Under the pieces are notes generated by a model, which saw nothing but the letters and a program-made list of their open reading frames with translations, was not told the DNA's origin and did no database searches. A stretch of 64,000 bases of DNA from Scandinavium goeteborgense (GTDB lineage: Bacteria > Pseudomonadota > Gammaproteobacteria > Enterobacterales > Enterobacteriaceae), in the NCBI RefSeq assembly GCF_003935895.2, contig NZ_CP054058.1, positions 2,213,177 through 2,277,176 on the forward strand, read 5' to 3'. Each line of letters begins with the position of its first letter. Within the stretch, counting starts at the first letter, position 1. Shown here piece by piece: positions 1-64,000 of the stretch. The position numbers and the translations under genes are program-made.

Positions 1-288
1 GGTCCTGTGGCGGCAATCACCGTTGCTCGTGATGCCGACCATGCGCTGGCTCTGGCAAATGACAGCGATTTCGGCCTGTCTGCGACGGTTTATACCGCCG
101 ACGAAAAACAGGCTCAGCGCTTTGCCGATGAACTGGAATGCGGCGGCGTGTTCATTAACGGTTACAGTGCGTCTGACGCGCGCGTGGCATTTGGCGGCGT
201 GAAGAAAAGCGGCTTTGGTCGCGAGCTGTCGCATTTCGGTCTGCATGAGTTCTGTAACGTACAAACCGTGTGGAAGGATCGCAGCTAA
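1..288 (+). CDS. sad: Succinate-semialdehyde dehydrogenase Sad (YneI), C-terminal part
   Basis: This is the C-terminal 95 residues of an NAD(P)-dependent aldehyde dehydrogenase; the reading frame is open from the first base of the window and ends in TAA. The stretch FGGVKKSGFGRELSHFGLHE is the conserved aldehyde-dehydrogenase C-terminal segment and closely resembles E. coli Sad, which oxidises succinate semialdehyde to succinate in the cytoplasm. The following gene is glutaminase glsB, the same neighbour as in E. coli, which supports orthology. The catalytic cysteine and the cofactor-binding half lie outside the window. A strong REP hairpin follows the stop codon and probably ends or stabilises the transcript. 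Confidence 0.93.
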   Translation, partial: GPVAAITVARDADHALALANDSDFGLSATVYTADEKQAQRFADELECGGVFINGYSASDARVAFGGVKKSGFGRELSHFGLHEFCNVQTVWKDRS

Positions 289-295
289 TTTTATT

Positions 296-372
296 GCCCG
301 GCGGCGCGTTGCTTGCAGGGCCTACAAATCTAATTGGGTTCCGTAGGCCCGGCAAGCAACGCGCCGCCGGGC
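296..372. repeat. REP/BIME-type inverted repeat pair
   Basis: Two GC-rich arms beginning GCCCGGCGGCGCGTTGC and ending in its complement flank a short AT-rich loop, giving a nearly perfect hairpin of about 30 base pairs. The core resembles enterobacterial REP elements. It sits between sad and glsB, where it could terminate or protect the sad mRNA. It has no T-run typical of a simple intrinsic terminator. Confidence 0.8.
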
Positions 373-479
373 ATGTACACCACACTTTTCTGTCAGGATC
401 CTGTCATTTTCCTTCCGCGCGCAACAGCTGACGCTGGTATACTCGCAGCCCGAAATCGGCCTGTGGGCAAGGAGCAAAA

Positions 480-1406
480 GTGGCAACGGTCATCGATAAC
501 AGCATGCTGGAATCCGTTCTGGCAGAGGTAAAACCGCTGATAGGGAGAGGCAAAGTGGCGGATTACATTCCGGCACTGGCCTGTGTGGATGGCGCAAAGC
601 TGGGGATTGCCATCAGCACCGTTGATGGCCAGCATTTCTATGCCGGCGATGCGCAGGAGCGTTTTTCTATCCAGTCGATTTCCAAAGTACTGAGTCTGGT
701 GGTGGCAATGAATCACTACGCCGAAGAGGAAATCTGGCAGCGGGTGGGCAAAGATCCGTCCGGTCAGCCGTTTAACTCATTGCTGCAGCTGGAAATCGAG
801 CAGGGCATTCCGCGTAATCCGTTTATCAACGCCGGGGCGCTGGTGGTATGCGACATGCTGCAAAGCCGTCTCAGCGCACCGCGTCAGCGCATGCTGGAGA
901 TAATCCGTAAGCTTTCCGGCGTCGAGGATATTGCCTACGACACGGTGGTGGCGCGCTCGGAGCTCGACCATTCCGCCCGTAATGCTGCGATTGCCTGGCT
1001 GATGAAGTCCTTTGGCAACTTCCATAATGATGTGGCGACGGTGCTACAAAACTACTTCCATTACTGCGCGCTTAAAATGAGCTGTAGCGAACTGGCGCAG
1101 ACCTTCCTGTTTCTGGCGAATCAGGGGCATTCCCCGCAGCGCGACCAGACCATCATCACGCCGTTACAGGCGAGGCAGGTGAATGCGTTAATGGCGACCA
1201 GCGGGATGTATCAGAATGCCGGCGAGTTTGCCTGGCGCGTAGGGCTTCCAGCGAAATCGGGCGTCGGCGGGGGGATCGTGGCGATTGTGCCCCACGAAAT
1301 GGCGATCGCCGTCTGGAGTCCGCAGCTGGATGCTGCCGGAAACTCGCTGGCGGGCACCGCGGTGCTGGAAAAACTGACTCAGCGGTTGGGGCGTTCGGTC
1401 TATTGA
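480..1406 (+). CDS. glsB: Glutaminase 2 (GlsB/YneH)
   Basis: This encodes a 308-residue serine-dependent glutaminase that hydrolyses L-glutamine to glutamate and ammonia in the cytoplasm. The length matches E. coli GlsB. The catalytic S-x-x-K pair is visible as Ser66 and Lys69 in SIQSISK, and the conserved NPFINAGAL and GxGGGI segments are present. The start is a GTG preceded by AAGGAG at good spacing; no better ATG lies upstream. It sits next to sad as in E. coli. Together the two gene products feed glutamate and succinate pools. No oddities are seen. Confidence 0.96.
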
Positions 1407-1558
1407 TCCATTCACCGCGTCATATAGCAAACGGACAACAAATAACTAACACTGATAATTGTTAATACGCGAATTGTGATCAATAGTATCTGTATTACCG
1501 ATCATTGCTCTGCAATTCCCGAAATAATTGCTGCCTGCGATTATATGGAAAATAATTA

Positions 1559-2995
1559 ATGCGTTCGATTTCTGTCCCCCGATTTACCGTATTCAGTGAA
1601 GCGCACGTCCTGCGTAATGTATTTTCCCTGGTTGTCATTACCACGCTGTTTTATGCGATGGGCGCCATGCTGCGCCTTGTGCAGGAACTTTCGCTCTTCT
1701 GGCCGCTGAATGCGGTGATGGCGGCGATATTTGCCCGCTACGTCTGGCTTAACCGACTGCATTATTATGCGATTTGCTACGGCGCCATGCTGCTTTATGA
1801 CGTGATGACTACCCAATGGGGATTTGCGTCGCTGATTATCAACGCCTCGAATATGGTGTTTATCGTGATGGTCGCCCAGCTGGTGATGCGCGATAAACGT
1901 CAGGCGGGGAGTGAACCCGAGCCGATTAATGCCCTGCGGTTATTCTATTATTGCCTTATTTCTGCGATTTTCTGCGCGCTGCTGGGGGCGCTGGGATCGG
2001 TCGGGATCGACAGACAATCGTTTATGCCGCTGCTGGCGGACTGGTTTAGCGAACAGTTTGCTACCGGGGTGCTGATTTTACCGTGTGTCATGACCCTGAC
2101 GCTGCCCAATGAAATTACCCGGATCCGCTGGCAACAGCTGCTGCCGGTGCTGACGCTGGTGCTCTCTATGCTGGCGGCGATCGCCATTGGCGGAGCGGGG
2201 AGTCTCGCATTTCCGCTGCCTGCGCTTATCTGGTGCGCCCTCCGGTACCCGCTCTCGGTCACTTCTGCGCTGACGCTGATTACCGGTGCCAGTGAAATCA
2301 TTCTGGTGGCGAATGGGATTATCAACCTGGCCGTCAGCGGGCCGTTGCAGACCGCGCAGCTTTTCTCCACGCGTCTGGGGATTGCGTCGCTGGCTATCAG
2401 TCCGGTGATTGTTTCTACCACCGTGGCGGCCATTAATAATCTTGTTCGTCAGATTTCGCTGCGTGCGGATTTCGATTTTCTGACCCGCGTCTATTCGCGT
2501 TCCGGTTTGTATGAAGCCCTTAAAAACCAGCCAGCGCAGAGCCATCAACATCTGACGGTGATGCTTCTGGATATCGATTTCTTCAAGAGCGTGAACGATA
2601 ACTACGGTCATGAATGTGGCGATTATGTGCTGGCGGCGTTTGCGCGTCAGGTGCATGACGCAGTAGGTGAGCAGGGGCTGGTGGCGAGAATGGGTGGTGA
2701 GGAGTTTGTGGTCGCCGCGAAAACGCGCGATCCGCTGGACGGATACCATCTGGCCGAGAAAATTCGTCAACGTGTAGAAGCCAACGTGTTCCAGTGGCGA
2801 CAGCAGCCGTTGCGAGTCACGGTGAGTATTGGCACCGGAAGCGGCACGCCCGGTAGCAACGCATTGATTGATTCCTTCAATCAATTGCTGGTGGAAGCCG
2901 ACGAGTATCTTTACCGTGCCAAAAAGGCCGGACGCAACAAAACCTGCGCCAAATCTGTAGCCGAAGAGGGTGTATTCAATTCGGTTGCGTCATAG
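1559..2995 (+). CDS. dgcF: Membrane diguanylate cyclase with MASE1-type sensor (DgcF/YneF-like)
   Basis: The 478-residue protein has about eight hydrophobic segments over residues 15-300, resembling a MASE1 sensor, followed by a GGDEF domain. The active site reads GGEEF at residues 379-383, so it should make cyclic di-GMP from two GTP. The usual RxxD inhibitory site five residues upstream is GEQG here, so product inhibition through that site is not expected. Position next to glsB matches E. coli dgcF (yneF), and the sequence resembles it. It is the first of three diguanylate cyclases in a row on this strand. The ATG start has only a weak GGA ahead of it. Confidence 0.88.
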   Translation: MRSISVPRFTVFSEAHVLRNVFSLVVITTLFYAMGAMLRLVQELSLFWPLNAVMAAIFARYVWLNRLHYYAICYGAMLLYDVMTTQWGFASLIINASNMVFIVMVAQLVMRDKRQAGSEPEPINALRLFYYCLISAIFCALLGALGSVGIDRQSFMPLLADWFSEQFATGVLILPCVMTLTLPNEITRIRWQQLLPVLTLVLSMLAAIAIGGAGSLAFPLPALIWCALRYPLSVTSALTLITGASEIILVANGIINLAVSGPLQTAQLFSTRLGIASLAISPVIVSTTVAAINNLVRQISLRADFDFLTRVYSRSGLYEALKNQPAQSHQHLTVMLLDIDFFKSVNDNYGHECGDYVLAAFARQVHDAVGEQGLVARMGGEEFVVAAKTRDPLDGYHLAEKIRQRVEANVFQWRQQPLRVTVSIGTGSGTPGSNALIDSFNQLLVEADEYLYRAKKAGRNKTCAKSVAEEGVFNSVAS

Positions 2996-3001
2996 CGGTA
3001 T

Positions 3002-3014
3002 GTGACACCGTCAC
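3002..3014. other. matS site (MatP binding)
   Basis: The 13-mer GTGACACCGTCAC fits the consensus GTGACRNYGTCAC exactly. MatP binds such sites to organise the Ter macrodomain in enterobacteria. The site lies just after the stop codon of the first diguanylate cyclase. The match is seen directly; binding is inferred. Confidence 0.85.
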
Positions 3015-3125
3015 CTTTGTGGCTGTTTGTTGTGCAAAAACATTCAACTATCTTTATTGATAGCTTGCGGGGCCGCATTAAAAAAAATACGATGCATGCG
3101 GCCATGCTTCGGAAAATTGCACTTA

Positions 3126-4181
3126 ATGAACGGTTTTTACCAACAAAAAACGAATGATAAGGTTCCAGGCATACGGTTCGTTCGCCGCATGTTTTTAATG
3201 CGCATTCTCGGCACCTTTCTCTGTTTTTTCCCCATCCTGTCTGTACTCGACGAACTCGACCGTCCCCTGTGGCTGCGTGGCCTGCTGGCCGTAAATGCCT
3301 TTGCCTGGCCGGTGGTGGCGTATCTGCGCGCCCGAAGCGCGCGGGTTCCGCTGGTGGCTGAACATCAAAATCTGGTGATTGATGCCGGCGCGGGAGGATT
3401 CTGGATAGCCATTATGGCGCTCAATCCTCTGCCGTCGGTGGTGATCGCCACCATTCTGTTGGCCGATCGTCTGGCGGCGGGCGGCGTCGTGCTGATGCGT
3501 AAAGCGCTGGCAATGATGCTCTGCGTTTTCGCCGTCATCTGGCTGTGCATGGGAATGGAAGTGGAGTTCGGCGTCTCGCAGCGCACAATGCTGGCCACGC
3601 TGCCGCTGATTGCCATTTATCTGCTGGCGCTGTGCATGCTGACCGACATGCTGGCGGTGAAACTGCGGCGTAAAAGCCACGAGCTGGAGCGGATCGCAAT
3701 GAAAGATCCTCTGCTGGACATCGCCAACCGCCGTCTGCTGGAAAAACGCATCGCCTGGGAGCTTAGCCGATTACAAAATTCCTGCGGCGAATCGGCGCTG
3801 GTGTTTATCGATCTCGATAATTTCAAAGACGTTAACGATCGTTACGGCCACAAAGTGGGAGATGGTATGCTGGAAACCGTCTCGCAAATTCTGCACGCCG
3901 CCACTCGCAGCACCGATACGCCCGCGCGCCTGGGCGGTGATGAGTTCGTGATTTTATTGCCGGATACTTCGCAACAGGACGCGGTGCTGATTGCGCATCG
4001 CATCCTGGAAGCGACCGCGGTCATCACCACGCTGCCCGACAGCGAGTTGTCACTGACACTCAGCATTGGCGTTGCCTGCGCAAGCCCGGAAATGGAAGAC
4101 GTTGCGGCCTGGCTTAAAGTCGCGGACGACGCGTTATACGAGGCGAAACGACGCGGTAAAAACCAAATCTTCGCACACTAA
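3126..4181 (+). CDS. MASE2-GGDEF diguanylate cyclase (DgcC/AdrA-like)
   Basis: The 351-residue protein starts with an RFVRRMFLMRILG-type basic stretch and about five hydrophobic segments arranged like the MASE2 domain of E. coli DgcC (AdrA), then a GGDEF domain with the motif GGDEF at residues 270-274. An intact RSTD inhibitory site precedes the motif, so feedback inhibition by cyclic di-GMP is expected. The start chosen is the ATG at 3126; a longer frame opens at a TTG at 3027 with poor initiation signals. DgcC drives cellulose and biofilm output in E. coli, but the partner genes are not seen here, so the output is unknown. Confidence 0.86.
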   Translation: MNGFYQQKTNDKVPGIRFVRRMFLMRILGTFLCFFPILSVLDELDRPLWLRGLLAVNAFAWPVVAYLRARSARVPLVAEHQNLVIDAGAGGFWIAIMALNPLPSVVIATILLADRLAAGGVVLMRKALAMMLCVFAVIWLCMGMEVEFGVSQRTMLATLPLIAIYLLALCMLTDMLAVKLRRKSHELERIAMKDPLLDIANRRLLEKRIAWELSRLQNSCGESALVFIDLDNFKDVNDRYGHKVGDGMLETVSQILHAATRSTDTPARLGGDEFVILLPDTSQQDAVLIAHRILEATAVITTLPDSELSLTLSIGVACASPEMEDVAAWLKVADDALYEAKRRGKNQIFAH

Positions 4182-4247
4182 CTGTTCTGGGCATTGCAAC
4201 GGTAAAAACCAGGCTACGCTGTTAATTATTCTGCATGAGGAATCGTG

Positions 4248-5228
4248 ATGAAGAGTCCAGAGAATCCGAGAAATGAAGCGCAGCGTCTGACCTCGCTCCG
4301 GGAGTCGGGCATTCTTGATACTGGCGAACCGGCACGTTTCGAGCGCCTGACTCGCCTGGCCCGCAGTCTGTTTAAGGTGCCAATCGCGATGGTAAGCCTG
4401 GTCGATGAAGAATCGCTGGTGTTTAAGTCCTGTAACGGTCTGCGTTTCGCCACTCTACCGCGCGATATATCCTTTTGCGGTCACGTTATTCTGAGCGAAA
4501 AGCCGCTGGTCGTGCCCGATGCGCGGCAGGACATCCGCTTCAACGATAATCCGTTAGTGCTTGGCGAGCCGCATATCCGTTTTTACGCCGGATGCCCGCT
4601 GCGTCTGCCCGACGGCGCGCTAGTCGGTTCATTCTGTCTGCTCGACAAACAGCCACGCGAGTTCAGCCCGGAAGAGGCAGGGCTGCTGCAGGATTTAGCC
4701 TCGATTGTCGAGGATGAGTTTAAAACCCTCGCCGAAGCCACCACCGATCCGCTCACCGGATTATTTAACCGCCGTGGATTTGAGCATCTGGCGAATTTTG
4801 CCATAGCTTCCGCCCATCGCCGGGCAGAGCCGCTGACGCTCGGCTGGCTCGACCTCGATAATTTCAAACAGATTAACGATAAATACGGCCATGCCGAAGG
4901 TGATGTTGCCCTGCGCGATATGGCGCAACTCCTGATCAAAAGTTTCCGTGATACCGATTTACTGGTACGTCACGGGGGCGATGAATTTGGCATTCTGTTC
5001 TCTGATACCGACGAAAGCGGCGCGTGGATTGCGATGCAGCACCTGCTGGAAGAGGCTAACGCCTATAATCTGACATCCGGTAAACCCTGGAAGCTGGCGT
5101 TTTCCTGGGGCGTCATCGAGTTTAATCACGATGACATTACCGACCTGTCAGGCGGGCTGCGCGCGGCGGATAAACGGATGTATTGCATGAAGCGAACCCA
5201 CGAAAGCAGTCGCCGTCTGAATAAGTAA
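4248..5228 (+). CDS. Soluble GAF-GGDEF diguanylate cyclase
   Basis: This 326-residue protein has no membrane segment. Residues 1-155 look like a GAF sensor domain (RESGILDTGEPARFERLTRLA near the start, FYAGCPLRLPDG in the middle). Residues 165-326 form a GGDEF domain with GGDEF at 243-247 and an RDTD inhibitory site. It should synthesise cyclic di-GMP in response to a small ligand bound by the GAF domain. The ATG at 4248 is preferred over the overlapping GTG at 4245 because the upstream GAGG is then seven bases away. It lies 66 bases after the MASE2 cyclase and completes a run of three cyclases. Confidence 0.88.
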   Translation: MKSPENPRNEAQRLTSLRESGILDTGEPARFERLTRLARSLFKVPIAMVSLVDEESLVFKSCNGLRFATLPRDISFCGHVILSEKPLVVPDARQDIRFNDNPLVLGEPHIRFYAGCPLRLPDGALVGSFCLLDKQPREFSPEEAGLLQDLASIVEDEFKTLAEATTDPLTGLFNRRGFEHLANFAIASAHRRAEPLTLGWLDLDNFKQINDKYGHAEGDVALRDMAQLLIKSFRDTDLLVRHGGDEFGILFSDTDESGAWIAMQHLLEEANAYNLTSGKPWKLAFSWGVIEFNHDDITDLSGGLRAADKRMYCMKRTHESSRRLNK

Positions 5229-5300
5229 AGCCTATGACCGATTTGTTGTGTTGCAAACTTGCTAAGTGGATAGTGATATCAATTTTACAGGGAGCTCAAC

Positions 5301-5828
5301 ATGACTTCGCCGCTGCGCATTTTTCCTCTTTCCCATCACGACATTCTGCAACGCCTGCCTGAACTGGTCGACATTCTGGTCGACAGCGTGAATGGTGGGG
5401 CGTCCGTCAGTTTTATGCAGCCGTTTCACCCCGACAAAGCCGGCGCGTTCTGGCAAAAAATAGCCCACAGCGTGGCGGCGGGCGAGCGGGTGGTGCTTGT
5501 CGCGGAGTTGGGTGACGGCACTCTGGTCGGGACGGTTCAGCTGATCACCGAACTGCCGGAAAACCAGCCGCATCGCGCGGAAGTGGCAAAGTTGTTAGTC
5601 CACTCTCGCGGCCGTCGTCAGGGTATCGCGCGACAGTTAATGTCTGCCCTGGAGTTGGAAGCTACCGCGCACGGGAAATCGGTTCTGGTGCTGGACACCG
5701 CAACCGGAAGCGGCGCGGAAGGCATCTATCAGCAGTGTGGCTGGCAAAAAGTCGGGGAGATCCCGCGCTATGCGCTGATGCCTGACGGTGAAATGACGGC
5801 GACGTCGGTCTATTACAAATTTGTATAA
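5301..5828 (+). CDS. GNAT-family N-acetyltransferase
   Basis: This 175-residue protein shows the GNAT acetyl-CoA-binding segment LLVHSRGRRQGIARQLMSALE (R/Q-x-x-G-x-G/A, residues about 97-118), followed by the usual VLDTATGSGAEGIYQQCGW region. The fold transfers acetyl groups to an amine or to a protein; the substrate cannot be read from the sequence. The start ATG is preceded by AGGGAG. It lies between the diguanylate cyclase cluster and uxaB, with no evident operon partner. Confidence in the family is high, but no specific function is assigned. Confidence 0.88.
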   Translation: MTSPLRIFPLSHHDILQRLPELVDILVDSVNGGASVSFMQPFHPDKAGAFWQKIAHSVAAGERVVLVAELGDGTLVGTVQLITELPENQPHRAEVAKLLVHSRGRRQGIARQLMSALELEATAHGKSVLVLDTATGSGAEGIYQQCGWQKVGEIPRYALMPDGEMTATSVYYKFV

Positions 5829-5898
5829 ACCGCCTCAAAAGGAGCATCCGGTTTGATCAAAACAGGGTTTCCTGGTTTTAAAGTCTGATAAGTTATTA

Positions 5899-5926
5899 GA
5901 CCAATAACGCAGGCTGTATGACCAAT
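5899..5926. promoter_or_regulatory. Possible ExuR/UxuR-type operator half-sites upstream of uxaB
   Basis: The heptamer GACCAAT occurs twice, at 5899-5905 and 5920-5926, 21 bases apart just ahead of the uxaB ribosome-binding site. ExuR/UxuR operators contain the half-site ACCAAT, and E. coli uxaB is controlled by ExuR. The repeat is seen; the assignment is inference. Confidence 0.4.
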
Positions 5927-5944
5927 CAATAAGGGAAACCCATT

Positions 5945-7396
5945 GTGAAAACATTAAACCGCCGCGATTTTCCCGGCGCTCAGTACCCTGAACGCATCAT
6001 TCAGTTCGGAGAAGGTAACTTTCTTCGGGCTTTTGTCGACTGGCAAATTGATCTCCTGAACGAACACACCGACCTCAATGCAGGCGTGGTGATTGTGCGC
6101 CCAATTGATAGCGATTTTCCGCCGTCGCTCAGCACCCAGGATGGCCTTTATACCACCATCATTCGCGGCCTGAATGAGCAGGGCGAAGCCGTCAGCGATG
6201 CGCGCCTGATTCGTTCCGTTAACCGTGAAATCAGCGCCTACGCCGATTTTCAGGAATACCTCAAGCTGGCGCACAATCCTGACATGCGCTTTGTGTTCTC
6301 GAATACCACCGAAGCGGGCATCAGCTATCACGCGGGCGACAAATTTGAAGACGCACCCGCGGTGAGTTACCCGGCGAAACTGACCCGATTGCTGTTCGAA
6401 CGCTACAGCCACTTCAATGGCGCGGCGGATAAAGGCTGGGTCATTATTCCGTGCGAACTGATTGATTATAATGGCGATGCCTTGCGTGAACTGGTCCTGC
6501 GCTATGCGCAGGAATGGGCGTTACCAGCAGAGTTTGTGGCCTGGTTGAACACCGCGAATGCCTTCTGTTCCACGCTGGTTGATCGTATCGTCACCGGCTA
6601 TCCGCGCGATGAAGCCGCTAATCTCGAAGCGGAACTCGGTTATAAAGACGGTTTCCTCGATACCGCAGAGCACTTCTACCTGTTCGTGATTCAGGGACCC
6701 AAAACGCTGGCCAGCGAGCTGCGTCTCGACAAACTTGCGCTTAACGTGCTGATTGTCGACGACATTAAACCGTATAAAGAACGTAAAGTGGCGATCCTGA
6801 ACGGGGCACACACCGCCCTGGTGCCGGTAGCGTTTCAGGCCGGGCTGGATACCGTGGGCGAATCGATGAACGATGCTGAAATCTGTGCGTTCGTTGAGAA
6901 AGCGATTCATCAGGAAATCATTCCGGTCCTCGATTTGCCGCGCGATGAACTGGAATCCTTCGCCAGCGCAGTGACCGGGCGTTTCCGTAACCCGTACATC
7001 AAGCATCAGCTGCTGTCGATTTCGCTGAACGGGATGACCAAATTCCGTACCCGTATTCTGCCGCAGCTGCTGGCGGGGCAGGCCGCGACCGGTAAATTAC
7101 CGCAACGACTGACGTTTGCCCTGGCGGCGTTGATTGCGTTTTACCGCGCAGAACGTCAAGGTGAAAGCTATCCGGTGCAGGACGATACGCACTGGCTTGA
7201 TCGCTACCAGCAGCTTTGGTCGCTGCATCACGATAAGCAAATCAGCACCACGTCGTTGGTTGAGTCAGTGCTGTCGGTGAAAGATCACTGGGAGCAGGAC
7301 CTGACAGAAGTGAAAGGTCTGGTTGAGCAGGTGACGCGCGACCTCGATGCCATTTTGACGAACGGGATGCGTGAAGCCGTTAAACCGCTTTGCTGA
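5945..7396 (+). CDS. uxaB: Tagaturonate reductase (altronate oxidoreductase) UxaB
   Basis: The 483-residue enzyme has the same length as E. coli UxaB. It reduces D-tagaturonate to D-altronate with NADH in galacturonate catabolism in the cytoplasm. The N-terminal dinucleotide-binding segment [17 protein letters not shown] and the [16 protein letters not shown] segment of the mannitol-dehydrogenase superfamily are clear. The start is GTG with AAGGGA upstream. The remaining galacturonate genes (uxaC, uxaA, exuT) are not in the window, as in E. coli where uxaB is also separate. A hairpin follows the stop, then a Ter site. Confidence 0.96.
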
Positions 7397-7410
7397 TGAC
7401 CTGATCTCTG

Positions 7411-7430
7411 ACCCGGCCGATGCGCCGGGT
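7411..7430 (+). terminator. Hairpin after uxaB
   Basis: ACCCGGC and GCCGGGT form a seven-base-pair GC-rich stem with a short loop 15 bases after the uxaB stop, followed by the T-containing TATTTAG. It is a probable intrinsic terminator, though the T-run is short. Confidence 0.6.
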
Positions 7431-7442
7431 TATTTAGAACAC

Positions 7443-7465
7443 TAATTAGTTACAACATACATCTT
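7443..7465 (-). other. Ter site (Tus-binding replication fork barrier), TerC-like
   Basis: On the minus strand the sequence contains GTATGTTGTAACTAAT, which matches the invariant core of E. coli Ter sites including the critical G at position 6. The 23-base site runs from 7465 down to 7443. In this orientation the non-permissive face looks toward higher coordinates, i.e. toward dif at 36.1 kb. A fork moving rightward from the left end would pass and a fork that had already crossed dif would stop. As I recall, E. coli TerC also lies near uxaB, so this is probably its counterpart. Confidence 0.88.
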
Positions 7466-7523
7466 TACGCCCTTAATAATACTCCCTTTAGCACCTCTGC
7501 GCTTTTTGTCTTTAAGGGAGATA

Positions 7524-7587
7524 TGAGCCAAATGGCGTAAGTATTCGGCTCAGGGTGAGAGCCGAATTAGCCCGCGTTATCGGCTCA
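7524..7587. promoter_or_regulatory. Cluster of GGCTCA/TGAGCC motifs at the 3' end of fic
   Basis: TGAGCC occurs at 7524-7529, GGCTCA at 7547-7552 and again at 7582-7587, the last overlapping the fic stop codon. Around the middle copy, ATTCGGCTC (7543-7551) and GAGCCGAAT (7559-7567) form a perfect nine-base inverted repeat with a seven-base loop. The same motif recurs at the fic promoter, suggesting a common binding protein. The hairpin could also act as a weak terminator for fic. Confidence 0.55.
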
Positions 7588-8706
7588 CGAAGGTTGGGTG
7601 ATTTGATAGCGAGTGTTTCGTCCGCCGCCGGGCAGTTTTTCCAGCAAACCCTGTTCAAGCAAATACGCCAGATGACGCGTGGCGGTGGCTTTACTGACTT
7701 TAGCGACTTTTTGATACTGGCTGGCGCTGATCCCGTCGGCAAAGCCTGATTCACCGCCGTCGAGCAGGCGATTGATTACTTTCAGCTGTTCGGCTGTCAG
7801 TGTCAGGCGTACCGCATCGTTGTGTTTCCAGTAGCGACTTTTCGCCAGCGTGCTGTCGATTCTGGCCAGCGCGGTGTCCAGCGTCACATCGAGCGTTTGC
7901 AAAAACCACAACATCCACTCGGTGATATCCAGGTCGCCTTTTTGCGTCTGCTCAAGGATGCGATAGTACTGATTTCGGCGTTCGAGAATCGACACCGACA
8001 TCGCATACAGCCTGATGCTTTGGTTATCCGCCTGGGCCAGCGCCAGATCCGTCAGCGCACGCGTTAATCGCCCGTTGCCATCATCATACGGATGCAGCGT
8101 AACGAACCACAAATGCGCTACGGCCGCACGCAGAATCGGGTCCGAGAGCGGGTCATCTTTACTCTGATTGAACCAGGCAATAAAGGCGTCCAGACGAGCG
8201 TCTAGCCCATCTCGCGGCGGCGCTTCGAAATGCACCACCGGTTTATCCATCCGGCCAGAGACCACTTGCATCGGCTCACCGCCGCGCAGTTCTCCCGCAT
8301 GTACGGCATGCATTGACCACGGATCGTGCGGAAAAAGCCAATGATGCCATTGATTCAAACGCGGCATAGACAGCGGTTCATGGCGATTATCGATGGCATC
8401 AAGCATGATCGACGCCACGCCCTCAGAGCGTTCGGATACCGGGAACGGCGTTTCTTCATTAACGCCCAGACGGCGGGCGAGGGACGAGCGCACCGATTGG
8501 GCATTGAGCCGTTCGTCTTCAATCGCGGAAGACGCGAGCACGTTCGACAGCAGCGCATCCAGCGTTTGCCGGTCTTCGTCCTGCATTTCACTCCGGCCAA
8601 TCAGCACACCAGATTTACGCTGCAGTTGACGCAGCAGCGGCAAAACAGTCTCGTCCCGCCAGTGAAAAGCGGGCCATTCCGGTTGTTGCCAGATCCATTG
8701 TGTCAT
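7585..8706 (-). CDS. Fic-domain protein with C-terminal winged helix
   Basis: The 373-residue protein has an N-terminal DUF4172-like helical region, a Fic core with HPYDDGNGRLTR at about residues 205-216, and a C-terminal winged-helix segment (SQYQKVAKVSKATATRHLAYLLE). Fic proteins transfer AMP or other phosphate-linked groups to hydroxyl side chains. An inhibitory-helix-like motif SSAIED near residue 60 resembles the class II form S-x-x-x-E-G/N, with Asp in place of Gly/Asn. The start at 8706 is chosen because GAGGT lies upstream; a longer frame begins at 8733. The winged helix and the GGCTCA palindromes on both sides suggest self-regulation. The gene is not part of the E. coli backbone here. 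Confidence 0.87.
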   Translation of the reverse strand: MTQWIWQQPEWPAFHWRDETVLPLLRQLQRKSGVLIGRSEMQDEDRQTLDALLSNVLASSAIEDERLNAQSVRSSLARRLGVNEETPFPVSERSEGVASIMLDAIDNRHEPLSMPRLNQWHHWLFPHDPWSMHAVHAGELRGGEPMQVVSGRMDKPVVHFEAPPRDGLDARLDAFIAWFNQSKDDPLSDPILRAAVAHLWFVTLHPYDDGNGRLTRALTDLALAQADNQSIRLYAMSVSILERRNQYYRILEQTQKGDLDITEWMLWFLQTLDVTLDTALARIDSTLAKSRYWKHNDAVRLTLTAEQLKVINRLLDGGESGFADGISASQYQKVAKVSKATATRHLAYLLEQGLLEKLPGGGRNTRYQITQPS

Positions 8707-8715
8707 GCTGACCTC

Positions 8716-8758
8716 TGAGCCGAATAACATCATAATTGGCTCACATTATGAGCCGAAT
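8716..8758. promoter_or_regulatory. Palindromic operator candidates at the fic promoter
   Basis: GGCTCA (8738-8743) and TGAGCC (8749-8754) form a perfect inverted repeat with a five-base spacer, and a further TGAGCCGAAT lies at 8716-8725, just upstream of the fic ribosome-binding site. The sequence TTCGGCTCA is the same motif found at the fic 3' end. The arrangement is typical of an autoregulatory operator; the Fic winged helix is the natural candidate binder. Confidence 0.6.
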
Positions 8759-8823
8759 AGAGTCAAAAGTAAAATTGCTGGTTGTTATTGGTTTGTAGCA
8801 AAACATCGCAATAAACTTGAAAG

Positions 8824-8839
8824 AGTGATTTGGATCACG
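8824..8839. promoter_or_regulatory. CRP-like site upstream of yneE
   Basis: AGTGATTTGGATCACG contains the half-sites GTGA and TCAC separated by six bases, the geometry of the CRP consensus TGTGA-N6-TCACA, with one mismatch in each outer position. It lies about 40 bases upstream of the yneE start. Confidence 0.45.
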
Positions 8840-8878
8840 TTAAATAACGCAGCCTTCCTTTTTTACTGATAGTGACTC

Positions 8879-9793
8879 ATGATCCTCAGACCCACTGAAC
8901 ACTGGCTGCCCCGTATTTTTGTCTGGCACGGCGCGGTGTTACCTAAGATTTTCTCCCGACTGTTGCTCAATTTTCTGTTATCGGTGGCCGTTATCATTAT
9001 GCTGCCCTGGTATACCTCGCTCGGCGTGAAGCTCACCGTCGCGCCGTTCAGCATTCTCGGCGTCGCCATCGCCATATTCCTCGGCTTTCGTAATAACGCC
9101 TGTTACTCACGCTACGTCGAAGCGCGCCAGCTTTGGGGCCAGTTGATGATTGCCTCACGTTCGCTGCTGCGGGAAGTGAAAAACACGCTGCCGCCGGAAA
9201 CGGATGTGGCGGCATTTGTGCGTCTGCAAATTGCGTTTGCGCACTCGCTGCGGATGCAGCTGCGTCGTTTGCCACAGCAAAAAACGCTGGAGAAATACCT
9301 GACGCCAGAACAGCTCGCGCAGGTTTTAGCGGTGCAGTCTCCGGCGAACCGTATTTTGCTGCTAATGGGCAACTGGCTGGCGGAACGTCGTCAGCAGGGC
9401 GCGCTGTCGGACATTCTGTTCCACAGCCTCAACAATAGGCTCAACGATATGTCGGGCGTGCTGGCAGGCTGCGAGCGCATTGCGGGCACGCCAGTACCGT
9501 TCGCTTATTCGCTGATCCTGCATCGAACGGTTTACATGTTCTGCATCATGCTGCCATTTGCATTGGTGAGCGACCTGCATTACATGACGCCGTTCATCTC
9601 GATGCTGATTTCGTATACCTTCATTTCCCTGGATGTATTGGCGGAAGAGCTTGAAGAACCGTTCGGGGTGGAAAATAATGACCTGCCGCTGGACGCCATC
9701 ACTAACGCGATCGAGATCGATCTGCTGCAAATGAATGATGAAAAAGACGTTCCAGCAAAAATGCTCCCCGATAAGTGCTATCAACTCACCTAA
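8879..9793 (+). CDS. yneE: Bestrophin-family membrane protein YneE
   Basis: The 304-residue protein closely resembles E. coli YneE (same length) of the bacterial bestrophin family, pentameric inner-membrane anion or ion channels. Hydrophobic segments are visible near residues 20-45, 50-70, 210-235 and 235-255. The family signatures GFRNNACYSRYVEARQLWG and the C-terminal EELEEPFGVENNDLPLD are intact. In E. coli yneE also lies between uxaB and tam. Here a fic gene separates it from uxaB and an acetyltransferase plus a microprotein separate it from tam. The transported ion cannot be told from sequence. Confidence 0.93.
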   Translation: MILRPTEHWLPRIFVWHGAVLPKIFSRLLLNFLLSVAVIIMLPWYTSLGVKLTVAPFSILGVAIAIFLGFRNNACYSRYVEARQLWGQLMIASRSLLREVKNTLPPETDVAAFVRLQIAFAHSLRMQLRRLPQQKTLEKYLTPEQLAQVLAVQSPANRILLLMGNWLAERRQQGALSDILFHSLNNRLNDMSGVLAGCERIAGTPVPFAYSLILHRTVYMFCIMLPFALVSDLHYMTPFISMLISYTFISLDVLAEELEEPFGVENNDLPLDAITNAIEIDLLQMNDEKDVPAKMLPDKCYQLT

Positions 9794-9804
9794 GGAAATC
9801 CGCA

Positions 9805-10245
9805 ATGGACGTTTTGATTCGTGACATTCAACCCCAGGACAAAGCCCAGTGGCGTACCCTGTGGAATGGCTATAACCAGTTCTACGAATCCAAAGTCCGC
9901 GAATCCGTGACCGAAAAAACCTGGTTGCGGATGATGAATGCGCAATCGTCCATTTTCGGGCGCGTCGCAGAAGTGAACGGTCAGGTGGTTGGGTTTGCGC
10001 ACAGCGTGCTGCATGAGGGCACCTGGGAGTTATCCCACATATGTTATCTGGAAGATCTGTTTGTCGCCCCGGAAATGCGTGGACATGGCATCGCGCGCTG
10101 TCTGATTCAAGCCTTAGTCAATGAAGGCAAAGCGCAGGGCTGGTCCCGCTTGTATTGGCATACTCGGGAGAATAACCCGGCGCGTAAACTGTACGACGAG
10201 TTTACCGAGGTGGAAGACTTCGTGCTTTATCGGATGAATCTGTAA
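9805..10245 (+). CDS. GNAT-family N-acetyltransferase
   Basis: This 146-residue single-domain GNAT protein has the acetyl-CoA loop as VAPEMRGHGIARCLIQAL (motif R-G-H-G-I-A, about residues 84-101) and the C-terminal YWHTRENNPARKLYDEF segment typical of small-molecule acetyltransferases. The ATG at 9805 is chosen over an upstream in-frame ATG at 9775, which lies inside yneE, because AAGGA precedes it. It follows yneE by 11 bases and may be co-transcribed with it. The substrate is unknown. Confidence 0.88.
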   Translation: MDVLIRDIQPQDKAQWRTLWNGYNQFYESKVRESVTEKTWLRMMNAQSSIFGRVAEVNGQVVGFAHSVLHEGTWELSHICYLEDLFVAPEMRGHGIARCLIQALVNEGKAQGWSRLYWHTRENNPARKLYDEFTEVEDFVLYRMNL

Positions 10246-10313
10246 CCGTGCCGGGTAAGAAATCATTAAGATTTTCCCAGTAACATGGCCATCGAGCCAA
10301 CAGGAGAATCATC

Positions 10314-10412
10314 ATGGAAAAGAAAATTGAGACCGCCCTGAACATTATCATTTTTGTTTCTCTGTTCGCGACGGCCTGGGATCTCTCTTTAGTCCGCGAT
10401 TTCAGCTGGTAA
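10314..10412 (+). CDS. 32-residue single-span membrane microprotein
   Basis: A short frame with a strong ribosome-binding site (AGGAG eight bases before ATG) encodes 32 residues: a KK-containing N-terminus, one hydrophobic segment ([14 protein letters not shown], residues 9-22) and an Asp/Arg-containing tail ending in FSW. It overlaps the 3' end of the convergent tam gene by 11 bases. I do not recognise a family. The composition and signals are typical of enterobacterial membrane microproteins such as those that tune transporters. It lies 68 bases after the acetyltransferase. Confidence 0.6.
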
Positions 10413-11163
10413 CGCGGCGCGCCATAATAAACAACCGTGGGAATGCCAGCAGGATTTGACCGTTTTGCTGGCGAGGGTAATGCTCTTCCAGTAATTGCAG
10501 ATAACGACTCAAAAACGCCTTCTGACTAACGCTATCCAGATCCTGTAAGAAAGGACGTAAGCCGGTCGCGCTCAGCCATTCCACGATTGCCTGATGCGAG
10601 GCCATCGGATGAAAATAGGTCGTTCGCCAGACATCCACTTCACAACCGCTCCCGCTCAATAAATCGTAATAACCCTGCACGCTTTCCAGCGGAATGCGCC
10701 CGTGCGCCGGGTGCCCAAGCTCGGCGGCGACCTGACGCATTAAAGCATGGGACGGTTCCTGCCAGTTGTCCGGCATTTGCACCGCTAACACACCATCTTT
10801 CGCCAGCAGCGAAGCCAGACGCGGAAACAGCGTGGGATGGCCAGACACCCATTGCAGCGAGGCGTTGGCATACAGCACGTCGAGCGGCTGTTCGGGTTGC
10901 CACGCGCCAATATCTGCATTCACAAACTGACAATCCGGCAGCGCTTTTTGCGCTTTATCCAGCATCGCCGGGGAATTATCCACGCCGGTAATCACGGCAT
11001 CGGGCCACGCGCCACGCAGCAGCTCGGTGCTGTTTCCAGGGCCACAGCCTAAATCAGCAATGTGCTTTGCTGACGGTTTGGCAATACGGGCGAGCAGTTC
11101 CGCCGCCGGGCGGGTACGTTCGGACGCAAACTGCAAATATAACGACGGGTTCCAGTCGGCCAT
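10402..11163 (-). CDS. tam: Trans-aconitate 2-methyltransferase Tam
   Basis: The 253-residue class I methyltransferase has its SAM-binding motif I at [15 protein letters not shown] (about residue 35) and a following [14 protein letters not shown] segment. The N-terminus [20 protein letters not shown] matches E. coli Tam, which methylates trans-aconitate, a spontaneous by-product and inhibitor of the citric acid cycle, using S-adenosylmethionine. The start ATG has AAGGAG upstream. It is transcribed toward the microprotein and yneE, keeping the E. coli neighbourhood. Confidence 0.94.
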
Positions 11164-11314
11164 TTCTGACTCCTTAGCGCGGTTTCAACGGCTTACAGCA
11201 TAGCGCAGGCGGCGCGATTTAACCGTAAACGATCATTGAATGTCTGAAGGATTTTCAGCACGAGGATATTGCGCAGTTTTGCGAAAAATATCGCTGATGA
11301 CGGAAGGGGAAACG

Positions 11315-11345
11315 ACGGTGAGCCGACGGGCGACTCACCGTTTTT
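11315..11345. terminator. Hairpin downstream of the glutamate dehydrogenase gene
   Basis: ACGGTGAG (11315-11322) pairs with CTCACCGT (11334-11341), followed on the plus strand by TTTTT and preceded on the minus strand by a run of A after the gdh stop. It is probably a terminator, possibly bidirectional, between the divergent tam promoter region and the end of gdh. Confidence 0.6.
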
Positions 11346-11351
11346 CAGGCC

Positions 11352-12626
11352 TTAGCCTGGATAGATACCACGATCTTTACGCGCTAGCAGAATGCGTTCG
11401 CAAGCAACGATGTACGCGGCGGTTCGCAAGGAGCAGGTTTTTTCCGCTGCTTTTTCCCAGACGTGAACCATCGCGTCGGTCATGATTTTATCCATGCGCG
11501 CATTAATTTCTTCTTCGCTCCAGAAGAAACTCGCCATGTCCTGAACCCATTCGAAGTAGCTGACGGTGACGCCACCGGCGTTACAGATAACGTCCGGCAC
11601 CACGATAATGCCACGGCTGGCGAGCATATCGTCGGCATCCGGATAGGTCGGCCCGTTTGCACCTTCGAGGATCAGTTTACATTTCAGCGTTTCCGCGCGA
11701 TGACGGGTAATCTGACCTTCCAGCGCGGCCGGGATCAGAATGTCCATCTCAATGTCCCAGAAGGCTTCGCTGGCAATGGTTTCCGCGCCCGGGAAACCGG
11801 CGATCTGTTTGTGTTCAATCTGCCAGGTGGTCAGGGCGTTCATGTCGATGCCCATCGCGTTAAACAGCGTCGCAGTGTGGTCCTGAATCGCCACCACGCG
11901 TGCGCCGGATGCGGCAAACAGGCGAGCTGCTTCGCTGCCGACGTTACCGAAACCTTGCACCGCGACGCGAGCGCCTTCCACCGGAATGTTGGCCCTGCGC
12001 GCCACTTCACGGCCGCTGATCCACACCCCGCGGCCGGTCGCTTTTTCACGTCCGAGAGAGCCGCCAAGGTGAATCGGTTTGCCAGTAACGACGCCGGTGA
12101 TGGTGGTGCCGTGATTCATGGAGTAGGTGTCCATCATCCACGCCATCACTTTGCCGTTGGTGCCGACGTCCGGCGCTGGAATGTCTTTTTGCGGCCCGAT
12201 GATGATGCCGATTTCGCTGGTATAGCGACGAGTCAGACGCTCAAGTTCGCCTTCAGACAGGGCAAACGGGTCAACGCGAATACCGCCTTTTGCGCCGCCG
12301 TAGGGCAGGTTCAGCGCCGCACATTTGATGGTCATCCAGGCAGACAACGCCATCACTTCGTTCAGATCCACATCCGGGTGGTAGCGCACACCGCCTTTGC
12401 CCGGGCCGCGGGAGAGGTTGTGCTGCACCCGATAACCTTCGAAATGACGGATGGTGCCATCGTCCATCTGAACTGGAATATCCACAATCAACGCACGTTT
12501 CGGATGACGAAGGGTATCCACCCAACGGGTCAGCTCGCCCAGGTAGGGCTCAACGCGCTCGATTTGTTGCAGGTAGGTGTTCCAGGCAGATGTATTGCTA
12601 TCTGAAGCGTAAGATAACTTATCCAT
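11352..12626 (-). CDS. Glu/Leu/Phe/Val-type glutamate dehydrogenase
   Basis: The 424-residue enzyme belongs to the ELFV dehydrogenase family: [11 protein letters not shown] with the catalytic Lys lies near residue 115, the substrate-site PDVGTN follows, and a Rossmann motif [14 protein letters not shown] occurs near residue 220. It interconverts glutamate and 2-oxoglutarate plus ammonia. At 424 residues it is shorter than E. coli GdhA (447) and resembles the alternative, often catabolic and NAD-linked enzymes seen in several enterobacteria; cofactor preference is inferred. AAGG precedes the ATG. The upstream 327 bases hold its promoter and a bidirectional terminator but no gene. Confidence 0.92.
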
Positions 12627-12800
12627 GATGAACCTTAAGTATTGTAAGTAATATGTTCTTAATTAGCCGTGGACCATAGCGTTACTGACTATGTGAGTAT
12701 AAATTTAACACTTTCTTAAAATTTAGCATCAGACGAAGCGAAGAAATGAGAGGTGGTGGAAGTAATTTTTAACAGCAGATTTGAATAAGTATCCAATTAA

Positions 12801-12822
12801 AAAAGGCGCATGAGCGCCTTTT
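12801..12822. terminator. Bidirectional hairpin in the 12627-12953 intergenic gap
   Basis: AAAAGGCGC and GCGCCTTTT form a perfect nine-base stem with a four-base loop, with A and T runs on either side, so it can terminate transcription from both directions. The rest of the 327-base gap is AT-rich with no coding frame of note; it presumably carries the gdh promoter. Confidence 0.75.
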
Positions 12823-12953
12823 GCAGGCTAAATTCATTCACTTTAAGTGCATAATAAACGAATTAATCTATTTACCAGAAGTATGACGCGCCTCTAAAAG
12901 TAAATATAATGATAATCAACTGTGTTGACTTTGTTTCTTGGTGGTATGAGTAC

Positions 12954-13346
12954 TCAAAACCGCTTCAGAACCAGCACGGTATCCAGAACCTCTCCAGTTT
13001 CGCCATTTGGCCCCGTCGCCAGCCGTTCAATATTTCCGACAAAAACAGACTGCCACGCATCATTGTCCAGTTGCAGTTCAGCCCGCGCCACATCAGGCGT
13101 GGGGAAGGGAGACGGCCGATGATCGGACCACGATGCCGCCGACCCGTGAGAGGTGATCAGCAGCACACCGCCGCGCGCAACAAGGGCTGCAGCCTTTTGC
13201 AAAACCGTCTGACGGCCAAAGTTGACGGGGGATTCAAGAAACGAGGCGGTAACCAGATCATATTCTCCCTCAGGAAACGTCTGCGATAGATCGTGCTGTT
13301 CAAAGTGGATGCGTTCTTCGATGTCATTGACAGGTTCAGAACGCGA
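12954..13346 (-). pseudogene. C-terminal fragment of a SAM-dependent methyltransferase
   Basis: Read on the minus strand, the frame gives IEERIHFEQHDLSQTF, then YDLVTASFLESPV, then VARGGVLLITSHG, which are motifs II to IV of a class I methyltransferase, ending LVLKRF. The SAM-binding motif I and the whole N-terminal half are absent. Upstream the frame is closed by a stop at 13368-13370, where the tetR gene begins to overlap. There is no credible start codon. Such methyltransferases often sit beside TetR and exporter genes, so this looks like a remnant left by a deletion next to tetR. Confidence 0.75.
13102..13109 (+). other. KOPS octamer pointing toward dif
   Basis: GGGAAGGG fits the KOPS consensus GGGNAGGG that loads and orients the FtsK translocase toward dif. 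On this strand it points right, toward the dif site at 36.1 kb. Confidence 0.6.
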
Positions 13347-13347
13347 A

Positions 13348-13986
13348 TCAGGCGTAGGGCGTTCCGGCTAATGCCGCTTTGAGCCCGGCGGCACCTTTAT
13401 CAACAAGTTCCAGAAACGTGGCGGCGGCCCGGGTGGCGTCGAGCGATTGCGCGAACGCCTCATGGGCGCTGATGAGCGCCGTGCTCCAGCACGCCAGCTG
13501 TAGCGCAGCCGCGAGCTGGGCATCCGCATCCACGTCTTCACGCCCCGCACAGTGCGCAAGCTCAGCGGCCACGCCATTTGCGACTTCATCGCGAATCGCT
13601 CTGGCTCGCGCTTTAAGCGTTTCACTGCCTTTAACGATCGCAATAAATCCCTGGCTGGCGTCAGAAAACTGCAAGAAAGGGCGCTCTTCAGCAATCAGCC
13701 TGTGTGCCAGCAGGCGTAAAGATTCAATCGGCGACTCCACGTCGTTGCGCTGACGTAGCGCGTTGGCCACAGTCTGGCGAATCTCATCGTCGCGGTCGAA
13801 AAACATATCCTCTTTGCGCGGAAAGTGATTAAACACCGTCATTCTTCCGACGTCTGCCGCAGAGGCGATTTCATCGATGGTGACGTTATCAAACCCTTTT
13901 TCCGCGAACAGCCCGGTCGCGGCGTAAGAGATATTCCGGCGTGTTTCCAGACGTTTTCTGGAACGACGGTCGATCACTTCAGACAT
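13348..13986 (-). CDS. TetR-family transcriptional repressor
   Basis: The 212-residue protein has an N-terminal TetR helix-turn-helix (YAATGLFAEKGFDNVTIDEIASAADVGRMTVFNHFPRKEDMF, about residues 22-63) and a helical ligand-binding C-terminal domain. It starts 14 bases after the stop of the MFS exporter on the same strand, with AAGGAG before its ATG, so the two are an operon. It probably represses the exporter through the palindrome at 15227-15256. The ligand is unknown. The gene overlaps a reading frame of the truncated methyltransferase that follows. Confidence 0.9.
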   Translation of the reverse strand: MSEVIDRRSRKRLETRRNISYAATGLFAEKGFDNVTIDEIASAADVGRMTVFNHFPRKEDMFFDRDDEIRQTVANALRQRNDVESPIESLRLLAHRLIAEERPFLQFSDASQGFIAIVKGSETLKARARAIRDEVANGVAAELAHCAGREDVDADAQLAAALQLACWSTALISAHEAFAQSLDATRAAATFLELVDKGAAGLKAALAGTPYA

Positions 13987-14000
13987 GGTTTCTCCTTAAT

Positions 14001-15200
14001 TTACGCAGCGTCAGTGGATTCTGCGGCAGCGGTTTTGCGCGTGCCCAGAATAATCAACGGCACCGCAATCGCGTACACCACCACCACGGACAGCCAGATG
14101 GCGCCTGGCCAGCTTTGTTGAACCACAAAATAGAATGACGAAAAGCCGAGCGGGGCGATGATCGACGCCAGGCTAATGGCAGAGCCCAGGACGCCCTGAA
14201 ACTGGCCCTGACAATCCGCATCGACCTGTCGAGTGGCTAACGCCTGTAACGCTGGCATACCTATCCCGCCCAGCGCGAAGAGCGGCATTATCGCGAACAC
14301 CACCCAGCCTTCGCGGGTAAAAGCCAGGGTAACCAGCGCGCAGCAGGAACAGGCGACGCCCACCAGAACCGCGCCTCGTTCGCCAAAAAGACGGGTCGCC
14401 GGGCCGGGTAAAAATGCCTGCACCAGCGTCTGACACACACCAAACGCACCAAGGGACAGACCAATCCACATGCCGTTCCAGGCAAAAGTGTCCGAGCCCC
14501 ACAGTGCCCAGCAGGTACCGTACACTTCGCCGGTGGCGCTAAGAATGAAGAAAACCAGCACCAGCGGCATCAGTTTTTTCATCGAGAACACCCAACGCAG
14601 CGGTTTGAGCGGATTAAGCGCGGAGAGTTTCAGCGCACGATGCGCCGGTACCCGCGACTCGGGCAGTAAAAACAACGCCATCAGCAGGTTACAGGTATTG
14701 AGTACCGCAGCGACCAGAAACGGCAGGCGGATCCAGGTATCGCCTAACACGCCGCCTAATACCGGGCCGATAATAAAACCGATGCCAAACATGGCGTTGA
14801 ACAGGCCAAAACGGCGCGCGCGCTGCTCTGGTTTTGAAATATCGGTAATGTAAGCGGTGGCGACGGAAATGTTGGCGCTGGTCAGCCCGGCAATCGCCCG
14901 ACCGACGAACAGCATCCAAAGGTGAGGCGCGAACGCCATCACAACATAGTTGATAGCCGCCCCGGCAAGGGAAATGAGCAGCACTGGCCGACGGCCAATG
15001 TTATCGCTCAACGCACCCAGCATTGGGGCGAATACGAATTGCATCGCGGCATACAGCGCCGTCATGATGCCGATGTACGGTGCGATGTGGGGGGTATGCG
15101 CCACGTCTTCCAGCAGCCGCGGAAGAATAGGGAAGATCAGACCAATGCCCACCGCATCGAGACAGATTGTTGTGAAGATAACAATCAGGGATTTATTCAT
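14001..15200 (-). CDS. TetA-like MFS drug:proton antiporter
   Basis: The 399-residue inner-membrane protein has twelve predicted hydrophobic segments. It carries the class signature of the TetA group of the major facilitator superfamily: GALSDNIGRRPVLL in the loop between segments 2 and 3, and CLDAVGIGLIFPILP in segment 1. The family exports tetracyclines and other hydrophobic drugs against protons. This is a divergent chromosomal relative, so resistance to tetracycline itself should not be assumed. It is first in an operon with tetR. The start ATG is preceded by AGAGAA. Confidence 0.88.
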   Translation of the reverse strand: MNKSLIVIFTTICLDAVGIGLIFPILPRLLEDVAHTPHIAPYIGIMTALYAAMQFVFAPMLGALSDNIGRRPVLLISLAGAAINYVVMAFAPHLWMLFVGRAIAGLTSANISVATAYITDISKPEQRARRFGLFNAMFGIGFIIGPVLGGVLGDTWIRLPFLVAAVLNTCNLLMALFLLPESRVPAHRALKLSALNPLKPLRWVFSMKKLMPLVLVFFILSATGEVYGTCWALWGSDTFAWNGMWIGLSLGAFGVCQTLVQAFLPGPATRLFGERGAVLVGVACSCCALVTLAFTREGWVVFAIMPLFALGGIGMPALQALATRQVDADCQGQFQGVLGSAISLASIIAPLGFSSFYFVVQQSWPGAIWLSVVVVYAIAVPLIILGTRKTAAAESTDAA

Positions 15201-15226
15201 AGTGATTCTCTAAGACGTGAAAAATA

Positions 15227-15256
15227 TGTACTGAGCATTAATATATACTGAGTACA
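15227..15256. promoter_or_regulatory. Operator candidate upstream of the MFS-tetR operon
   Basis: TGTACT at 15227-15232 and AGTACA at 15251-15256 form an inverted repeat, and TACTGAG occurs twice inside it as a direct repeat (15229-15235 and 15246-15252). The position, 27 bases upstream of the exporter start, suits repression by the adjacent TetR protein. Confidence 0.5.
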
Positions 15257-15383
15257 CTTTTAGTTTGAGCGATCGCCGCAGGCTTGTCAACGACACCGAT
15301 GGAAAGGAGTATGGCGGAACAGGGGAAAACAGCTTAAGACTGCACGGTAAAAAGAAGCCCCGGTGATCTCCGGGGCGGGAACA

Positions 15384-17555
15384 TCAGAAGGTATATCCTA
15401 CGCTGACTGAGACATTCCGCGGTTCGCCGTACACCGCCGAGTCGCCAAGCCAGCTGTAATAGCTGCGGTCGAAGAGGTTGTTCACATTCGCCTGAACGGC
15501 GACCTGCTTGCTGACCTGATATCGGGCAAACAGGCTCGCCAGCGGGAAGCTTCCCTGATAAACACGCTGCGTTTCGCCGTCTGGCCCAACTGCGTCCTGG
15601 AAGGTTTTATTCTGCCATGTCAGCCCGCCGCCGACGGTCAGGTCTGCAAGCGTGGGCACCTGATAACGGGTGAACAGTTTGAACGTGGTCTGCGGCATAT
15701 TGCTGTTAAACCGGCCTTCAGAATCTCGCGCGACGTAGCGCGTTGCGCCAAACGTCATCTGCAAGTTATCCGTCAGGGCACCGTTTAATTCAAATTCTGC
15801 CCCTTTACTGACGGCGCCTTTTGCCGGACGGTAAGCCTGCTCACTGCTGCCATTCACAAATTCGCCTTCCACTTCCTGCCCGACATTTTCTTGTTCGATG
15901 CGGAAAATCGCGAAAGTCGCGGTCAGGCTGCCGTTGAACCAGTCTGATTTAAGCCCCGTTTCGTAGTTCTTCCCGGTGATGGGGGAAAGATACTGGCCGC
16001 TTGCATCGCGTTTGGTTTGCGGCTGGAAGATTGAGGTGTAACTGGCGTACGCCGACCAGGTATCGTCGATGTCATACACCAGGCCGCCGTAAGGCGTAAC
16101 GTTGTTTTTGCTCATGTCACCGCTACTGCCGATGGTACTCCACTGGGTGTAACGCGCACCCACGATCAACGATAGCGGATCGGCCAGAGACAGGCGGGCG
16201 GCGGTGTAAGCCGATTTCTGCCTCACGATGTCATCGGCGTTCTGATACCAGTCACCCCACTGCGGATCGACCACATTGCCGGTCCAGCCATTGTTGAAGA
16301 TACCCATTTGGTCGCTATCCAAAGGGCCATCAGCGCTAAAAGTCGAATTATGTTGGCGGCTGTAACTCACGCCGGCCACCAGTTGATGCTGACGGCCCAG
16401 CAGTTCAAACGGGCCGCTGGCGTAGGTATCAATGGAGTCCAGGTGACGTTCGCCGCGGTCTTTACTGCCAAAACCGGAGGTCCCTTCGCCGGTGATTTCG
16501 TCCGGATTGCCCATCACATAAAGCAGCTTGTCGTTAAACGTTTGCTCCGCGTGAGTACCGTTAACGCGGAAGATCCAGCCGTTGTCGAAGGTGTGAGTCA
16601 GGTTGGCGAAGACTTTACGTGAATTCAGGTTATATCGCGTCCAGTCGGCGGCGCTGTTCAGGCTGCGATCGTAATCGGTACGTTTGCCATTGCTGTACCA
16701 CGTCGGCAGACCTCCCCAGGTTGGGTTATCGGTGTTGCTTTCCTGATAGTCATAACCCAGTGAGAGCAGGGTACTGTCGGTAACGTCGGCATCAATAACG
16801 CCGTACAGGAATTTTTTGGTTTTATGATATCTGTCGAGCCAGCCGTCCTGATCCTGATAACCGGCAATCACGCGGGCACGCACGGAGCCTTCTTGATTGA
16901 GCGGAGAAGCGAGATCGGCCACGTAGCGCTGATCGTTCCAGCTGCCGTAGCTGGCACTCAGATTGCCGGTAAACGTTTTGCTGTCGGCATGTTTGCGTAC
17001 CATATTCACCGACGCCGCCGGGCTTCCGGCACCAGTCATTAAGCCTGTGGCCCCGCGAACCACTTCGATTCTGTCGTAAATCGCCGTATCGGATGCCGCA
17101 TCGCCGTAATTCCACACGTCGCTAACGGAAGTGGGGATATCGTCATAGGTGTAATTACTGATTTCAAATCCGCGTGAGAAGTAGGTCGAGCGCTCGCTGT
17201 CGACCACCTGCGCTGAAATACCGGTGGTGTTAGTCAGCACATCACCGACATTCTCCAGGTCCTGATCCTTCATGCGCTGCTCGGTGATCACGCTGAAAGA
17301 CTGCGGTAAATCTCGCGGCGCAAGCTGCATTTTGGTGCCTGCATGCGTGGTTTTCACGGTGTAATCATGCGTTTCTTCGCTGTCCGAACCGCTGCTACCT
17401 TCCACGATCATCGTTTGTTCGTTCTCAGAATCAGCAGAAAGCGCCTGCGGTGAAAAGAGCAGGGCATGGATAGCCGACGCCAGCAGTGAAACGGTCATTA
17501 ACTTTTTGCCAGACGTGCGGGGGCCGCCGCTGGCTTCCTTGCAGATAAAAAGCAT
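15384..17555 (-). CDS. TonB-dependent siderophore receptor, FhuE-like
   Basis: The 723-residue outer-membrane protein has a signal peptide ending near SPQALSA, a plug domain (QLAPRDLPQSFSVITEQRM, then RIEVVRGATGLMTGAG), and a 22-strand barrel closing with NVNNLFDRSYY and the terminal aromatic GYTF. It resembles E. coli FhuE, the receptor for coprogen and rhodotorulate, throughout, though it does not sit at the E. coli fhuE locus. The start at 17555 gives a long n-region; an internal Met at residue 20 is an alternative. It is divergent from a YncE-like gene, and a Fur-like site precedes each, so both are probably induced by iron starvation. Confidence 0.9.
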   Translation of the reverse strand: MLFICKEASGGPRTSGKKLMTVSLLASAIHALLFSPQALSADSENEQTMIVEGSSGSDSEETHDYTVKTTHAGTKMQLAPRDLPQSFSVITEQRMKDQDLENVGDVLTNTTGISAQVVDSERSTYFSRGFEISNYTYDDIPTSVSDVWNYGDAASDTAIYDRIEVVRGATGLMTGAGSPAASVNMVRKHADSKTFTGNLSASYGSWNDQRYVADLASPLNQEGSVRARVIAGYQDQDGWLDRYHKTKKFLYGVIDADVTDSTLLSLGYDYQESNTDNPTWGGLPTWYSNGKRTDYDRSLNSAADWTRYNLNSRKVFANLTHTFDNGWIFRVNGTHAEQTFNDKLLYVMGNPDEITGEGTSGFGSKDRGERHLDSIDTYASGPFELLGRQHQLVAGVSYSRQHNSTFSADGPLDSDQMGIFNNGWTGNVVDPQWGDWYQNADDIVRQKSAYTAARLSLADPLSLIVGARYTQWSTIGSSGDMSKNNVTPYGGLVYDIDDTWSAYASYTSIFQPQTKRDASGQYLSPITGKNYETGLKSDWFNGSLTATFAIFRIEQENVGQEVEGEFVNGSSEQAYRPAKGAVSKGAEFELNGALTDNLQMTFGATRYVARDSEGRFNSNMPQTTFKLFTRYQVPTLADLTVGGGLTWQNKTFQDAVGPDGETQRVYQGSFPLASLFARYQVSKQVAVQANVNNLFDRSYYSWLGDSAVYGEPRNVSVSVGYTF

Positions 17556-17656
17556 AAAGATTCCTGTCAGAATTATTGTTATGTGAAGCGCTGTCGTTTC
17601 TGCGGATGCCCAAGCTTTCTCATGGCCCGGTACGTGAAAAGGTCAGAATGACTTAA

Positions 17657-17682
17657 TAAGAATGCTAATAATAATTATTTGC
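17657..17682 (-). promoter_or_regulatory. Fur-box-like site for the FhuE-like gene
   Basis: An AT-rich stretch of alternating TAAT/ATTA elements (GCAAATAATTATTATTAGC on the minus strand) resembles the Fur consensus of GATAAT repeats. It lies about 100 bases upstream of the receptor start within the 308-base divergent region. The only other feature seen in that region is the second Fur-like site at 17781-17805. Confidence 0.5.
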
Positions 17683-17780
17683 TTTTGCGTCGTCGCGCAA
17701 GAGTTTCATTCCATGTGTAACAATTTGTAAATCCTGAGGTGACTGATAACCCTGATATTCAACGGGTTTACAGAAATAAC

Positions 17781-17805
17781 GCAAATGCTTATGATTCTCA
17801 TTAAT
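17781..17805 (+). promoter_or_regulatory. Fur-box-like site for the YncE-like gene
   Basis: The stretch ATGCTTATGATTCTCATTAA matches the Fur-box pattern around ATGATTCTCATT. It is about 60 bases upstream of the start of the YncE-like gene. The pairing with the site on the other side suggests joint iron control of both genes. Confidence 0.6.
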
Positions 17806-17832
17806 ATAAAAACACACCGATTATCCCATTTT

Positions 17833-17840
17833 GGGCAGGG
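17833..17840 (+). other. KOPS octamer pointing toward dif
   Basis: GGGCAGGG fits GGGNAGGG and points rightward to dif. Confidence 0.6.
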
Positions 17841-17863
17841 TTCTTTCCTTTACGGAGTTTCAG

Positions 17864-18919
17864 ATGCAATTTCCCTTCGCGCAGTACAAAACAACGATAG
17901 CCCTCGCAATGACCGCGGCTCTTAGCCTGTCGACCTTTACTGTTCAGGCGCAGACCGCGGTGAAAGACGTGACAGAACAGGTGGTAGGCGATGGACTGTA
18001 TGAAATGGTGTATTTGCCAGAAGCAAAGGCCCTTTACGTCGCCAGCGCGCAGGGTTTTAAAGATGTCAACGGCGGGGCGCTCTATCGTCTTGATCCGGCT
18101 ACGTTGAAAAAAACCGGTGAGACTTTTACCGATTACAAAAACTTCGGCATGACGATGGATCCGAGTGGGAAGGTGTTTTACACCACCAACACGCTGGACG
18201 GCGGGGTATCGAAAGTGGATGCCGCAAGCGGAAAAGTGCTACAACGCCTGATGTTTGAAGGCAAAGACAAAGACGGCGACCCGGTGGGGGCGCGAGAAAT
18301 CTTCTGGCACAACGGTATGCTGTTTATCGGTGGCGTCGCGGACCCTGGCTTTATTTCGGTTGTCGACGCAAACACCATGACGCTAAAACATCGGATTGAA
18401 AATGCCGGCAAATGGGTTACTGGCATCATTTATTCCCCGGTCACTCAACGCATCTATGCGGCCAACGGGGGCGGTGAAATTCTCAAGATCAATCCAGAAA
18501 CATACAAAATAGAACAGCGCTGGACGCCAGGTGACGGGAAAACGTATTTGTTCCTGAACATGGCGGAAGACGCCAAAAACGGTCGACTGTTCGTGACTGA
18601 CGATTCAAAAGCCAAAGTGACCCTGGTTATTGATGAACATACAGGCAAGGTACTTAAACGCATTGAAGGTGACGCGTTAGGGATTAAATATAACGATAAA
18701 CGCAACGAAATTTATATCAGCCAGCGTGAGTCGAAAAAAGTACTGCAGCTTGACGCCACCAGTTATGCGCTGAAGCACAGTTGGACTTTTGACAGCCACC
18801 CAAATAGTCTGCTGATCTCGCCGGATGGGCAGTCACTTTATGTCACGGTCAAACAGGAATTTAATGAAGACAACACCACCAAAGGCCCGGATAGCGTGGT
18901 GCGTATCGCACTGAACTGA
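17864..18919 (+). CDS. YncE-like periplasmic beta-propeller protein
   Basis: The 351-residue protein has a signal peptide (residues 1-29, ending FTVQA) and repeating blades of the seven-bladed YVTN propeller, for example YEMVYLPEAKALYVASAQG and HPNSLLISPDGQSLYVTVKQ. It is similar in length and pattern to E. coli YncE, an iron-regulated periplasmic DNA-binding or scaffold protein that is divergent from the TonB receptor gene yncD. The same divergent receptor-propeller layout occurs here with the FhuE-like gene. The ATG at 17864 is chosen for its CGGAG and because the signal peptide follows it directly. Confidence 0.87.
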   Translation: MQFPFAQYKTTIALAMTAALSLSTFTVQAQTAVKDVTEQVVGDGLYEMVYLPEAKALYVASAQGFKDVNGGALYRLDPATLKKTGETFTDYKNFGMTMDPSGKVFYTTNTLDGGVSKVDAASGKVLQRLMFEGKDKDGDPVGAREIFWHNGMLFIGGVADPGFISVVDANTMTLKHRIENAGKWVTGIIYSPVTQRIYAANGGGEILKINPETYKIEQRWTPGDGKTYLFLNMAEDAKNGRLFVTDDSKAKVTLVIDEHTGKVLKRIEGDALGIKYNDKRNEIYISQRESKKVLQLDATSYALKHSWTFDSHPNSLLISPDGQSLYVTVKQEFNEDNTTKGPDSVVRIALN

Positions 18920-18933
18920 GTCAGTTGTGCATA

Positions 18934-18958
18934 AAAACCACGCCTGGCGTGGTTTTTT
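18934..18958 (+). terminator. Intrinsic terminator after the YncE-like gene
   Basis: AACCACGC and GCGTGGTT form an eight-base stem with a three-base loop, followed by a run of T, 15 bases after the stop codon. Confidence 0.9.
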
Positions 18959-19037
18959 GCTTTTGGCCGCTAAAGGCATTGCTTATTCATTTGGGTGCTA
19001 TGTATATTTTAGGTGAATAAAAACGAGAGAAAATAAA

Positions 19038-20222
19038 ATGAGCAAGAGCAATCACCTCGCAGACCGCATCCAACAGCTTCAACCTTCCGCCATTCGTGAA
19101 CTGTTAAAACACAGCAAAATGCCAGGCGTTATTTCGCTGGCTGGCGGCATCCCGTCGGGAGAATTATTCGATAAAGAAGGGCTTATCCAGGCCACGCAGC
19201 TCGTCGTCGAAGAGAACTTCGGCGATGCATTCCAGTACGGTTTAACAGAAGGCACCGTCGAATTACGCGATCATTTGGTCGGGCTGTGTAAATCTCGCGG
19301 AATCGATACCACGGCGGATCGTCTGCTGGTGACGTCGGGTTCGCAGCAGGCGCTGGATTTGCTGATCCGTTCGCTCGCCAATCCGGGCGATGTGTTTGTC
19401 GTTGAGCGCCCAACCTATCTGGCGACCCTGCAAATTCTGAGTCTGACCAATGCCACCGTGCAGTCGGTCGGCAGCGACGCCGACGGCATGATCGTCGATG
19501 AACTGGAACAGCTGCTGCACACCACGCGCATTAAAGCGGTCTACGTTGTGCCGACCTTCGGTAATCCGAGCGGGACGACACTGAGCGCCGAACGTCGTGA
19601 AAAACTGGTCAAACTGGCGATTAAACACGACTTCGTGATCATCGAAGACGACCCGTATGGCGCCATCAGCTTTACCGAAGAACGTCACAAAACCCTGTTC
19701 CAGACCGCCGCTGAGCTGGGCGATCACGACAGCGTGGTTTACACCTCGACGTTCTCGAAAATTCTGGCACCGGGCCTGCGTGTGGGTTGGATTATTCTGC
19801 CGGAATGGATGAAACAGAAAGTGGCAATTGTGAAGCAGGCGACCGACCTTCACGCCAACTCGTTTACCCAATCTTTGGTGGCGGCGTATCTGACGCTGAA
19901 TCGTCTTGAGCCGCAAATCGCGCTGATCCGCGACGCCTATAAACAAAAATGCCTGGCGCTGTCAGGTTTCCTGAAAGAGGAACTTGGCGATCACATCACC
20001 TTTAATCAGCCGCAGGGCGGCATGTTCCTGTGGGCGCAGTTCCGCTATGACTTCGACACCACAAAATGGTTGAAGCAGACGCTGGAAAAAGGCGTGGTTT
20101 ACGTCCCGGGTGAGTTCTTCTTTAGCGACCATGCGGATAAGAAAACCCTGCGTTTCTCTTACGCCACCGCCACCGAAGAACAGCTGCATGAAGCCGTTAA
20201 ACGTCTGAAATCCGCGCTGTAA
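19038..20222 (+). CDS. PLP-dependent aminotransferase (class I, LysN/2-aminoadipate type)
   Basis: The 394-residue enzyme is a fold-type I aminotransferase. The segment VISLAGGIPSGELF near residue 31, PTFGNPSGTTLS near residue 176, and the PLP-binding lysine in STFSKILAPGLRVGW near residue 240 are diagnostic. The family includes 2-aminoadipate and broad-specificity branched or aromatic aminotransferases related to the MocR C-terminal domain. The amino acid substrate is not evident. It stands alone between the YncE-like gene terminator and a REP element, so context gives no pathway. Confidence 0.9.
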   Translation: MSKSNHLADRIQQLQPSAIRELLKHSKMPGVISLAGGIPSGELFDKEGLIQATQLVVEENFGDAFQYGLTEGTVELRDHLVGLCKSRGIDTTADRLLVTSGSQQALDLLIRSLANPGDVFVVERPTYLATLQILSLTNATVQSVGSDADGMIVDELEQLLHTTRIKAVYVVPTFGNPSGTTLSAERREKLVKLAIKHDFVIIEDDPYGAISFTEERHKTLFQTAAELGDHDSVVYTSTFSKILAPGLRVGWIILPEWMKQKVAIVKQATDLHANSFTQSLVAAYLTLNRLEPQIALIRDAYKQKCLALSGFLKEELGDHITFNQPQGGMFLWAQFRYDFDTTKWLKQTLEKGVVYVPGEFFFSDHADKKTLRFSYATATEEQLHEAVKRLKSAL

Positions 20223-20236
20223 TTTCTGTGTGTCTC

Positions 20237-20262
20237 GCCCGGTGGCGCGATGCTTACCGGGC
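20237..20262. repeat. REP element overlapping the hxlR stop codon
   Basis: GCCCGG and CCGGGC bracket a typical REP core (GGTGGCGCGATGCTTACC). The stop codon of the convergent HxlR gene (20254-20256) lies inside it, so the repeat encodes part of that protein's C-terminus. Confidence 0.75.
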
Positions 20263-20616
20263 CTGGGCGCTCCCCATCGCCGGGGCATTCTCCCGCATCC
20301 AGTCCGCTAAAGAGTCCAGCGTCGGGCGCAGCGATTTCCCGCGCGTGGTAATCTGATATTCCACCCGCGGCGGCACTTCGGCAAAGACCTGCCGGGTCAC
20401 CAATCCGCGAGCTTCAAACTGACGCAATTGGCGCGTGAGCTCTTTTTGAGTGATGGGGTCGACCGCACGCTGTAGTTCGCTGAATCGCACCGGTTCATCA
20501 ATCAGGATCAGCCGATAGAGGATGGGGATCGCCCATTTCCCGGCAATCAGGTTTACAAAGCCAACCATCGGGCATTCCGACCCTGCGGTGGGCAACAGGA
20601 AAATATTTTTTGTCAT
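20254..20616 (-). CDS. HxlR-family winged-helix regulator
   Basis: The 120-residue protein has the HxlR winged-helix pattern: GKWAIPILYRLILIDEPVRFSELQRAV, then ITQKELTRQLRQFEARGLVTRQVF, then VEYQITTRGKSL. A single Cys near residue 15 could sense oxidants or electrophiles as in related regulators. The ATG has GGGAG upstream. It is divergent from a short-chain dehydrogenase, and two direct repeats lie between the genes, so it very likely controls that enzyme. The last codons run into a REP element. Confidence 0.9.
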   Translation of the reverse strand: MTKNIFLLPTAGSECPMVGFVNLIAGKWAIPILYRLILIDEPVRFSELQRAVDPITQKELTRQLRQFEARGLVTRQVFAEVPPRVEYQITTRGKSLRPTLDSLADWMRENAPAMGSAQAR

Positions 20617-20660
20617 GCGGACTCCCGTCGTTCGTCAATGCATTCCATGGCGTGCCTTAG

Positions 20661-20688
20661 TATCCAAAAGGTGCCTACTATCCAAAAG
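20661..20688. promoter_or_regulatory. Direct-repeat operator between hxlR-type gene and SDR
   Basis: TATCCAAAAG occurs twice, at 20661-20670 and 20679-20688, 18 bases apart, in the divergent promoter region. Direct repeats of this kind are typical HxlR/YodB-family binding sites. Confidence 0.6.
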
Positions 20689-20737
20689 ATACTATAGCGC
20701 AAATAATGGCGTCACCAGTTAAATACGAGGTGACAAA

Positions 20738-21484
20738 ATGGGCAGACTTGACGGCAAATACGCATTAATTACCGGCGGCACCAGCGGCATAGGCCTGGAA
20801 ACCGCCAGGCAATTTCTGGCAGAAGGTGCGACGGTGGCAATAACCGGACGCAGCGAATCTGGCTTACAGGCCGCGAGAGAACAGCTCGGTGAAAATGTGC
20901 TGATTCTCAAAAGTGATGCGGGCGATTTAGATCAGCAACAACAGCTGGCCGGGGTATTACGTGAGCAGTGGCCACGGCTGGATATCCTTTTCGCTAACGC
21001 CGGCGATGTGACGCATCGGCCGCTTGAGGCGTGGGATGAACAGGCGTACGACCACCTGATGAGCACCAACCTCAAGGGGCCATTCTTCCTTATTCAGGCG
21101 CTATTGCCGATGCTGGCGAATCCGTCATCGGTGATTGTCTGCGGTTCAGTGAGTGCCCGGATTGGCCTCCCGCAGAGCAGCGTTTACGCCGCCAGCAAAG
21201 CGGCGATCTTGTCGCTGGCTCGCACGTTATCGGGCGAACTTCACCCGCGTGGGATCCGCGTCAACGGCTTAAGCCCAGGCCCGACCGAAACGCCGGCGCT
21301 GGGTAAACTGGGCAACGGCGTGGCAGAGGAAAAACTGCGCGAGGATATCCGTCAGCTGGTACCGATTGGGCGTTTAGGCACCTCGACAGAACTGGCAAAA
21401 GCCGCGGTATTTCTGGCCTCCGATGAATCTGCGTATATCGTCGGGACCGATTTACTGGTCGATGGCGGCGTAGGCAATCTCTGA
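20738..21484 (+). CDS. Short-chain dehydrogenase/reductase
   Basis: The 248-residue classical SDR has the cofactor motif TGGTSGIG (residues 13-20), the NAG motif as ANAG near residue 86, and the catalytic Ser plus Tyr-x-x-x-Lys as YAASKAA near residue 150. The C-terminus has the common FLASDESAYIVGTDLLVDGG. It should be a cytoplasmic NAD(P)H-dependent oxidoreductase on an unknown carbonyl or alcohol. GAGGTG precedes the ATG. It is divergent from the HxlR regulator, a pairing often seen for quinone or aldehyde detoxification, which is inference here. Confidence 0.9.
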   Translation: MGRLDGKYALITGGTSGIGLETARQFLAEGATVAITGRSESGLQAAREQLGENVLILKSDAGDLDQQQQLAGVLREQWPRLDILFANAGDVTHRPLEAWDEQAYDHLMSTNLKGPFFLIQALLPMLANPSSVIVCGSVSARIGLPQSSVYAASKAAILSLARTLSGELHPRGIRVNGLSPGPTETPALGKLGNGVAEEKLREDIRQLVPIGRLGTSTELAKAAVFLASDESAYIVGTDLLVDGGVGNL

Positions 21485-21623
21485 CACCAGCCAGCGCTCT
21501 CCTTCAGGGAGGGCGCTTCCCGCAGTTATCACAAAAATGTGAATATTCCGCGAGGATCTCGTTACCCATTCCCCGCTACAGTCTGGACAACACCTCCACG
21601 TTGTCCTTGCTGAGGCTTCAACT

Positions 21624-23378
21624 ATGCTGGTCATTATCCTTGCTTATCTTGGTGGTCTGCTGACCATTGCCAGCCCGTGTATTCTGCCGGTGCTACCGTT
21701 TGTTTTCGCCCGCTCAGACCAATCGTTTACCCGTTCCGGGCTGCCGCTGCTGCTCGGTATGGCGCTGACGTTTACGCTGTTTGCCACGCTGGCAGCGGTC
21801 GGCGGCGGTTGGGTGGTGGCGGCGAATCAGTACGGACGCATTGCGGCGTTAGTGCTGATGGCAGTGTTTGGCATCACTTTGCTATTCCCGCAGGTCGGTG
21901 AACGCCTGATGCATCCGCTGGTCAATGCCGGGAATACGCTTTCCGAAAAAATCACCTCTGGCCGCGCGGCCGGACCGGGCAGTTCATTGCTGTTAGGCGT
22001 GGCGACCGGGTTGTTGTGGGCACCGTGTGCCGGGCCAATTCTTGGCCTGGTCCTCACCGGGGCAGCGTTGCAGGGTGCGAATGCAGGCTCAACTTTACTT
22101 TTACTGGCGTACGCCGCCGGGGCGGTGACCTCGCTGGCTCTGGCGTTAGTCATCGGCGGCAAAGTCTTTAGCGCGATGAAACGTTCGCTCGGCGTGGGGG
22201 AATGGATCCGCCGTGGGCTTGGCGCGGCAATGCTGCTGGGCGTCGCAGCGATTTCACTGGGCCTCGATACCGGCGTTCTGGCGCGTTTGTCGACCGTTTC
22301 CACTGGTGGCATCGAGCAGACATTAGTGCAAAAACTGAAACCAGAGAGCACGTTTTCCGCGGCGAAACCGTCTGCGACGCTGGCATCGGCGACCCACCGC
22401 GATGTGCCTGCGCTGGTTGATGCGGGCGTGATGCCCTCGTTGAACGGCGCGGTGCAGTGGCTAAATTCGCCGCCGCTTACTGCTGAATCGCTGCGCGGAA
22501 AAGTAGTGCTGGTCGATTTCTGGACGTATTCCTGCATCAATTGCCTGCGCACGCTGCCGTACGTTAAAGCCTGGGCGGAAAAATATCGCGACCAGGGCCT
22601 GGTGGTGATTGGCGTGCATTCCCCCGAGTTCGCGTTTGAAAGAGACATTAATAACGTCACCAAAGAAGCCAAAAAGCTCGGCGTCACTTATCCGATCGCC
22701 ATCGATAACAATTTCGGTATCTGGCAGGCGTTCAACAACCAGTACTGGCCCGCGCACTATTTCATCGATGCCAACGGGCATATCCGCTACATGCATTTTG
22801 GTGAAGGGAATTACGCGGAATCCGAACGCGTCATTCAGGAACTGTTACGCCAGGCCGGGGCGCAAAACATCAATGACAAGCTGGCAAGCGTGGCAGGCAA
22901 GGGCGTTGAACAATCGGCCAGCGGCATGAACGACATTTCACCGGAAACTTACCTGGGCTACCAACGCGCCGAGAACTTTGCTTCCGGTAGCCTGAATAAC
23001 GATGAAGAGGCTGACTATCGCCCACCGACAGCGCTGCCGCTTAACACCTGGGGTCTGGAAGGGCGCTGGAATGTCGGCGGGGAACACATCACGCTGGCGG
23101 GCGAGAAAGGCCGCATTGTTTATCAGTTTCGCGCGCGAGATGTGCATCTGGTGCTAGGCCCCGCAGAAAACGGTAAGCCGGTGTGGTTTCGCGTGGCGCT
23201 CGACGGCCAGGCGCCCGGGGCAATGCACGGCAGCGATATCGCCGCAGACGGTGCGGGCACTATTACCGACCAACGTTTATATCAGCTGATTCGCCAGAAA
23301 GACGGGGCCGGAGAGCACACGGTCAGCATCGAGTTTGATCAACCGGGCGCGACTGCCTACGCCTTTACGTTTGGTTAA
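21624..23378 (+). CDS. CcdA/DipZ-type membrane thiol transporter fused to thioredoxin domain
   Basis: The 584-residue protein combines a CcdA-like membrane domain (residues 1-215, with the paired Cys19 in ASPCILP and Cys135 in WAPCAGP), a periplasmic thioredoxin-like domain (C304-I-N-C307 in a FWTYSCINCLRTLPY context), and a C-terminal beta-rich domain ending in AYAFTFG. It resembles DipZ and ScsB-type proteins that move electrons from the cytoplasm to periplasmic targets. An exported MsrA begins 13 bases downstream, so reduction of that enzyme is the likely job. The ATG at 21624 has GAGG upstream. Confidence 0.88.
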   Translation: MLVIILAYLGGLLTIASPCILPVLPFVFARSDQSFTRSGLPLLLGMALTFTLFATLAAVGGGWVVAANQYGRIAALVLMAVFGITLLFPQVGERLMHPLVNAGNTLSEKITSGRAAGPGSSLLLGVATGLLWAPCAGPILGLVLTGAALQGANAGSTLLLLAYAAGAVTSLALALVIGGKVFSAMKRSLGVGEWIRRGLGAAMLLGVAAISLGLDTGVLARLSTVSTGGIEQTLVQKLKPESTFSAAKPSATLASATHRDVPALVDAGVMPSLNGAVQWLNSPPLTAESLRGKVVLVDFWTYSCINCLRTLPYVKAWAEKYRDQGLVVIGVHSPEFAFERDINNVTKEAKKLGVTYPIAIDNNFGIWQAFNNQYWPAHYFIDANGHIRYMHFGEGNYAESERVIQELLRQAGAQNINDKLASVAGKGVEQSASGMNDISPETYLGYQRAENFASGSLNNDEEADYRPPTALPLNTWGLEGRWNVGGEHITLAGEKGRIVYQFRARDVHLVLGPAENGKPVWFRVALDGQAPGAMHGSDIAADGAGTITDQRLYQLIRQKDGAGEHTVSIEFDQPGATAYAFTFG

Positions 23379-23391
23379 GAGGGGAAAGACG

Positions 23392-24075
23392 ATGAGTAAA
23401 TTTAAGACTCTGCGGATCGCCGCAGCCATCACCGCCACGCTGTTGTTGTCAGGCACGGGATGGGCAAAAACCATCAACGTTCCGCCACCCGCCCAGGATG
23501 AAGCGCCCTCAGGACAGGGACTGGAAACAGCCGTTTTTGCGGGCGGTTGTTTTTGGGGCGTGCAGGGCGTTTTCCAGCATATCAAAGGCGTAACCAGCGC
23601 GGTTTCCGGCTATGCAGGAGGGAAATCCAGAACCGCGAATTACCCGACAGTCAGCACCGGAATGAGCGGCCATGCGGAGTCGGTCAGCGTGACTTTCGAT
23701 CCGCAAAAAATCACTTACGGCCAGCTATTACAGGTTTTCTTCTCCGTGGCGCATGACCCAACCGAACTGAACAAACAGGGGCCGGATTATGGCACGCAGT
23801 ACCGCAGCGCGCTGTTTGTGCAGAACGCCAGTCAGGAAAAAGTGGCGAAGGCATATATCGCCCAACTGAATGCCGCGCACACCTTCAGTGAACCGGTGGT
23901 GACCACCGTCGAAGAAAAAGCGCAGTTCTATCCGGCGGAGAAATATCACCAAAACTTTCTCAACGACAACCCTGATTATCCCTACATCGTGATCAACGAC
24001 ATTCCCAAAGTTCAGCAGTTGAAAGCAGACTTCCCGGCGCTGTGGCAAACCACGCCGGTGCTGGTCAAAGAGTAG
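23392..24075 (+). CDS. Exported peptide-methionine (S)-S-oxide reductase MsrA
   Basis: The 227-residue protein has an N-terminal signal peptide (residues 1-26, ending GTGWA), then a full MsrA domain with the catalytic Cys53 in GGCFWG and the HPTELN-like HDPTELNKQGPDYGTQYRS segment. It repairs oxidised methionine, here in the periplasm. The ATG at 23392 is chosen because GAGGGG precedes it; the longer frame starts inside the upstream gene. Coupling with the upstream CcdA-thioredoxin fusion makes a self-contained periplasmic repair system distinct from MsrPQ. The standard cytoplasmic msrA is expected elsewhere. Confidence 0.92.
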   Translation: MSKFKTLRIAAAITATLLLSGTGWAKTINVPPPAQDEAPSGQGLETAVFAGGCFWGVQGVFQHIKGVTSAVSGYAGGKSRTANYPTVSTGMSGHAESVSVTFDPQKITYGQLLQVFFSVAHDPTELNKQGPDYGTQYRSALFVQNASQEKVAKAYIAQLNAAHTFSEPVVTTVEEKAQFYPAEKYHQNFLNDNPDYPYIVINDIPKVQQLKADFPALWQTTPVLVKE

Positions 24076-24198
24076 GGTGGCCGCGCCAGAATACCCTCGC
24101 CATGGACGGCGCCTGCGGGCGGTTTCACCCTTTATTCTTAAGCCTGTTGCCGGGAAATTGGCTAAAATAGAGTGATGCACCGCGCGGAGTACCGCTCC

Positions 24199-25758
24199 AT
24201 GAATGCATCATTTTCGCATCCTTTCACCGCCATCAGTTTGATTGGCCTTGCCGCCTTATTGTTCGTTACCGCCTCGTTTGCAGCACCGGTAAAAGATGAC
24301 ACCGACCAATCACTGAGCGTCAGCATGGAGGACATTCAGCAGCCCTGGGTCGGTGATTTGCAGGGGATGTACGATCGGCGGGTGATCCGCGTGCTGACCA
24401 CCTACAGCAAAACTTTTTACTTCATCGACAAAGGCACCCAGCGCGGTGTGACACACGATGCGTTTATCGCGTTCGAGCGCTACCTGAATACAAAATTGAT
24501 GAAGGATAAACAGCTCAAACATCGCCATCTAAAGGTACGTATCATCTTTGTACCAGTGACCCGCGAGCAGCTTTTTAGCGCCCTGAACGAAGGTAAAGGG
24601 GATATCGTCGCCGCGAATCTGACGATTACCCCCGATCGCATGAAGCTTGCCGCCTTCACCGACCCTGTTTATGCCAACGTGAAAGAGTTGCTGCTCTCCG
24701 GCCCTGATTCACCTAAGGTTGAAAACCTGGAACAGCTGTCGGGCAAAACAGTTTTTGTCCGTTATTCATCAAGCTATTACGAAAGCCTGAAAACGCTGAA
24801 TGCGCACTTTGCGAAGGAATCATTGCCCCCGGTCACGCTGCACCCCGCGCCGGAAGCCCTTGAGGATGAAGATCTGATTGAAATGCTGAATGCCGGGTTG
24901 ATCCCACTGATTGTGGTCGACAGGCATAAAGCACTTTTCTGGAAACAGGTTTTCCCCAACATTGAGGTACATGAAAATATTGTTCTTCGCGAGCACGGGA
25001 ATATTGCCTGGGGCGTGCGCAAGAGTAATCCCGAACTGTTGGCGTTATTAAATGGCTTTGTGAAAGAAAATAAAGTGGGGAGCAAACTCGGAAACATATT
25101 GTTAGTTCGATACTTAAAGAACACGAAATACGTCAAGAATGCGACATCTGAGGCGGAAAGGCGGAAGTTTTTAACCTTAATCGATATTTTCCGCAAATAC
25201 GGCGATCGCTATAACGTGGACTGGCTACTGATGATTGCTCAAGGGTATCAGGAATCACGGCTGAATCAGAAGGTGCGTAGCCCCGTCGGCGCGATTGGCG
25301 TGATGCAGGTGATGCCGAAGACCGGTAAAGAGCTGAACGTCGGTGATATTCGCCATCTGGATCCCAACATTAACGCCGGGATCAAATACATGCGCTGGAT
25401 GATAGACCAGTACTATGGCGATGAGCCGATGACGCAGCTTGATAAAGTGCTTTTCTCGTTTGCATCGTATAACGCCGGTCCCGCCCGGGTCGCACGCTTA
25501 CGCACAGAAACCCAAAAGCGCGGCTTTGACCCTAATGTCTGGTTTGGCAACGTTGAAAATGTGGCCGCCGAAAAAATTGGTGCGGAAACCGTTACCTACG
25601 TCAGCAATATCTATAAATACTACATTGCCTACCGACTGGTTATCGATGAACTGGCCCTAAAACAGAAAGCGGTGGAGCAATCGACAAGTAAAGCTACACT
25701 AGAAAAAGCAGAACCTGTCCCACTGAAAAAACCTGAATCACCCGCCAGCAATCATTGA
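24199..25758 (+). CDS. MltF-like lytic transglycosylase with solute-binding domain
   Basis: The 519-residue exported protein has a signal sequence (residues 1-29, ending TASFA), a type 3 solute-binding domain (about 50-300, with VAANLTITPDRMKLAAFTDPV) and a C-terminal SLT lysozyme-like domain. In the latter the catalytic Glu lies in QGYQESRLNQ, followed by GAIGVMQVMPKTG and ASYNAGPARVARLR. It should cleave peptidoglycan glycan strands with 1,6-anhydro product formation. The architecture is that of MltF, but the locus and the presence of a partner lipoprotein 10 bases downstream differ. The start at 24199 has GGAG; 24172 is an alternative. Confidence 0.9.
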   Translation: MNASFSHPFTAISLIGLAALLFVTASFAAPVKDDTDQSLSVSMEDIQQPWVGDLQGMYDRRVIRVLTTYSKTFYFIDKGTQRGVTHDAFIAFERYLNTKLMKDKQLKHRHLKVRIIFVPVTREQLFSALNEGKGDIVAANLTITPDRMKLAAFTDPVYANVKELLLSGPDSPKVENLEQLSGKTVFVRYSSSYYESLKTLNAHFAKESLPPVTLHPAPEALEDEDLIEMLNAGLIPLIVVDRHKALFWKQVFPNIEVHENIVLREHGNIAWGVRKSNPELLALLNGFVKENKVGSKLGNILLVRYLKNTKYVKNATSEAERRKFLTLIDIFRKYGDRYNVDWLLMIAQGYQESRLNQKVRSPVGAIGVMQVMPKTGKELNVGDIRHLDPNINAGIKYMRWMIDQYYGDEPMTQLDKVLFSFASYNAGPARVARLRTETQKRGFDPNVWFGNVENVAAEKIGAETVTYVSNIYKYYIAYRLVIDELALKQKAVEQSTSKATLEKAEPVPLKKPESPASNH

Positions 25759-25768
25759 GGCATTAATA

Positions 25769-26128
25769 ATGATAAAAATAGTCTGCACCATCGCGGTTGC
25801 AGGATTTATGGTGTCCAGTTGTTCCTCTTCAAAATCCACGACGCCCGATGAGACGCAATATCAGCGCGTGCTCGCTGCGGCTCATGACTGCGCAGAAGAG
25901 GTCAGAGAGAAAACCATCGCGTTGGTCGCCAAAGGATCGCCGACCCGCACGCGCTGGACGACGGCAAACTATGTCACCACAGATGCCACGGGTAAGGAAC
26001 ATCGTCGCTCCGTTGAGTACCGAACCTCAACCATTCTGGACAACGGTTCAGAAGGCAGCGCATGGAAGAAATGCATGCAGGACAACGATGCTTTAGTGCC
26101 GGAACTGACGTTTACTCACCAGCCCTGA
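25769..26128 (+). CDS. Small lipoprotein of unknown function
   Basis: The 119-residue protein has a lipoprotein signal with lipobox V-S-S-C at Cys18, followed by a Ser/Thr-rich linker and a compact domain with two further cysteines that could form a disulfide. I do not recognise a family. It begins 10 bases after the transglycosylase stop and is surely in the same operon, which suggests it helps or localises that enzyme in the cell envelope. Confidence 0.75.
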   Translation: MIKIVCTIAVAGFMVSSCSSSKSTTPDETQYQRVLAAAHDCAEEVREKTIALVAKGSPTRTRWTTANYVTTDATGKEHRRSVEYRTSTILDNGSEGSAWKKCMQDNDALVPELTFTHQP

Positions 26129-26198
26129 GCGGGCTGGATGCACGTAATTTTTGTACCCGCGTTGTCGCCAGATAATTTTGTAACTTCAGCAGCCAGAA

Positions 26199-27185
26199 TT
26201 ACGCAAACTGAGGGAAAAGGGCGAGGGCGTTGTTACGCATAAAATCGGCCCGTAATGCCGCTGAAAGCTGCGGACTGCCGTCAAGCTGGGCGGCAAGGGC
26301 GGTCACTAACGGTTCAGGCGTATAAGGGTAATCGCTGCCGTACAAAACATGTTTGGGGTCAGCGATTTCCAGCAGCGCGTTAAGCTGTCGAGGCAGTGGG
26401 AAACCGGCCAGGTCGTAATACATGCCGCGCAACGAGGTCATGAATTTTTCCGCATCCAGTTTTTCAGGCAGACCGAGCGCAGGAGAAAGGCCCGCCACAC
26501 GATCGGCCAGCACCGGGATTGTCGCCCCTGCATGCGGCACGATAATTTGCACATTCGGGAAGCGATCCAGTGTCCCGGAAAGCAGCAGATTAAATACTGC
26601 TCGCGTAGTTTCGAACATAAATTCAATCATCGGGAACGGATAGCCAATCGGTGGCAGCGCTGCGGCATTTTCACCTTTTGGCTGAACCTGACAGCACGGA
26701 CAATGCGGGTTGGTCGGGTGAATGAACACTTTCGCGTGCCGACGATTCAGTTCCTCAAACACCGGATCAAAGCGGGCATCTCCCAGATAAATTCCGTGGA
26801 AATTACTTTCCAGCACCACGCCATCGGCCTTCAGGGTATCAAAGGCATATTCCAGTTCACGCAGCGCGCCGTCGACATCCGGCAGCGGCAAGGTGGCAAA
26901 CATGCCAAAACGCTGAGGATTATCGTGCGCTGCGGTGGCACCTTCTTCATTAACAAAACGCGCCAGATCGCGGGCTGCGGCGTTATCACCAAAGTGGACG
27001 CCGGGCGCCGATACCGACAGGATAGCACTGCCAATCTCATTACGGTCCATCATTTCAAGGTGTTCAGTGACGTTCCACTCAGGAATGGCGGGCATCCCTG
27101 AAGGTTTCGAATGACCCGCCGCGGCAAGGGCCGCACGATAGCGTTCGGGCAAAAAGTGTGCATGCACATCGATTCTCTGGACCAT
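26199..27185 (-). CDS. Amidohydrolase of the ACMSD (amidohydrolase_2) family
   Basis: The 328-residue metal-dependent enzyme has the N-terminal metal motif DVHAHF, a central VFIHPTNPHCP, IIVPHAGATIP near residue 215, and YGSDYPYTPEP near residue 288, the metal-ligand pattern of ACMSD-like decarboxylases and hydrolases. These act on carboxylated aromatics or lactones; the substrate is not known here. Two adjacent ATGs exist and the second (27185) has the better spacing from AAGGAG. It is in line with an NTF2-like gene and near a LysR regulator, forming a small catabolic cluster. Confidence 0.85.
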   Translation of the reverse strand: MVQRIDVHAHFLPERYRAALAAAGHSKPSGMPAIPEWNVTEHLEMMDRNEIGSAILSVSAPGVHFGDNAAARDLARFVNEEGATAAHDNPQRFGMFATLPLPDVDGALRELEYAFDTLKADGVVLESNFHGIYLGDARFDPVFEELNRRHAKVFIHPTNPHCPCCQVQPKGENAAALPPIGYPFPMIEFMFETTRAVFNLLLSGTLDRFPNVQIIVPHAGATIPVLADRVAGLSPALGLPEKLDAEKFMTSLRGMYYDLAGFPLPRQLNALLEIADPKHVLYGSDYPYTPEPLVTALAAQLDGSPQLSAALRADFMRNNALALFPQFA

Positions 27186-27221
27186 CATTTACTCCTTTAT
27201 TTCACTGATATTGAATTCGGT

Positions 27222-27803
27222 TTAGGCGGCTAACCAACGTTTACCGTCAGCTTTCATCTTGGCTTCCAGTTCACTGCCGCGTGTCGCGAAGATGCGTCCC
27301 AGAGGGAATCCGCTCTGCTCAAGTAAATAGGCCAGCGCGGCATATTCTCGTGGATATTTCGTCACAATCGCTTGGTCAATCTCTACCGGGCCGAACGGGA
27401 AGGTGAAAGTGCCAATATCGTAAACACTCTGACGATGGAACAGTTTCCATACGCCGTCGCGTTTTTCGGCCAGGTCGTAAAAACGGTTGTGGCATTCACA
27501 GCCGATATTCAGCTTCACGTTCTCAGCGATGATAATCGCGTTGGTTTCCAGAATGGCTTTATCACCGGCTTCGTTGAAGGTGATTGCCGGTGACGCGATG
27601 AGATGTTTAGTTCGCAGGTCAGACGCGCCCATCCGCATTGAGCCATTCACGAAATCGCTGGCCAGCCCTTCGAACCAGGTAATTTCGATGGTGCCGTCCG
27701 GGTGGAACAGATTGCGCAGCTGATCCCATTCGCTCAGGTCGCGGTGCATCCAGCCATTCATCAGGTCGTTAAGTTGCTGGCGGTCTTGAAGTGGGTTATG
27801 CAT
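27222..27803 (-). CDS. NTF2-like (SnoaL/ring-hydroxylating-dioxygenase-subunit fold) protein
   Basis: The 193-residue protein has the cone-shaped NTF2-like fold signature: LNDLMNGWMHRDLSEWDQLRNLFHPDGTIEITWFEG, then an HLI and CECHNRFYDLAEKRDGVWKL pattern. The family includes small isomerases, dehydratases and dioxygenase beta subunits. It precedes the amidohydrolase by 36 bases on the same strand, and a LysR gene is divergent from it with a 122-base gap. The likely role is a catalytic or accessory step in the same pathway as the amidohydrolase; no more can be said. Confidence 0.8.
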   Translation of the reverse strand: MHNPLQDRQQLNDLMNGWMHRDLSEWDQLRNLFHPDGTIEITWFEGLASDFVNGSMRMGASDLRTKHLIASPAITFNEAGDKAILETNAIIIAENVKLNIGCECHNRFYDLAEKRDGVWKLFHRQSVYDIGTFTFPFGPVEIDQAIVTKYPREYAALAYLLEQSGFPLGRIFATRGSELEAKMKADGKRWLAA

Positions 27804-27925
27804 GTTTAGGGTTCCTGTTAGTTGTCAGTCGTGTTTGACTGGATTCAGTTTGGCCCCGAAAGGAGGTAAACTCAAATATATAGATTTTACTGATCAATCA
27901 TTTTTATTGATTGATGGAGAGGGTT

Positions 27926-28819
27926 ATGGATTTACGTCACCTGAGATACTTTTTGGCCGTCGCTGAAGAACGACATTTCGGCCGAGCGGCAGAACGGCTC
28001 AATATCGTTCAGCCCGCATTGAGCATGCAGATAAAAGCCCTTGAAGCCGAGCTGGGCGGTCCGTTGCTGATTCGTACCAGTCGTCGGGTCGAACTGACCG
28101 ACGCCGGTAAGCTTTTGCAGGCCGAAGCCATGCGCACGCTCGAGCACATGGAACATACGCGACTTGCGGTCGAGCGGTCGATTCGCGGGGAAACGGGTAG
28201 GGTGCGGGTCGGGTTTGCTGGCAATGCCGTCTTTAGCGGCAGGCTGATGCAGGACGTTCGCGCGTTTCATCAGGCGTATCCAGATGCTGAGATTATTTGT
28301 CAGGAGTTGGCCCCGCAGCTGCAAAATGAGGCTATTCAGAACGGCACACTGGATGTGGGTTATATGCCTGATTACTATCCTGATCATGACTCAGCCCTGG
28401 TGTATGAATCCGTGGGTGAATGGGGGCGGGTGGTGGTGATGTCCAGCGAGCATCCGCTTGCCGATAAAGAGAGTCTGACTGTCGATATGCTGGCCAATGA
28501 ACCGTTAATCATGTACTCCATCAACGACGCGGATTCTGAGCTGGATACGCAGTTACAAAAGCTGCTGGGTGATTCGTTGAATATTGCCTGGCGTATTTCC
28601 AGCTCACTGAGCGTGCTCGCGATGGCCGGGGCCGGGCTTGGGATCGCGCTGGTTCCCGCGCCGTTAGCGCAGGTGGCTATTCCGGGCGTGGTCTATCGGG
28701 TACTTGATTCGAAGGCGCTCACAGCCAATCTGATGCTGGTCAGCCGTAAAAACGAACCCAGCGCTGCGGTGCTGGCCTATCTTACCCATACGCGAAAAGA
28801 CACCCTTATAAAAGGTTGA
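27926..28819 (+). CDS. LysR-family transcriptional regulator
   Basis: The 297-residue regulator has the LysR helix-turn-helix at residues 1-60 (LRYFLAVAEERHFGRAAERLNIVQPALSMQIKALE) and a periplasmic-binding-like effector domain. The ATG at 27926 is preceded by GGAGAGG; the longer frame from 27911 lacks this. It is divergent from the NTF2-like gene and followed closely by a convergent alpha/beta hydrolase, so it most likely activates the amidohydrolase operon in response to a pathway intermediate. Confidence 0.92.
   Translation: MDLRHLRYFLAVAEERHFGRAAERLNIVQPALSMQIKALEAELGGPLLIRTSRRVELTDAGKLLQAEAMRTLEHMEHTRLAVERSIRGETGRVRVGFAGNAVFSGRLMQDVRAFHQAYPDAEIICQELAPQLQNEAIQNGTLDVGYMPDYYPDHDSALVYESVGEWGRVVVMSSEHPLADKESLTVDMLANEPLIMYSINDADSELDTQLQKLLGDSLNIAWRISSSLSVLAMAGAGLGIALVPAPLAQVAIPGVVYRVLDSKALTANLMLVSRKNEPSAAVLAYLTHTRKDTLIKG
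28195..28202 (+). other. KOPS octamer pointing toward dif
   Basis: GGGTAGGG fits GGGNAGGG and points rightward to dif; it lies inside the LysR gene. Confidence 0.6.
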
Positions 28820-28835
28820 GCGACTTTCATCATAA

Positions 28836-29639
28836 TTATTTGCTCAGGGTAATCAGGATTTGATGCAACTCATTGGCGAACAGCTGTGGATCGGTGGCAT
28901 AGCTCAGGTGATGACCGCTGATTTCAATACACGGGCAGGGTAGTTGGCTGGCCAGCTCGCGGGCGGTCAGAGCATAAAATGCGTCGGCACTGGTGCGGCC
29001 TCGGGCAGTTACCATGGGCACAGCGTTATGGCGAAGCAGATTCAGATCTGGGACAAAGCGGCTGATGACATTGAATTCGTGAGCAAGAAAACGCGCATAG
29101 GCACTGCCTTGATCGCCTGGAGCGCTGGCGTTCAGATCCAGACCAACGAACGCGGTGTTAAACAGTTTCATCGCTTCGGCTCCGCCGTCGACTTTATAGG
29201 TGTTGTACACGCGGTCGAAAAAGTGGCGCCAGGTGGTGGCTTCAAGCTCTGGCAATAAGTCAGTGATGGGTGGCTCGTGATCGACCAGGGCGCGAACTAA
29301 TTGCGGGTGATCCTGCGTCAGCTTTAGCGCAATGTTAGCGCCAGCACTGTGACCGAACACAAACGCTTTTTCAGTACCCATGGCACGAATAACGGCCGCC
29401 GCATCGCGACCTTGTTGCGCCATGTCCAGTTCAGCATGAATATCGCCGGTACTGCGGAAATTAGCGCGACGATCGTAACGCACTACGGTGTAGTTATCAC
29501 AAAGCTGAGCCGACAAGGCGGCGAAACGTCGGCTGTCACCATTCCCGCCAGCAACCAGCAGCAGTAATGGCCCTTGACCTTCAACGTCATAAGCGATGTC
29601 AGCGCCCTCGGTGTGAACGGTAGCGGAATAGCCGTGCAT
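28836..29639 (-). CDS. Alpha/beta-hydrolase
   Basis: The 267-residue enzyme has an oxyanion-region LLLVAGGNGDSRRF, the nucleophile elbow GHSAG near residue 97, and a C-terminal catalytic His in SGHHLSY. It resembles small esterases and haloperoxidase-like hydrolases; the substrate is unknown. GGAG precedes the ATG. It is convergent with the LysR gene and could work with the nearby amidohydrolase and NTF2-like proteins, although it has its own promoter. Confidence 0.88.
   Translation of the reverse strand: MHGYSATVHTEGADIAYDVEGQGPLLLLVAGGNGDSRRFAALSAQLCDNYTVVRYDRRANFRSTGDIHAELDMAQQGRDAAAVIRAMGTEKAFVFGHSAGANIALKLTQDHPQLVRALVDHEPPITDLLPELEATTWRHFFDRVYNTYKVDGGAEAMKLFNTAFVGLDLNASAPGDQGSAYARFLAHEFNVISRFVPDLNLLRHNAVPMVTARGRTSADAFYALTARELASQLPCPCIEISGHHLSYATDPQLFANELHQILITLSK
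28933..28940 (+). other. KOPS octamer pointing toward dif
   Basis: GGGCAGGG fits GGGNAGGG and points rightward to dif. Confidence 0.6.
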
Positions 29640-29762
29640 GGTGTTTTCTCCACAGGGATAGTGGAATAAAGTCTGGACCCAAGAAAAGATAACTTCAAAT
29701 GGATAGATTTTTCCGATCTATCAGCCGCCCATCTGAGCGGCAAATGAATTATGCCTGAATGG

Positions 29763-30728
29763 TTATTTCTCTGATTTGCTTCCCAGTAAGGGTATTAGTC
29801 GAATATAAATAAGCTCACTCAGTAATTCGACCATTGTCTGCATAACAATCACCGCTGGTAAAACAGGTATTGCTCCGGGTACTGAAAGCGCAAGTGGAAG
29901 TATAACCAAGGAATTTCGTGTTCCTGCACTAAACGCAATGGCTCTGCCAGAGGTAGCGTTTAATCTGAATAATCTGGATACACACCACCCGGCTAATGGC
30001 GCCAGCACTGCAAAGGCAACGTATACAGGCACAACATGTAATGCCGCTGATTTAGCTTCTCCCAGTTGAGGAACCATTGCTGCGACGACAACAAACAAGA
30101 CAACTGCCGTCGCCGGAACAGGTAGCAAACCAAGCCCTTTATTAATTGAATACCCCAGTTGACTCCTGCTGCTCCAGAATTGGGTCAAACTTGCCAGGCA
30201 AAGAGGCATCACGATCAACCACATGAAGGCCTGAAAAAATGGCCCGGGTCTGACGAGCCCTTCAGCCTGGTCACCCAGAAATAAATGCAGATACACTGGC
30301 AAGAGCAGTACCTGCATAATCAGTAGCGCAGGTGTGGAAGCCAAAAGTAGTTTCGAATCGCTCCGACCCAATTGTGAAAATGTCACCACATAATCGATAC
30401 AGGGGCTCAGGAGAACCATGAGCACTCCCAGCATGACAAGCGGATTATTTGGAATAAACTGTATCAGGAAAGCAACCAGCACCGGTACGATCACGAAATT
30501 GGCTATAAGCAATGGCATGAGGAAGCGAATACGGGTGAATGCTTGGCCAAGTTCGGCTACAGGAACCTGGAGAAACGTGACATACAACATCAGTGCCAGC
30601 ACCGGAGTTATTGCTTTTTCAAATACTGACGTGCCTGGAACCACAGTGGCGAAAATAGCAGCCAGGACCACTGCAAAAAAATAAATAACGACCTGATGAA
30701 TTTCAAGCCGTTCTCTTAGCTGCATCAT
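29763..30728 (-). CDS. SBF-fold arsenite permease (ACR3-related) at the end of the ars operon
   Basis: The 321-residue inner-membrane protein has ten hydrophobic segments of the bile acid:sodium symporter fold. A conserved-type Cys occurs in LLSPCIDYVVTFSQLGRSD, as in the fourth helix of ACR3 arsenite exporters, and RNSLVILPLAL appears near residue 270. It lies 88 bases downstream of arsC on the same strand. This placement supports a role as a second arsenic efflux pump, beside ArsB. The alternative is export of another anion; substrate is inferred from context. Confidence 0.75.
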   Translation of the reverse strand: MMQLRERLEIHQVVIYFFAVVLAAIFATVVPGTSVFEKAITPVLALMLYVTFLQVPVAELGQAFTRIRFLMPLLIANFVIVPVLVAFLIQFIPNNPLVMLGVLMVLLSPCIDYVVTFSQLGRSDSKLLLASTPALLIMQVLLLPVYLHLFLGDQAEGLVRPGPFFQAFMWLIVMPLCLASLTQFWSSRSQLGYSINKGLGLLPVPATAVVLFVVVAAMVPQLGEAKSAALHVVPVYVAFAVLAPLAGWCVSRLFRLNATSGRAIAFSAGTRNSLVILPLALSVPGAIPVLPAVIVMQTMVELLSELIYIRLIPLLGSKSEK

Positions 30729-30816
30729 ATTTACTTAACTCGTATTCTTTCCATAAAGTTGAATATCATACGGATAAAACCCTCTGGTATACACCCCATG
30801 GTTTATACGAGAAAAG

Positions 30817-31248
30817 TTACTTTCGGATCAAACGACGCCCTTCGTTATCAACAACTTTTTCGCCGTCTTCTTTTGTGAACTCTGCTTTTTGAGCTTCCGG
30901 AAGTATCTCCAGAACCTTCTCTGACGGTCGGCATAACAATGTTCCAAGTGGCGTGACCACGACGGGACGATTCATCAGAATTGGGTGCGCGAGTATGGCG
31001 TCGATCAGTTCATCATTAGTGAATGTATTTTTATCAAGTTCTAACTGCTCATACGGCTCTGTATTTTTACGTAACAATGCCCGAACAGTGATCCCCATAT
31101 CTGCAATCAGTTTCACCAGTTCCTCACGGGTTGGTGGTGTATCGAGATAGAGGATAACGGTGGGTTCAGTCCCGCTGTTGCGGATCATTTCAAGGGTATT
31201 TCGGGACGTCCCGCAGGCCGGGTTGTGATAAATGGTAATGTTGCTCAT
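30817..31248 (-). CDS. arsC: Arsenate reductase ArsC (glutaredoxin-dependent)
   Basis: The 143-residue enzyme has the catalytic Cys12 in NPACGTSRN and the downstream arginine-containing segments (ILMNRPVVVTPLGTLLCRPSEKVL) of the E. coli plasmid-type ArsC. It reduces arsenate to arsenite with glutathione and glutaredoxin, so that ArsB can export it. It begins 12 bases after arsB. Confidence 0.96.
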   Translation of the reverse strand: MSNITIYHNPACGTSRNTLEMIRNSGTEPTVILYLDTPPTREELVKLIADMGITVRALLRKNTEPYEQLELDKNTFTNDELIDAILAHPILMNRPVVVTPLGTLLCRPSEKVLEILPEAQKAEFTKEDGEKVVDNEGRRLIRK

Positions 31249-31260
31249 ATCAGTATCTCA

Positions 31261-32550
31261 TTACAAAGTGAAAGACAGACGAAGCGCCAGTGCTGCCAGC
31301 GTGAGAAACAGCACGGGGAGTGTCATAACAATGCCCACCCGGAAGTAATATCCCCAGGTAATTTTGATGTTTTTCTGCGAAAGAACATGCAGCCAAAGTA
31401 AGGTTGCCAGGCTGCCGATAGGGGTAATTTTAGGCCCCAGATCGCTGCCGATGACGTTGGCGTAAATCATCGCTTCTTTGATAACACCAGTGGCTGCGCT
31501 GCCCTCAATCGACAGCGCCCCAACCAGCACGGTCGGCATATTGTTCATCACCGATGACAGGAAGGCTGTCAGGAAGCCAGTACCCAACGTTGCCGCCCAT
31601 AATCCTTGTTCTGCCAGCTGATTCAGCACGGATGAAAGATAATGGGTCAGACCGGCATTTCGTAAGCCGTAGACCACCAGATACATCCCCAACGAGAAGA
31701 TAACGATTTGCCATGGGGCACCTCGCAACACCTTGCCTGTGTTAATGGCATGACCTTTTTTCGCAACCACAAACAGGAGCAGGGCACCAACAGCAGCGAC
31801 CAGACTGACAGGAACGCCCAGCGGCTCCAGTCCGAAGAACCCCACCAGAAGTAAAATCAGAACCAGCCAGCCGGTTTTAAAGGTATTCGCATCGCGTATA
31901 GCGTCTTTCGGTTCTTTCAAAAGAGAAACGTCGTAAACGGCAGGAATGTCCTTGCGGAAAAACAGATGCAACATCACAAGCGTCGTCGCAATGGCCGCCA
32001 GGTTGACCGGCACCATCACGGCGGCATATTCGGAGAAACCAAGCTTAAAGAAATCCGCCGAGACGATGTTTACCAGGTTTGAGACAATCAGCGGCAGGCT
32101 TGCCGTGTCAGCGATAAACCCAGCGGCCATGACAAACGCTAAGGTTGACCCCTTGCTGAATCCCAGGGCCAGCAGCATCGCGATAACGATAGGCGTCAGG
32201 ATCAGTGCTGCACCGTCGTTGGCGAACAGTGCGGCGACCATCGATCCAAGCAGCACAATCCACGTGAAGAGAAGTCGCCCCCGGCCATTCCCCCAACGGG
32301 CAACGTGCAGCGCGGCCCATTCAAAGAAGCCGGATTCATCGAGCAGAAGACTGATGATAATCACGGCAATAAAGGTGGCGGTCGCATTCCACACTATCTG
32401 CCAGACCACCGGAATATCCCCCAGATGAACGACGCCAGTCAGCAATGCCAGACCTGCGCCCAGTGAGGCACTCCAGCCAATCCTCAGCCCTCTGGGTTGC
32501 CAGATAACCAGGACGAGCGTGAATATAAAGATAGCACCAGCCAGTAACAT
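31261..32550 (-). CDS. arsB: Arsenite efflux pump ArsB
   Basis: The 429-residue inner-membrane transporter has the length and sequence of E. coli ArsB, e.g. [29 protein letters not shown] and [50 protein letters not shown]. It exports arsenite and antimonite using the proton motive force. The second Met (32550) is the start, with GGAG seven bases ahead; the first Met at 32562 lacks a ribosome-binding site. It is 45 bases downstream of arsR. Confidence 0.96.
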
Positions 32551-32595
32551 CGGAAACTCCATTCACATTTGTTTATTCGAATATATACATCGTCA

Positions 32596-32916
32596 TCAGC
32601 AGGAGGCAGATGCAACGCTACTAAGCTTGTTGCGTATGTTTTCTCGTTCACAGTTCCAGGCGGTATCAATAATACCCGCAGCCCATGCAGGCATGTGTGG
32701 CGACAGTCGGTAATGCACCCATTTTCCTTCGCGGCGGTCGATGACCAGTTCTGCTTCGCGTAACAGCGCCATATGTCGTGAGATTTTTGGCTGAGATTCT
32801 GCGGTTGCCGCACAGATGTCACAGACGCACATCTCACCGGACTCCCTGAGTAGCATCACGATAGTCGAACGGGTTTCATCGGCGAGCAGTTTAAAAAGCT
32901 GAACAGGCTGTAGCAT
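32596..32916 (-). CDS. arsR: Arsenical operon repressor ArsR
   Basis: The 106-residue winged-helix repressor carries the arsenite-sensing motif CVCDIC and the recognition helix QPKISRHMALLREAELV, then KWVHYRLSPHMPAWAA, all as in E. coli ArsR. Binding of arsenite releases it from DNA. The start at 32916 (MLQPVQLFK) is preceded by GAGG and matches E. coli; the longer frame is not used. An AT-rich palindrome upstream is the likely operator. Confidence 0.95.
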   Translation of the reverse strand: MLQPVQLFKLLADETRSTIVMLLRESGEMCVCDICAATAESQPKISRHMALLREAELVIDRREGKWVHYRLSPHMPAWAAGIIDTAWNCERENIRNKLSSVASASC

Positions 32917-32943
32917 GCTTAACCTCGTTAAAAAATAACAACA

Positions 32944-32961
32944 CATATGATATTTCATATG
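32944..32961. promoter_or_regulatory. ArsR operator candidate
   Basis: CATATG occurs at 32944-32949 and 32956-32961 around a six-base spacer, forming an AT-rich dyad about 30 bases upstream of arsR. E. coli ArsR protects a site containing a similar CATATG element. Confidence 0.6.
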
Positions 32962-33002
32962 TCATAGGTTTTAAAGCATAGCTAAAGTAATGGAGATTTT
33001 TT

Positions 33003-33062
33003 ATGACCGACTTACCGGCAATCGAACTCAGAAAGTTTGTTATTGGTGGAGTAGGGAAGTGA
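33003..33062 (+). other. Short frame with good ribosome-binding site, probable gene remnant
   Basis: After GGAG, an ATG opens a 19-codon frame (starting MTDLPAIEL) that ends in TGA. It is divergent from arsR. I do not recognise it. In the setting of neighbouring gene fragments it is more likely the head of a deleted gene than a functional microprotein. Confidence 0.3.
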
Positions 33063-33123
33063 CACGCCATTAAGCCGGAGCTCTTGATGTCCGTCCGGGT
33101 AATAACTCTGTCGAGACGGCAGT

Positions 33124-33189
33124 ATCAACGAGCTTTTTAATATCGTCTTCGCGGGTGACATCTGTTGCTATGGTCATTGCGGGCCCACC
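33124..33189 (-). pseudogene. Short-chain dehydrogenase fragment
   Basis: The minus strand encodes GGPAMTIATDVTREDDIKKL followed by VDTAV, the segment of classical SDR enzymes between the cofactor loop and the NNAG motif. The glycine motif before it and the catalytic residues after it are missing. It follows the Old-Yellow-Enzyme gene on the same strand and marks a deleted dehydrogenase. Confidence 0.65.
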
Positions 33190-33218
33190 TTGCCAAATTT
33201 GGGACCGCTTAGATAAAT

Positions 33219-34337
33219 TTAACGGATGTTAAACCAGCCAGTGGTCTCTTCAATTACGCGCCAGAGTTTCTGGGGTATAGCAAGTTGCTCTACGTCTGAT
33301 GCAGCAATATTGAGAGCAATTTTTCCTTCAGCTTTGCCATCTGCAAACTTAACCCAGTCTGGGTTCATCACCATACCCTGACCTACGGCAGTCAAAGATA
33401 CCCCTGCTTTAACAGCATCCTCGGCTTGCTCTGGTGTTCGCAACTGTCCGGCAACAATAAGAGGTATACGTCCAGCCAGATGATCGCGCGCGATTTCAAT
33501 GGCTTTCGGGCCATTCGGTGCATCAACGGGTCTGGCTTCAAGTACATTACCGAGTGATACATGAAGATAATCAATACCTTCATCGACCAGGCGGTCAACC
33601 AGCTTAAGCGACTCATCAATGCGCAACCCATCTTCGTAATGCTCATCCAGTGAAATGCGGTATCCCATCAGGAAGGGATTGGTTGCATGCTCAGCAATCG
33701 TTTTACGCACACTCTCAATGACGCTGAGTGGGAAACGCATACGGTTTTTAAGAGAGCCGCCCCATTGATCCTCTCTACGGTTGGAATGAGGTGAGAAAAA
33801 GTTCTGAAGTAAAAAGCCATGAGCACCATGTAACTCAACACCATCAAATCCTGCTTCTATTGCACGGCGAGTTGCTTCCCCGAAATGCTGAATAACAGTT
33901 TCGACTTCAGTGCATGTCAGTTCACGAGGGGTAACGGACGGTGCGAAAGGACCGGCGTCACCGGGAATAGCGCTTGCAGCTACAATATCCGAAACCAGTT
34001 CAGGGCTGGTTTTCACACCTGCATGGAATATTTGTAAGATTGCCGGTGCTCCACCGCTTTTTGCAGCAATAGCCAGACGCTTCAAACCGGGAATAAATTT
34101 GTCGTCATACGCAGCAAACTCTCCCGTAAACCCAATGCCGTTTTCCTGAACATGTGTACAGCCAGTAATGACCAGCCCGATGTCCTGAACGCGTCGACGA
34201 TAATATGCTTCTTCCTCATGAGATACCGTGCCGTCATCATTACCAGCCCAGGTCGTCATCGGGGCCATCACAATACGGTTGCGCAGAGTCACACCTTTAC
34301 CGAGTGTAAATTTTTCAAGAAGTGGATTTTATTTCAT
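33219..34337 (-). pseudogene. NADH:flavin oxidoreductase (Old Yellow Enzyme family) with a stop at codon 3
   Basis: The main frame encodes an FMN-dependent ene-reductase-like TIM barrel: NRIVMAPMTTWAGNDDG, then FDGVELHGAHGFLLQNFFSPHSNRREDQWGG, then IVAGQLRTPEQAEDAV. Read upstream, the frame gives ATG AAA TAA and then codons for NPLLEKFTLGKGVTLRNR, the normal N-terminus of the family, so a TAA interrupts the gene at codon 3. Translation could only restart at the GTG at 34292, which would lose the first beta strand and has poor signals. It lies among other fragments, supporting decay; a sequencing error at this A-rich spot is the alternative. Confidence 0.7.
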
Positions 34338-34349
34338 GGATAGTTATAC

Positions 34350-34583
34350 CTAAATGAGATTCTTTTTGAAGAAAGGAGCCAGCTTCCCGGACATCATTAT
34401 TTCATTGTTCCGGAACAGGACGCTGCTGACTGTGACGCCATCTACATGTGTCGTGGTGCCAGATATATGAGGGGTAGGTGAGTGCAGGGCTGAAGCATGA
34501 CTCGCCATCAGAAATCCTGCGGAGGCCACTGAGCTTGTCAGGATAAAATTTCGGCGGCTTAATCCACCTGTTTTATTACTCAT
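34350..34583 (-). pseudogene. Truncated Tat-exported alpha/beta hydrolase
   Basis: The 77-residue frame begins with a twin-arginine signal (LSRRNFILTSSVASAGFLMA) and continues HVDGVTVSSVLFRNNEIMMSGKL, the usual start of a hydrolase domain of about 300 residues. It then ends abruptly after ten unrelated residues. The catalytic elbow is absent. It is 12 bases upstream of the damaged Old-Yellow-Enzyme gene, so the truncation and the stop codon probably belong to one decay process. The ATG and ribosome-binding region are intact. Confidence 0.7.
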
Positions 34584-34775
34584 AGCGAGACTCCCTCATT
34601 TACATGATGACGGCCCTGGCCGCTGAAAGAACACAGATTGTTTCAGTGGCCATCTTAATCTCTTTAGTATTCAGAAATTAGATGCTTAATTTCGCATGGG
34701 CTTAGAAGGAGATTTTCTTAATGGGGTGATAAGAAACTACGTTCAATATGGACCGGGATAAACAGCGTTCAAAGG

Positions 34776-35666
34776 TTATGGGATGCGGAGTGCTTTGAGC
34801 ACAAGTGCAAATGCCGGAGAATGTTGCAAACGGCTGGGGTAGTAAAGATGGTAGGGGGGACGCGGTGGGCACCAGTCAGTCAGCACCTGGACTAACATCC
34901 CGTTTTCAAGGTAATTCTCCACCGTATCTAGCGGCAGATAAGCAAGCCCCAGCCCATCAAGGGCGGCCTGCCTCATCATATTTATTGTGCTGAAAATCGC
35001 TCGTCCATCAATTCGCACCTTAATTTCAGTCTCATCCTTGCGAAACTCCCAGGTATAGAATCCTCCATGAGTGGGCAGGCGTAATTTGATACAGCTGTGG
35101 TCGTTTAAATCACGTGGTGTTTCCGGATATATCTTCCCCATGAAATAAGAGGGCGCACCGACCACTGCAAAACGGAAGTCCCTGGTAAGTGGCAGGGAAA
35201 TCATATCCATATCCACCTGTTCGCCCAACCGAACTCCGGCATCATAACGCTCAGCGACAATATCCTTGAGTCCGTACTCGCTGATAATTTCAATGTTGAT
35301 ATCGGGATATTCGAGCATCACAGGAGCGAGTTTAGGCCAGAGAATTGTATCAGCGGCATGTTCAACGGCAGTAATACGCACAGTACCGGCTGGTTTTTCT
35401 CGCAATCCGCTGAGCGCGGCAATCTCACTTTCAATTTCGTCAAAATGGGGTCCTATACGAGAAAGTAACCGCTCGCCAGCTTCTGTCGCCGAAACGCTAC
35501 GTGTGGTACGGGTAAGAAGACGAAGACCAAGGTCTGCTTCAAGAGTCCTCACCGTGTAGCTCAGCGCCGACTGTGAGACACCTAACTGAGTTGCCGCTTT
35601 TGTGAAGCTTTTTTCCCGGGCTACTGCGATAAAAGCTTGATAATCGTTAATATTTTTACGGCGCAT
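34776..35666 (-). CDS. LysR-family transcriptional regulator
   Basis: The 296-residue regulator appears intact, with the helix-turn-helix FIAVAREKSFTKAATQLGVSQSALSYTVRTLEADLGLRLLTRTTRSV and an effector domain of the AaeR/DmlR subgroup ending HSPAFALVLKALRIP. Its former target genes are probably the fragmented dehydrogenase, reductase and hydrolase genes downstream, or a gene upstream now replaced by an IS remnant. The 192-base gap after it (34584-34775) shows nothing of note. Confidence 0.9.
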   Translation of the reverse strand: MRRKNINDYQAFIAVAREKSFTKAATQLGVSQSALSYTVRTLEADLGLRLLTRTTRSVSATEAGERLLSRIGPHFDEIESEIAALSGLREKPAGTVRITAVEHAADTILWPKLAPVMLEYPDINIEIISEYGLKDIVAERYDAGVRLGEQVDMDMISLPLTRDFRFAVVGAPSYFMGKIYPETPRDLNDHSCIKLRLPTHGGFYTWEFRKDETEIKVRIDGRAIFSTINMMRQAALDGLGLAYLPLDTVENYLENGMLVQVLTDWCPPRPPYHLYYPSRLQHSPAFALVLKALRIP

Positions 35667-35743
35667 TTATTAAACCAATTTCTAAGTGAGGCATCATTAG
35701 AGGCATTAACAAAATAATTCGAATAAAGGCAATTTGTCCATCA

Positions 35744-36076
35744 TTAATGCCTGGCAAATTTACGTGGTAACCAAAGACTGGCCTGAGTCATCAGCTTACG
35801 GACGGTTTCTTTGGAAAGATGAACGCCGTGAACCTCAGATAGTTTTTCACAAGCCAGAGTCGGACCGAAATCGTTATAGCATTCGGGACTAATGTTCAGT
35901 GCGTATGCGGCCAAGTACCGGAGGCAACTGATTATTGCTCGATTTACCATGACGGCGGCCGGACCATCATCACGATAACGCGGTATCAGACGGCGGCACT
36001 GACGGTCGTAGATACCAAACCGTTGAACTGCCATCTGTGTTTGTCAGGCGTCAGGCCGGTCGATAACGTCCTGAAT
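35744..36076 (-). mobile_element. ISNCY-type transposase N-terminal remnant
   Basis: The minus strand encodes IQDVIDRPDA, a TGA stop (36044-36046), then RFGIYDRQCRRLIPRYRDDGPA and later DFGPTLACEKLSEVHGVHLSKETVRKLM followed by TQASLWLPRK. This is the helix-turn-helix N-terminal part of ISNCY/IS1202-like transposases. The first helix is split by the stop, the SRRRGKPSN-like linker is scrambled, and the DDE catalytic domain is missing. No terminal repeats could be assigned. It lies 17 bases from dif. Confidence 0.7.
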
Positions 36077-36092
36077 TAGCTACTACAACCTT

Positions 36093-36120
36093 AGTGCGCA
36101 TAATGTATATTATGTTAAAT
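36093..36120 (+). other. dif chromosome-dimer resolution site
   Basis: The 28-base site reads XerC arm AGTGCGCATAA, centre TGTATA, XerD arm TTATGTTAAAT. This equals the E. coli dif sequence except for the first base (A for G). XerC and XerD recombine here to resolve chromosome dimers, activated by FtsK at the septum. Its genomic position between the uxaB/tam block and the digH/maeA block agrees with E. coli dif. It marks the replication terminus and the expected switch of strand composition. Confidence 0.95.
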
Positions 36121-36157
36121 GAAGTTTGAGAGAATCTAAAGAATGATATTCGTTGTA

Positions 36158-36213
36158 CGCTACGTGAAACCTGACCTCAGTTGCCCACGGCAAATTGCAG
36201 ATTTCACGTAGCG
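36158..36213. repeat. Perfect 12-base inverted repeat beside dif with nested hairpin
   Basis: CGCTACGTGAAA (36158-36169) and TTTCACGTAGCG (36202-36213) are exact complements, and TTGCC-CAC-GGCAA (36181-36193) forms a second hairpin inside the loop. The structure lies between dif and the ddc stop codon. It has no T-run, so it is not a standard terminator; it could be a protein-binding site, a cruciform, or a mobile-element end. Confidence 0.6.
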
Positions 36214-36245
36214 CATGCTTACGTCACTTCTACTCTACTCGCTTA

Positions 36246-37718
36246 CTACCGGTACTCAGCATTGAGTAATGTCTCTGCCGTCTCTTTCACACTTGTCAGC
36301 AGGACGATGACATCCTCCAGACAAACGGTTGGATTCAACAGCGTCATCTTCAGGCACGTTACGCCGTCCGCTTCCGTTACCCCAACGTTGGCGCTTCCGG
36401 ATGCCAGCAGCACATCACCGATACGCTGGTTCAGCAATGCGACAAATGCGCTATCGCCGCTTTCTGGACGGAACCGGAACAATACGCTTGCCAACTGTGG
36501 CTGCATGACTAGTTCCAGGTGCAGCTGTGCTGAAACATATTCAGCCACTTGCTGCGACAGCGTGACACCGTTATCAATGATCTCGGCATACTGCTTTTTA
36601 CCTAACGCTTCAAGGCCCATCCACAATTTCAGGGCATCGAAACGACGCGTTGTTTGCAACGATTTTGACACGAGGTTCGGCACGCCCTGCTCTTCGTCAA
36701 AATCAGAGTTGAGATATGCCGCCTGATAACGCATCAGCTCGTAATGACGTGCGTCTTTTAACAGGAATGCCCCACAGCTGATGGTCTGGAAGAACTGCTT
36801 GTGGAAATCCAGGGTCACCGAGTCTGCGCATTCCAGGCCGCTCAGATAGTGGCGATACTTCTCAGAAAGCAGCAGCGCGCCACCCCAGGCGGCATCAACG
36901 TGAACCCAAATATTTTCTTGGGCGGCGAGCGTTGTTATCTCAACTAACGGATCAATGGCACCCGCATCCGTCGTACCGGCAGTGGCCACAATCGCCATCA
37001 CCTGTTCACCGTTGGCTTTCGCCTGCGCCAGTTTGGCTTTCAGATCAGAAAGATCCATGCGTGAGAACGCGTCGGTTTTCACTTGAGTGACAGACCGATA
37101 GCCCAGCCCCATCAACGCCATGTTTTTTTGCACGGAAAAATGCGCGCTTTCAGAGCAGAAAACTTTGATTTTGCTCAGATCGCCGGTTAAACCGTGCTGC
37201 TGAACGGAGTGTCCCTGACGGGCGAAGAAAGCGTCACGCGCCAACATCAGCCCCATCAGGTTGCTCTGGGTGCCGCCACTGGTGAATACGCCCGCGTCAC
37301 CGCCGCGGTAACCCACCTGCTCACGCAGCCACTCGATGAGTTTAATCTCAATGATAGTGGCGGAAGGACTTTGATCCCAGGAGTCCATGCTCTGGTTAGT
37401 GGCATTGATCAACACTTCTGCCGCCTGGCTAATCACCAGGCTTGGACAGTGCAGATGCGCCACACATTGTGCGTGATGGACTAACAAGCTGTCCTTGAGA
37501 AAATACTCAACAGCACGGGCAATGGCAGCCTGGTTGCCCAGGCCTTCAGGGGTAAAGTTCAACTGGATGCGCTCGCGCAGCTGGTCGACGGTTTTGCCCT
37601 GGTACATTTCGGGCTGCTTCAACCAGTCGATGACCGCCTGGCTGCTCTGCTCAATAGCGTCCTGATAGGCAGCGATACTTTGCGCCGAACCGGACAGAAT
37701 CGGATTGTTATCAGACAC
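36246..37718 (-). CDS. ddc: L-2,4-diaminobutyrate decarboxylase
   Basis: The 490-residue PLP enzyme belongs to the group II decarboxylases. The segments GVFTSGGTQSNLMGLMLAR, VHVDAAWGGALLLSEKY and the PLP-lysine motif TLDFHKQFFQ are clear. It converts L-2,4-diaminobutyrate to 1,3-diaminopropane. The start is GTG with GGAG upstream, 14 bases after dat, so dat and ddc form an operon as in Acinetobacter and Enterobacter species. Diaminopropane is a polyamine in its own right. Confidence 0.94.
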   Translation of the reverse strand: MSDNNPILSGSAQSIAAYQDAIEQSSQAVIDWLKQPEMYQGKTVDQLRERIQLNFTPEGLGNQAAIARAVEYFLKDSLLVHHAQCVAHLHCPSLVISQAAEVLINATNQSMDSWDQSPSATIIEIKLIEWLREQVGYRGGDAGVFTSGGTQSNLMGLMLARDAFFARQGHSVQQHGLTGDLSKIKVFCSESAHFSVQKNMALMGLGYRSVTQVKTDAFSRMDLSDLKAKLAQAKANGEQVMAIVATAGTTDAGAIDPLVEITTLAAQENIWVHVDAAWGGALLLSEKYRHYLSGLECADSVTLDFHKQFFQTISCGAFLLKDARHYELMRYQAAYLNSDFDEEQGVPNLVSKSLQTTRRFDALKLWMGLEALGKKQYAEIIDNGVTLSQQVAEYVSAQLHLELVMQPQLASVLFRFRPESGDSAFVALLNQRIGDVLLASGSANVGVTEADGVTCLKMTLLNPTVCLEDVIVLLTSVKETAETLLNAEYR

Positions 37719-37732
37719 GTTGTTAACTCCGA

Positions 37733-39115
37733 TTAAACTGGCTTGAGGCCAGCGCCCAGCAAGGCGTTTTCAAATTTATCGAGGAAAATTTCCAGCTCAG
37801 CGTTGGTAATCAGCAGAGATGGCAGCAGGCGCAGGACGCAACCATGACGGCCGCCGCGCTCCAGAATCAAACCGGATTCAAAGCATTTTTTCTGCAGCAA
37901 TGCAGAAAGCTCGCCATCCGCCGGGTAGCAGCCCATGTGATCCTGCGCTTCATTCGGCTTCACGATTTCAATGCCGATCATCAGGCCCAGACCGCGTACG
38001 TGACCGATAACCGGATAACGTTGTTGCAGTTCAGCCAATTTGCCTTTCAGCCACTCGCCCTGAGCGGCAACTTTATCCGCAATGCCGTCATCTTTGAGGA
38101 TCTTAAGCGTGGTCAGGCCGGTGGCCATCGCCAGCTGGTTCCCGCGGAATGTCCCGGTATGGTGTCCTGGCGCCCATGCGTCAAACTGCTTTTTAATACC
38201 CAGTACGGCTAACGGCAAACCGCCACCGACCGCTTTAGACATCACGATGATGTCAGGCTCGATACCGGCGTGTTCAAAGGCGAACTGTTTGCCGGTGCGG
38301 CAGAAACCAGCCTGAACTTCGTCGATGATCAGCAGAATGCCATGCTCCTGCGTGACTTTACGGATGCGCTGCAGCCACTCAGCCGGAGCCGGGTTCACAC
38401 CGCCCTCACCCTGCACTGCTTCTAGGATCACTGCCGCAGGTTTGCGTACGCCGCTTTCCACATCATTGATCAAGTTTTCGAAGTAATACGTTAATGCTTT
38501 AACGCCTGCCTCACCGCCAATACCCAGCGGGCAGCGATACAGATGCGGATAAGGCATAAACTGCACTTCCGGCATCATGTTGCTGACGGCTTCTTTTGGC
38601 GACAGGTTGCCGGTCACGGCAAGTGCGCCGTGCGTCATGCCGTGGTAGGCGCCGGAGAAACTGATGATGCCTGATCGTCCGGTGACTTTTTTTGCCAGTT
38701 TGAGCGCTGCTTCTACGGCATCAGCGCCAGATGGACCGGTGAATTGCAGGCAATACTCTTGGCCCTGACCCGGTAATAAAGAGAGTAAATAAGATGAAAA
38801 TTCATCTTTTAGAGGGGTGGTCAAATCCAGCGTATGTAACGGTAAGCCACTGCTGATGACACTTTGAATGCTTTGAAGCACGTCAGGATGATTATGACCC
38901 AGCGCCAGGGTTCCGGCGCCTGCCAGACAATCAAGATATTGATTATTTTCAACGTCGGTTATCCATACGCCCTGCGCTTTGGCAATGGCCAAGGGCAGTT
39001 TACGTGGATAGCTTCTGACGTTAGATTCAAACTCGGCTTGTCTTGCGAGGAAGGTATCATTGCTTTGAGGTAATGAATGAGCACTTAAAGTATCAATACG
39101 GACTTTATCCGTCAT
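37733..39115 (-). CDS. dat: Diaminobutyrate--2-oxoglutarate aminotransferase
   Basis: The 460-residue class III aminotransferase has the PLP site motif [41 protein letters not shown] and the [15 protein letters not shown] segment. It makes L-2,4-diaminobutyrate from aspartate semialdehyde with glutamate as amino donor. Two ATGs are adjacent, and 39115 is preferred for spacing from AGGAG. It is the first gene of the dat-ddc operon and is divergent from an aspartokinase gene that could supply its substrate. Confidence 0.94.
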
Positions 39116-39614
39116 CATATCACTCCTACAACCACGGGTATTATTAACACCGGATTGAGTTAAAGGTTAAAGGAATTGCCTGTAAAAAACGCGGCTAATA
39201 TATGTTGTTTTAAAAAAGGACTCAATCATTTATTTTAATTTGCTTTTTATCCTTTAAAATCAACGTATAAAAAGCATTGTCTCGATTGTTAACTGGCATT
39301 GGTAACTGTATGTAACGCCATGAAGACCATCGCTTTTATGCGGCTTTACTCCGCCCTGACGCAAACTTACCGCCAATGACACGAGTATCGTCCTATAAGG
39401 CGTTATTTCCATTGGTTTATTTCTCGATTAAATAAAAACGTCGACCCCTAAAGATAAATCACTTACTATGTCGCGCTTATTTACGGACGCCGTAAATAAA
39501 TAACTAAACAGAAATGTTCGCGGGCGGACATTTCGTAAGGTGAAGCGTGCTTCCCTTATGCCGAGAATGAAAGTTTCTTGCCATCTTTTTATGGCGCCCT
39601 GATATGAGATTGTT
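39116..39614. promoter_or_regulatory. Divergent control region between dat and the second aspartokinase
   Basis: This 499-base region has no gene. It contains a perfect dyad TTATTTACGG-acg-CCGTAAATAA at 39477-39499 and a second hairpin GAAATGT...ACATTTC at 39511-39534 in the aspartokinase leader. No lysine-riboswitch elements like those of E. coli lysC are visible. The dyads are good candidates for a shared regulator site. Confidence 0.55.
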
Positions 39615-40976
39615 ATGACACGCGTTTATCCACAATTCGTCGTTGCCAAATTTGGCGGTACCAGCGTTGCTGACTTCGACTCTATGAATCGCAGTGCCGG
39701 TATTGTTCTTGCAGATGACCACGTTCGTCTGGTCGTTCTATCTGCCTCCGCAGGGGTTACAAATCTATTAGTCGAACTTTCTGAAGGGCTGGAAAGTCAT
39801 GATCGGATGGATAAAATTGATACCCTTCGTGCTCTCCAACACAACATTATTTCCCGTTTAAAATCGCCGTCGATCCTTGGCAAGGAAATCGACCAACTCC
39901 TTGAAAATATTACCCGCCTTGCAGAAATGGCATCGACAACGCCCTCCTCTGCACTGAGTGATGACCTGGTCAGCCATGGCGAGCTGATGTCTAGCCTTAT
40001 TTTTGCTGAGGTGCTTCGTGAACGTGAAGCCAGGGCTGAGTGGTTTGATGCACGTAAAGTCATTCGAACAAATAACCTTTTCGGCTGTGCCGAACCCCAT
40101 CTCAGCCAGATTGAAACGCTGGCCGAAGCCCATCTGCGCCCCCGCCTTGAACAGGCGATAGTTGTCACTCAGGGATTTATCGGCAGTGATGAAAATGGGC
40201 AGACGACGACGCTTGGCCGGGGCGGCAGCGACTACACCGCCTCCCTGCTTGGGGAAGCATTGCACGCCGCTCGGGTCGATATCTGGACAGATGTCGCCGG
40301 GATCTACACCACCGATCCGCGCATTGTGACGCAGGCCCAGCGTATCGACCATATCTCCTTTTCCGAAGCCAGCAAAATGGCCACTTTTGGTGCAAAAGTA
40401 CTCCATCCAGCGACCCTGTTACCGGCTATGCGCAAAAATATTCCGGTCTTTGTCGGTTCAAGCAAAAATACCGCAGCCGGTGGAACGCTGGTTCGTCGCG
40501 AGACAGAAAATCCGCCGCAATACCGCGCCATTGCTGTTCGTCGCAAACAAACGCTGCTGAAATTACACAGCCTGCACGCGCAACCGGCCTATGCATTTTT
40601 TGCCGACATTTTTGCGATTCTGGCGGAGCATCAGGTTGATGTGGATCTGGTCACCACCAGCGAGCGCGGTATTGCAATGGCCCTGAATGGCACGGGTTGT
40701 ACGTCAGGAGACGATGACACGTTAACCACCACGTTGCTGACCGCCCTCTCTTCTCATTGTCAGGTCCAGATTGAAACCGGGTTGGCATTGGTTACGGTGA
40801 TTGGCAATCAACTCCCTGGTAGCCAGGGCGTATGCCGGGATGCCTTTATGGATTCAGAGGCGCATTGCGTTCGAATGATTTTCCATGGCGCATCCAACGA
40901 TAATCTTTGTTTCCTGCTGCCGGAGAATACTGCCGACAGCGCTGTGATAGCGCTACACCGTCGATTATTCGAGTAA
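39615..40976 (+). CDS. Aspartate kinase III paralogue
   Basis: The 453-residue single-function aspartokinase has VAKFGGTSVADF at the start, LGRGGSDYTASLLGEAL and WTDVAGIYTTDPR in the kinase domain, and two C-terminal ACT-type regions (about 310-450). It phosphorylates aspartate to aspartyl-phosphate, the first step toward aspartate semialdehyde. It is of the LysC type but lies opposite dat-ddc, not at the normal lysC locus, so it is probably a dedicated supplier for diaminobutyrate and diaminopropane. Whether it is lysine-sensitive cannot be read directly. Confidence 0.88.
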   Translation: MTRVYPQFVVAKFGGTSVADFDSMNRSAGIVLADDHVRLVVLSASAGVTNLLVELSEGLESHDRMDKIDTLRALQHNIISRLKSPSILGKEIDQLLENITRLAEMASTTPSSALSDDLVSHGELMSSLIFAEVLREREARAEWFDARKVIRTNNLFGCAEPHLSQIETLAEAHLRPRLEQAIVVTQGFIGSDENGQTTTLGRGGSDYTASLLGEALHAARVDIWTDVAGIYTTDPRIVTQAQRIDHISFSEASKMATFGAKVLHPATLLPAMRKNIPVFVGSSKNTAAGGTLVRRETENPPQYRAIAVRRKQTLLKLHSLHAQPAYAFFADIFAILAEHQVDVDLVTTSERGIAMALNGTGCTSGDDDTLTTTLLTALSSHCQVQIETGLALVTVIGNQLPGSQGVCRDAFMDSEAHCVRMIFHGASNDNLCFLLPENTADSAVIALHRRLFE

Positions 40977-41176
40977 GCCACTTCAGGGGCGTGCGTTTTC
41001 TCAGGAACGCACCGCCTGATTCCATGCTTAACAAGAGAGATTCGATCCAGAAATTAGATGCGACATCACTCTGGCATTTTCGCAAACCTGATCACAATTT
41101 GGCATGTATCGCTAGGTAAATCCTTATGATGAATTGATTATTGCATTTCATGGTGCTAGGTTTTAACGGCATTACG

Positions 41177-41203
41177 CTTGTTACCGACTATCGGGCAAAA
41201 CCT
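41177..41203 (+). promoter_or_regulatory. Ribonucleic antiterminator (RAT) 1
   Basis: The transcript segment beginning CTTGTTACCG and ending CGGGCAAAACC matches the RAT consensus bound by BglG/SacY-type proteins. Its 3' half overlaps the left arm of the terminator below, so the two structures exclude each other. Confidence 0.85.
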
Positions 41204-41261
41204 AAATGCAGACTGAGCGGTTTGAACCGCGTCTAGCTGTATTTAAGTCTTGCCCGTTTTT
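41192..41261 (+). terminator. Leader terminator controlled by RAT 1
   Basis: CGGGCAA (41192-41198) pairs with TTGCCCG (41250-41256), and CTAAATGCAG pairs with CTGTATTTAAG inside, followed by TTTTTG. This forms a long intrinsic terminator ahead of bglG that BglG binding to the RAT would prevent. Confidence 0.85.
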
Positions 41262-41278
41262 GTTTTCAGGAGTTATCG

Positions 41279-42130
41279 ATGCTGGTCAAGCAAGTATTAA
41301 ATAATAATGTTGTCAGCGCTGTAGATGAAGATGGCCTGGAGATTATATTAACCGGTCGAGGACTAGGGTTTAATACTCGCGCTGGAGACAGTATCGAGCG
41401 TAATGCCATTGATAAAATATTCCGCCTGGAAGATTCCCTGATTTCGGCGCGTTTTAAAGATCTGGTCAGCGAAGTCCCTGTAGATATTTTACAGATAACA
41501 GCAGATATCATAAGCCATGCCCGCACGATGTTGACTCACAAACTCAGTGAAGGACTCTACGTAACGCTGGCCGATCATCTACACTTTGCGTTACAACGGC
41601 AAAAAAACAATGAAATATTGCCTAATCTGCTGGAATGGGAAGTCCGTCATTTTTATAAAGCGGAGTACGCTATTGGTCGCCAGGGTTTGGGGATTATTGT
41701 CGCACGCACCGGTATCCTGCTTCCTGAAAGTGAAGCCTGTAGCATTGCCCTGCACGTCGTGAATGCTGGCCTGAATGACGCCATGGGAAAAACCACGCAA
41801 ATAACCCGGCTTATTTATCAGTTGCAGAACATAGTTAAGATCTTCTTTAACTTATCGCTCGATGAACATACTCTTAACTACCAGCGGTTTATTACCCATT
41901 TGAAGTTCTTTGCTCAACGGGTGATTGATGGGGTTGTCTTAAATAATGACGATGAGGAATTTTTCGCATTAGCGCAGAGGCGCTATCAACTCACGCTGAA
42001 ATGTGTGGATGCGATAGATGAATTTGTCAGGAAAAATTATCACCACCCCATGAGTAACTCTGAAAAACTTTATCTCACAGTGCACATCGAAAACATTGTG
42101 CAGCACTCCACTCCTGATGCTGTGACGTAG
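41279..42130 (+). CDS. bglG: BglG-family transcriptional antiterminator
   Basis: The 283-residue protein has an N-terminal RNA-binding CAT domain (residues 1-55, MLVKQVLNNNVVSAVDEDG and LTGRGLGFNTRAGD) and two PTS regulation domains with the phosphorylatable His residues (LSEGLYVTLADHLHFAL; EACSIALHVVNA; LYLTVHIENI). Unphosphorylated or HPr-activated dimer binds the RAT to allow read-through. AGGAG precedes the ATG. It is followed by bglF with a second RAT between them, as in the E. coli bgl operon. Confidence 0.95.
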   Translation: MLVKQVLNNNVVSAVDEDGLEIILTGRGLGFNTRAGDSIERNAIDKIFRLEDSLISARFKDLVSEVPVDILQITADIISHARTMLTHKLSEGLYVTLADHLHFALQRQKNNEILPNLLEWEVRHFYKAEYAIGRQGLGIIVARTGILLPESEACSIALHVVNAGLNDAMGKTTQITRLIYQLQNIVKIFFNLSLDEHTLNYQRFITHLKFFAQRVIDGVVLNNDDEEFFALAQRRYQLTLKCVDAIDEFVRKNYHHPMSNSEKLYLTVHIENIVQHSTPDAVT

Positions 42131-42167
42131 TATCGTTTTTTAATATCTTAAAAAGTAATTCCATCCA

Positions 42168-42195
42168 GGCTTGTTACTGTTCAATCAGGCAAACC
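42168..42195 (+). promoter_or_regulatory. Ribonucleic antiterminator (RAT) 2 between bglG and bglF
   Basis: A second RAT-like segment (GGCTTGTTACTG ... CAGGCAAACCCC) follows the bglG stop. CCGGTTAATACCGG further on could be part of the alternative structure, though a clear T-run is missing. Confidence 0.75.
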
Positions 42196-42271
42196 CCAGA
42201 GGAAACAAGGTTCCGGTTAATACCGGTCATTGTGGATGAAGTCGGATGCTGACTTCAGTCTGGAGGAATAT

Positions 42272-46998
<4,727 letters not shown>

Positions 46999-47161
46999 TT
47001 CATTGGCTGGGGGAACTGAGCGAACCCCACACTGCGTTGGTCTCCCCCTCGGTGCAGGGGGAGTTTCCGCGACGAACCTTCTCCTTCATTCCCGACGGAA
47101 TAGACATACTCTTTTGCCCCTTCGTGCTATGGTGAGGCCCGTTCATGAAGAGTTGATCATC

Positions 47162-47323
47162 ATGTCTATTCTCGATTACGCAATGAAGCTCATCGGTGGT
47201 GCGTCGACGACGGTCACCTGCCCCAATTGTGGTTTTAAATCAACGCAGGCTGCCTCCAAAATACGACTCAAACAGGCAATGCTGTGTCCGGGATGCAAAT
47301 CCCTGTTTATCGCCTCTCGCTAA
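47162..47323 (+). CDS. Small zinc-ribbon protein
   Basis: The 53-residue protein contains two C-x-x-C knuckles (CPNCGF and CPGCKS) that would bind one zinc ion, with a basic stretch between them (STQAASKIRLKQ). It resembles small enterobacterial zinc-ribbon proteins of unknown function. The ATG at 47162 gives a compact protein; the longer frame is unlikely. It has its own terminator downstream. Its role is unknown. Confidence 0.8.
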   Translation: MSILDYAMKLIGGASTTVTCPNCGFKSTQAASKIRLKQAMLCPGCKSLFIASR

Positions 47324-47339
47324 CCCTCAGGATCGCATT

Positions 47340-47367
47340 CAGAACACCAGCCCGGTGTTCTGTTTTT
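47340..47367 (+). terminator. Intrinsic terminator after the zinc-ribbon gene
   Basis: CAGAACACC and GGTGTTCTG form a nine-base stem with a five-base loop followed by TTTTT. Confidence 0.9.
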
Positions 47368-47587
47368 AGGCTCAAACTGCACGTTTTGCATCGAAATGAT
47401 GGTGTTCTTTATGAAGGTCTCATCCTGGACATAAGGCGACAAAAAACGCCTTTATCTTAAATATAAAGTCAGATGTTTTTTTATAAACAAATAAAACGAT
47501 GTCAGACTCACGATTTTTTTTATTGTTGTTGAGAAACAGGCGTATGCCACTTAGTGTAGTTCTCTGATATCCCCGCAGGAACAGACA

Positions 47588-49288
47588 ATGAAAACACTAC
47601 TGGCAATTAACTCTCCTCTGATTAAAAAAATAGCGACGACCTCTTTTTTAATTGTTTGCCTGGCGTCTGTGCTGTCATGGGAGTTAATTAAAGATGCGTA
47701 CGACCATTATAGTCAGGCGCAAAACAACATTGAGCAGTTTTCAGATTTTTATCGGGTGCTCGATGTCTCAAACAAGCTCGCTGAAGAACGGGGTTATGCG
47801 AATCAGCTGATTTTCGCGTCGGCCGCAAACATGGCGCACGCTAAGGCGGCCTTCATCAGAAGCCAGATAGAAACCGATAAAGCGCTGACAAAAGTGCCTC
47901 AGGACATTCTCTCCAGCGCGCTGTTACAGAGCACGCTTTCTCAACTGATTCGTGGTCGGGAAGAAGTTGACCTCTATGCGGCAGGCCCGAGAACGGACCC
48001 TCATGAAGCGAAGAAAGCCGTTGATATGATGATGGAATCAACTGAATACTTCCATAATGTGTTATTTGTCAAAACCGAATCCTTCATCAAACTCGAGCCC
48101 ACGGCCTTTAGCGCCATATTGCAAGGTCAGGCTCTGGGTGAGTTGAGAAACTCAACGGGGAAACTGGGATCTTATTTCTTGTATTATCTGAACACGGGAA
48201 AGCCGTTGTCTGAATCTCAGTTAGAGAAAATATCGCGTGCCTGGCAAAAAATAGAAACCCAGTGGTGGTTGCTGGGCATTCCGACCAGCTACAGCTCAGA
48301 CACCCATTCATTCCGCACGTTAATGCTACAAACCCGTCATAACTTTCAGAATAAAGGCGCGGCGCTGATACGACACCTGCAAAATCAAAGTGAAAACAGA
48401 GAACCTTATTCCGTCTCGGTCAGCGAATTTACCGTCCGTTATCAAAACAGCCTGAATACATTTAATGACATGCTTCAAATGTATTTATTCAACGTTCACC
48501 AGTATTACGGCAAAGTGAAAAACCAGGCGCTGGCGCATTTTATCCTGACGCTAATAATTCTTTTCTCTATCTACGCCCTGGCGAGTGTCGGCATTCTGTA
48601 TATTCATTTCAAGGTGGTGAAGCCCTTATTGAAACTGAACATCAGGGCGAAATCGATGGGTGAAGAAGATGAGTCATCTGCCCCGTATCAGGAGGTCTGC
48701 GAGATCAAAGCACTGCAGTCCAGTCTGGATAAGCTCGAAGAACATATGGATGAAAACAGACAACTCAGCGATGAGCTCAAAAAACTGACAGAGATCGATG
48801 CCCTCACCGGGGTGTTAAATCGTCGCGGGTTTGAACTTCGGGGGAAACAACTCCTGGCGACGGTCAGCGAGGAGATGCCGGTCTGGCTGGTGTTGTTGGA
48901 TATTGACCATTTTAAACGCATCAATGACACCTGGGGCCATCCCGCAGGAGACAAGGTTTTGGCCCACCTGGGCGAGACACTGAATCATGCTGCTCTGCCC
49001 GATTGGGTTGTTGCCCGTATCGGCGGTGAGGAGTTTGCCGTGATGTTCCGTTCAGATTCCCAACAGGATGTGCTGAGTCATGTCCGTCAGTTGCAAATGG
49101 CCTGTAGAAATATGCGAGTCACCACCGAAACGGGCGATGTCATTCAGTTAACCGCCAGTTTTGGCGTGGCTAAAGGTGCACCCGCTGACCTGACCAAAAC
49201 AATGTATGAGGCCGACCAGGCGCTCTATCAATCGAAAGAATCAGGTCGCGATAAAATAACCGGCATTGAAGAAGCCCAGTCGCACTAA
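47588..49288 (+). CDS. Membrane diguanylate cyclase with large periplasmic sensor
   Basis: The 566-residue protein has a first membrane segment near residues 14-32, a long mostly helical periplasmic domain (about 35-315) and a second segment near 317-342. A HAMP-like and coiled-coil linker follows, then a GGDEF domain with GGEEF at 479-483. No canonical RxxD inhibitory site is present. It should make cyclic di-GMP in response to an external signal. AGGAA precedes the ATG. It is convergent with, and overlaps by four bases, the VF530-like gene. Confidence 0.88.
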   Translation: MKTLLAINSPLIKKIATTSFLIVCLASVLSWELIKDAYDHYSQAQNNIEQFSDFYRVLDVSNKLAEERGYANQLIFASAANMAHAKAAFIRSQIETDKALTKVPQDILSSALLQSTLSQLIRGREEVDLYAAGPRTDPHEAKKAVDMMMESTEYFHNVLFVKTESFIKLEPTAFSAILQGQALGELRNSTGKLGSYFLYYLNTGKPLSESQLEKISRAWQKIETQWWLLGIPTSYSSDTHSFRTLMLQTRHNFQNKGAALIRHLQNQSENREPYSVSVSEFTVRYQNSLNTFNDMLQMYLFNVHQYYGKVKNQALAHFILTLIILFSIYALASVGILYIHFKVVKPLLKLNIRAKSMGEEDESSAPYQEVCEIKALQSSLDKLEEHMDENRQLSDELKKLTEIDALTGVLNRRGFELRGKQLLATVSEEMPVWLVLLDIDHFKRINDTWGHPAGDKVLAHLGETLNHAALPDWVVARIGGEEFAVMFRSDSQQDVLSHVRQLQMACRNMRVTTETGDVIQLTASFGVAKGAPADLTKTMYEADQALYQSKESGRDKITGIEEAQSH

Positions 49289-49569
49289 TCCTGCGGCTTC
49301 TTACCCTGCCAGTTTGCCCACGGGCCTTCATGATCATTGTTCTCCTGTTCGTCATGCAGGAAATCAATGTACAGGTCTTCAACTTCTTTACGGGCCCACG
49401 GCGTACGGCGCAGGAATTTCAGGCTCGATTTAATGCTCGGGTCGCTTTTGAAACAGTTAATCTTGATGCGTTTCGCCAGTTCGGGCCAGCCGTATTTATT
49501 CACCAGCGTGTTGAGTAATGCTTCAAGTGTGACGCCGTGCAACGGATCTTTGGAGGACGGGTTAGTCAT
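49285..49569 (-). CDS. VF530-family (DUF2132) small DNA-binding-like protein
   Basis: The 94-residue protein matches the VF530 family, known from a Vibrio structure: DPLHGVTLEALLNTLVNKYGWPELAKRI, then NCFKSDPSIKSSLKFLRRTPWARKEVEDLY. The fold is thought to bind DNA; the role is unknown. The start at 49569 is chosen because AGGA precedes it. It overlaps the end of the convergent diguanylate cyclase gene. Confidence 0.85.
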   Translation of the reverse strand: MTNPSSKDPLHGVTLEALLNTLVNKYGWPELAKRIKINCFKSDPSIKSSLKFLRRTPWARKEVEDLYIDFLHDEQENNDHEGPWANWQGKKPQD

Positions 49570-49662
49570 TCTGTTTCCTGCGATTTCTGTGAAATTGCGC
49601 ACACCATACTGGCTCCAAAAGCCATGTGCAACCTACGGGTAGCGCGTCACACGCTTCAGGGC

Positions 49663-49695
49663 AAAAAAACGGGAGCGCTTGATCAGGAGCGCTCA
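49663..49695 (-). terminator. Intrinsic terminator after fusA2
   Basis: On the minus strand GAGCGCT and AGCGCTC form a stem after the fusA2 stop, followed by CCG and seven T, a clear terminator. Confidence 0.9.
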
Positions 49696-49712
49696 CGCTA
49701 GGTTATACCCTT

Positions 49713-51815
49713 TTATGCTTTGGCACGTTGGGCGATGATGGCATCGGCGACGTTGCGCGGCGCTTCGGCGTAATGATGAAACTCCATGCTGTACGTGGCG
49801 CGGCCTTGAGACATCGAGCGCAGGGTGGTGGAATACCCGAACATCTCCGCCAATGGCACATCAGCGCGAATGATTTGGCTGCCAAATCGTTCTTCCATGC
49901 CCTGCACCATTCCACGTCGCGACGACAAATCGCCCATGATATTCCCGGCGTAGTCTTCCGGCGTCTCCACTTCCACGTGCATTATCGGCTCGAGAATTGC
50001 TGGGTCCGCGTGACGAAAGCCCTCTTTGAAACCAAAGATAGCCGCCATGCGGAACGCCAGTTCTGACGAGTCGACATCATGATACGAACCAAACGTCAGG
50101 GTCGCTTTTACATCCACTACCGGATACCCGGCCAGCACGCCGCTGTTCATCGCTTCGCGCAAGCCTTTCTCCACCGAAGGAATGTATTCGCGCGGAACCA
50201 CGCCGCCTTTGGTCGCGTCTTCGAATGTGAATCCGCTTCCGGCCACTTGCGGTTCAAGGCTCAGCACTACATGACCGTACTGCCCTTTCCCACCGGACTG
50301 GCGCACAAATTTGCCTTCGACATCCTTCACCGCTTTGCGGATCGTTTCCCGGTACGTAACCTGTGGTCGCCCGATATTCGCGTCTACGCCAAACTCGCGT
50401 TTCATGCGGTCGACGATGATCTCCAGATGTAACTCGCCCATCCCGGAAATAATCGTCTGCCCGGACTCTTCATCCGTGTGCAAACGGAACGACGGATCTT
50501 CCGCTGCCAGACGTTGCAGCGCGATGCCCATTTTCTCCTGATCGGCCTTGGTTTTCGGTTCGATCGCCAGAGAAATCACCGGTTCCGGAAACTCCATGCG
50601 TTCCAGCGTAATGACGTGGTTCGGGTCCGACAACGTATCCCCGGTGGTCACGTCTTTCAGACCGACGCAGGCCGCAATATCCCCGGCGCGCAGTTCGTCC
50701 ACTTCATGACGGTCATTGGCATGCATCAGCACGATGCGGCCTATCCGCTCTTTCTTGCCTTTGACCGGGTTATACACGGCATCGCCTTTTCTCAAAACGC
50801 CCGAATAAACGCGAATAAAGGTGAGCTGGCCGACGTACGGGTCGGTCATCAGCTTAAACGCCAGCGCCGAGAACGGTTCATCATCGCTCGGGTGACGCTC
50901 CGCCGGTTGACCCTTCTCATCAACGCCGTCAATGGCCGGAACGTCCAGCGGCGACGGCATCAGCTCCACCACCGCATCGAGCATGCGCTGCACGCCTTTA
51001 TTTTTAAAGGCGCTGCCGCACAGCATCGGCTGAATTTCACCGGCAATCGTGCGCTGACGAAGCCCGGCCATAATATCCGCTTCATCGAGGCTGCCCGTTT
51101 CCAGATACTTATCCATCAGCACCTCATTGGCCTCAGCAGCGGCGGAAACCATCTTCTCGCGCCACGCCTGCGCGGTTTCCAGTAAATCCGACGGAACCGG
51201 GCCATAGCTGAAGGTCATACCCTGGGTTTCGTCATCCCAGTGGATCGCGCGCATTTTGATGAGATCAACCACGCCGGAAAAATGCTCTTCCGCGCCAACC
51301 GGAATGACAATCGGCACCGGATTCGCTTTCAGCCGGTCTTTCATCATCTGTACGACACGGAAAAAATCCGCACCCTGACGGTCCATTTTGTTAACGAAAG
51401 CCAGCCGCGGCACGTGGTATTTGTTGGCCTGACGCCATACAGTTTCTGACTGCGGCTGCACCCCGCCAACTGAGTCATAGACCATTACCGCACCGTCGAG
51501 CACGCGCATGGAACGTTCCACTTCAATGGTGAAATCCACGTGGCCGGGGGTATCGATAATATTGATCCGATGCGGCTCAAAATTGCGATCCATACCGGGC
51601 CAGAAGGCACTGACGGCGGCAGAAGTAATGGTAATGCCGCGCTCTTGCTCCTGCGCCATCCAGTCCGTCGTTGCTGCGCCATCGTGCACTTCACCCAGTT
51701 TGTGGCTCATTCCGGTGTAAAACAGAATGCGTTCGGTGGTGGTGGTTTTACCGGCATCGATATGCGCGGATATGCCGATGTTGCGGTAACGTTCGAGGGG
51801 GATGGGTCGAGGCAT
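49713..51815 (-). CDS. Second elongation factor G (EF-G2, FusA paralogue)
   Basis: The 700-residue GTPase has all EF-G domains: G1 [14 protein letters not shown], switch region [20 protein letters not shown], and the domain IV to V segments [11 protein letters not shown] and [13 protein letters not shown]. The overall pattern is close to E. coli FusA, but there are many substitutions and it lies alone, without rpsL, rpsG or tuf. It is probably an auxiliary translocase or ribosome-recycling factor. AAGGA precedes the ATG. A leader hairpin and a divergent ArsR-like gene suggest it is regulated and not constitutive. Confidence 0.93.
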
Positions 51816-51845
51816 GATGCGTCCTTAAGTCAGTTGACTGTCATT

Positions 51846-51902
51846 CCACGGCCGGAATTGGCCGTGGGTTATGTAACGGCATCTATAATAGTACAACTGT
51901 AC
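51846..51902. promoter_or_regulatory. fusA2 leader hairpin and operator dyad
   Basis: CCACGGCC (51846-51853) and GGCCGTGG (51860-51867) form a perfect eight-base stem in the fusA2 5' leader. Farther up, GTACA-AC-TGTAC (51891-51902) is a perfect dyad overlapping a TATTAT -10-like element of the fusA2 promoter, fitting repression by the divergent ArsR-like protein. Confidence 0.55.
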
Positions 51903-52037
51903 GAGTATATTCGAACTATAATACCTATTGGTGTCATTGGCTAAAGCCCTGCGGGCAAGACGTGACTTTGATTAATCTCTTTCGGTATATTAGCGCCCTC
52001 TCGCACCCACGCATTCACCGGTAAGTAAAGGAACAGT

Positions 52038-52352
52038 ATGATCGCCAATCATCCGGAACGTGAACAAATCCGCCTGGAAAATGTCCTTTTTGCGTTGGGG
52101 AATGCCCTGCGACTGGAGATAGTGAAAGCGTTGGCTGACGGCAGTGAACTGAGCTGTGGCACTCTGCGTCGGGACGTAGCGAAGTCGACGATGACCCATC
52201 ACTGGCGCGTTTTGCGTGACAGCGGCGTTATCTGGCAACGCCCTCAGGGCCGGGAGAATATGATTTCCCTGCGCCGCGATGATTTAGATGTCCGTTTCCC
52301 GGGATTACTCGACACGCTGCTTCAGTCTATCCGAAACAATTCTGCGCAATAG
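52038..52352 (+). CDS. ArsR-fold winged-helix regulator
   Basis: The 104-residue protein has the ArsR winged-helix pattern (LFALGNALRLEIVKALADGSELSCGTLRRDVAKSTMTHHWRVLRDSGVIWQRPQG). It lacks the CVC metal motif, having a single Cys, so it may sense something other than arsenic. AAAGGAA precedes the ATG. It is divergent from fusA2 with a 222-base gap containing a dyad, so fusA2 is the probable target. Downstream lies a ProQ-like gene in the same direction. Confidence 0.88.
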   Translation: MIANHPEREQIRLENVLFALGNALRLEIVKALADGSELSCGTLRRDVAKSTMTHHWRVLRDSGVIWQRPQGRENMISLRRDDLDVRFPGLLDTLLQSIRNNSAQ

Positions 52353-52450
52353 TCTAAATACCCACCAAAAGTAGTACCTGCCCGCGCCCTACGCCTGGCA
52401 TATCTTTGTTTTATACTCATAAAAAAACCAGATATCTTTGGGGCATTACC

Positions 52451-52789
52451 GTGGATAAAAACCAACGTGCCATTCTGCTGCGTGAGAGTTGGCCATTGCT
52501 CTTTGCGCAGGAACCGCCTAAGCCGCTTAAAGTCCGCATTATGCAGGATCTGATCAACGACGCAGCCCGGCGTGAAATTGATTTCCCTGGGGTTGAGATT
52601 GGCAAAGCGCTGAAACGCTATACCCGCACGATTCCCTACCAAATGGCGCTCGCCAGTGAACCCCAGCGTTACGGCATCGACGGCAAACCCGACGGCGTGG
52701 TAACGGACGAACAACGCGCCATGGCGCAGAACTGGTTGAATAACAACCCAAATTATCCCCAGGCGGTTGAGCGGTCGGAAAAAGCTTGA
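52451..52789 (+). CDS. Minimal ProQ/FinO-domain RNA-binding protein
   Basis: The 112-residue protein consists of a ProQ/FinO domain: LLRESWPLLFAQEPPKPLKVRIMQDL, then IGKALKRYTRTIPYQMAL, then RYGIDGKPDGVVTDEQRAMA. Such proteins bind structured 3' ends of small RNAs and mRNAs. It lacks the linker and C-terminal domain of full ProQ. The start is a GTG; the upstream extension is unlikely. It lies about 100 bases after the ArsR-like gene. Its RNA targets are unknown. Confidence 0.88.
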   Translation: MDKNQRAILLRESWPLLFAQEPPKPLKVRIMQDLINDAARREIDFPGVEIGKALKRYTRTIPYQMALASEPQRYGIDGKPDGVVTDEQRAMAQNWLNNNPNYPQAVERSEKA

Positions 52790-52898
52790 GCGCAGAATGC
52801 GTTTTGAGGCGTTCACAAACTTTCCAGGTTGCTCCATAAATCGAATCATACGAGAATGAGCTTCGCTAATGTGAAGGCCTGAATAAAACAGGGATACG

Positions 52899-54227
52899 AT
52901 TATCAGCTCACGTAAACTCTCCATCATTGCACGAGTCACTATCACCGGGGCGCTGATTGCCAGTGCGCTTCTGCTTGCTAATTGCACGTCAGAAAAACCT
53001 AAATCGTTGGTGACTCCGCTGCCTCCGGTAGCCAAACATCCGCTGCCCGATAAACCTGCCGATAACCAGCCCGTGCGCGGCGTGTGGCTGACCACCGTTT
53101 CGCGACTCGACTGGCCGCCGGTGGCCTCGGTTAACATCAGCGACTCTGTGACGCGCGCTAATCAGCAAAAGAAAGCGCTGACCGACAAGCTGGATAAGCT
53201 GCAAAGCCTCGGTATTAACACCGTCTTCTTCCAGATTAAGCCCGATGGGACTGCCCTTTGGCCGTCCCAGATCTTGCCGTGGTCCGATATGCTGACCGGT
53301 AAAGTGGGCCAGGACCCGGGTTACGATCCGTTGCAGTTCATGCTTGATGAAGCGCACAAACGCGGCATGAAAGTTCACGCGTGGTTAAACCCGTATCGCG
53401 TCTCCACCAATACCAAACCTGGCACCGTGGCCGAGCTGAATCGCACGATTTCAATGCACCCGTCCAGCGTGTATGTGGCGCATCGCGACTGGATCAGAAC
53501 CTCCGGCGATCGCTATGTTATCGACCCGGGCATTCCCGAAGCGCGTGACTGGATAACCAGCATCGTAGCGGAAGTGGTGTCGCGCTACCCGGTCGACGGC
53601 GTGCAGTTCGATGATTACTTCTATACCGAAACCGCCGGTTCTGCCCTGAACGACAGCCAGACGTTCCGCATTTACGGCCAGGGTTATGCCTCGAAGGCCG
53701 ACTGGCGTCGACACAATACCGAACAGTTGATCACCCAGGTATCGCGGACCATCAAACAGCTGAATCCAAACGTACAGTTTGGCGTGAGTCCGGCTGGCGT
53801 GTGGCGCAACCGCTCGCACGATCCGGCGGGGTCTGATACCCGTGGTGCGGCGGCGTATGACGAATCGTATGCAGACACCCGTTTGTGGGTGCAAAAAGGT
53901 CTGCTGGATTACATTGCGCCGCAGGTTTACTGGCCGTTCGCGCGCGATGCGGCGCGTTACGACGTGCTGGCAAAATGGTGGGCTGATGTGGTGAAACCGA
54001 CGCACACTCGTTTGTATATTGGTGTGGCGCTGTATAAGGTCGGGGAACCGTCCAGGAATGAGCCAGACTGGACCGTGCAGGGCGGCGTACCAGAGCTGAA
54101 AAAGCAGCTCGATTTAAACGACGCACTACCGGAAATTCAGGGCACTATTCTGTTCCGTGAGAACAACCTCAATCAGCCACAGACTCAGCAGGCGGTGAAT
54201 TACCTGCGCAGTCGCTGGGGAAGCTGA
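52899..54227 (+). CDS. digH: Divisome-localised glycosyl hydrolase DigH (YddW), lipoprotein
   Basis: The protein resembles E. coli DigH throughout, e.g. GVWLTTVSRLDWPPVASVNIS and VHAWLNPYRVSTNTKPG; it binds denuded peptidoglycan glycans at the septum and cleaves them. The frame upstream encodes a lipoprotein signal with lipobox L-A-N-C, but no ATG, GTG or TTG occurs in frame between the preceding TAA (52884) and the signal. AGGGA lies just ahead of an ATT at 52899, giving 442 residues against 439 in E. coli, so ATT is proposed as the start. The GTG at 53007 would remove the signal. Confidence 0.85.
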   Translation: MISSRKLSIIARVTITGALIASALLLANCTSEKPKSLVTPLPPVAKHPLPDKPADNQPVRGVWLTTVSRLDWPPVASVNISDSVTRANQQKKALTDKLDKLQSLGINTVFFQIKPDGTALWPSQILPWSDMLTGKVGQDPGYDPLQFMLDEAHKRGMKVHAWLNPYRVSTNTKPGTVAELNRTISMHPSSVYVAHRDWIRTSGDRYVIDPGIPEARDWITSIVAEVVSRYPVDGVQFDDYFYTETAGSALNDSQTFRIYGQGYASKADWRRHNTEQLITQVSRTIKQLNPNVQFGVSPAGVWRNRSHDPAGSDTRGAAAYDESYADTRLWVQKGLLDYIAPQVYWPFARDAARYDVLAKWWADVVKPTHTRLYIGVALYKVGEPSRNEPDWTVQGGVPELKKQLDLNDALPEIQGTILFRENNLNQPQTQQAVNYLRSRWGS

Positions 54228-54240
54228 TTTCAATTGTAGC

Positions 54241-54317
54241 GCCCGCTGGCACTTCGTTAAGCGGGCCTACATACTGATTTGAATTGTTTTGCCCGGTGGC
54301 ATTTACGCTGACCGGGC
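54241..54317. repeat. Two REP units (BIME) between digH and the sigma-factor gene
   Basis: GCCCGC...GCGGGC (54241-54266) and GCCCGG...CCGGGC (54291-54317) are two REP hairpins with a shared intervening TACATACTGATTTGAATTG. They lie between convergent genes. Confidence 0.8.
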
Positions 54318-54325
54318 AATTTCCT

Positions 54326-54883
54326 CTACTCCGTCAAATCATCGTAAACACTACGTAATCGGGTGCGCAGATACAGCACCGCTTTGTGTTTACGAGAAAG
54401 CAACGCCTGCACGCTGTCGCCGGTTTCCTCGGCTAATTCTTTATAGCTCAGCCCTTCCAGTTCCGTGCGTTCAAACACTTCGCGCTGTGCGGGCGGCAGC
54501 GCCGTCAGCGCATCGTTCAGTTCTTCCCACAGCAGCGACTTCAGATAATCGTCTTCCGGCGTTTGCGCCACGCCAAATAACGTTTCCGCCAGTTCATCTT
54601 CCGGGAAATCACCGTCTTCATCAGCCGTATAAAACGCCGACAGCGGTAACTCACGCTTTTTACGCGCCCTGTCGGTGATTTCGTTCCGGGCGGCGCGGAA
54701 CAACCAGGCGGCGATATTCTCCACCGGTTGCTCCACTTTCATCAGCTGCCAGGTGATTTCCTGTAATACGTCATCGGCATCTTCACGCACCGCCGTGCGG
54801 CCACGGATAAACGCGGTTAGCCGCGAACGACAGGCGTTCAGAGCCGAAACCAGCAGGGAATCCTTCGCCATTCCGGCTTTCAT
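54326..54883 (-). CDS. ECF-type RNA polymerase sigma factor
   Basis: The 185-residue protein has sigma region 2 (DADDVLQEITWQLMKVEQPVENIAAWLFRAARNEITDRARKK) and region 4 (ALPPAQREVFERTELEGLSYKELAEETGDSVQALLSRKHKAVLYLRTRL), the layout of extracytoplasmic-function sigma factors. It starts 5 bases after the stop of an upstream membrane protein on the same strand, so the two form an operon. The partner is a plausible anti-sigma or sensor, though it has no recognisable zinc anti-sigma domain. The signal and regulon are unknown. Confidence 0.9.
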   Translation of the reverse strand: MKAGMAKDSLLVSALNACRSRLTAFIRGRTAVREDADDVLQEITWQLMKVEQPVENIAAWLFRAARNEITDRARKKRELPLSAFYTADEDGDFPEDELAETLFGVAQTPEDDYLKSLLWEELNDALTALPPAQREVFERTELEGLSYKELAEETGDSVQALLSRKHKAVLYLRTRLRSVYDDLTE

Positions 54884-54888
54884 CTGAA

Positions 54889-55332
54889 TTACTCGCCTTC
54901 CGACGTTTTTACCACGGGTTCTTCAGGCTGTTGACGCTTATCCGCCCTTTCGTCACGGCGTTCATGCCAGCCGCGATGATGACAGTGTCCGCGGCGACCA
55001 AAGCCCTCACGACGCTGTTGCATAAAGGCTTCGCGCTGTTCCGGGGTCATTTGCATCCAGCGTTCGTGCATCCGACGACGCATTCCGCCAAACATGCCCG
55101 GACGGAAACCGAGGCCGCCAAACAGAATGCGACACAGCACCAGCAGCCCTAACGCCTGCCAGAAGCCAATCGCTTTCACGCCGATAATGGCGGGCAGCAG
55201 CGCATTCCACAGCGACATCACCAGCAGACCCAGTGCGACAAAAATCACCGCGCCCATGATCAGCGGTTTCGCCATCCGATGACCGCCAAAACCACGGCCA
55301 CGGCGATGTTCATGCATATCAAAATCTCTCAT
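54889..55332 (-). CDS. Small two-span membrane protein linked to the ECF sigma factor
   Basis: The 147-residue protein has a Gly/Arg/His-rich N-terminus, two hydrophobic segments (about residues 22-45 and 52-72) and a highly basic C-terminal tail with MTPEQREAFMQQRREGFGRRGHC. That segment recalls the LTPEQR-type repeats of CpxP/Spy proteins. It precedes the sigma-factor gene by 5 bases. I infer that it holds or senses for the sigma factor at the inner membrane; no family with known function is recognised. Confidence 0.8.
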   Translation of the reverse strand: MRDFDMHEHRRGRGFGGHRMAKPLIMGAVIFVALGLLVMSLWNALLPAIIGVKAIGFWQALGLLVLCRILFGGLGFRPGMFGGMRRRMHERWMQMTPEQREAFMQQRREGFGRRGHCHHRGWHERRDERADKRQQPEEPVVKTSEGE

Positions 55333-55429
55333 TAGCGTTACCTCATCTTAGGAATTAAATTGTGTTCGTGCTGAGGTAGACGTATGAGGGGGAGAAATAT
55401 TGCTAAAAAAATGAAAAAAAAGAAAAGCG

Positions 55430-56383
55430 TTAAAAACTCATCGCCAGACCAACGCCGTAGCCAGTGGTGTTTTCACCAAACATATACCGGGCCACCAGCC
55501 GGGTGCGGGTAACGAAAACCGGGTATTTGCTGCTGTCCAGTTCGATGCCTAACCCCAGAGAACTCAGGCTATTGAAGCCCAGTTCGCCGCGCTGAGAACC
55601 CAGGTATTCGGTGTGCGCGCCTTCAAGCACATAGCGCACCGGGCTTTTGAGCAGCGTCCAGTCGAAAATCGGCGCCCGGCGTCGCAGGTAAAGCCCCAGG
55701 TTTTGCGCGTTAGCTTCGCCCTGTACCGCGTCCGAAGTGCTGCCGAAGGTTTGCAGATTCATACTGGAATAACGTAATTCCACGTCGATATCCTGCGGTT
55801 TCGATACCAGCTCGTAATCAAGCATTAACGAGCCGCCCAGCCCATAAGCATTCAGCCGCCCGCCGTCGAGAAACTTGAAGTCCACATTCTTGCGCCGTTC
55901 CAGCACATAGCCGCCGATGCGCACATCGCTGGCCATGGTGCCCAACATCACGTTAGCAATCGGGCGGATGACCAGTTTGCCGCCCCAGCGGTCGGTGTAG
56001 AGTGGGAAGTCCCAGCCGATGCCGCCGGTGGCGGTCAGGCTGTTCCATTTGGTGGGGATTCTGCGGGTACGCGTGCCGTCAGATAACACGAAATGCGGAT
56101 CGAAGCGGCTGTAGCCCATGGTGCCTTCGACATAAATGGGCACGCTCTCGCTGAGCGTCGCCCCGCCGCCGAACTGAGTGATATCGAGCTCATTGTGGTC
56201 GCCGCCGCCGCTGCCGATGTTCAGGTCGCTGGCGGTAACGTCCGGCACGACCGTATAGCTCATCAGCGAGAGAACGGCGTTGGCGCGATGTCGAATCCGA
56301 CTGCCGTCGGCAGCATAACTCAGCGTGACCGGAAGACAGGCGGCAAGAAGCAGAAGCCGAATACCCGGGAACAGTATGCTCAT
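55430..56383 (-). CDS. Outer-membrane beta-barrel protein (autotransporter-domain-like)
   Basis: The 317-residue protein has a signal peptide (residues 1-24, ending LSYA) and a run of amphipathic strands closing with a terminal Phe (GYGVGLAMSF), typical of an outer-membrane barrel of about 12 strands. A Gly-rich GSGGGDHNEL loop occurs near residue 57. It resembles stand-alone autotransporter-like barrel proteins. It follows the MipA-like gene by 51 bases in the same direction, so the two are probably co-expressed. The function is unknown. Confidence 0.8.
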   Translation of the reverse strand: MSILFPGIRLLLLAACLPVTLSYAADGSRIRHRANAVLSLMSYTVVPDVTASDLNIGSGGGDHNELDITQFGGGATLSESVPIYVEGTMGYSRFDPHFVLSDGTRTRRIPTKWNSLTATGGIGWDFPLYTDRWGGKLVIRPIANVMLGTMASDVRIGGYVLERRKNVDFKFLDGGRLNAYGLGGSLMLDYELVSKPQDIDVELRYSSMNLQTFGSTSDAVQGEANAQNLGLYLRRRAPIFDWTLLKSPVRYVLEGAHTEYLGSQRGELGFNSLSSLGLGIELDSSKYPVFVTRTRLVARYMFGENTTGYGVGLAMSF

Positions 56384-56434
56384 ACGTGTTCACACCTCCC
56401 GCTGCCGTTCAACCGTCGAACGCGCTGTTAGTCT

Positions 56435-57235
56435 CTACCAGGTATAACCCACCCCGGCAATCACATAAAACTCACCGCTGTGCTGCACTATTGGGCTGTC
56501 AGCGATGTCTTTGTCGTAAAGCTCATAGTTCGCCGCGAACAGACCCAACCAGTGCGGGCTGAAACGGTAGGACGTCACCACCGCCGCCATCGGCGAGAAG
56601 GTCGTGCCGGTATCCCAGGCTTTACGCTGCGGCGTCGCTTCTTCTTTCGAAACCCCGCCAAAATAGTAGTTCGCCATATTGTGGCTGCGGATCATCATCC
56701 CCATTCCCGGCATCACCAGCAGATTGTCTCTGATTATCGGGAAGTCCGCCCACAACAGCAGTTCCTGACCGTTACTGCGCCCGGTGACATCGCTGGCGAA
56801 ACGGGCGGTCAGCAACGCATACGGGGTAATGATCGTCCCGCCGATCCCGGCTTCAAACTCCCCTTTACGCTTATCCATACCGTGGAGGAAATCAGCGTCA
56901 GACGGGTCAAGGTTTCCAAAGCGGTAGCGGCCGTAGCCATACAGCGCGACGTTATCGTCCAGATGGAAATAGTAGCGAGCGCGATCCCCGAGATACATCA
57001 GGTTATCGCCAAAATAGAGGCCGCCCGGAATAAAGTAGGCGCTATTATCCTGATCTTTATAACGCGCCTGGCCGCCTAACGTCGCGGCACCGACCACAAA
57101 GCCTTTTGGTACTGGGCTTTGCGGGTTATCTCTCGCCAGAATATCCATCGAGCCGAGATCCACTTCGGCAGCGGCACAAGTACTGAACAACCAGAGCGCG
57201 CTCAGTGCGGCTAAGGCGTTGCGGTTTAGTGTCAT
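56435..57235 (-). CDS. MipA/OmpV-family outer-membrane protein
   Basis: The 266-residue protein has a signal peptide ending CAAA and the MipA/OmpV pattern: NPQSPVPKGFVVGAATLGGQARYKDQDNSAYFIPGGLYFGDNL, then a C-terminal GVGYTW. Members scaffold murein enzymes or form outer-membrane pores. The ATG at 57235 is chosen because AGGA is six bases ahead. It leads the two-gene unit with the barrel protein downstream; the ECF sigma factor further on could control them, which is only inference. Confidence 0.85.
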   Translation of the reverse strand: MTLNRNALAALSALWLFSTCAAAEVDLGSMDILARDNPQSPVPKGFVVGAATLGGQARYKDQDNSAYFIPGGLYFGDNLMYLGDRARYYFHLDDNVALYGYGRYRFGNLDPSDADFLHGMDKRKGEFEAGIGGTIITPYALLTARFASDVTGRSNGQELLLWADFPIIRDNLLVMPGMGMMIRSHNMANYYFGGVSKEEATPQRKAWDTGTTFSPMAAVVTSYRFSPHWLGLFAANYELYDKDIADSPIVQHSGEFYVIAGVGYTW

Positions 57236-57373
57236 TATCATTCCTGAACGTGCTGTTGGCTTTCATTCGTGGCAAAAGTGCAGCACAAATGACCAGATAA
57301 AACGTAAATTTAACAACCCATTAATCTAGACTGACGGGCGTATAAAACCTATTTTTTTTAACACAGGATCGTC

Positions 57374-57889
57374 TTAAATCCCTTTTTGCGTCCGGGTAAA
57401 GTAGCATTGCAGATAGCGGGTAAATTTGCCGATAAAACTGCCCGCAAATAACCCGCCGACCACCACCGCCGTGGCGCTTATCCCCGGTTGTTGCAGGGTC
57501 TGCGCCGACACCGCCGCCATCACGCCGAACACATATTTAATGGCAAATGCCGTCATCATCAACGGCAGCGCGGAATAATCCGCCGAACGGTTAATCGTGC
57601 GCGGCGCACTCCCGCGACTCAACCTCTCTGGTTTAATCAGCCAGTACCCCAGCGCCGCCCCAATAATCAGGACCGCTATCCACAACATCACCACGCCAAG
57701 TGTCAGATGCCGATAAAGAACAAGATCATACAGATCCCACGCCAGAAATATCAGTGGAATAATGGACAACCGTTCCAGCGTCACCGTCGCGGGCTGGCGG
57801 GCTTTGATCCCACGAATCAGCAGAAACACAAACAGCACGTAGACCCAAATCGGCGTACCGATCAGCATATGTGCAACAAATTCGAGCAT
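57374..57889 (-). CDS. Five-span inner-membrane protein (DUF6622-like)
   Basis: The 171-residue protein has about five hydrophobic segments and conserved-looking polar elements (PIWVYVLFVFLLIRGIKARQP and ALKYVFG-type AFAIKYVFGVMAA). It resembles small uncharacterised inner-membrane proteins annotated as DUF6622. No catalytic motif is visible. It stands alone between the MipA-like gene and the LysR gene, without an evident operon partner. Confidence 0.75.
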   Translation of the reverse strand: MLEFVAHMLIGTPIWVYVLFVFLLIRGIKARQPATVTLERLSIIPLIFLAWDLYDLVLYRHLTLGVVMLWIAVLIIGAALGYWLIKPERLSRGSAPRTINRSADYSALPLMMTAFAIKYVFGVMAAVSAQTLQQPGISATAVVVGGLFAGSFIGKFTRYLQCYFTRTQKGI

Positions 57890-57970
57890 TTACTGTTCCC
57901 GGATGTATGAAACGGAGCCCTGCACCCCATGTTGAGAAAAAGTCTGGCACAACGTTAAATACTTTGCGAA

Positions 57971-58924
57971 TCAGGTGCATTGATTACGCTGTCGCACCTC
58001 GCATAAATCACGTTGCTCAGAACAGTGCTTCTGACACACCGCCAGAACCGTTTGTCTCAGCCAGCGATGCGCCGGATCCGCTTCCATGCGGGGATGCCAC
58101 AGCTGCGAAATGGTGATCGTTCGCGTTTTAAACGGTAGTTCAAAAGCGTGTAGCCGGGACTGATTGTCGGTTTGAAACAGAAACGACGCCGGAACCAGCG
58201 CGATCAAATCTGATGCCTTCGCCACCGCCAGCGCCGATGGGAAACCCGGAACCACGCTGACAACTTTGCGCGCCAGCCCCAGTTCCGTCAGCGCTTCATC
58301 AACCGGACCCGATGGCTGACCCCGCCGAGAAGCAATCACGTGCCCCCACGCAATGTACTCCTCCACGCTCACTTGCGCTTTCCCGGCCAAGGGATGCCCC
58401 TGGCGAACCACGCCGACGAAACGATCGCGATACAGTGCCTGCACGCGAATTTCCGGCCCCATATTGCTCAGTACGCCGATCTCGAGGTCCACCAGTCCTT
58501 CACGCAAAAAGCGTGAGCTCTTTTCAGGCTTCGGTGAAAAACGCAGGCAGACGTCCGGCGCCATGGCCGCCACTGCGGCAATCAGTGGCGGGCCGAAGGC
58601 TTCGATAAAACCGTCGTTCACGCGCAGCGTAAACACGCGTTCCAGTTGCGCGATATTCAGCTCCGACGTCGACGGTTGCAGCACCGCCCTGGCCTCCAGC
58701 ACGGCGTTACGCGCCCGGTCGCGGCTGGCCTCGGCGTAAGGCGTCAGCACCATATTTCGCCCCGCGCGCACCAGCAGCGGGTCGCCGGTGACGTCGCGCA
58801 AGCGGCTCAGTGTTCGGCTCATGGCCGAGGTGCTCAAATTCAGACGCCGGGCCGCTCCGGCCACGCTCGCTTCGGTCAGAAGCGCATCCAGCGCAATCAG
58901 CAGATTAAAATCCGGATCGGTCAT
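57971..58924 (-). CDS. LysR-family transcriptional regulator
   Basis: The 317-residue regulator has the helix-turn-helix LLIALDALLTEASVAGAARRLNLSTSAMSRTLSRLRDVTGDPLLVRAGRNMVLT and an effector domain of the NodD/PcpR-like subgroup. GAGGGAA precedes the ATG. It is divergent, with a 128-base gap, from an MFS exporter that is its most likely target. Confidence 0.92.
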   Translation of the reverse strand: MTDPDFNLLIALDALLTEASVAGAARRLNLSTSAMSRTLSRLRDVTGDPLLVRAGRNMVLTPYAEASRDRARNAVLEARAVLQPSTSELNIAQLERVFTLRVNDGFIEAFGPPLIAAVAAMAPDVCLRFSPKPEKSSRFLREGLVDLEIGVLSNMGPEIRVQALYRDRFVGVVRQGHPLAGKAQVSVEEYIAWGHVIASRRGQPSGPVDEALTELGLARKVVSVVPGFPSALAVAKASDLIALVPASFLFQTDNQSRLHAFELPFKTRTITISQLWHPRMEADPAHRWLRQTVLAVCQKHCSEQRDLCEVRQRNQCT

Positions 58925-59052
58925 CGAAATGTTCCCTCAGCTTTAGATAAGGCGTTTGATGCAACTATACAGTACCAATGCTGTGTCTTCCGCCTTCTTT
59001 AGCCTCGACATAGACTTTCCCCATCAAAACACCTACTAACGAGAATACTGTG

Positions 59053-60483
59053 ATGGAACTCTTTTCTGACAAACCGGGCGACGAAGGCCTGCCAGGGAGC
59101 GAACGGGCATTTGCGATGGCAGCGGTAATGACTTCCACTCTGATGGCCGTGTTTGACGGTTCGATGGTGAATATCGCCTTACCGCAGATGGCGCAATCTT
59201 TACAGGTCGCCGCGCCGCTTGCGGTCTGGTTCGCCAACGGCTATCTGCTCTCCGCGGCCATGACGCTGGCCATCTTTGCCGCGCTCGCCACCCGCTTTGG
59301 CTTTCGTCCAGTCTTTATTTTCGGTTTGAGCCTGTTCACCCTCACCTCGCTCGGCTGTGCGATGTCGACTTCGGCAGAGATGCTTATCGTGATGCGCGTC
59401 CTCCAGGGCGTTGGCGGCGCGGCGACCTTAAGTATTGCGCCCGCGATATTACGCTCGGTGTTCCCCGGTCGACTGCTCGGACGCATTCTGGGGCTGAATG
59501 CGCTGTTAATTGCCGCCAGCACCGCCATCGCCCCGGTATTAGGCGGCACGCTGCTCGGTACGCTGAGCTGGCAATGGCTGTTTGCCATCAACGTGTTGCC
59601 GGGCATGGTGGCGCTGTTTCTGGCCGTTAAAGCTATTCCCCATAAACCGGCCATCAGCGACCAGCGGTTTGATGCGATTGGGGCCGTGCTGTCTGCGACC
59701 CTGCTCGGGGCATTGATCATGGCCGCCAACGGTTTTGCTGATCCGCACGCCGCCGATCACACGCTCAGTACCACCGTAATGGATTGGGGTTTACTGGCGT
59801 TGGTCAGCGGGACGGCGTTCGTCTGGCATATTCGCCGGGTGGCAAAACCGTTGCTGCCGCCGGTTATCTTCACCTCCGGGCGTTTTTCACTGGCGGCGCT
59901 GACCTCGCTGGCTTCGTTTATCAGCCAGGGGATCACGTTTGTCGCCCTGCCGTTCCTGTTCCAGAGCGTGTACGGCTACAGCGCATTTACCTCTGCGCTG
60001 CTGTTCACGCCATGGCCAGTGGGCATTGTGCTGGTTGCGCCCCACGCAGGACGGCTGGCGGATAAATACTCGCCGTCGATTATCTCGACCATCGGTTTGC
60101 TGGGGTTTGTTATCGGTTTAGCGTTGCTGGCAACGTTGCCCGATCACGCTGCAGCCTGGGATATCGGCCTGCGTAGCCTGGTATGCGGGATGGGATTTGG
60201 CTGTTTTCAGAGTCCGAACAATCGCGAAATGTTGTCCAACGTATCGCGGGAATACAGCGGATACGCCTCAGGCGTGTTGGCGATAATGCGCACCTTCGGG
60301 CAATGTCTTGGCGCGGCGTTAGTCGGTGTGCTGCTGGCAGTGATGTCCTCCAGTTCACACCTCGCGCTGGAAGCCCAGGCCGTGAAGATGAGTTTGTGGG
60401 TAGCGGTTGCCACGTCCGGGCTGGCAATCCTGTTTAGTCTGAGCCGCCTGCGCCGTAAACAGCCACAAAACGCGCAGACATAA
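59053..60483 (+). CDS. MFS multidrug-type exporter (DHA2-like)
   Basis: The 476-residue inner-membrane transporter has about fourteen hydrophobic segments and the DHA2-type motifs FDGSMVNIALPQMAQSL near the start, RVLQGVGGAATLSIAPAIL (motif C-like) and PVLGGTLLGTLSWQWLFAINVLPG. It should export hydrophobic compounds with proton exchange; the substrate is unknown. The ATG at 59053 overlaps a GTG at 59050 and the true start is uncertain by one codon. It is divergent from the LysR gene. A matS site begins immediately after the stop. Confidence 0.9.
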   Translation: MELFSDKPGDEGLPGSERAFAMAAVMTSTLMAVFDGSMVNIALPQMAQSLQVAAPLAVWFANGYLLSAAMTLAIFAALATRFGFRPVFIFGLSLFTLTSLGCAMSTSAEMLIVMRVLQGVGGAATLSIAPAILRSVFPGRLLGRILGLNALLIAASTAIAPVLGGTLLGTLSWQWLFAINVLPGMVALFLAVKAIPHKPAISDQRFDAIGAVLSATLLGALIMAANGFADPHAADHTLSTTVMDWGLLALVSGTAFVWHIRRVAKPLLPPVIFTSGRFSLAALTSLASFISQGITFVALPFLFQSVYGYSAFTSALLFTPWPVGIVLVAPHAGRLADKYSPSIISTIGLLGFVIGLALLATLPDHAAAWDIGLRSLVCGMGFGCFQSPNNREMLSNVSREYSGYASGVLAIMRTFGQCLGAALVGVLLAVMSSSSHLALEAQAVKMSLWVAVATSGLAILFSLSRLRRKQPQNAQT

Positions 60484-60496
60484 GTGACAACGTCAC
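60484..60496. other. matS site (MatP binding)
   Basis: GTGACAACGTCAC matches GTGACRNYGTCAC exactly. It lies directly after the MFS stop codon and overlaps the stop codon of the convergent Nudix gene. Confidence 0.88.
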
Positions 60497-61041
60497 ACAA
60501 AGCCTTGAAGTTTTGCCAGTAAGAATGCCGTCACCGAGGTCGCATCGCTAATTTTTCCCTGCGCAATCAGAGTTTCAAATTCAGCGATCGGCATCTGGCG
60601 GCAGGTCAGCCCCACTTCTTCGGCATCGAGCTGCTGGGTGCTGGAGACAAAATCCGTCGCCAGCCAGATGTAATAGCCCTGGCTGGAGTAGCCCTGAGCC
60701 AGTTTTTGATAGCCAATCAGCTCAATTCTTTGCGCCAGCAAACCGGTCTCTTCCGCCAGTTCACCCCGGGCGACGGCAATCGGATCGGCATTCGGGTCCA
60801 GCTCCCACGATCCCTGCGGCAATTCCATCGTGCGTACGCCAAGCGGATAACGATACTGTTCCACCACCCAGATAAACCCTGCCGACACCGGAACAATTAC
60901 CGCAAAATCAGGCTTCTCAATCACCGAATACACACCGTGCGAACCGTCAGCGCGTTCAATACGATCTTCTTTCAGACGCATCCATTGATTACTGTAAATC
61001 TCCTGCGAACTCAGGGTCTTAATTTCACTCATAGGATTCAT
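60493..61041 (-). CDS. Nudix hydrolase (ADP-ribose pyrophosphatase-like)
   Basis: The 182-residue protein has a Nudix region ELPQGSWELDPNADPIAVARGELAEETGLL; the catalytic helix reads GELAEETG with Gly in place of the usual Arg of the REuxEE motif. Nudix enzymes hydrolyse nucleoside diphosphates linked to another group, e.g. ADP-ribose; the overall pattern (VIEKPDFAVIVP, VEQYRYPLG) favours a nucleotide-sugar or ADP-ribose substrate. Two starts, 61041 and 61032, are possible. Its last codon overlaps a matS site. Confidence 0.85.
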   Translation of the reverse strand: MNPMSEIKTLSSQEIYSNQWMRLKEDRIERADGSHGVYSVIEKPDFAVIVPVSAGFIWVVEQYRYPLGVRTMELPQGSWELDPNADPIAVARGELAEETGLLAQRIELIGYQKLAQGYSSQGYYIWLATDFVSSTQQLDAEEVGLTCRQMPIAEFETLIAQGKISDATSVTAFLLAKLQGFV

Positions 61042-61061
61042 TTATGATTGTTGAAAATAAA

Positions 61062-61081
61062 AAGCCCGCAATTAGCGGGCT
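61062..61081. terminator. Hairpin between osmC and the Nudix gene
   Basis: AGCCCGC and GCGGGCT form a seven-base stem with a six-base loop, preceded by AAAAA and followed by ATC. It is likely a terminator for osmC. Confidence 0.65.
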
Positions 61082-61093
61082 ATCTCTGCCGTA

Positions 61094-61120
61094 GGCCTGG
61101 CCAAGCGTGCGCCGCCGGGC
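61094..61120. repeat. Single REP element
   Basis: The sequence GGCCTGGCCAAGCGTGCGCC and following GCCGGGC is a REP-type unit just after the osmC stop codon. Confidence 0.6.
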
Positions 61121-61129
61121 ATTTTCTCG

Positions 61130-61558
61130 TTAGTTGAGCTGATAATCGAGAGTGATTTCAGCTTTCAGGACCTGAGACACCGGGCAGCCAGCTTTTGCTT
61201 TCTGGATTATGCCATCGAAGGTGCCAGCATCGATATCCGGTACCGCGATTTTGCTTTGCAGTGCCACTTTGGTTATCGAGAATCCGCCGCTGACCTGATC
61301 CAGTGAGACCGTCGCTTCGGTATCAATTGAGGTCGCCGTAAACCCGGCTTCGCTCAGCATCAGCGAAAGCGCCATCGAGAAACAGGAGGCATGCGCAGCC
61401 GCAATCAGTTCCTCAGGGTTGGTACCCTTCGCACCTTCAAAGCGGGTGTTAAACCCGTACGGTTGCTGGTTCAGAACGCCGCTCTCCGTCGAGACGGTGC
61501 CTTTGCCACGTTTCAGATCGCCTTCCCAGTGTGCCTGACCTTTCTTGTGGATCGTCAT
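61130..61558 (-). CDS. osmC: Osmotically inducible peroxiredoxin OsmC
   Basis: The 142-residue thiol peroxidase has the two catalytic cysteines in AAHASCFSMALS and KAGCPVSQVL and the N-terminus MTIHKKGQAHWEGDLKRGKG of E. coli OsmC. It reduces organic hydroperoxides and is induced by osmotic and stationary-phase stress. AGGAG precedes the ATG. In E. coli it is followed by bdm, sra and maeA; here bdm is missing and an alcohol dehydrogenase lies in its place. Confidence 0.96.
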   Translation of the reverse strand: MTIHKKGQAHWEGDLKRGKGTVSTESGVLNQQPYGFNTRFEGAKGTNPEELIAAAHASCFSMALSLMLSEAGFTATSIDTEATVSLDQVSGGFSITKVALQSKIAVPDIDAGTFDGIIQKAKAGCPVSQVLKAEITLDYQLN

Positions 61559-61614
61559 CGTTCACTCCTATTATCCGTTTGGGGTACTAAGTATAGAACA
61601 CGCCTTTCAGGCCG

Positions 61615-62667
61615 TTAGCCGTAGGCGTTGAGAGATGCCATATCAATCACGAAGCGGTATTTCACATCGCTTTTCAGCAGGCGCTCGTACGCCTCATTGA
61701 TATCCTGAATTCTGATCACCTCCACGTCCGCCGCGATGCCTTTTTCCGCGCAGAAATCGAGCATCTCCTGCGTCTCCGCGATGCCGCCAATCGCTGAACC
61801 CGCCACCGAGCGGCGGTTAATCAGCAGCGGAATGGTGTTCACTTCCGGCAAATCGCCGAGCAGACCGACAAACACCAGGGTGCCGTCGAGGGTCAGCGTT
61901 GGCATATACGCATTAACATCATGCGTGTACGGGACGGTATCGATAATCAGATCAAACTGATTTTTCACGGCGTTCATCTGTTCCGCGTCTGTGGAAAGCA
62001 CCACATGGCTGGCGCCCAGGCGACGCGCATCCGCCTCTTTCCCCGGCGAACGGGTAAACAGCGTCACTTCCGCCCCCAGGGCGTGCGCCAGCTTCAGGCC
62101 CATATGTCCGAGTCCGCCAAGGCCAATCACGGCGACTTTGCTGTTGGCATCAATCTTCCAGTGACGCAGCGGCGACCAGGTGGTGATCCCGGCGCACAGC
62201 AGTGGCGCGGCGCCTTTCAAATCCAGCCCGTCAGGAATGCGCAGAACGAAATCCTGACTCGCAAGAATGGTTTGGGAATAGCCGCCGTAGGTGGTCTGGT
62301 GGTCGTGACGATCCTGTCCGTTGTAGGTCTGGGTGTTGCCTTCTTCGCAATACTGCTCCAGTCCGTCTTTACACGGTGAACAGGTGCGACAGGAGTCGAC
62401 CATACAGCCAATGGCCGCGAGATCGCCGGGCTTAAACTTGGTCACGCTGTCACCGATAGCCGTCACCCGACCGACAATTTCATGCCCCGGAACAAGGGGA
62501 TAGGTACTGAATCCCCAGTCGTTGCGAGCCTGGTGTAAATCGGAGTGACACACGCCGCAGTACAACACCTCGATGGTCACATCGTCCGGACGCGGTTCGC
62601 GACGGTCAAAGGAGAACGGGGCCAGCGGCGTGGTGGGATTTTGTGCTGCATATCCTAAAACTTTCAT
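61615..62667 (-). CDS. Zinc-dependent NADP alcohol/aldehyde dehydrogenase (YahK/CAD type)
   Basis: The 350-residue enzyme has the catalytic zinc ligands in CGVCHSDLH and PGHEIVG, a structural zinc loop with four cysteines (CRTCSPCKDGLEQYC region), and the cofactor motif GLGGLGHMGLKLAHALGA. The pattern matches E. coli YahK and cinnamyl-alcohol dehydrogenases, which reduce aldehydes with NADPH. It is not AdhP, although it lies at the osmC-sra locus where E. coli has adhP close by. GAGG precedes the ATG. Confidence 0.9.
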   Translation of the reverse strand: MKVLGYAAQNPTTPLAPFSFDRREPRPDDVTIEVLYCGVCHSDLHQARNDWGFSTYPLVPGHEIVGRVTAIGDSVTKFKPGDLAAIGCMVDSCRTCSPCKDGLEQYCEEGNTQTYNGQDRHDHQTTYGGYSQTILASQDFVLRIPDGLDLKGAAPLLCAGITTWSPLRHWKIDANSKVAVIGLGGLGHMGLKLAHALGAEVTLFTRSPGKEADARRLGASHVVLSTDAEQMNAVKNQFDLIIDTVPYTHDVNAYMPTLTLDGTLVFVGLLGDLPEVNTIPLLINRRSVAGSAIGGIAETQEMLDFCAEKGIAADVEVIRIQDINEAYERLLKSDVKYRFVIDMASLNAYG

Positions 62668-62927
62668 GGAGTGACCTCACGATGAACAAAACGGGGAAAC
62701 CTCCGCGCGAATCAAAAAGCATAGTTCAGGCACAGGACAGTGTGACGTTCGTCGCACAAAGGGTTAAATCTCAGAGAGTTCCTGAAAGTGTTAGCGGGTG
62801 TTGCTATTTCGAACAGAATGGTCAACTATCAATCTCGCAGGCAAAGAAATTATCTGCGCTAAGGGTAAATTTCGCCCGGTACCTCCGGGATTGACCTTGA
62901 AACCATTCACAGGATTAAGGAGTCATC

Positions 62928-63068
62928 ATGAAATCGAACCGTCAGGCACGTCATATCCTCGGCTTGAACTACAAGCTTTCAAACCAGAAAAAAGTCCTTA
63001 TCGAAGGCGATGCGGAAACCCAGCATAACCATACTCATGCCACCGGCCGCAAACGCCGCACCGAGTAA
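62928..63068 (+). CDS. sra: Stationary-phase-induced ribosome-associated protein Sra
   Basis: This 46-residue basic protein begins [20 protein letters not shown] and ends TGRKRRTE, matching E. coli Sra (RpsV, 45 residues), which associates with 30S subunits in stationary phase. The middle is His-rich (ETQHNHTHA), unlike E. coli. AAGGAG precedes the ATG. It is followed by a terminator and then maeA, the E. coli order. The 260 bases upstream contain no convincing gene. Confidence 0.93.
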
Positions 63069-63105
63069 CATCCCGGCTTTTCAGCCCTTTCATCGATAAA
63101 GACCG

Positions 63106-63138
63106 ACACCATCGTTTACATAAGATGGTGTTTTTTTT
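63106..63138 (+). terminator. Intrinsic terminator after sra
   Basis: ACACCATC and GATGGTGT form an eight-base stem followed by a long T-run. Confidence 0.93.
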
Positions 63139-63263
63139 AGTTTCTGAACCGCAGCGTTTACCCTTTTTATTAACACTTGCTTTATACTTTGCCGCGCCGA
63201 AGTACCCGCCAGCCCTCTCGATTCGCCTACCTGGGCAGGCCGTGATGACAAAGGATCAGTGAG

Positions 63264-64000
63264 ATGTTACTCAACCATAAAAACAATCGTTCTCTTTATA
63301 TCCCCTATGCAGGCCCCGTTTTACTGGAGTTTCCACTCCTCAACAAAGGCAGCGCGTTTAGCCAGGAGGAACGTCGCAACTTTAACCTCCTAGGCCTGTT
63401 GCCCGCCGTCGTGGAAACCATCGAAGAACAGGCTGAACGCGCCTGGATCCAGTACCAGGGTTTCAAAACCGAAATCGACAAACATATTTACCTGCGCAAT
63501 ATCCAGGACACCAACGAAACCCTCTTCTACCGTCTGGTCGAAAACCACCTCGACGAGATGATGCCCGTTATCTACACCCCGACCGTTGGCGCCGCCTGTG
63601 AGCGTTTCTCCGAGATTTACCGCCGTTCCCGGGGCGTGTTCATCTCTTACGAGAATCGTCACAACATGGACGACATTCTGCAAAACGTTCCCAACCACAA
63701 CATCAAAGTGATTGTGGTTACTGACGGTGAGCGCATTCTCGGCCTCGGCGATCAGGGCATTGGCGGCATGGGCATTCCTATCGGCAAACTGTCGCTGTAC
63801 ACCGCCTGTGGCGGGATCAGCCCGGCGTACACCCTGCCGGTGGTACTTGATGTCGGCACCAATAACCAGCAGTTGCTCAACGACCCGCTGTACATGGGAT
63901 CACGCCAGCCGCGTATTACCGACGACGAGTATTATCAGTTTGTCGATGATTTCATTCAGGCGGTAAAACAGCGCTGGCCGAACGTGCTGCTGCAGTTCGA
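63264..64000 (+). CDS. maeA: NAD-dependent malic enzyme MaeA (SfcA), N-terminal part
   Basis: The frame encodes the first 245 residues and continues past the window edge. [42 protein letters not shown] and [23 protein letters not shown] match E. coli MaeA, which decarboxylates malate to pyruvate with NAD in the cytoplasm. AAGGA lies upstream of the ATG at 63264. The active-site Tyr of YTPTVG is present. It follows sra as in E. coli. Confidence 0.95.

Follow-up and report, generated by a model that had tools for sequence, protein, structure and literature searches.

A chromosomal dif site of Scandinavium goeteborgense and the remains of a putative IS1202-family arsenic transposon beside it

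Transposons that target Xer sites are already known. The ISAjo2 group of the IS1202 family was described in Acinetobacter as ‘dif site hunters’ (Harmer, Pong and Hall 2023, PMC10132070); its members are reported there to have ACA ends and 5-bp duplications and to keep a single orientation at a distance of 5 bp from the XerC arm. A few other elements follow the same rule in that account, including ISKpn21, which is placed 5 bp from AGTGCGCATAATGTATATTATGTTAAAT in Table 8 of the same paper. Circle junctions of ISKpn21 were found in Klebsiella sequencing reads (PMC5001619), and in resistance plasmids it has been reported as an insertion in its own right (PMC10076803, PMC5955447). Cargo-bearing forms were not found described in the literature that we searched (open literature, no preprints and few subscription papers), nor did we find there a paper presenting the 7.2-kb ars element considered below as a dif-targeting transposon.

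We analysed a window of 64,000 nucleotides, the whole stretch of S. goeteborgense DNA under study. Its junction of interest reads ...GCTACTACA, then ACCTT, then AGTGCGCATAA on the XerC arm side of dif, so that the tip spacing equals the published ISAjo2-group rule of 5 bp from the XerC arm (PMC10132070). The 28-mer itself is an ordinary, textbook dif. Very probably the locus consists of a single chromosomal dif together with a decayed IS1202-family ars transposon that inserted 5 bp from the XerC arm.

The dif site and the replication terminus

The following features define the site and its distant surroundings:

36093-36103, + strand: XerC arm of the chromosomal dif (sequence match)
36104-36109, + strand: spacer TGTATA of the chromosomal dif (sequence match)
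36110-36120, + strand: XerD arm of the chromosomal dif (sequence match)
7447-7460, - strand: Ter (Tus-binding)-like site (consensus match, 0.02 expected by chance in the window)
2185-11181: blocks matching K-12 dgcF, uxaB, yneE and tam, XerC side (blastn)
53074-53731: block matching K-12 digH, XerD side; the 44-kb K-12 stretch examined ends here

Positions 36093-36120 (+ strand) read AGTGCGCATAATGTATATTATGTTAAAT and show 1 mismatch, at the first base, to the E. coli dif sequence. This base is A in the window and G in the K-12 MG1655 record, as the preliminary description had it (E. coli dif save the first base). The window holds 1 match to E. coli dif; shuffled sequences gave 0 in 100. The genome (4.71 Mb) holds no other site within 3 mismatches of dif, and at this threshold the second, better site against which that description had cautioned was not seen; within the 400 kb around dif, where 40 kb read N, the next-best dif-like site has 8 mismatches. 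Such a dif (at most 1 mismatch, first base free) was present in 166/295 genomes of the family, with at most one copy per genome among the matches listed; a looser pattern found it in 233/392, many of the misses being genomes of 0.2-2 Mb. Both G and A occur as the first base among family genomes, the A of the window being present in others too. The outer bases of proteobacterial dif have been named as those variable within species (PMC2731167). With 28 bp, a XerC arm, the TGTATA spacer, a XerD arm and a position near the skew switch, the site resembles E. coli and other proteobacterial dif as described there (PMC2731167), differing from E. coli dif in having A, not G, as its first base.

Polarity was analysed in 40 stretches of 20 kb (0.8 Mb) of the 4,571,204-bp chromosome contig, comprising a contiguous 400 kb around dif (40 kb N) and 20 distant 20-kb stretches. 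GC skew was positive in 19/19 readable stretches left of dif (one other was all N) and negative in 17/20 to its right. Within the 400 kb (40 kb N), 12/13 forward KOPS were left of dif and 17/18 reverse KOPS were to its right, so that 29/31 within ±200 kb had the correct polarity; the best KOPS switch point fell between -7.2 and +29.1 kb of dif, and the cumulative GC skew peaked at -6.8 kb. KOPS of the 20 distant stretches were on the expected strand in 23/27 cases (left 14/17, right 9/10). The window alone contains 4 KOPS, all + and left of dif, a number not above chance. We used mnmG (gidA), a neighbour of oriC in E. coli, as a proxy for oriC; from its start at 4,541,634 the arms measure ~2.279 and 2.292 Mb, and dif lies ~7 kb from the antipode.

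The window was earlier proposed to be the replication terminus, and a search for a KOPS and GC-skew switch at the site was suggested. KOPS polarity, the skew peak at -6.8 kb and the position near the mnmG antipode bear this out, the switch being present in the 0.8 Mb sampled from the genome. The site is thus a chromosomal dif by consensus match, uniqueness in the genome and location at the KOPS/GC-skew switch; it marks KOPS/XerCD convergence, not necessarily the place where forks stop. The Ter-like site at 7447-7460, found with the Ter consensus, has no counterpart elsewhere in the 400 kb and lies at the edge of the uxaB match. From 11181 to 53074 there was no blastn match to the 44-kb K-12 stretch at the cut-off used; therefore the immediate neighbours of dif differ from those of K-12. 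The earlier statement that the site lies between E. coli backbone blocks holds at a distance, where the K-12 order relative to dif is kept, and fails for the immediate neighbours.

Similar elements do stand beside dif-like sites on plasmids (see below), as one would expect if the 28-mer were a plasmid-type Xer site brought by the island. However, the 28-mer is unique in the genome, with none other within 3 mismatches, has the spacer TGTATA and sits at the KOPS/skew switch near the antipode of mnmG, and we give hardly any credence to a plasmid-type origin. For a chromosomal dif, homology and position suggest XerCD/FtsK-dependent dimer resolution as the putative function: FtsK would arrive along the inward-pointing KOPS and activate XerC/XerD at dif, leading to resolution of chromosome dimers.

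On the XerD side, a diaminobutyrate decarboxylase/transaminase pair occupies 36246-39118. In Enterobacter sp. Bisph1, too, the decarboxylase is no more than 0.3 kb away from dif; in Citrobacter sp. 18056 no dif was found by pattern within 10 kb of it.

Transposon remnants on the XerC side

From dif outwards, the XerC flank contains:

36088-36092, + strand: ACCTT, putative target-site duplication between transposon tip and dif
36079-36087, - strand: surviving outer tip (GCTACTACA) of an IS1202-family left end
35759-36079, - strand: transposase N-terminal remnant, residues 19-127 of 467, broken frame (tblastn)
33195-35759, - strand: foreign block between the transposase pieces (match to E. coli EC102)
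34776-35666, - strand: LysR regulator (foreign block)
33219-34292, - strand: flavin oxidoreductase (foreign block)
33021-33104, - strand: transposase C-terminal remnant, residues 361-388 (tblastn)
33003-33027, + strand: arsH stub, first codons only
32596-32958, - strand: arsR
31261-32562, - strand: arsB
30817-31248, - strand: arsC
28820-30838: remainder of the accessory stretch, without a DNA match to the intact 7,188-bp element
29763-30728, - strand: SBF/ACR3-like transporter (accessory stretch)
28836-29639, - strand: alpha/beta hydrolase (accessory stretch)
27911-28819, + strand: LysR gene common to genus-mate G177, left limit of the accessory stretch

The N-terminal remnant (321 bp) has at least one in-frame stop, and four are counted over a longer stretch running on through dif; the identity of the remnant to an intact relative is 84% in DNA and 67-70% in protein. 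This 467-aa relative scored 513 bits against NF033594, ISNCY transposase (cut-off 250), and in its sequence a Q is seventh after the E taken as catalytic. Transposase residue 19 lies 14 bp from dif in the window, and residue 1 lies 81 bp from it in four other loci (L177, L187, L191, L193); an internal deletion of about 120 bp joins the tip to the remnant. The preliminary description had spoken of gene erosion next to dif. We find it in the form of the split transposase remnant with an in-frame stop; it fits a targeted transposon insertion with dif as the landmark, a reading that had escaped that description.

The foreign block, which also holds a remnant of an alpha/beta hydrolase, is 93-95% identical to E. 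coli EC102, where an ISNCY element separates its copy from dif, ~3-6 kb away. The oxidoreductase/hydrolase/LysR block was also found in six plasmid records (Rahnella, Enterobacter, Lelliottia), over most of its length in five and over 31% in one; identity across EC102 and these records was 92-95%. No mobile element proper to the block was identified in the two plasmid regions read.

The LysR gene of 27911-28819 ends ~180 bp from dif in G177; thus the stretch from 28.8 to 36.09 kb is accessory relative to this genus-mate. The arsR-arsB-arsC genes have the same order and orientation as in the intact 7,188-bp element, and they are 89% identical to its genes and to plasmid ars genes, which makes the window element a relative and no copy; sulP and uspA are absent from it. 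The distal element end and the second 5-bp copy were searched for in the window and not found, so the insertion event is read from a scar, and the window element is a remnant, no complete member of the IS1202 family. What it retains is a transposase remnant homologous to the family and an outer ACA-3′ end 5 bp from the XerC arm, with the left end proximal; a target-site duplication on both sides is missing.

Among six sampled members of the genus, a pattern search found the CTACA signature in the genome of the window only; the dif of G177 differs at a base required by the pattern, and its flank, read directly, is without a tip. The S. goeteborgense genome also has a 3.2-kb segment, 99.6% identical between a 143-kb contig and the chromosome (L242, L243), which holds two intact distant relatives (50% identity) of the transposase; no Xer-like site was found by pattern in the two 4-kb loci of these genes.

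Element spacing and intact relatives in other genomes

In 392 genomes of the family, offsets from 0 to 24 bp ahead of the third base of dif were screened for CTACA. Tips were found in 27 genomes; the distance to the 28-mer was 5 bp in 23 of them, 8 bp in 3 and 19 bp in 1, i.e. the 24 other offsets together accounted for 4 genomes. The tip-5 bp-dif signature was thus present in 23/392 genomes searched (23/233 with dif), with chance expectation of ~0.2 per offset for 233 dif sites (Poisson P about 5e-38, equal base frequencies). In 18/23 signature genomes the XerC flank showed transposase homology no more than 1.5 kb away, in one of them (L179) by a 26-residue match only; four others had none within that distance and one was at a contig end. 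Longer flanks and a stricter cut-off gave 17/22, and one of the five without homology has ars fragments. Two loci had transposase homology without the exact signature: the tip is altered in L166 and stands at 8 bp in L186. On the XerD side there was no transposase homology among the matches listed for 87 loci, duplicates included (flanks of 0.16-22.8 kb, median 1.5 kb). Of the signature genomes, 22 were examined for ars genes in the XerC flank (5.6-16 kb) and nine had them, the 23rd being at a contig end; in one of the nine, L211, the ars genes are in opposite orientation with 76-83% identity and need not, therefore, belong to the element at dif. A 4,169-bp element with matching 5 bp in L211 was left uncounted because our filter admits a weak end, here one with 4 mismatches, when the 5 bp match.

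The same spacing appeared from the element's side. A 19-bp element end, searched without regard to dif in the 392 genomes, was found in nine; in 7/9 it was followed, 5 bp on, by a Xer site with the XerD arm TTATGTTAAAT. Five of these seven have the TGTATA spacer, and all five are also in the CTACA signature set. The other two ends were followed by ACTTA and then by a TGTCAA sequence resembling another element's end.

One could suppose an ordinary dif with unrelated erosion beside it, the transposase fragment being there by chance since the terminus collects mobile debris; indeed, dif flanks differ among the relatives compared. Such an account has difficulty with a fixed 5-bp spacing and side in 23 genomes, with 23/27 tips at one of 25 offsets and with 7/9 ends, found without regard to dif, standing 5 bp from a Xer site. 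Moreover, transposase or ars homology was seen in 0/17 tip-free dif regions (~10 kb to either side of dif, save for one side of 3.9 kb in control L156; cut-offs as for signature loci). We regard chance debris as very improbable.

In 54 tip-free dif contexts (partly de-duplicated) we observed a conserved A-Y-N-T-T at -5 to -1 upstream of dif and a C-A-G-A-T-T-like motif at -23 to -18; element insertion displaces the latter, distal motif. The conserved sequence just upstream of dif is perhaps part of the docking signal.

Intact elements were found at chromosomal dif. An element of 7,188 bp with the gene order sulP-uspA-arsC-arsB-arsR-arsH-transposase is present in four genera (L201, L202, L203, L204); with reference to the L203 copy, 7,187, 7,185, 7,188 and 7,139 of 7,188 bases are identical, respectively. 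The 5-bp duplication is exact in L202 (ACATT) and L203 (ACCTC) and off by one base in L201; the L204 contig breaks off at the element. The L202 and L203 copies have TGT/ACA ends, terminal repeats outside dif, the 5-bp duplication and dif as target, as IS1202-family elements do. The chromosomal flanks of L201, L202 and L203 have no common blastn match. Exact duplications were also found in L207 (1,639 bp), L208 (8,885 bp) and L210 (6,714 bp, mixed transposase). The L208 element (positions 3083-11967, duplication ATCTT) belongs to the IS1202 family and is at chromosomal dif; its cargo is a Gabija phage-defence pair (GajA, E 7e-279; GajB, 8e-267).

At least 80% of the 7,188-bp element was present in 436 of 72,556 plasmid records, with 435 records having the best place at ≥99% identity. 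Nine E. coli records had at least 80% of the element, none of them chromosome-sized among the matches listed. The ars locus of one such plasmid is apparently in the backbone according to a table in PMC5955447. Of five plasmid copies read, four had ACTTA on both sides and the same upstream sequence, which probably indicates one insertion event; in three of these AGTGCGCATAA-N6-TTATGTTAAAT comes next, in one the apparent end of another element. In the fifth copy (L227) the two 5-bp flanks differ, and a dif-like site comes next.

Integration of the island by XerC/XerD recombination at dif, with no DDE transposase, would explain why the island abuts dif, and the differing spacers of the dif-like sites beside plasmid copies are such as Xer recombination could shuffle. 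Yet no second dif-like site exists within 7 mismatches in 400 kb (40 kb N), the L202 and L203 elements have their 5-bp target duplications and terminal repeats outside dif, and the far boundaries that were read in intact elements show the 5-bp copy and no dif; this alternative, an integrative element exploiting XerCD with dif copies at both ends, is, in our judgement, improbable and was rejected.

Anatomy suggests that elements can stack at Xer sites. In L210 the order is older tip, CTCTA, the newer element's TGTCAAGG end, its own tip, CTCTA, dif, as if the newer element had inserted between the older one and dif; the plasmid locus L154 looks like the same stack. We also noticed apparent stacks at Xer sites in L229 and L235, with the newer element between the older one and the site.

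Proposed mechanism and relation to known systems

In the mechanism that we favour, an IS1202-family ars transposon would have inserted exactly 5 bp from the XerC arm with its transposase-proximal end towards dif, docking at the Xer site, most likely via recognition of bound XerC by the transposase. Decay would then have cost the element its distal end and the greater part of both the transposase and arsH, and the oxidoreductase/LysR gene block would have come to lie inside the transposase gene. The outer tip and dif survived, the latter presumably through selection. What the window element once was can be seen from its intact relatives, which occupy dif in other genera and dif-like sites on plasmids.

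More broadly, it seems to us rather likely that Enterobacteriaceae harbour cargo transposons docking at Xer sites, which, with a single IS1202-family transposase and no Tn7-type helpers, shuttle payloads between plasmid dif-like sites and chromosomal dif, newcomers pushing older elements outward and dif serving as an attTn7-like hub. If so, the payloads would be the arsenic operon, Gabija and perhaps the oxidoreductase/LysR block, and the plasmids would be conjugative; some 10% of dif-bearing genomes would have such an element, or its scar, at dif; and, with newcomers inserting next to dif, its XerC flank would be a layered record. Most free-living members of the family keep dif, and dif-like sites occur on large conjugative plasmids; hence a transposon recognising such sites would find a landing site waiting in most recipients, and this would account for a near-identical 7.2-kb ars element on >400 plasmid records and at dif of four genera. 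The XerC flank of dif is thus a place to look for cargo genes, and a DDE transposase choosing its target through a host recombinase (XerC) becomes a testable idea.

The elements found here are like the ISAjo2 group in their large transposase (467 aa in the intact relative), TGT/ACA ends and one orientation (PMC10132070). They differ in size and content: ISAjo2-group elements are reported to be 1.3-2.5 kb with at most one extra ORF, and ‘arsen’, ‘cargo’ and ‘passenger’ have no occurrences in the main text of that paper (PMC10132070), whereas the elements at chromosomal dif in Enterobacteriaceae are a 7.2-kb arsenic and an 8.9-kb Gabija element. ISKpn21, compared by description only, has the same transposase length of 467 aa, and one plasmid record labels the transposase of the 7,188-bp element ‘ISKpn21 family’; it differs in being 2,278 bp long with one extra ORF. 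Unlike Tn7, the 7,188-bp element has, by annotation, no Tns-type helper among its seven annotated genes. Otherwise it resembles Tn7 at attTn7 (PMC10132070): both carry cargo, land at a set distance from a conserved site and in a set orientation, have TGT/ACA ends and make a 5-bp duplication.
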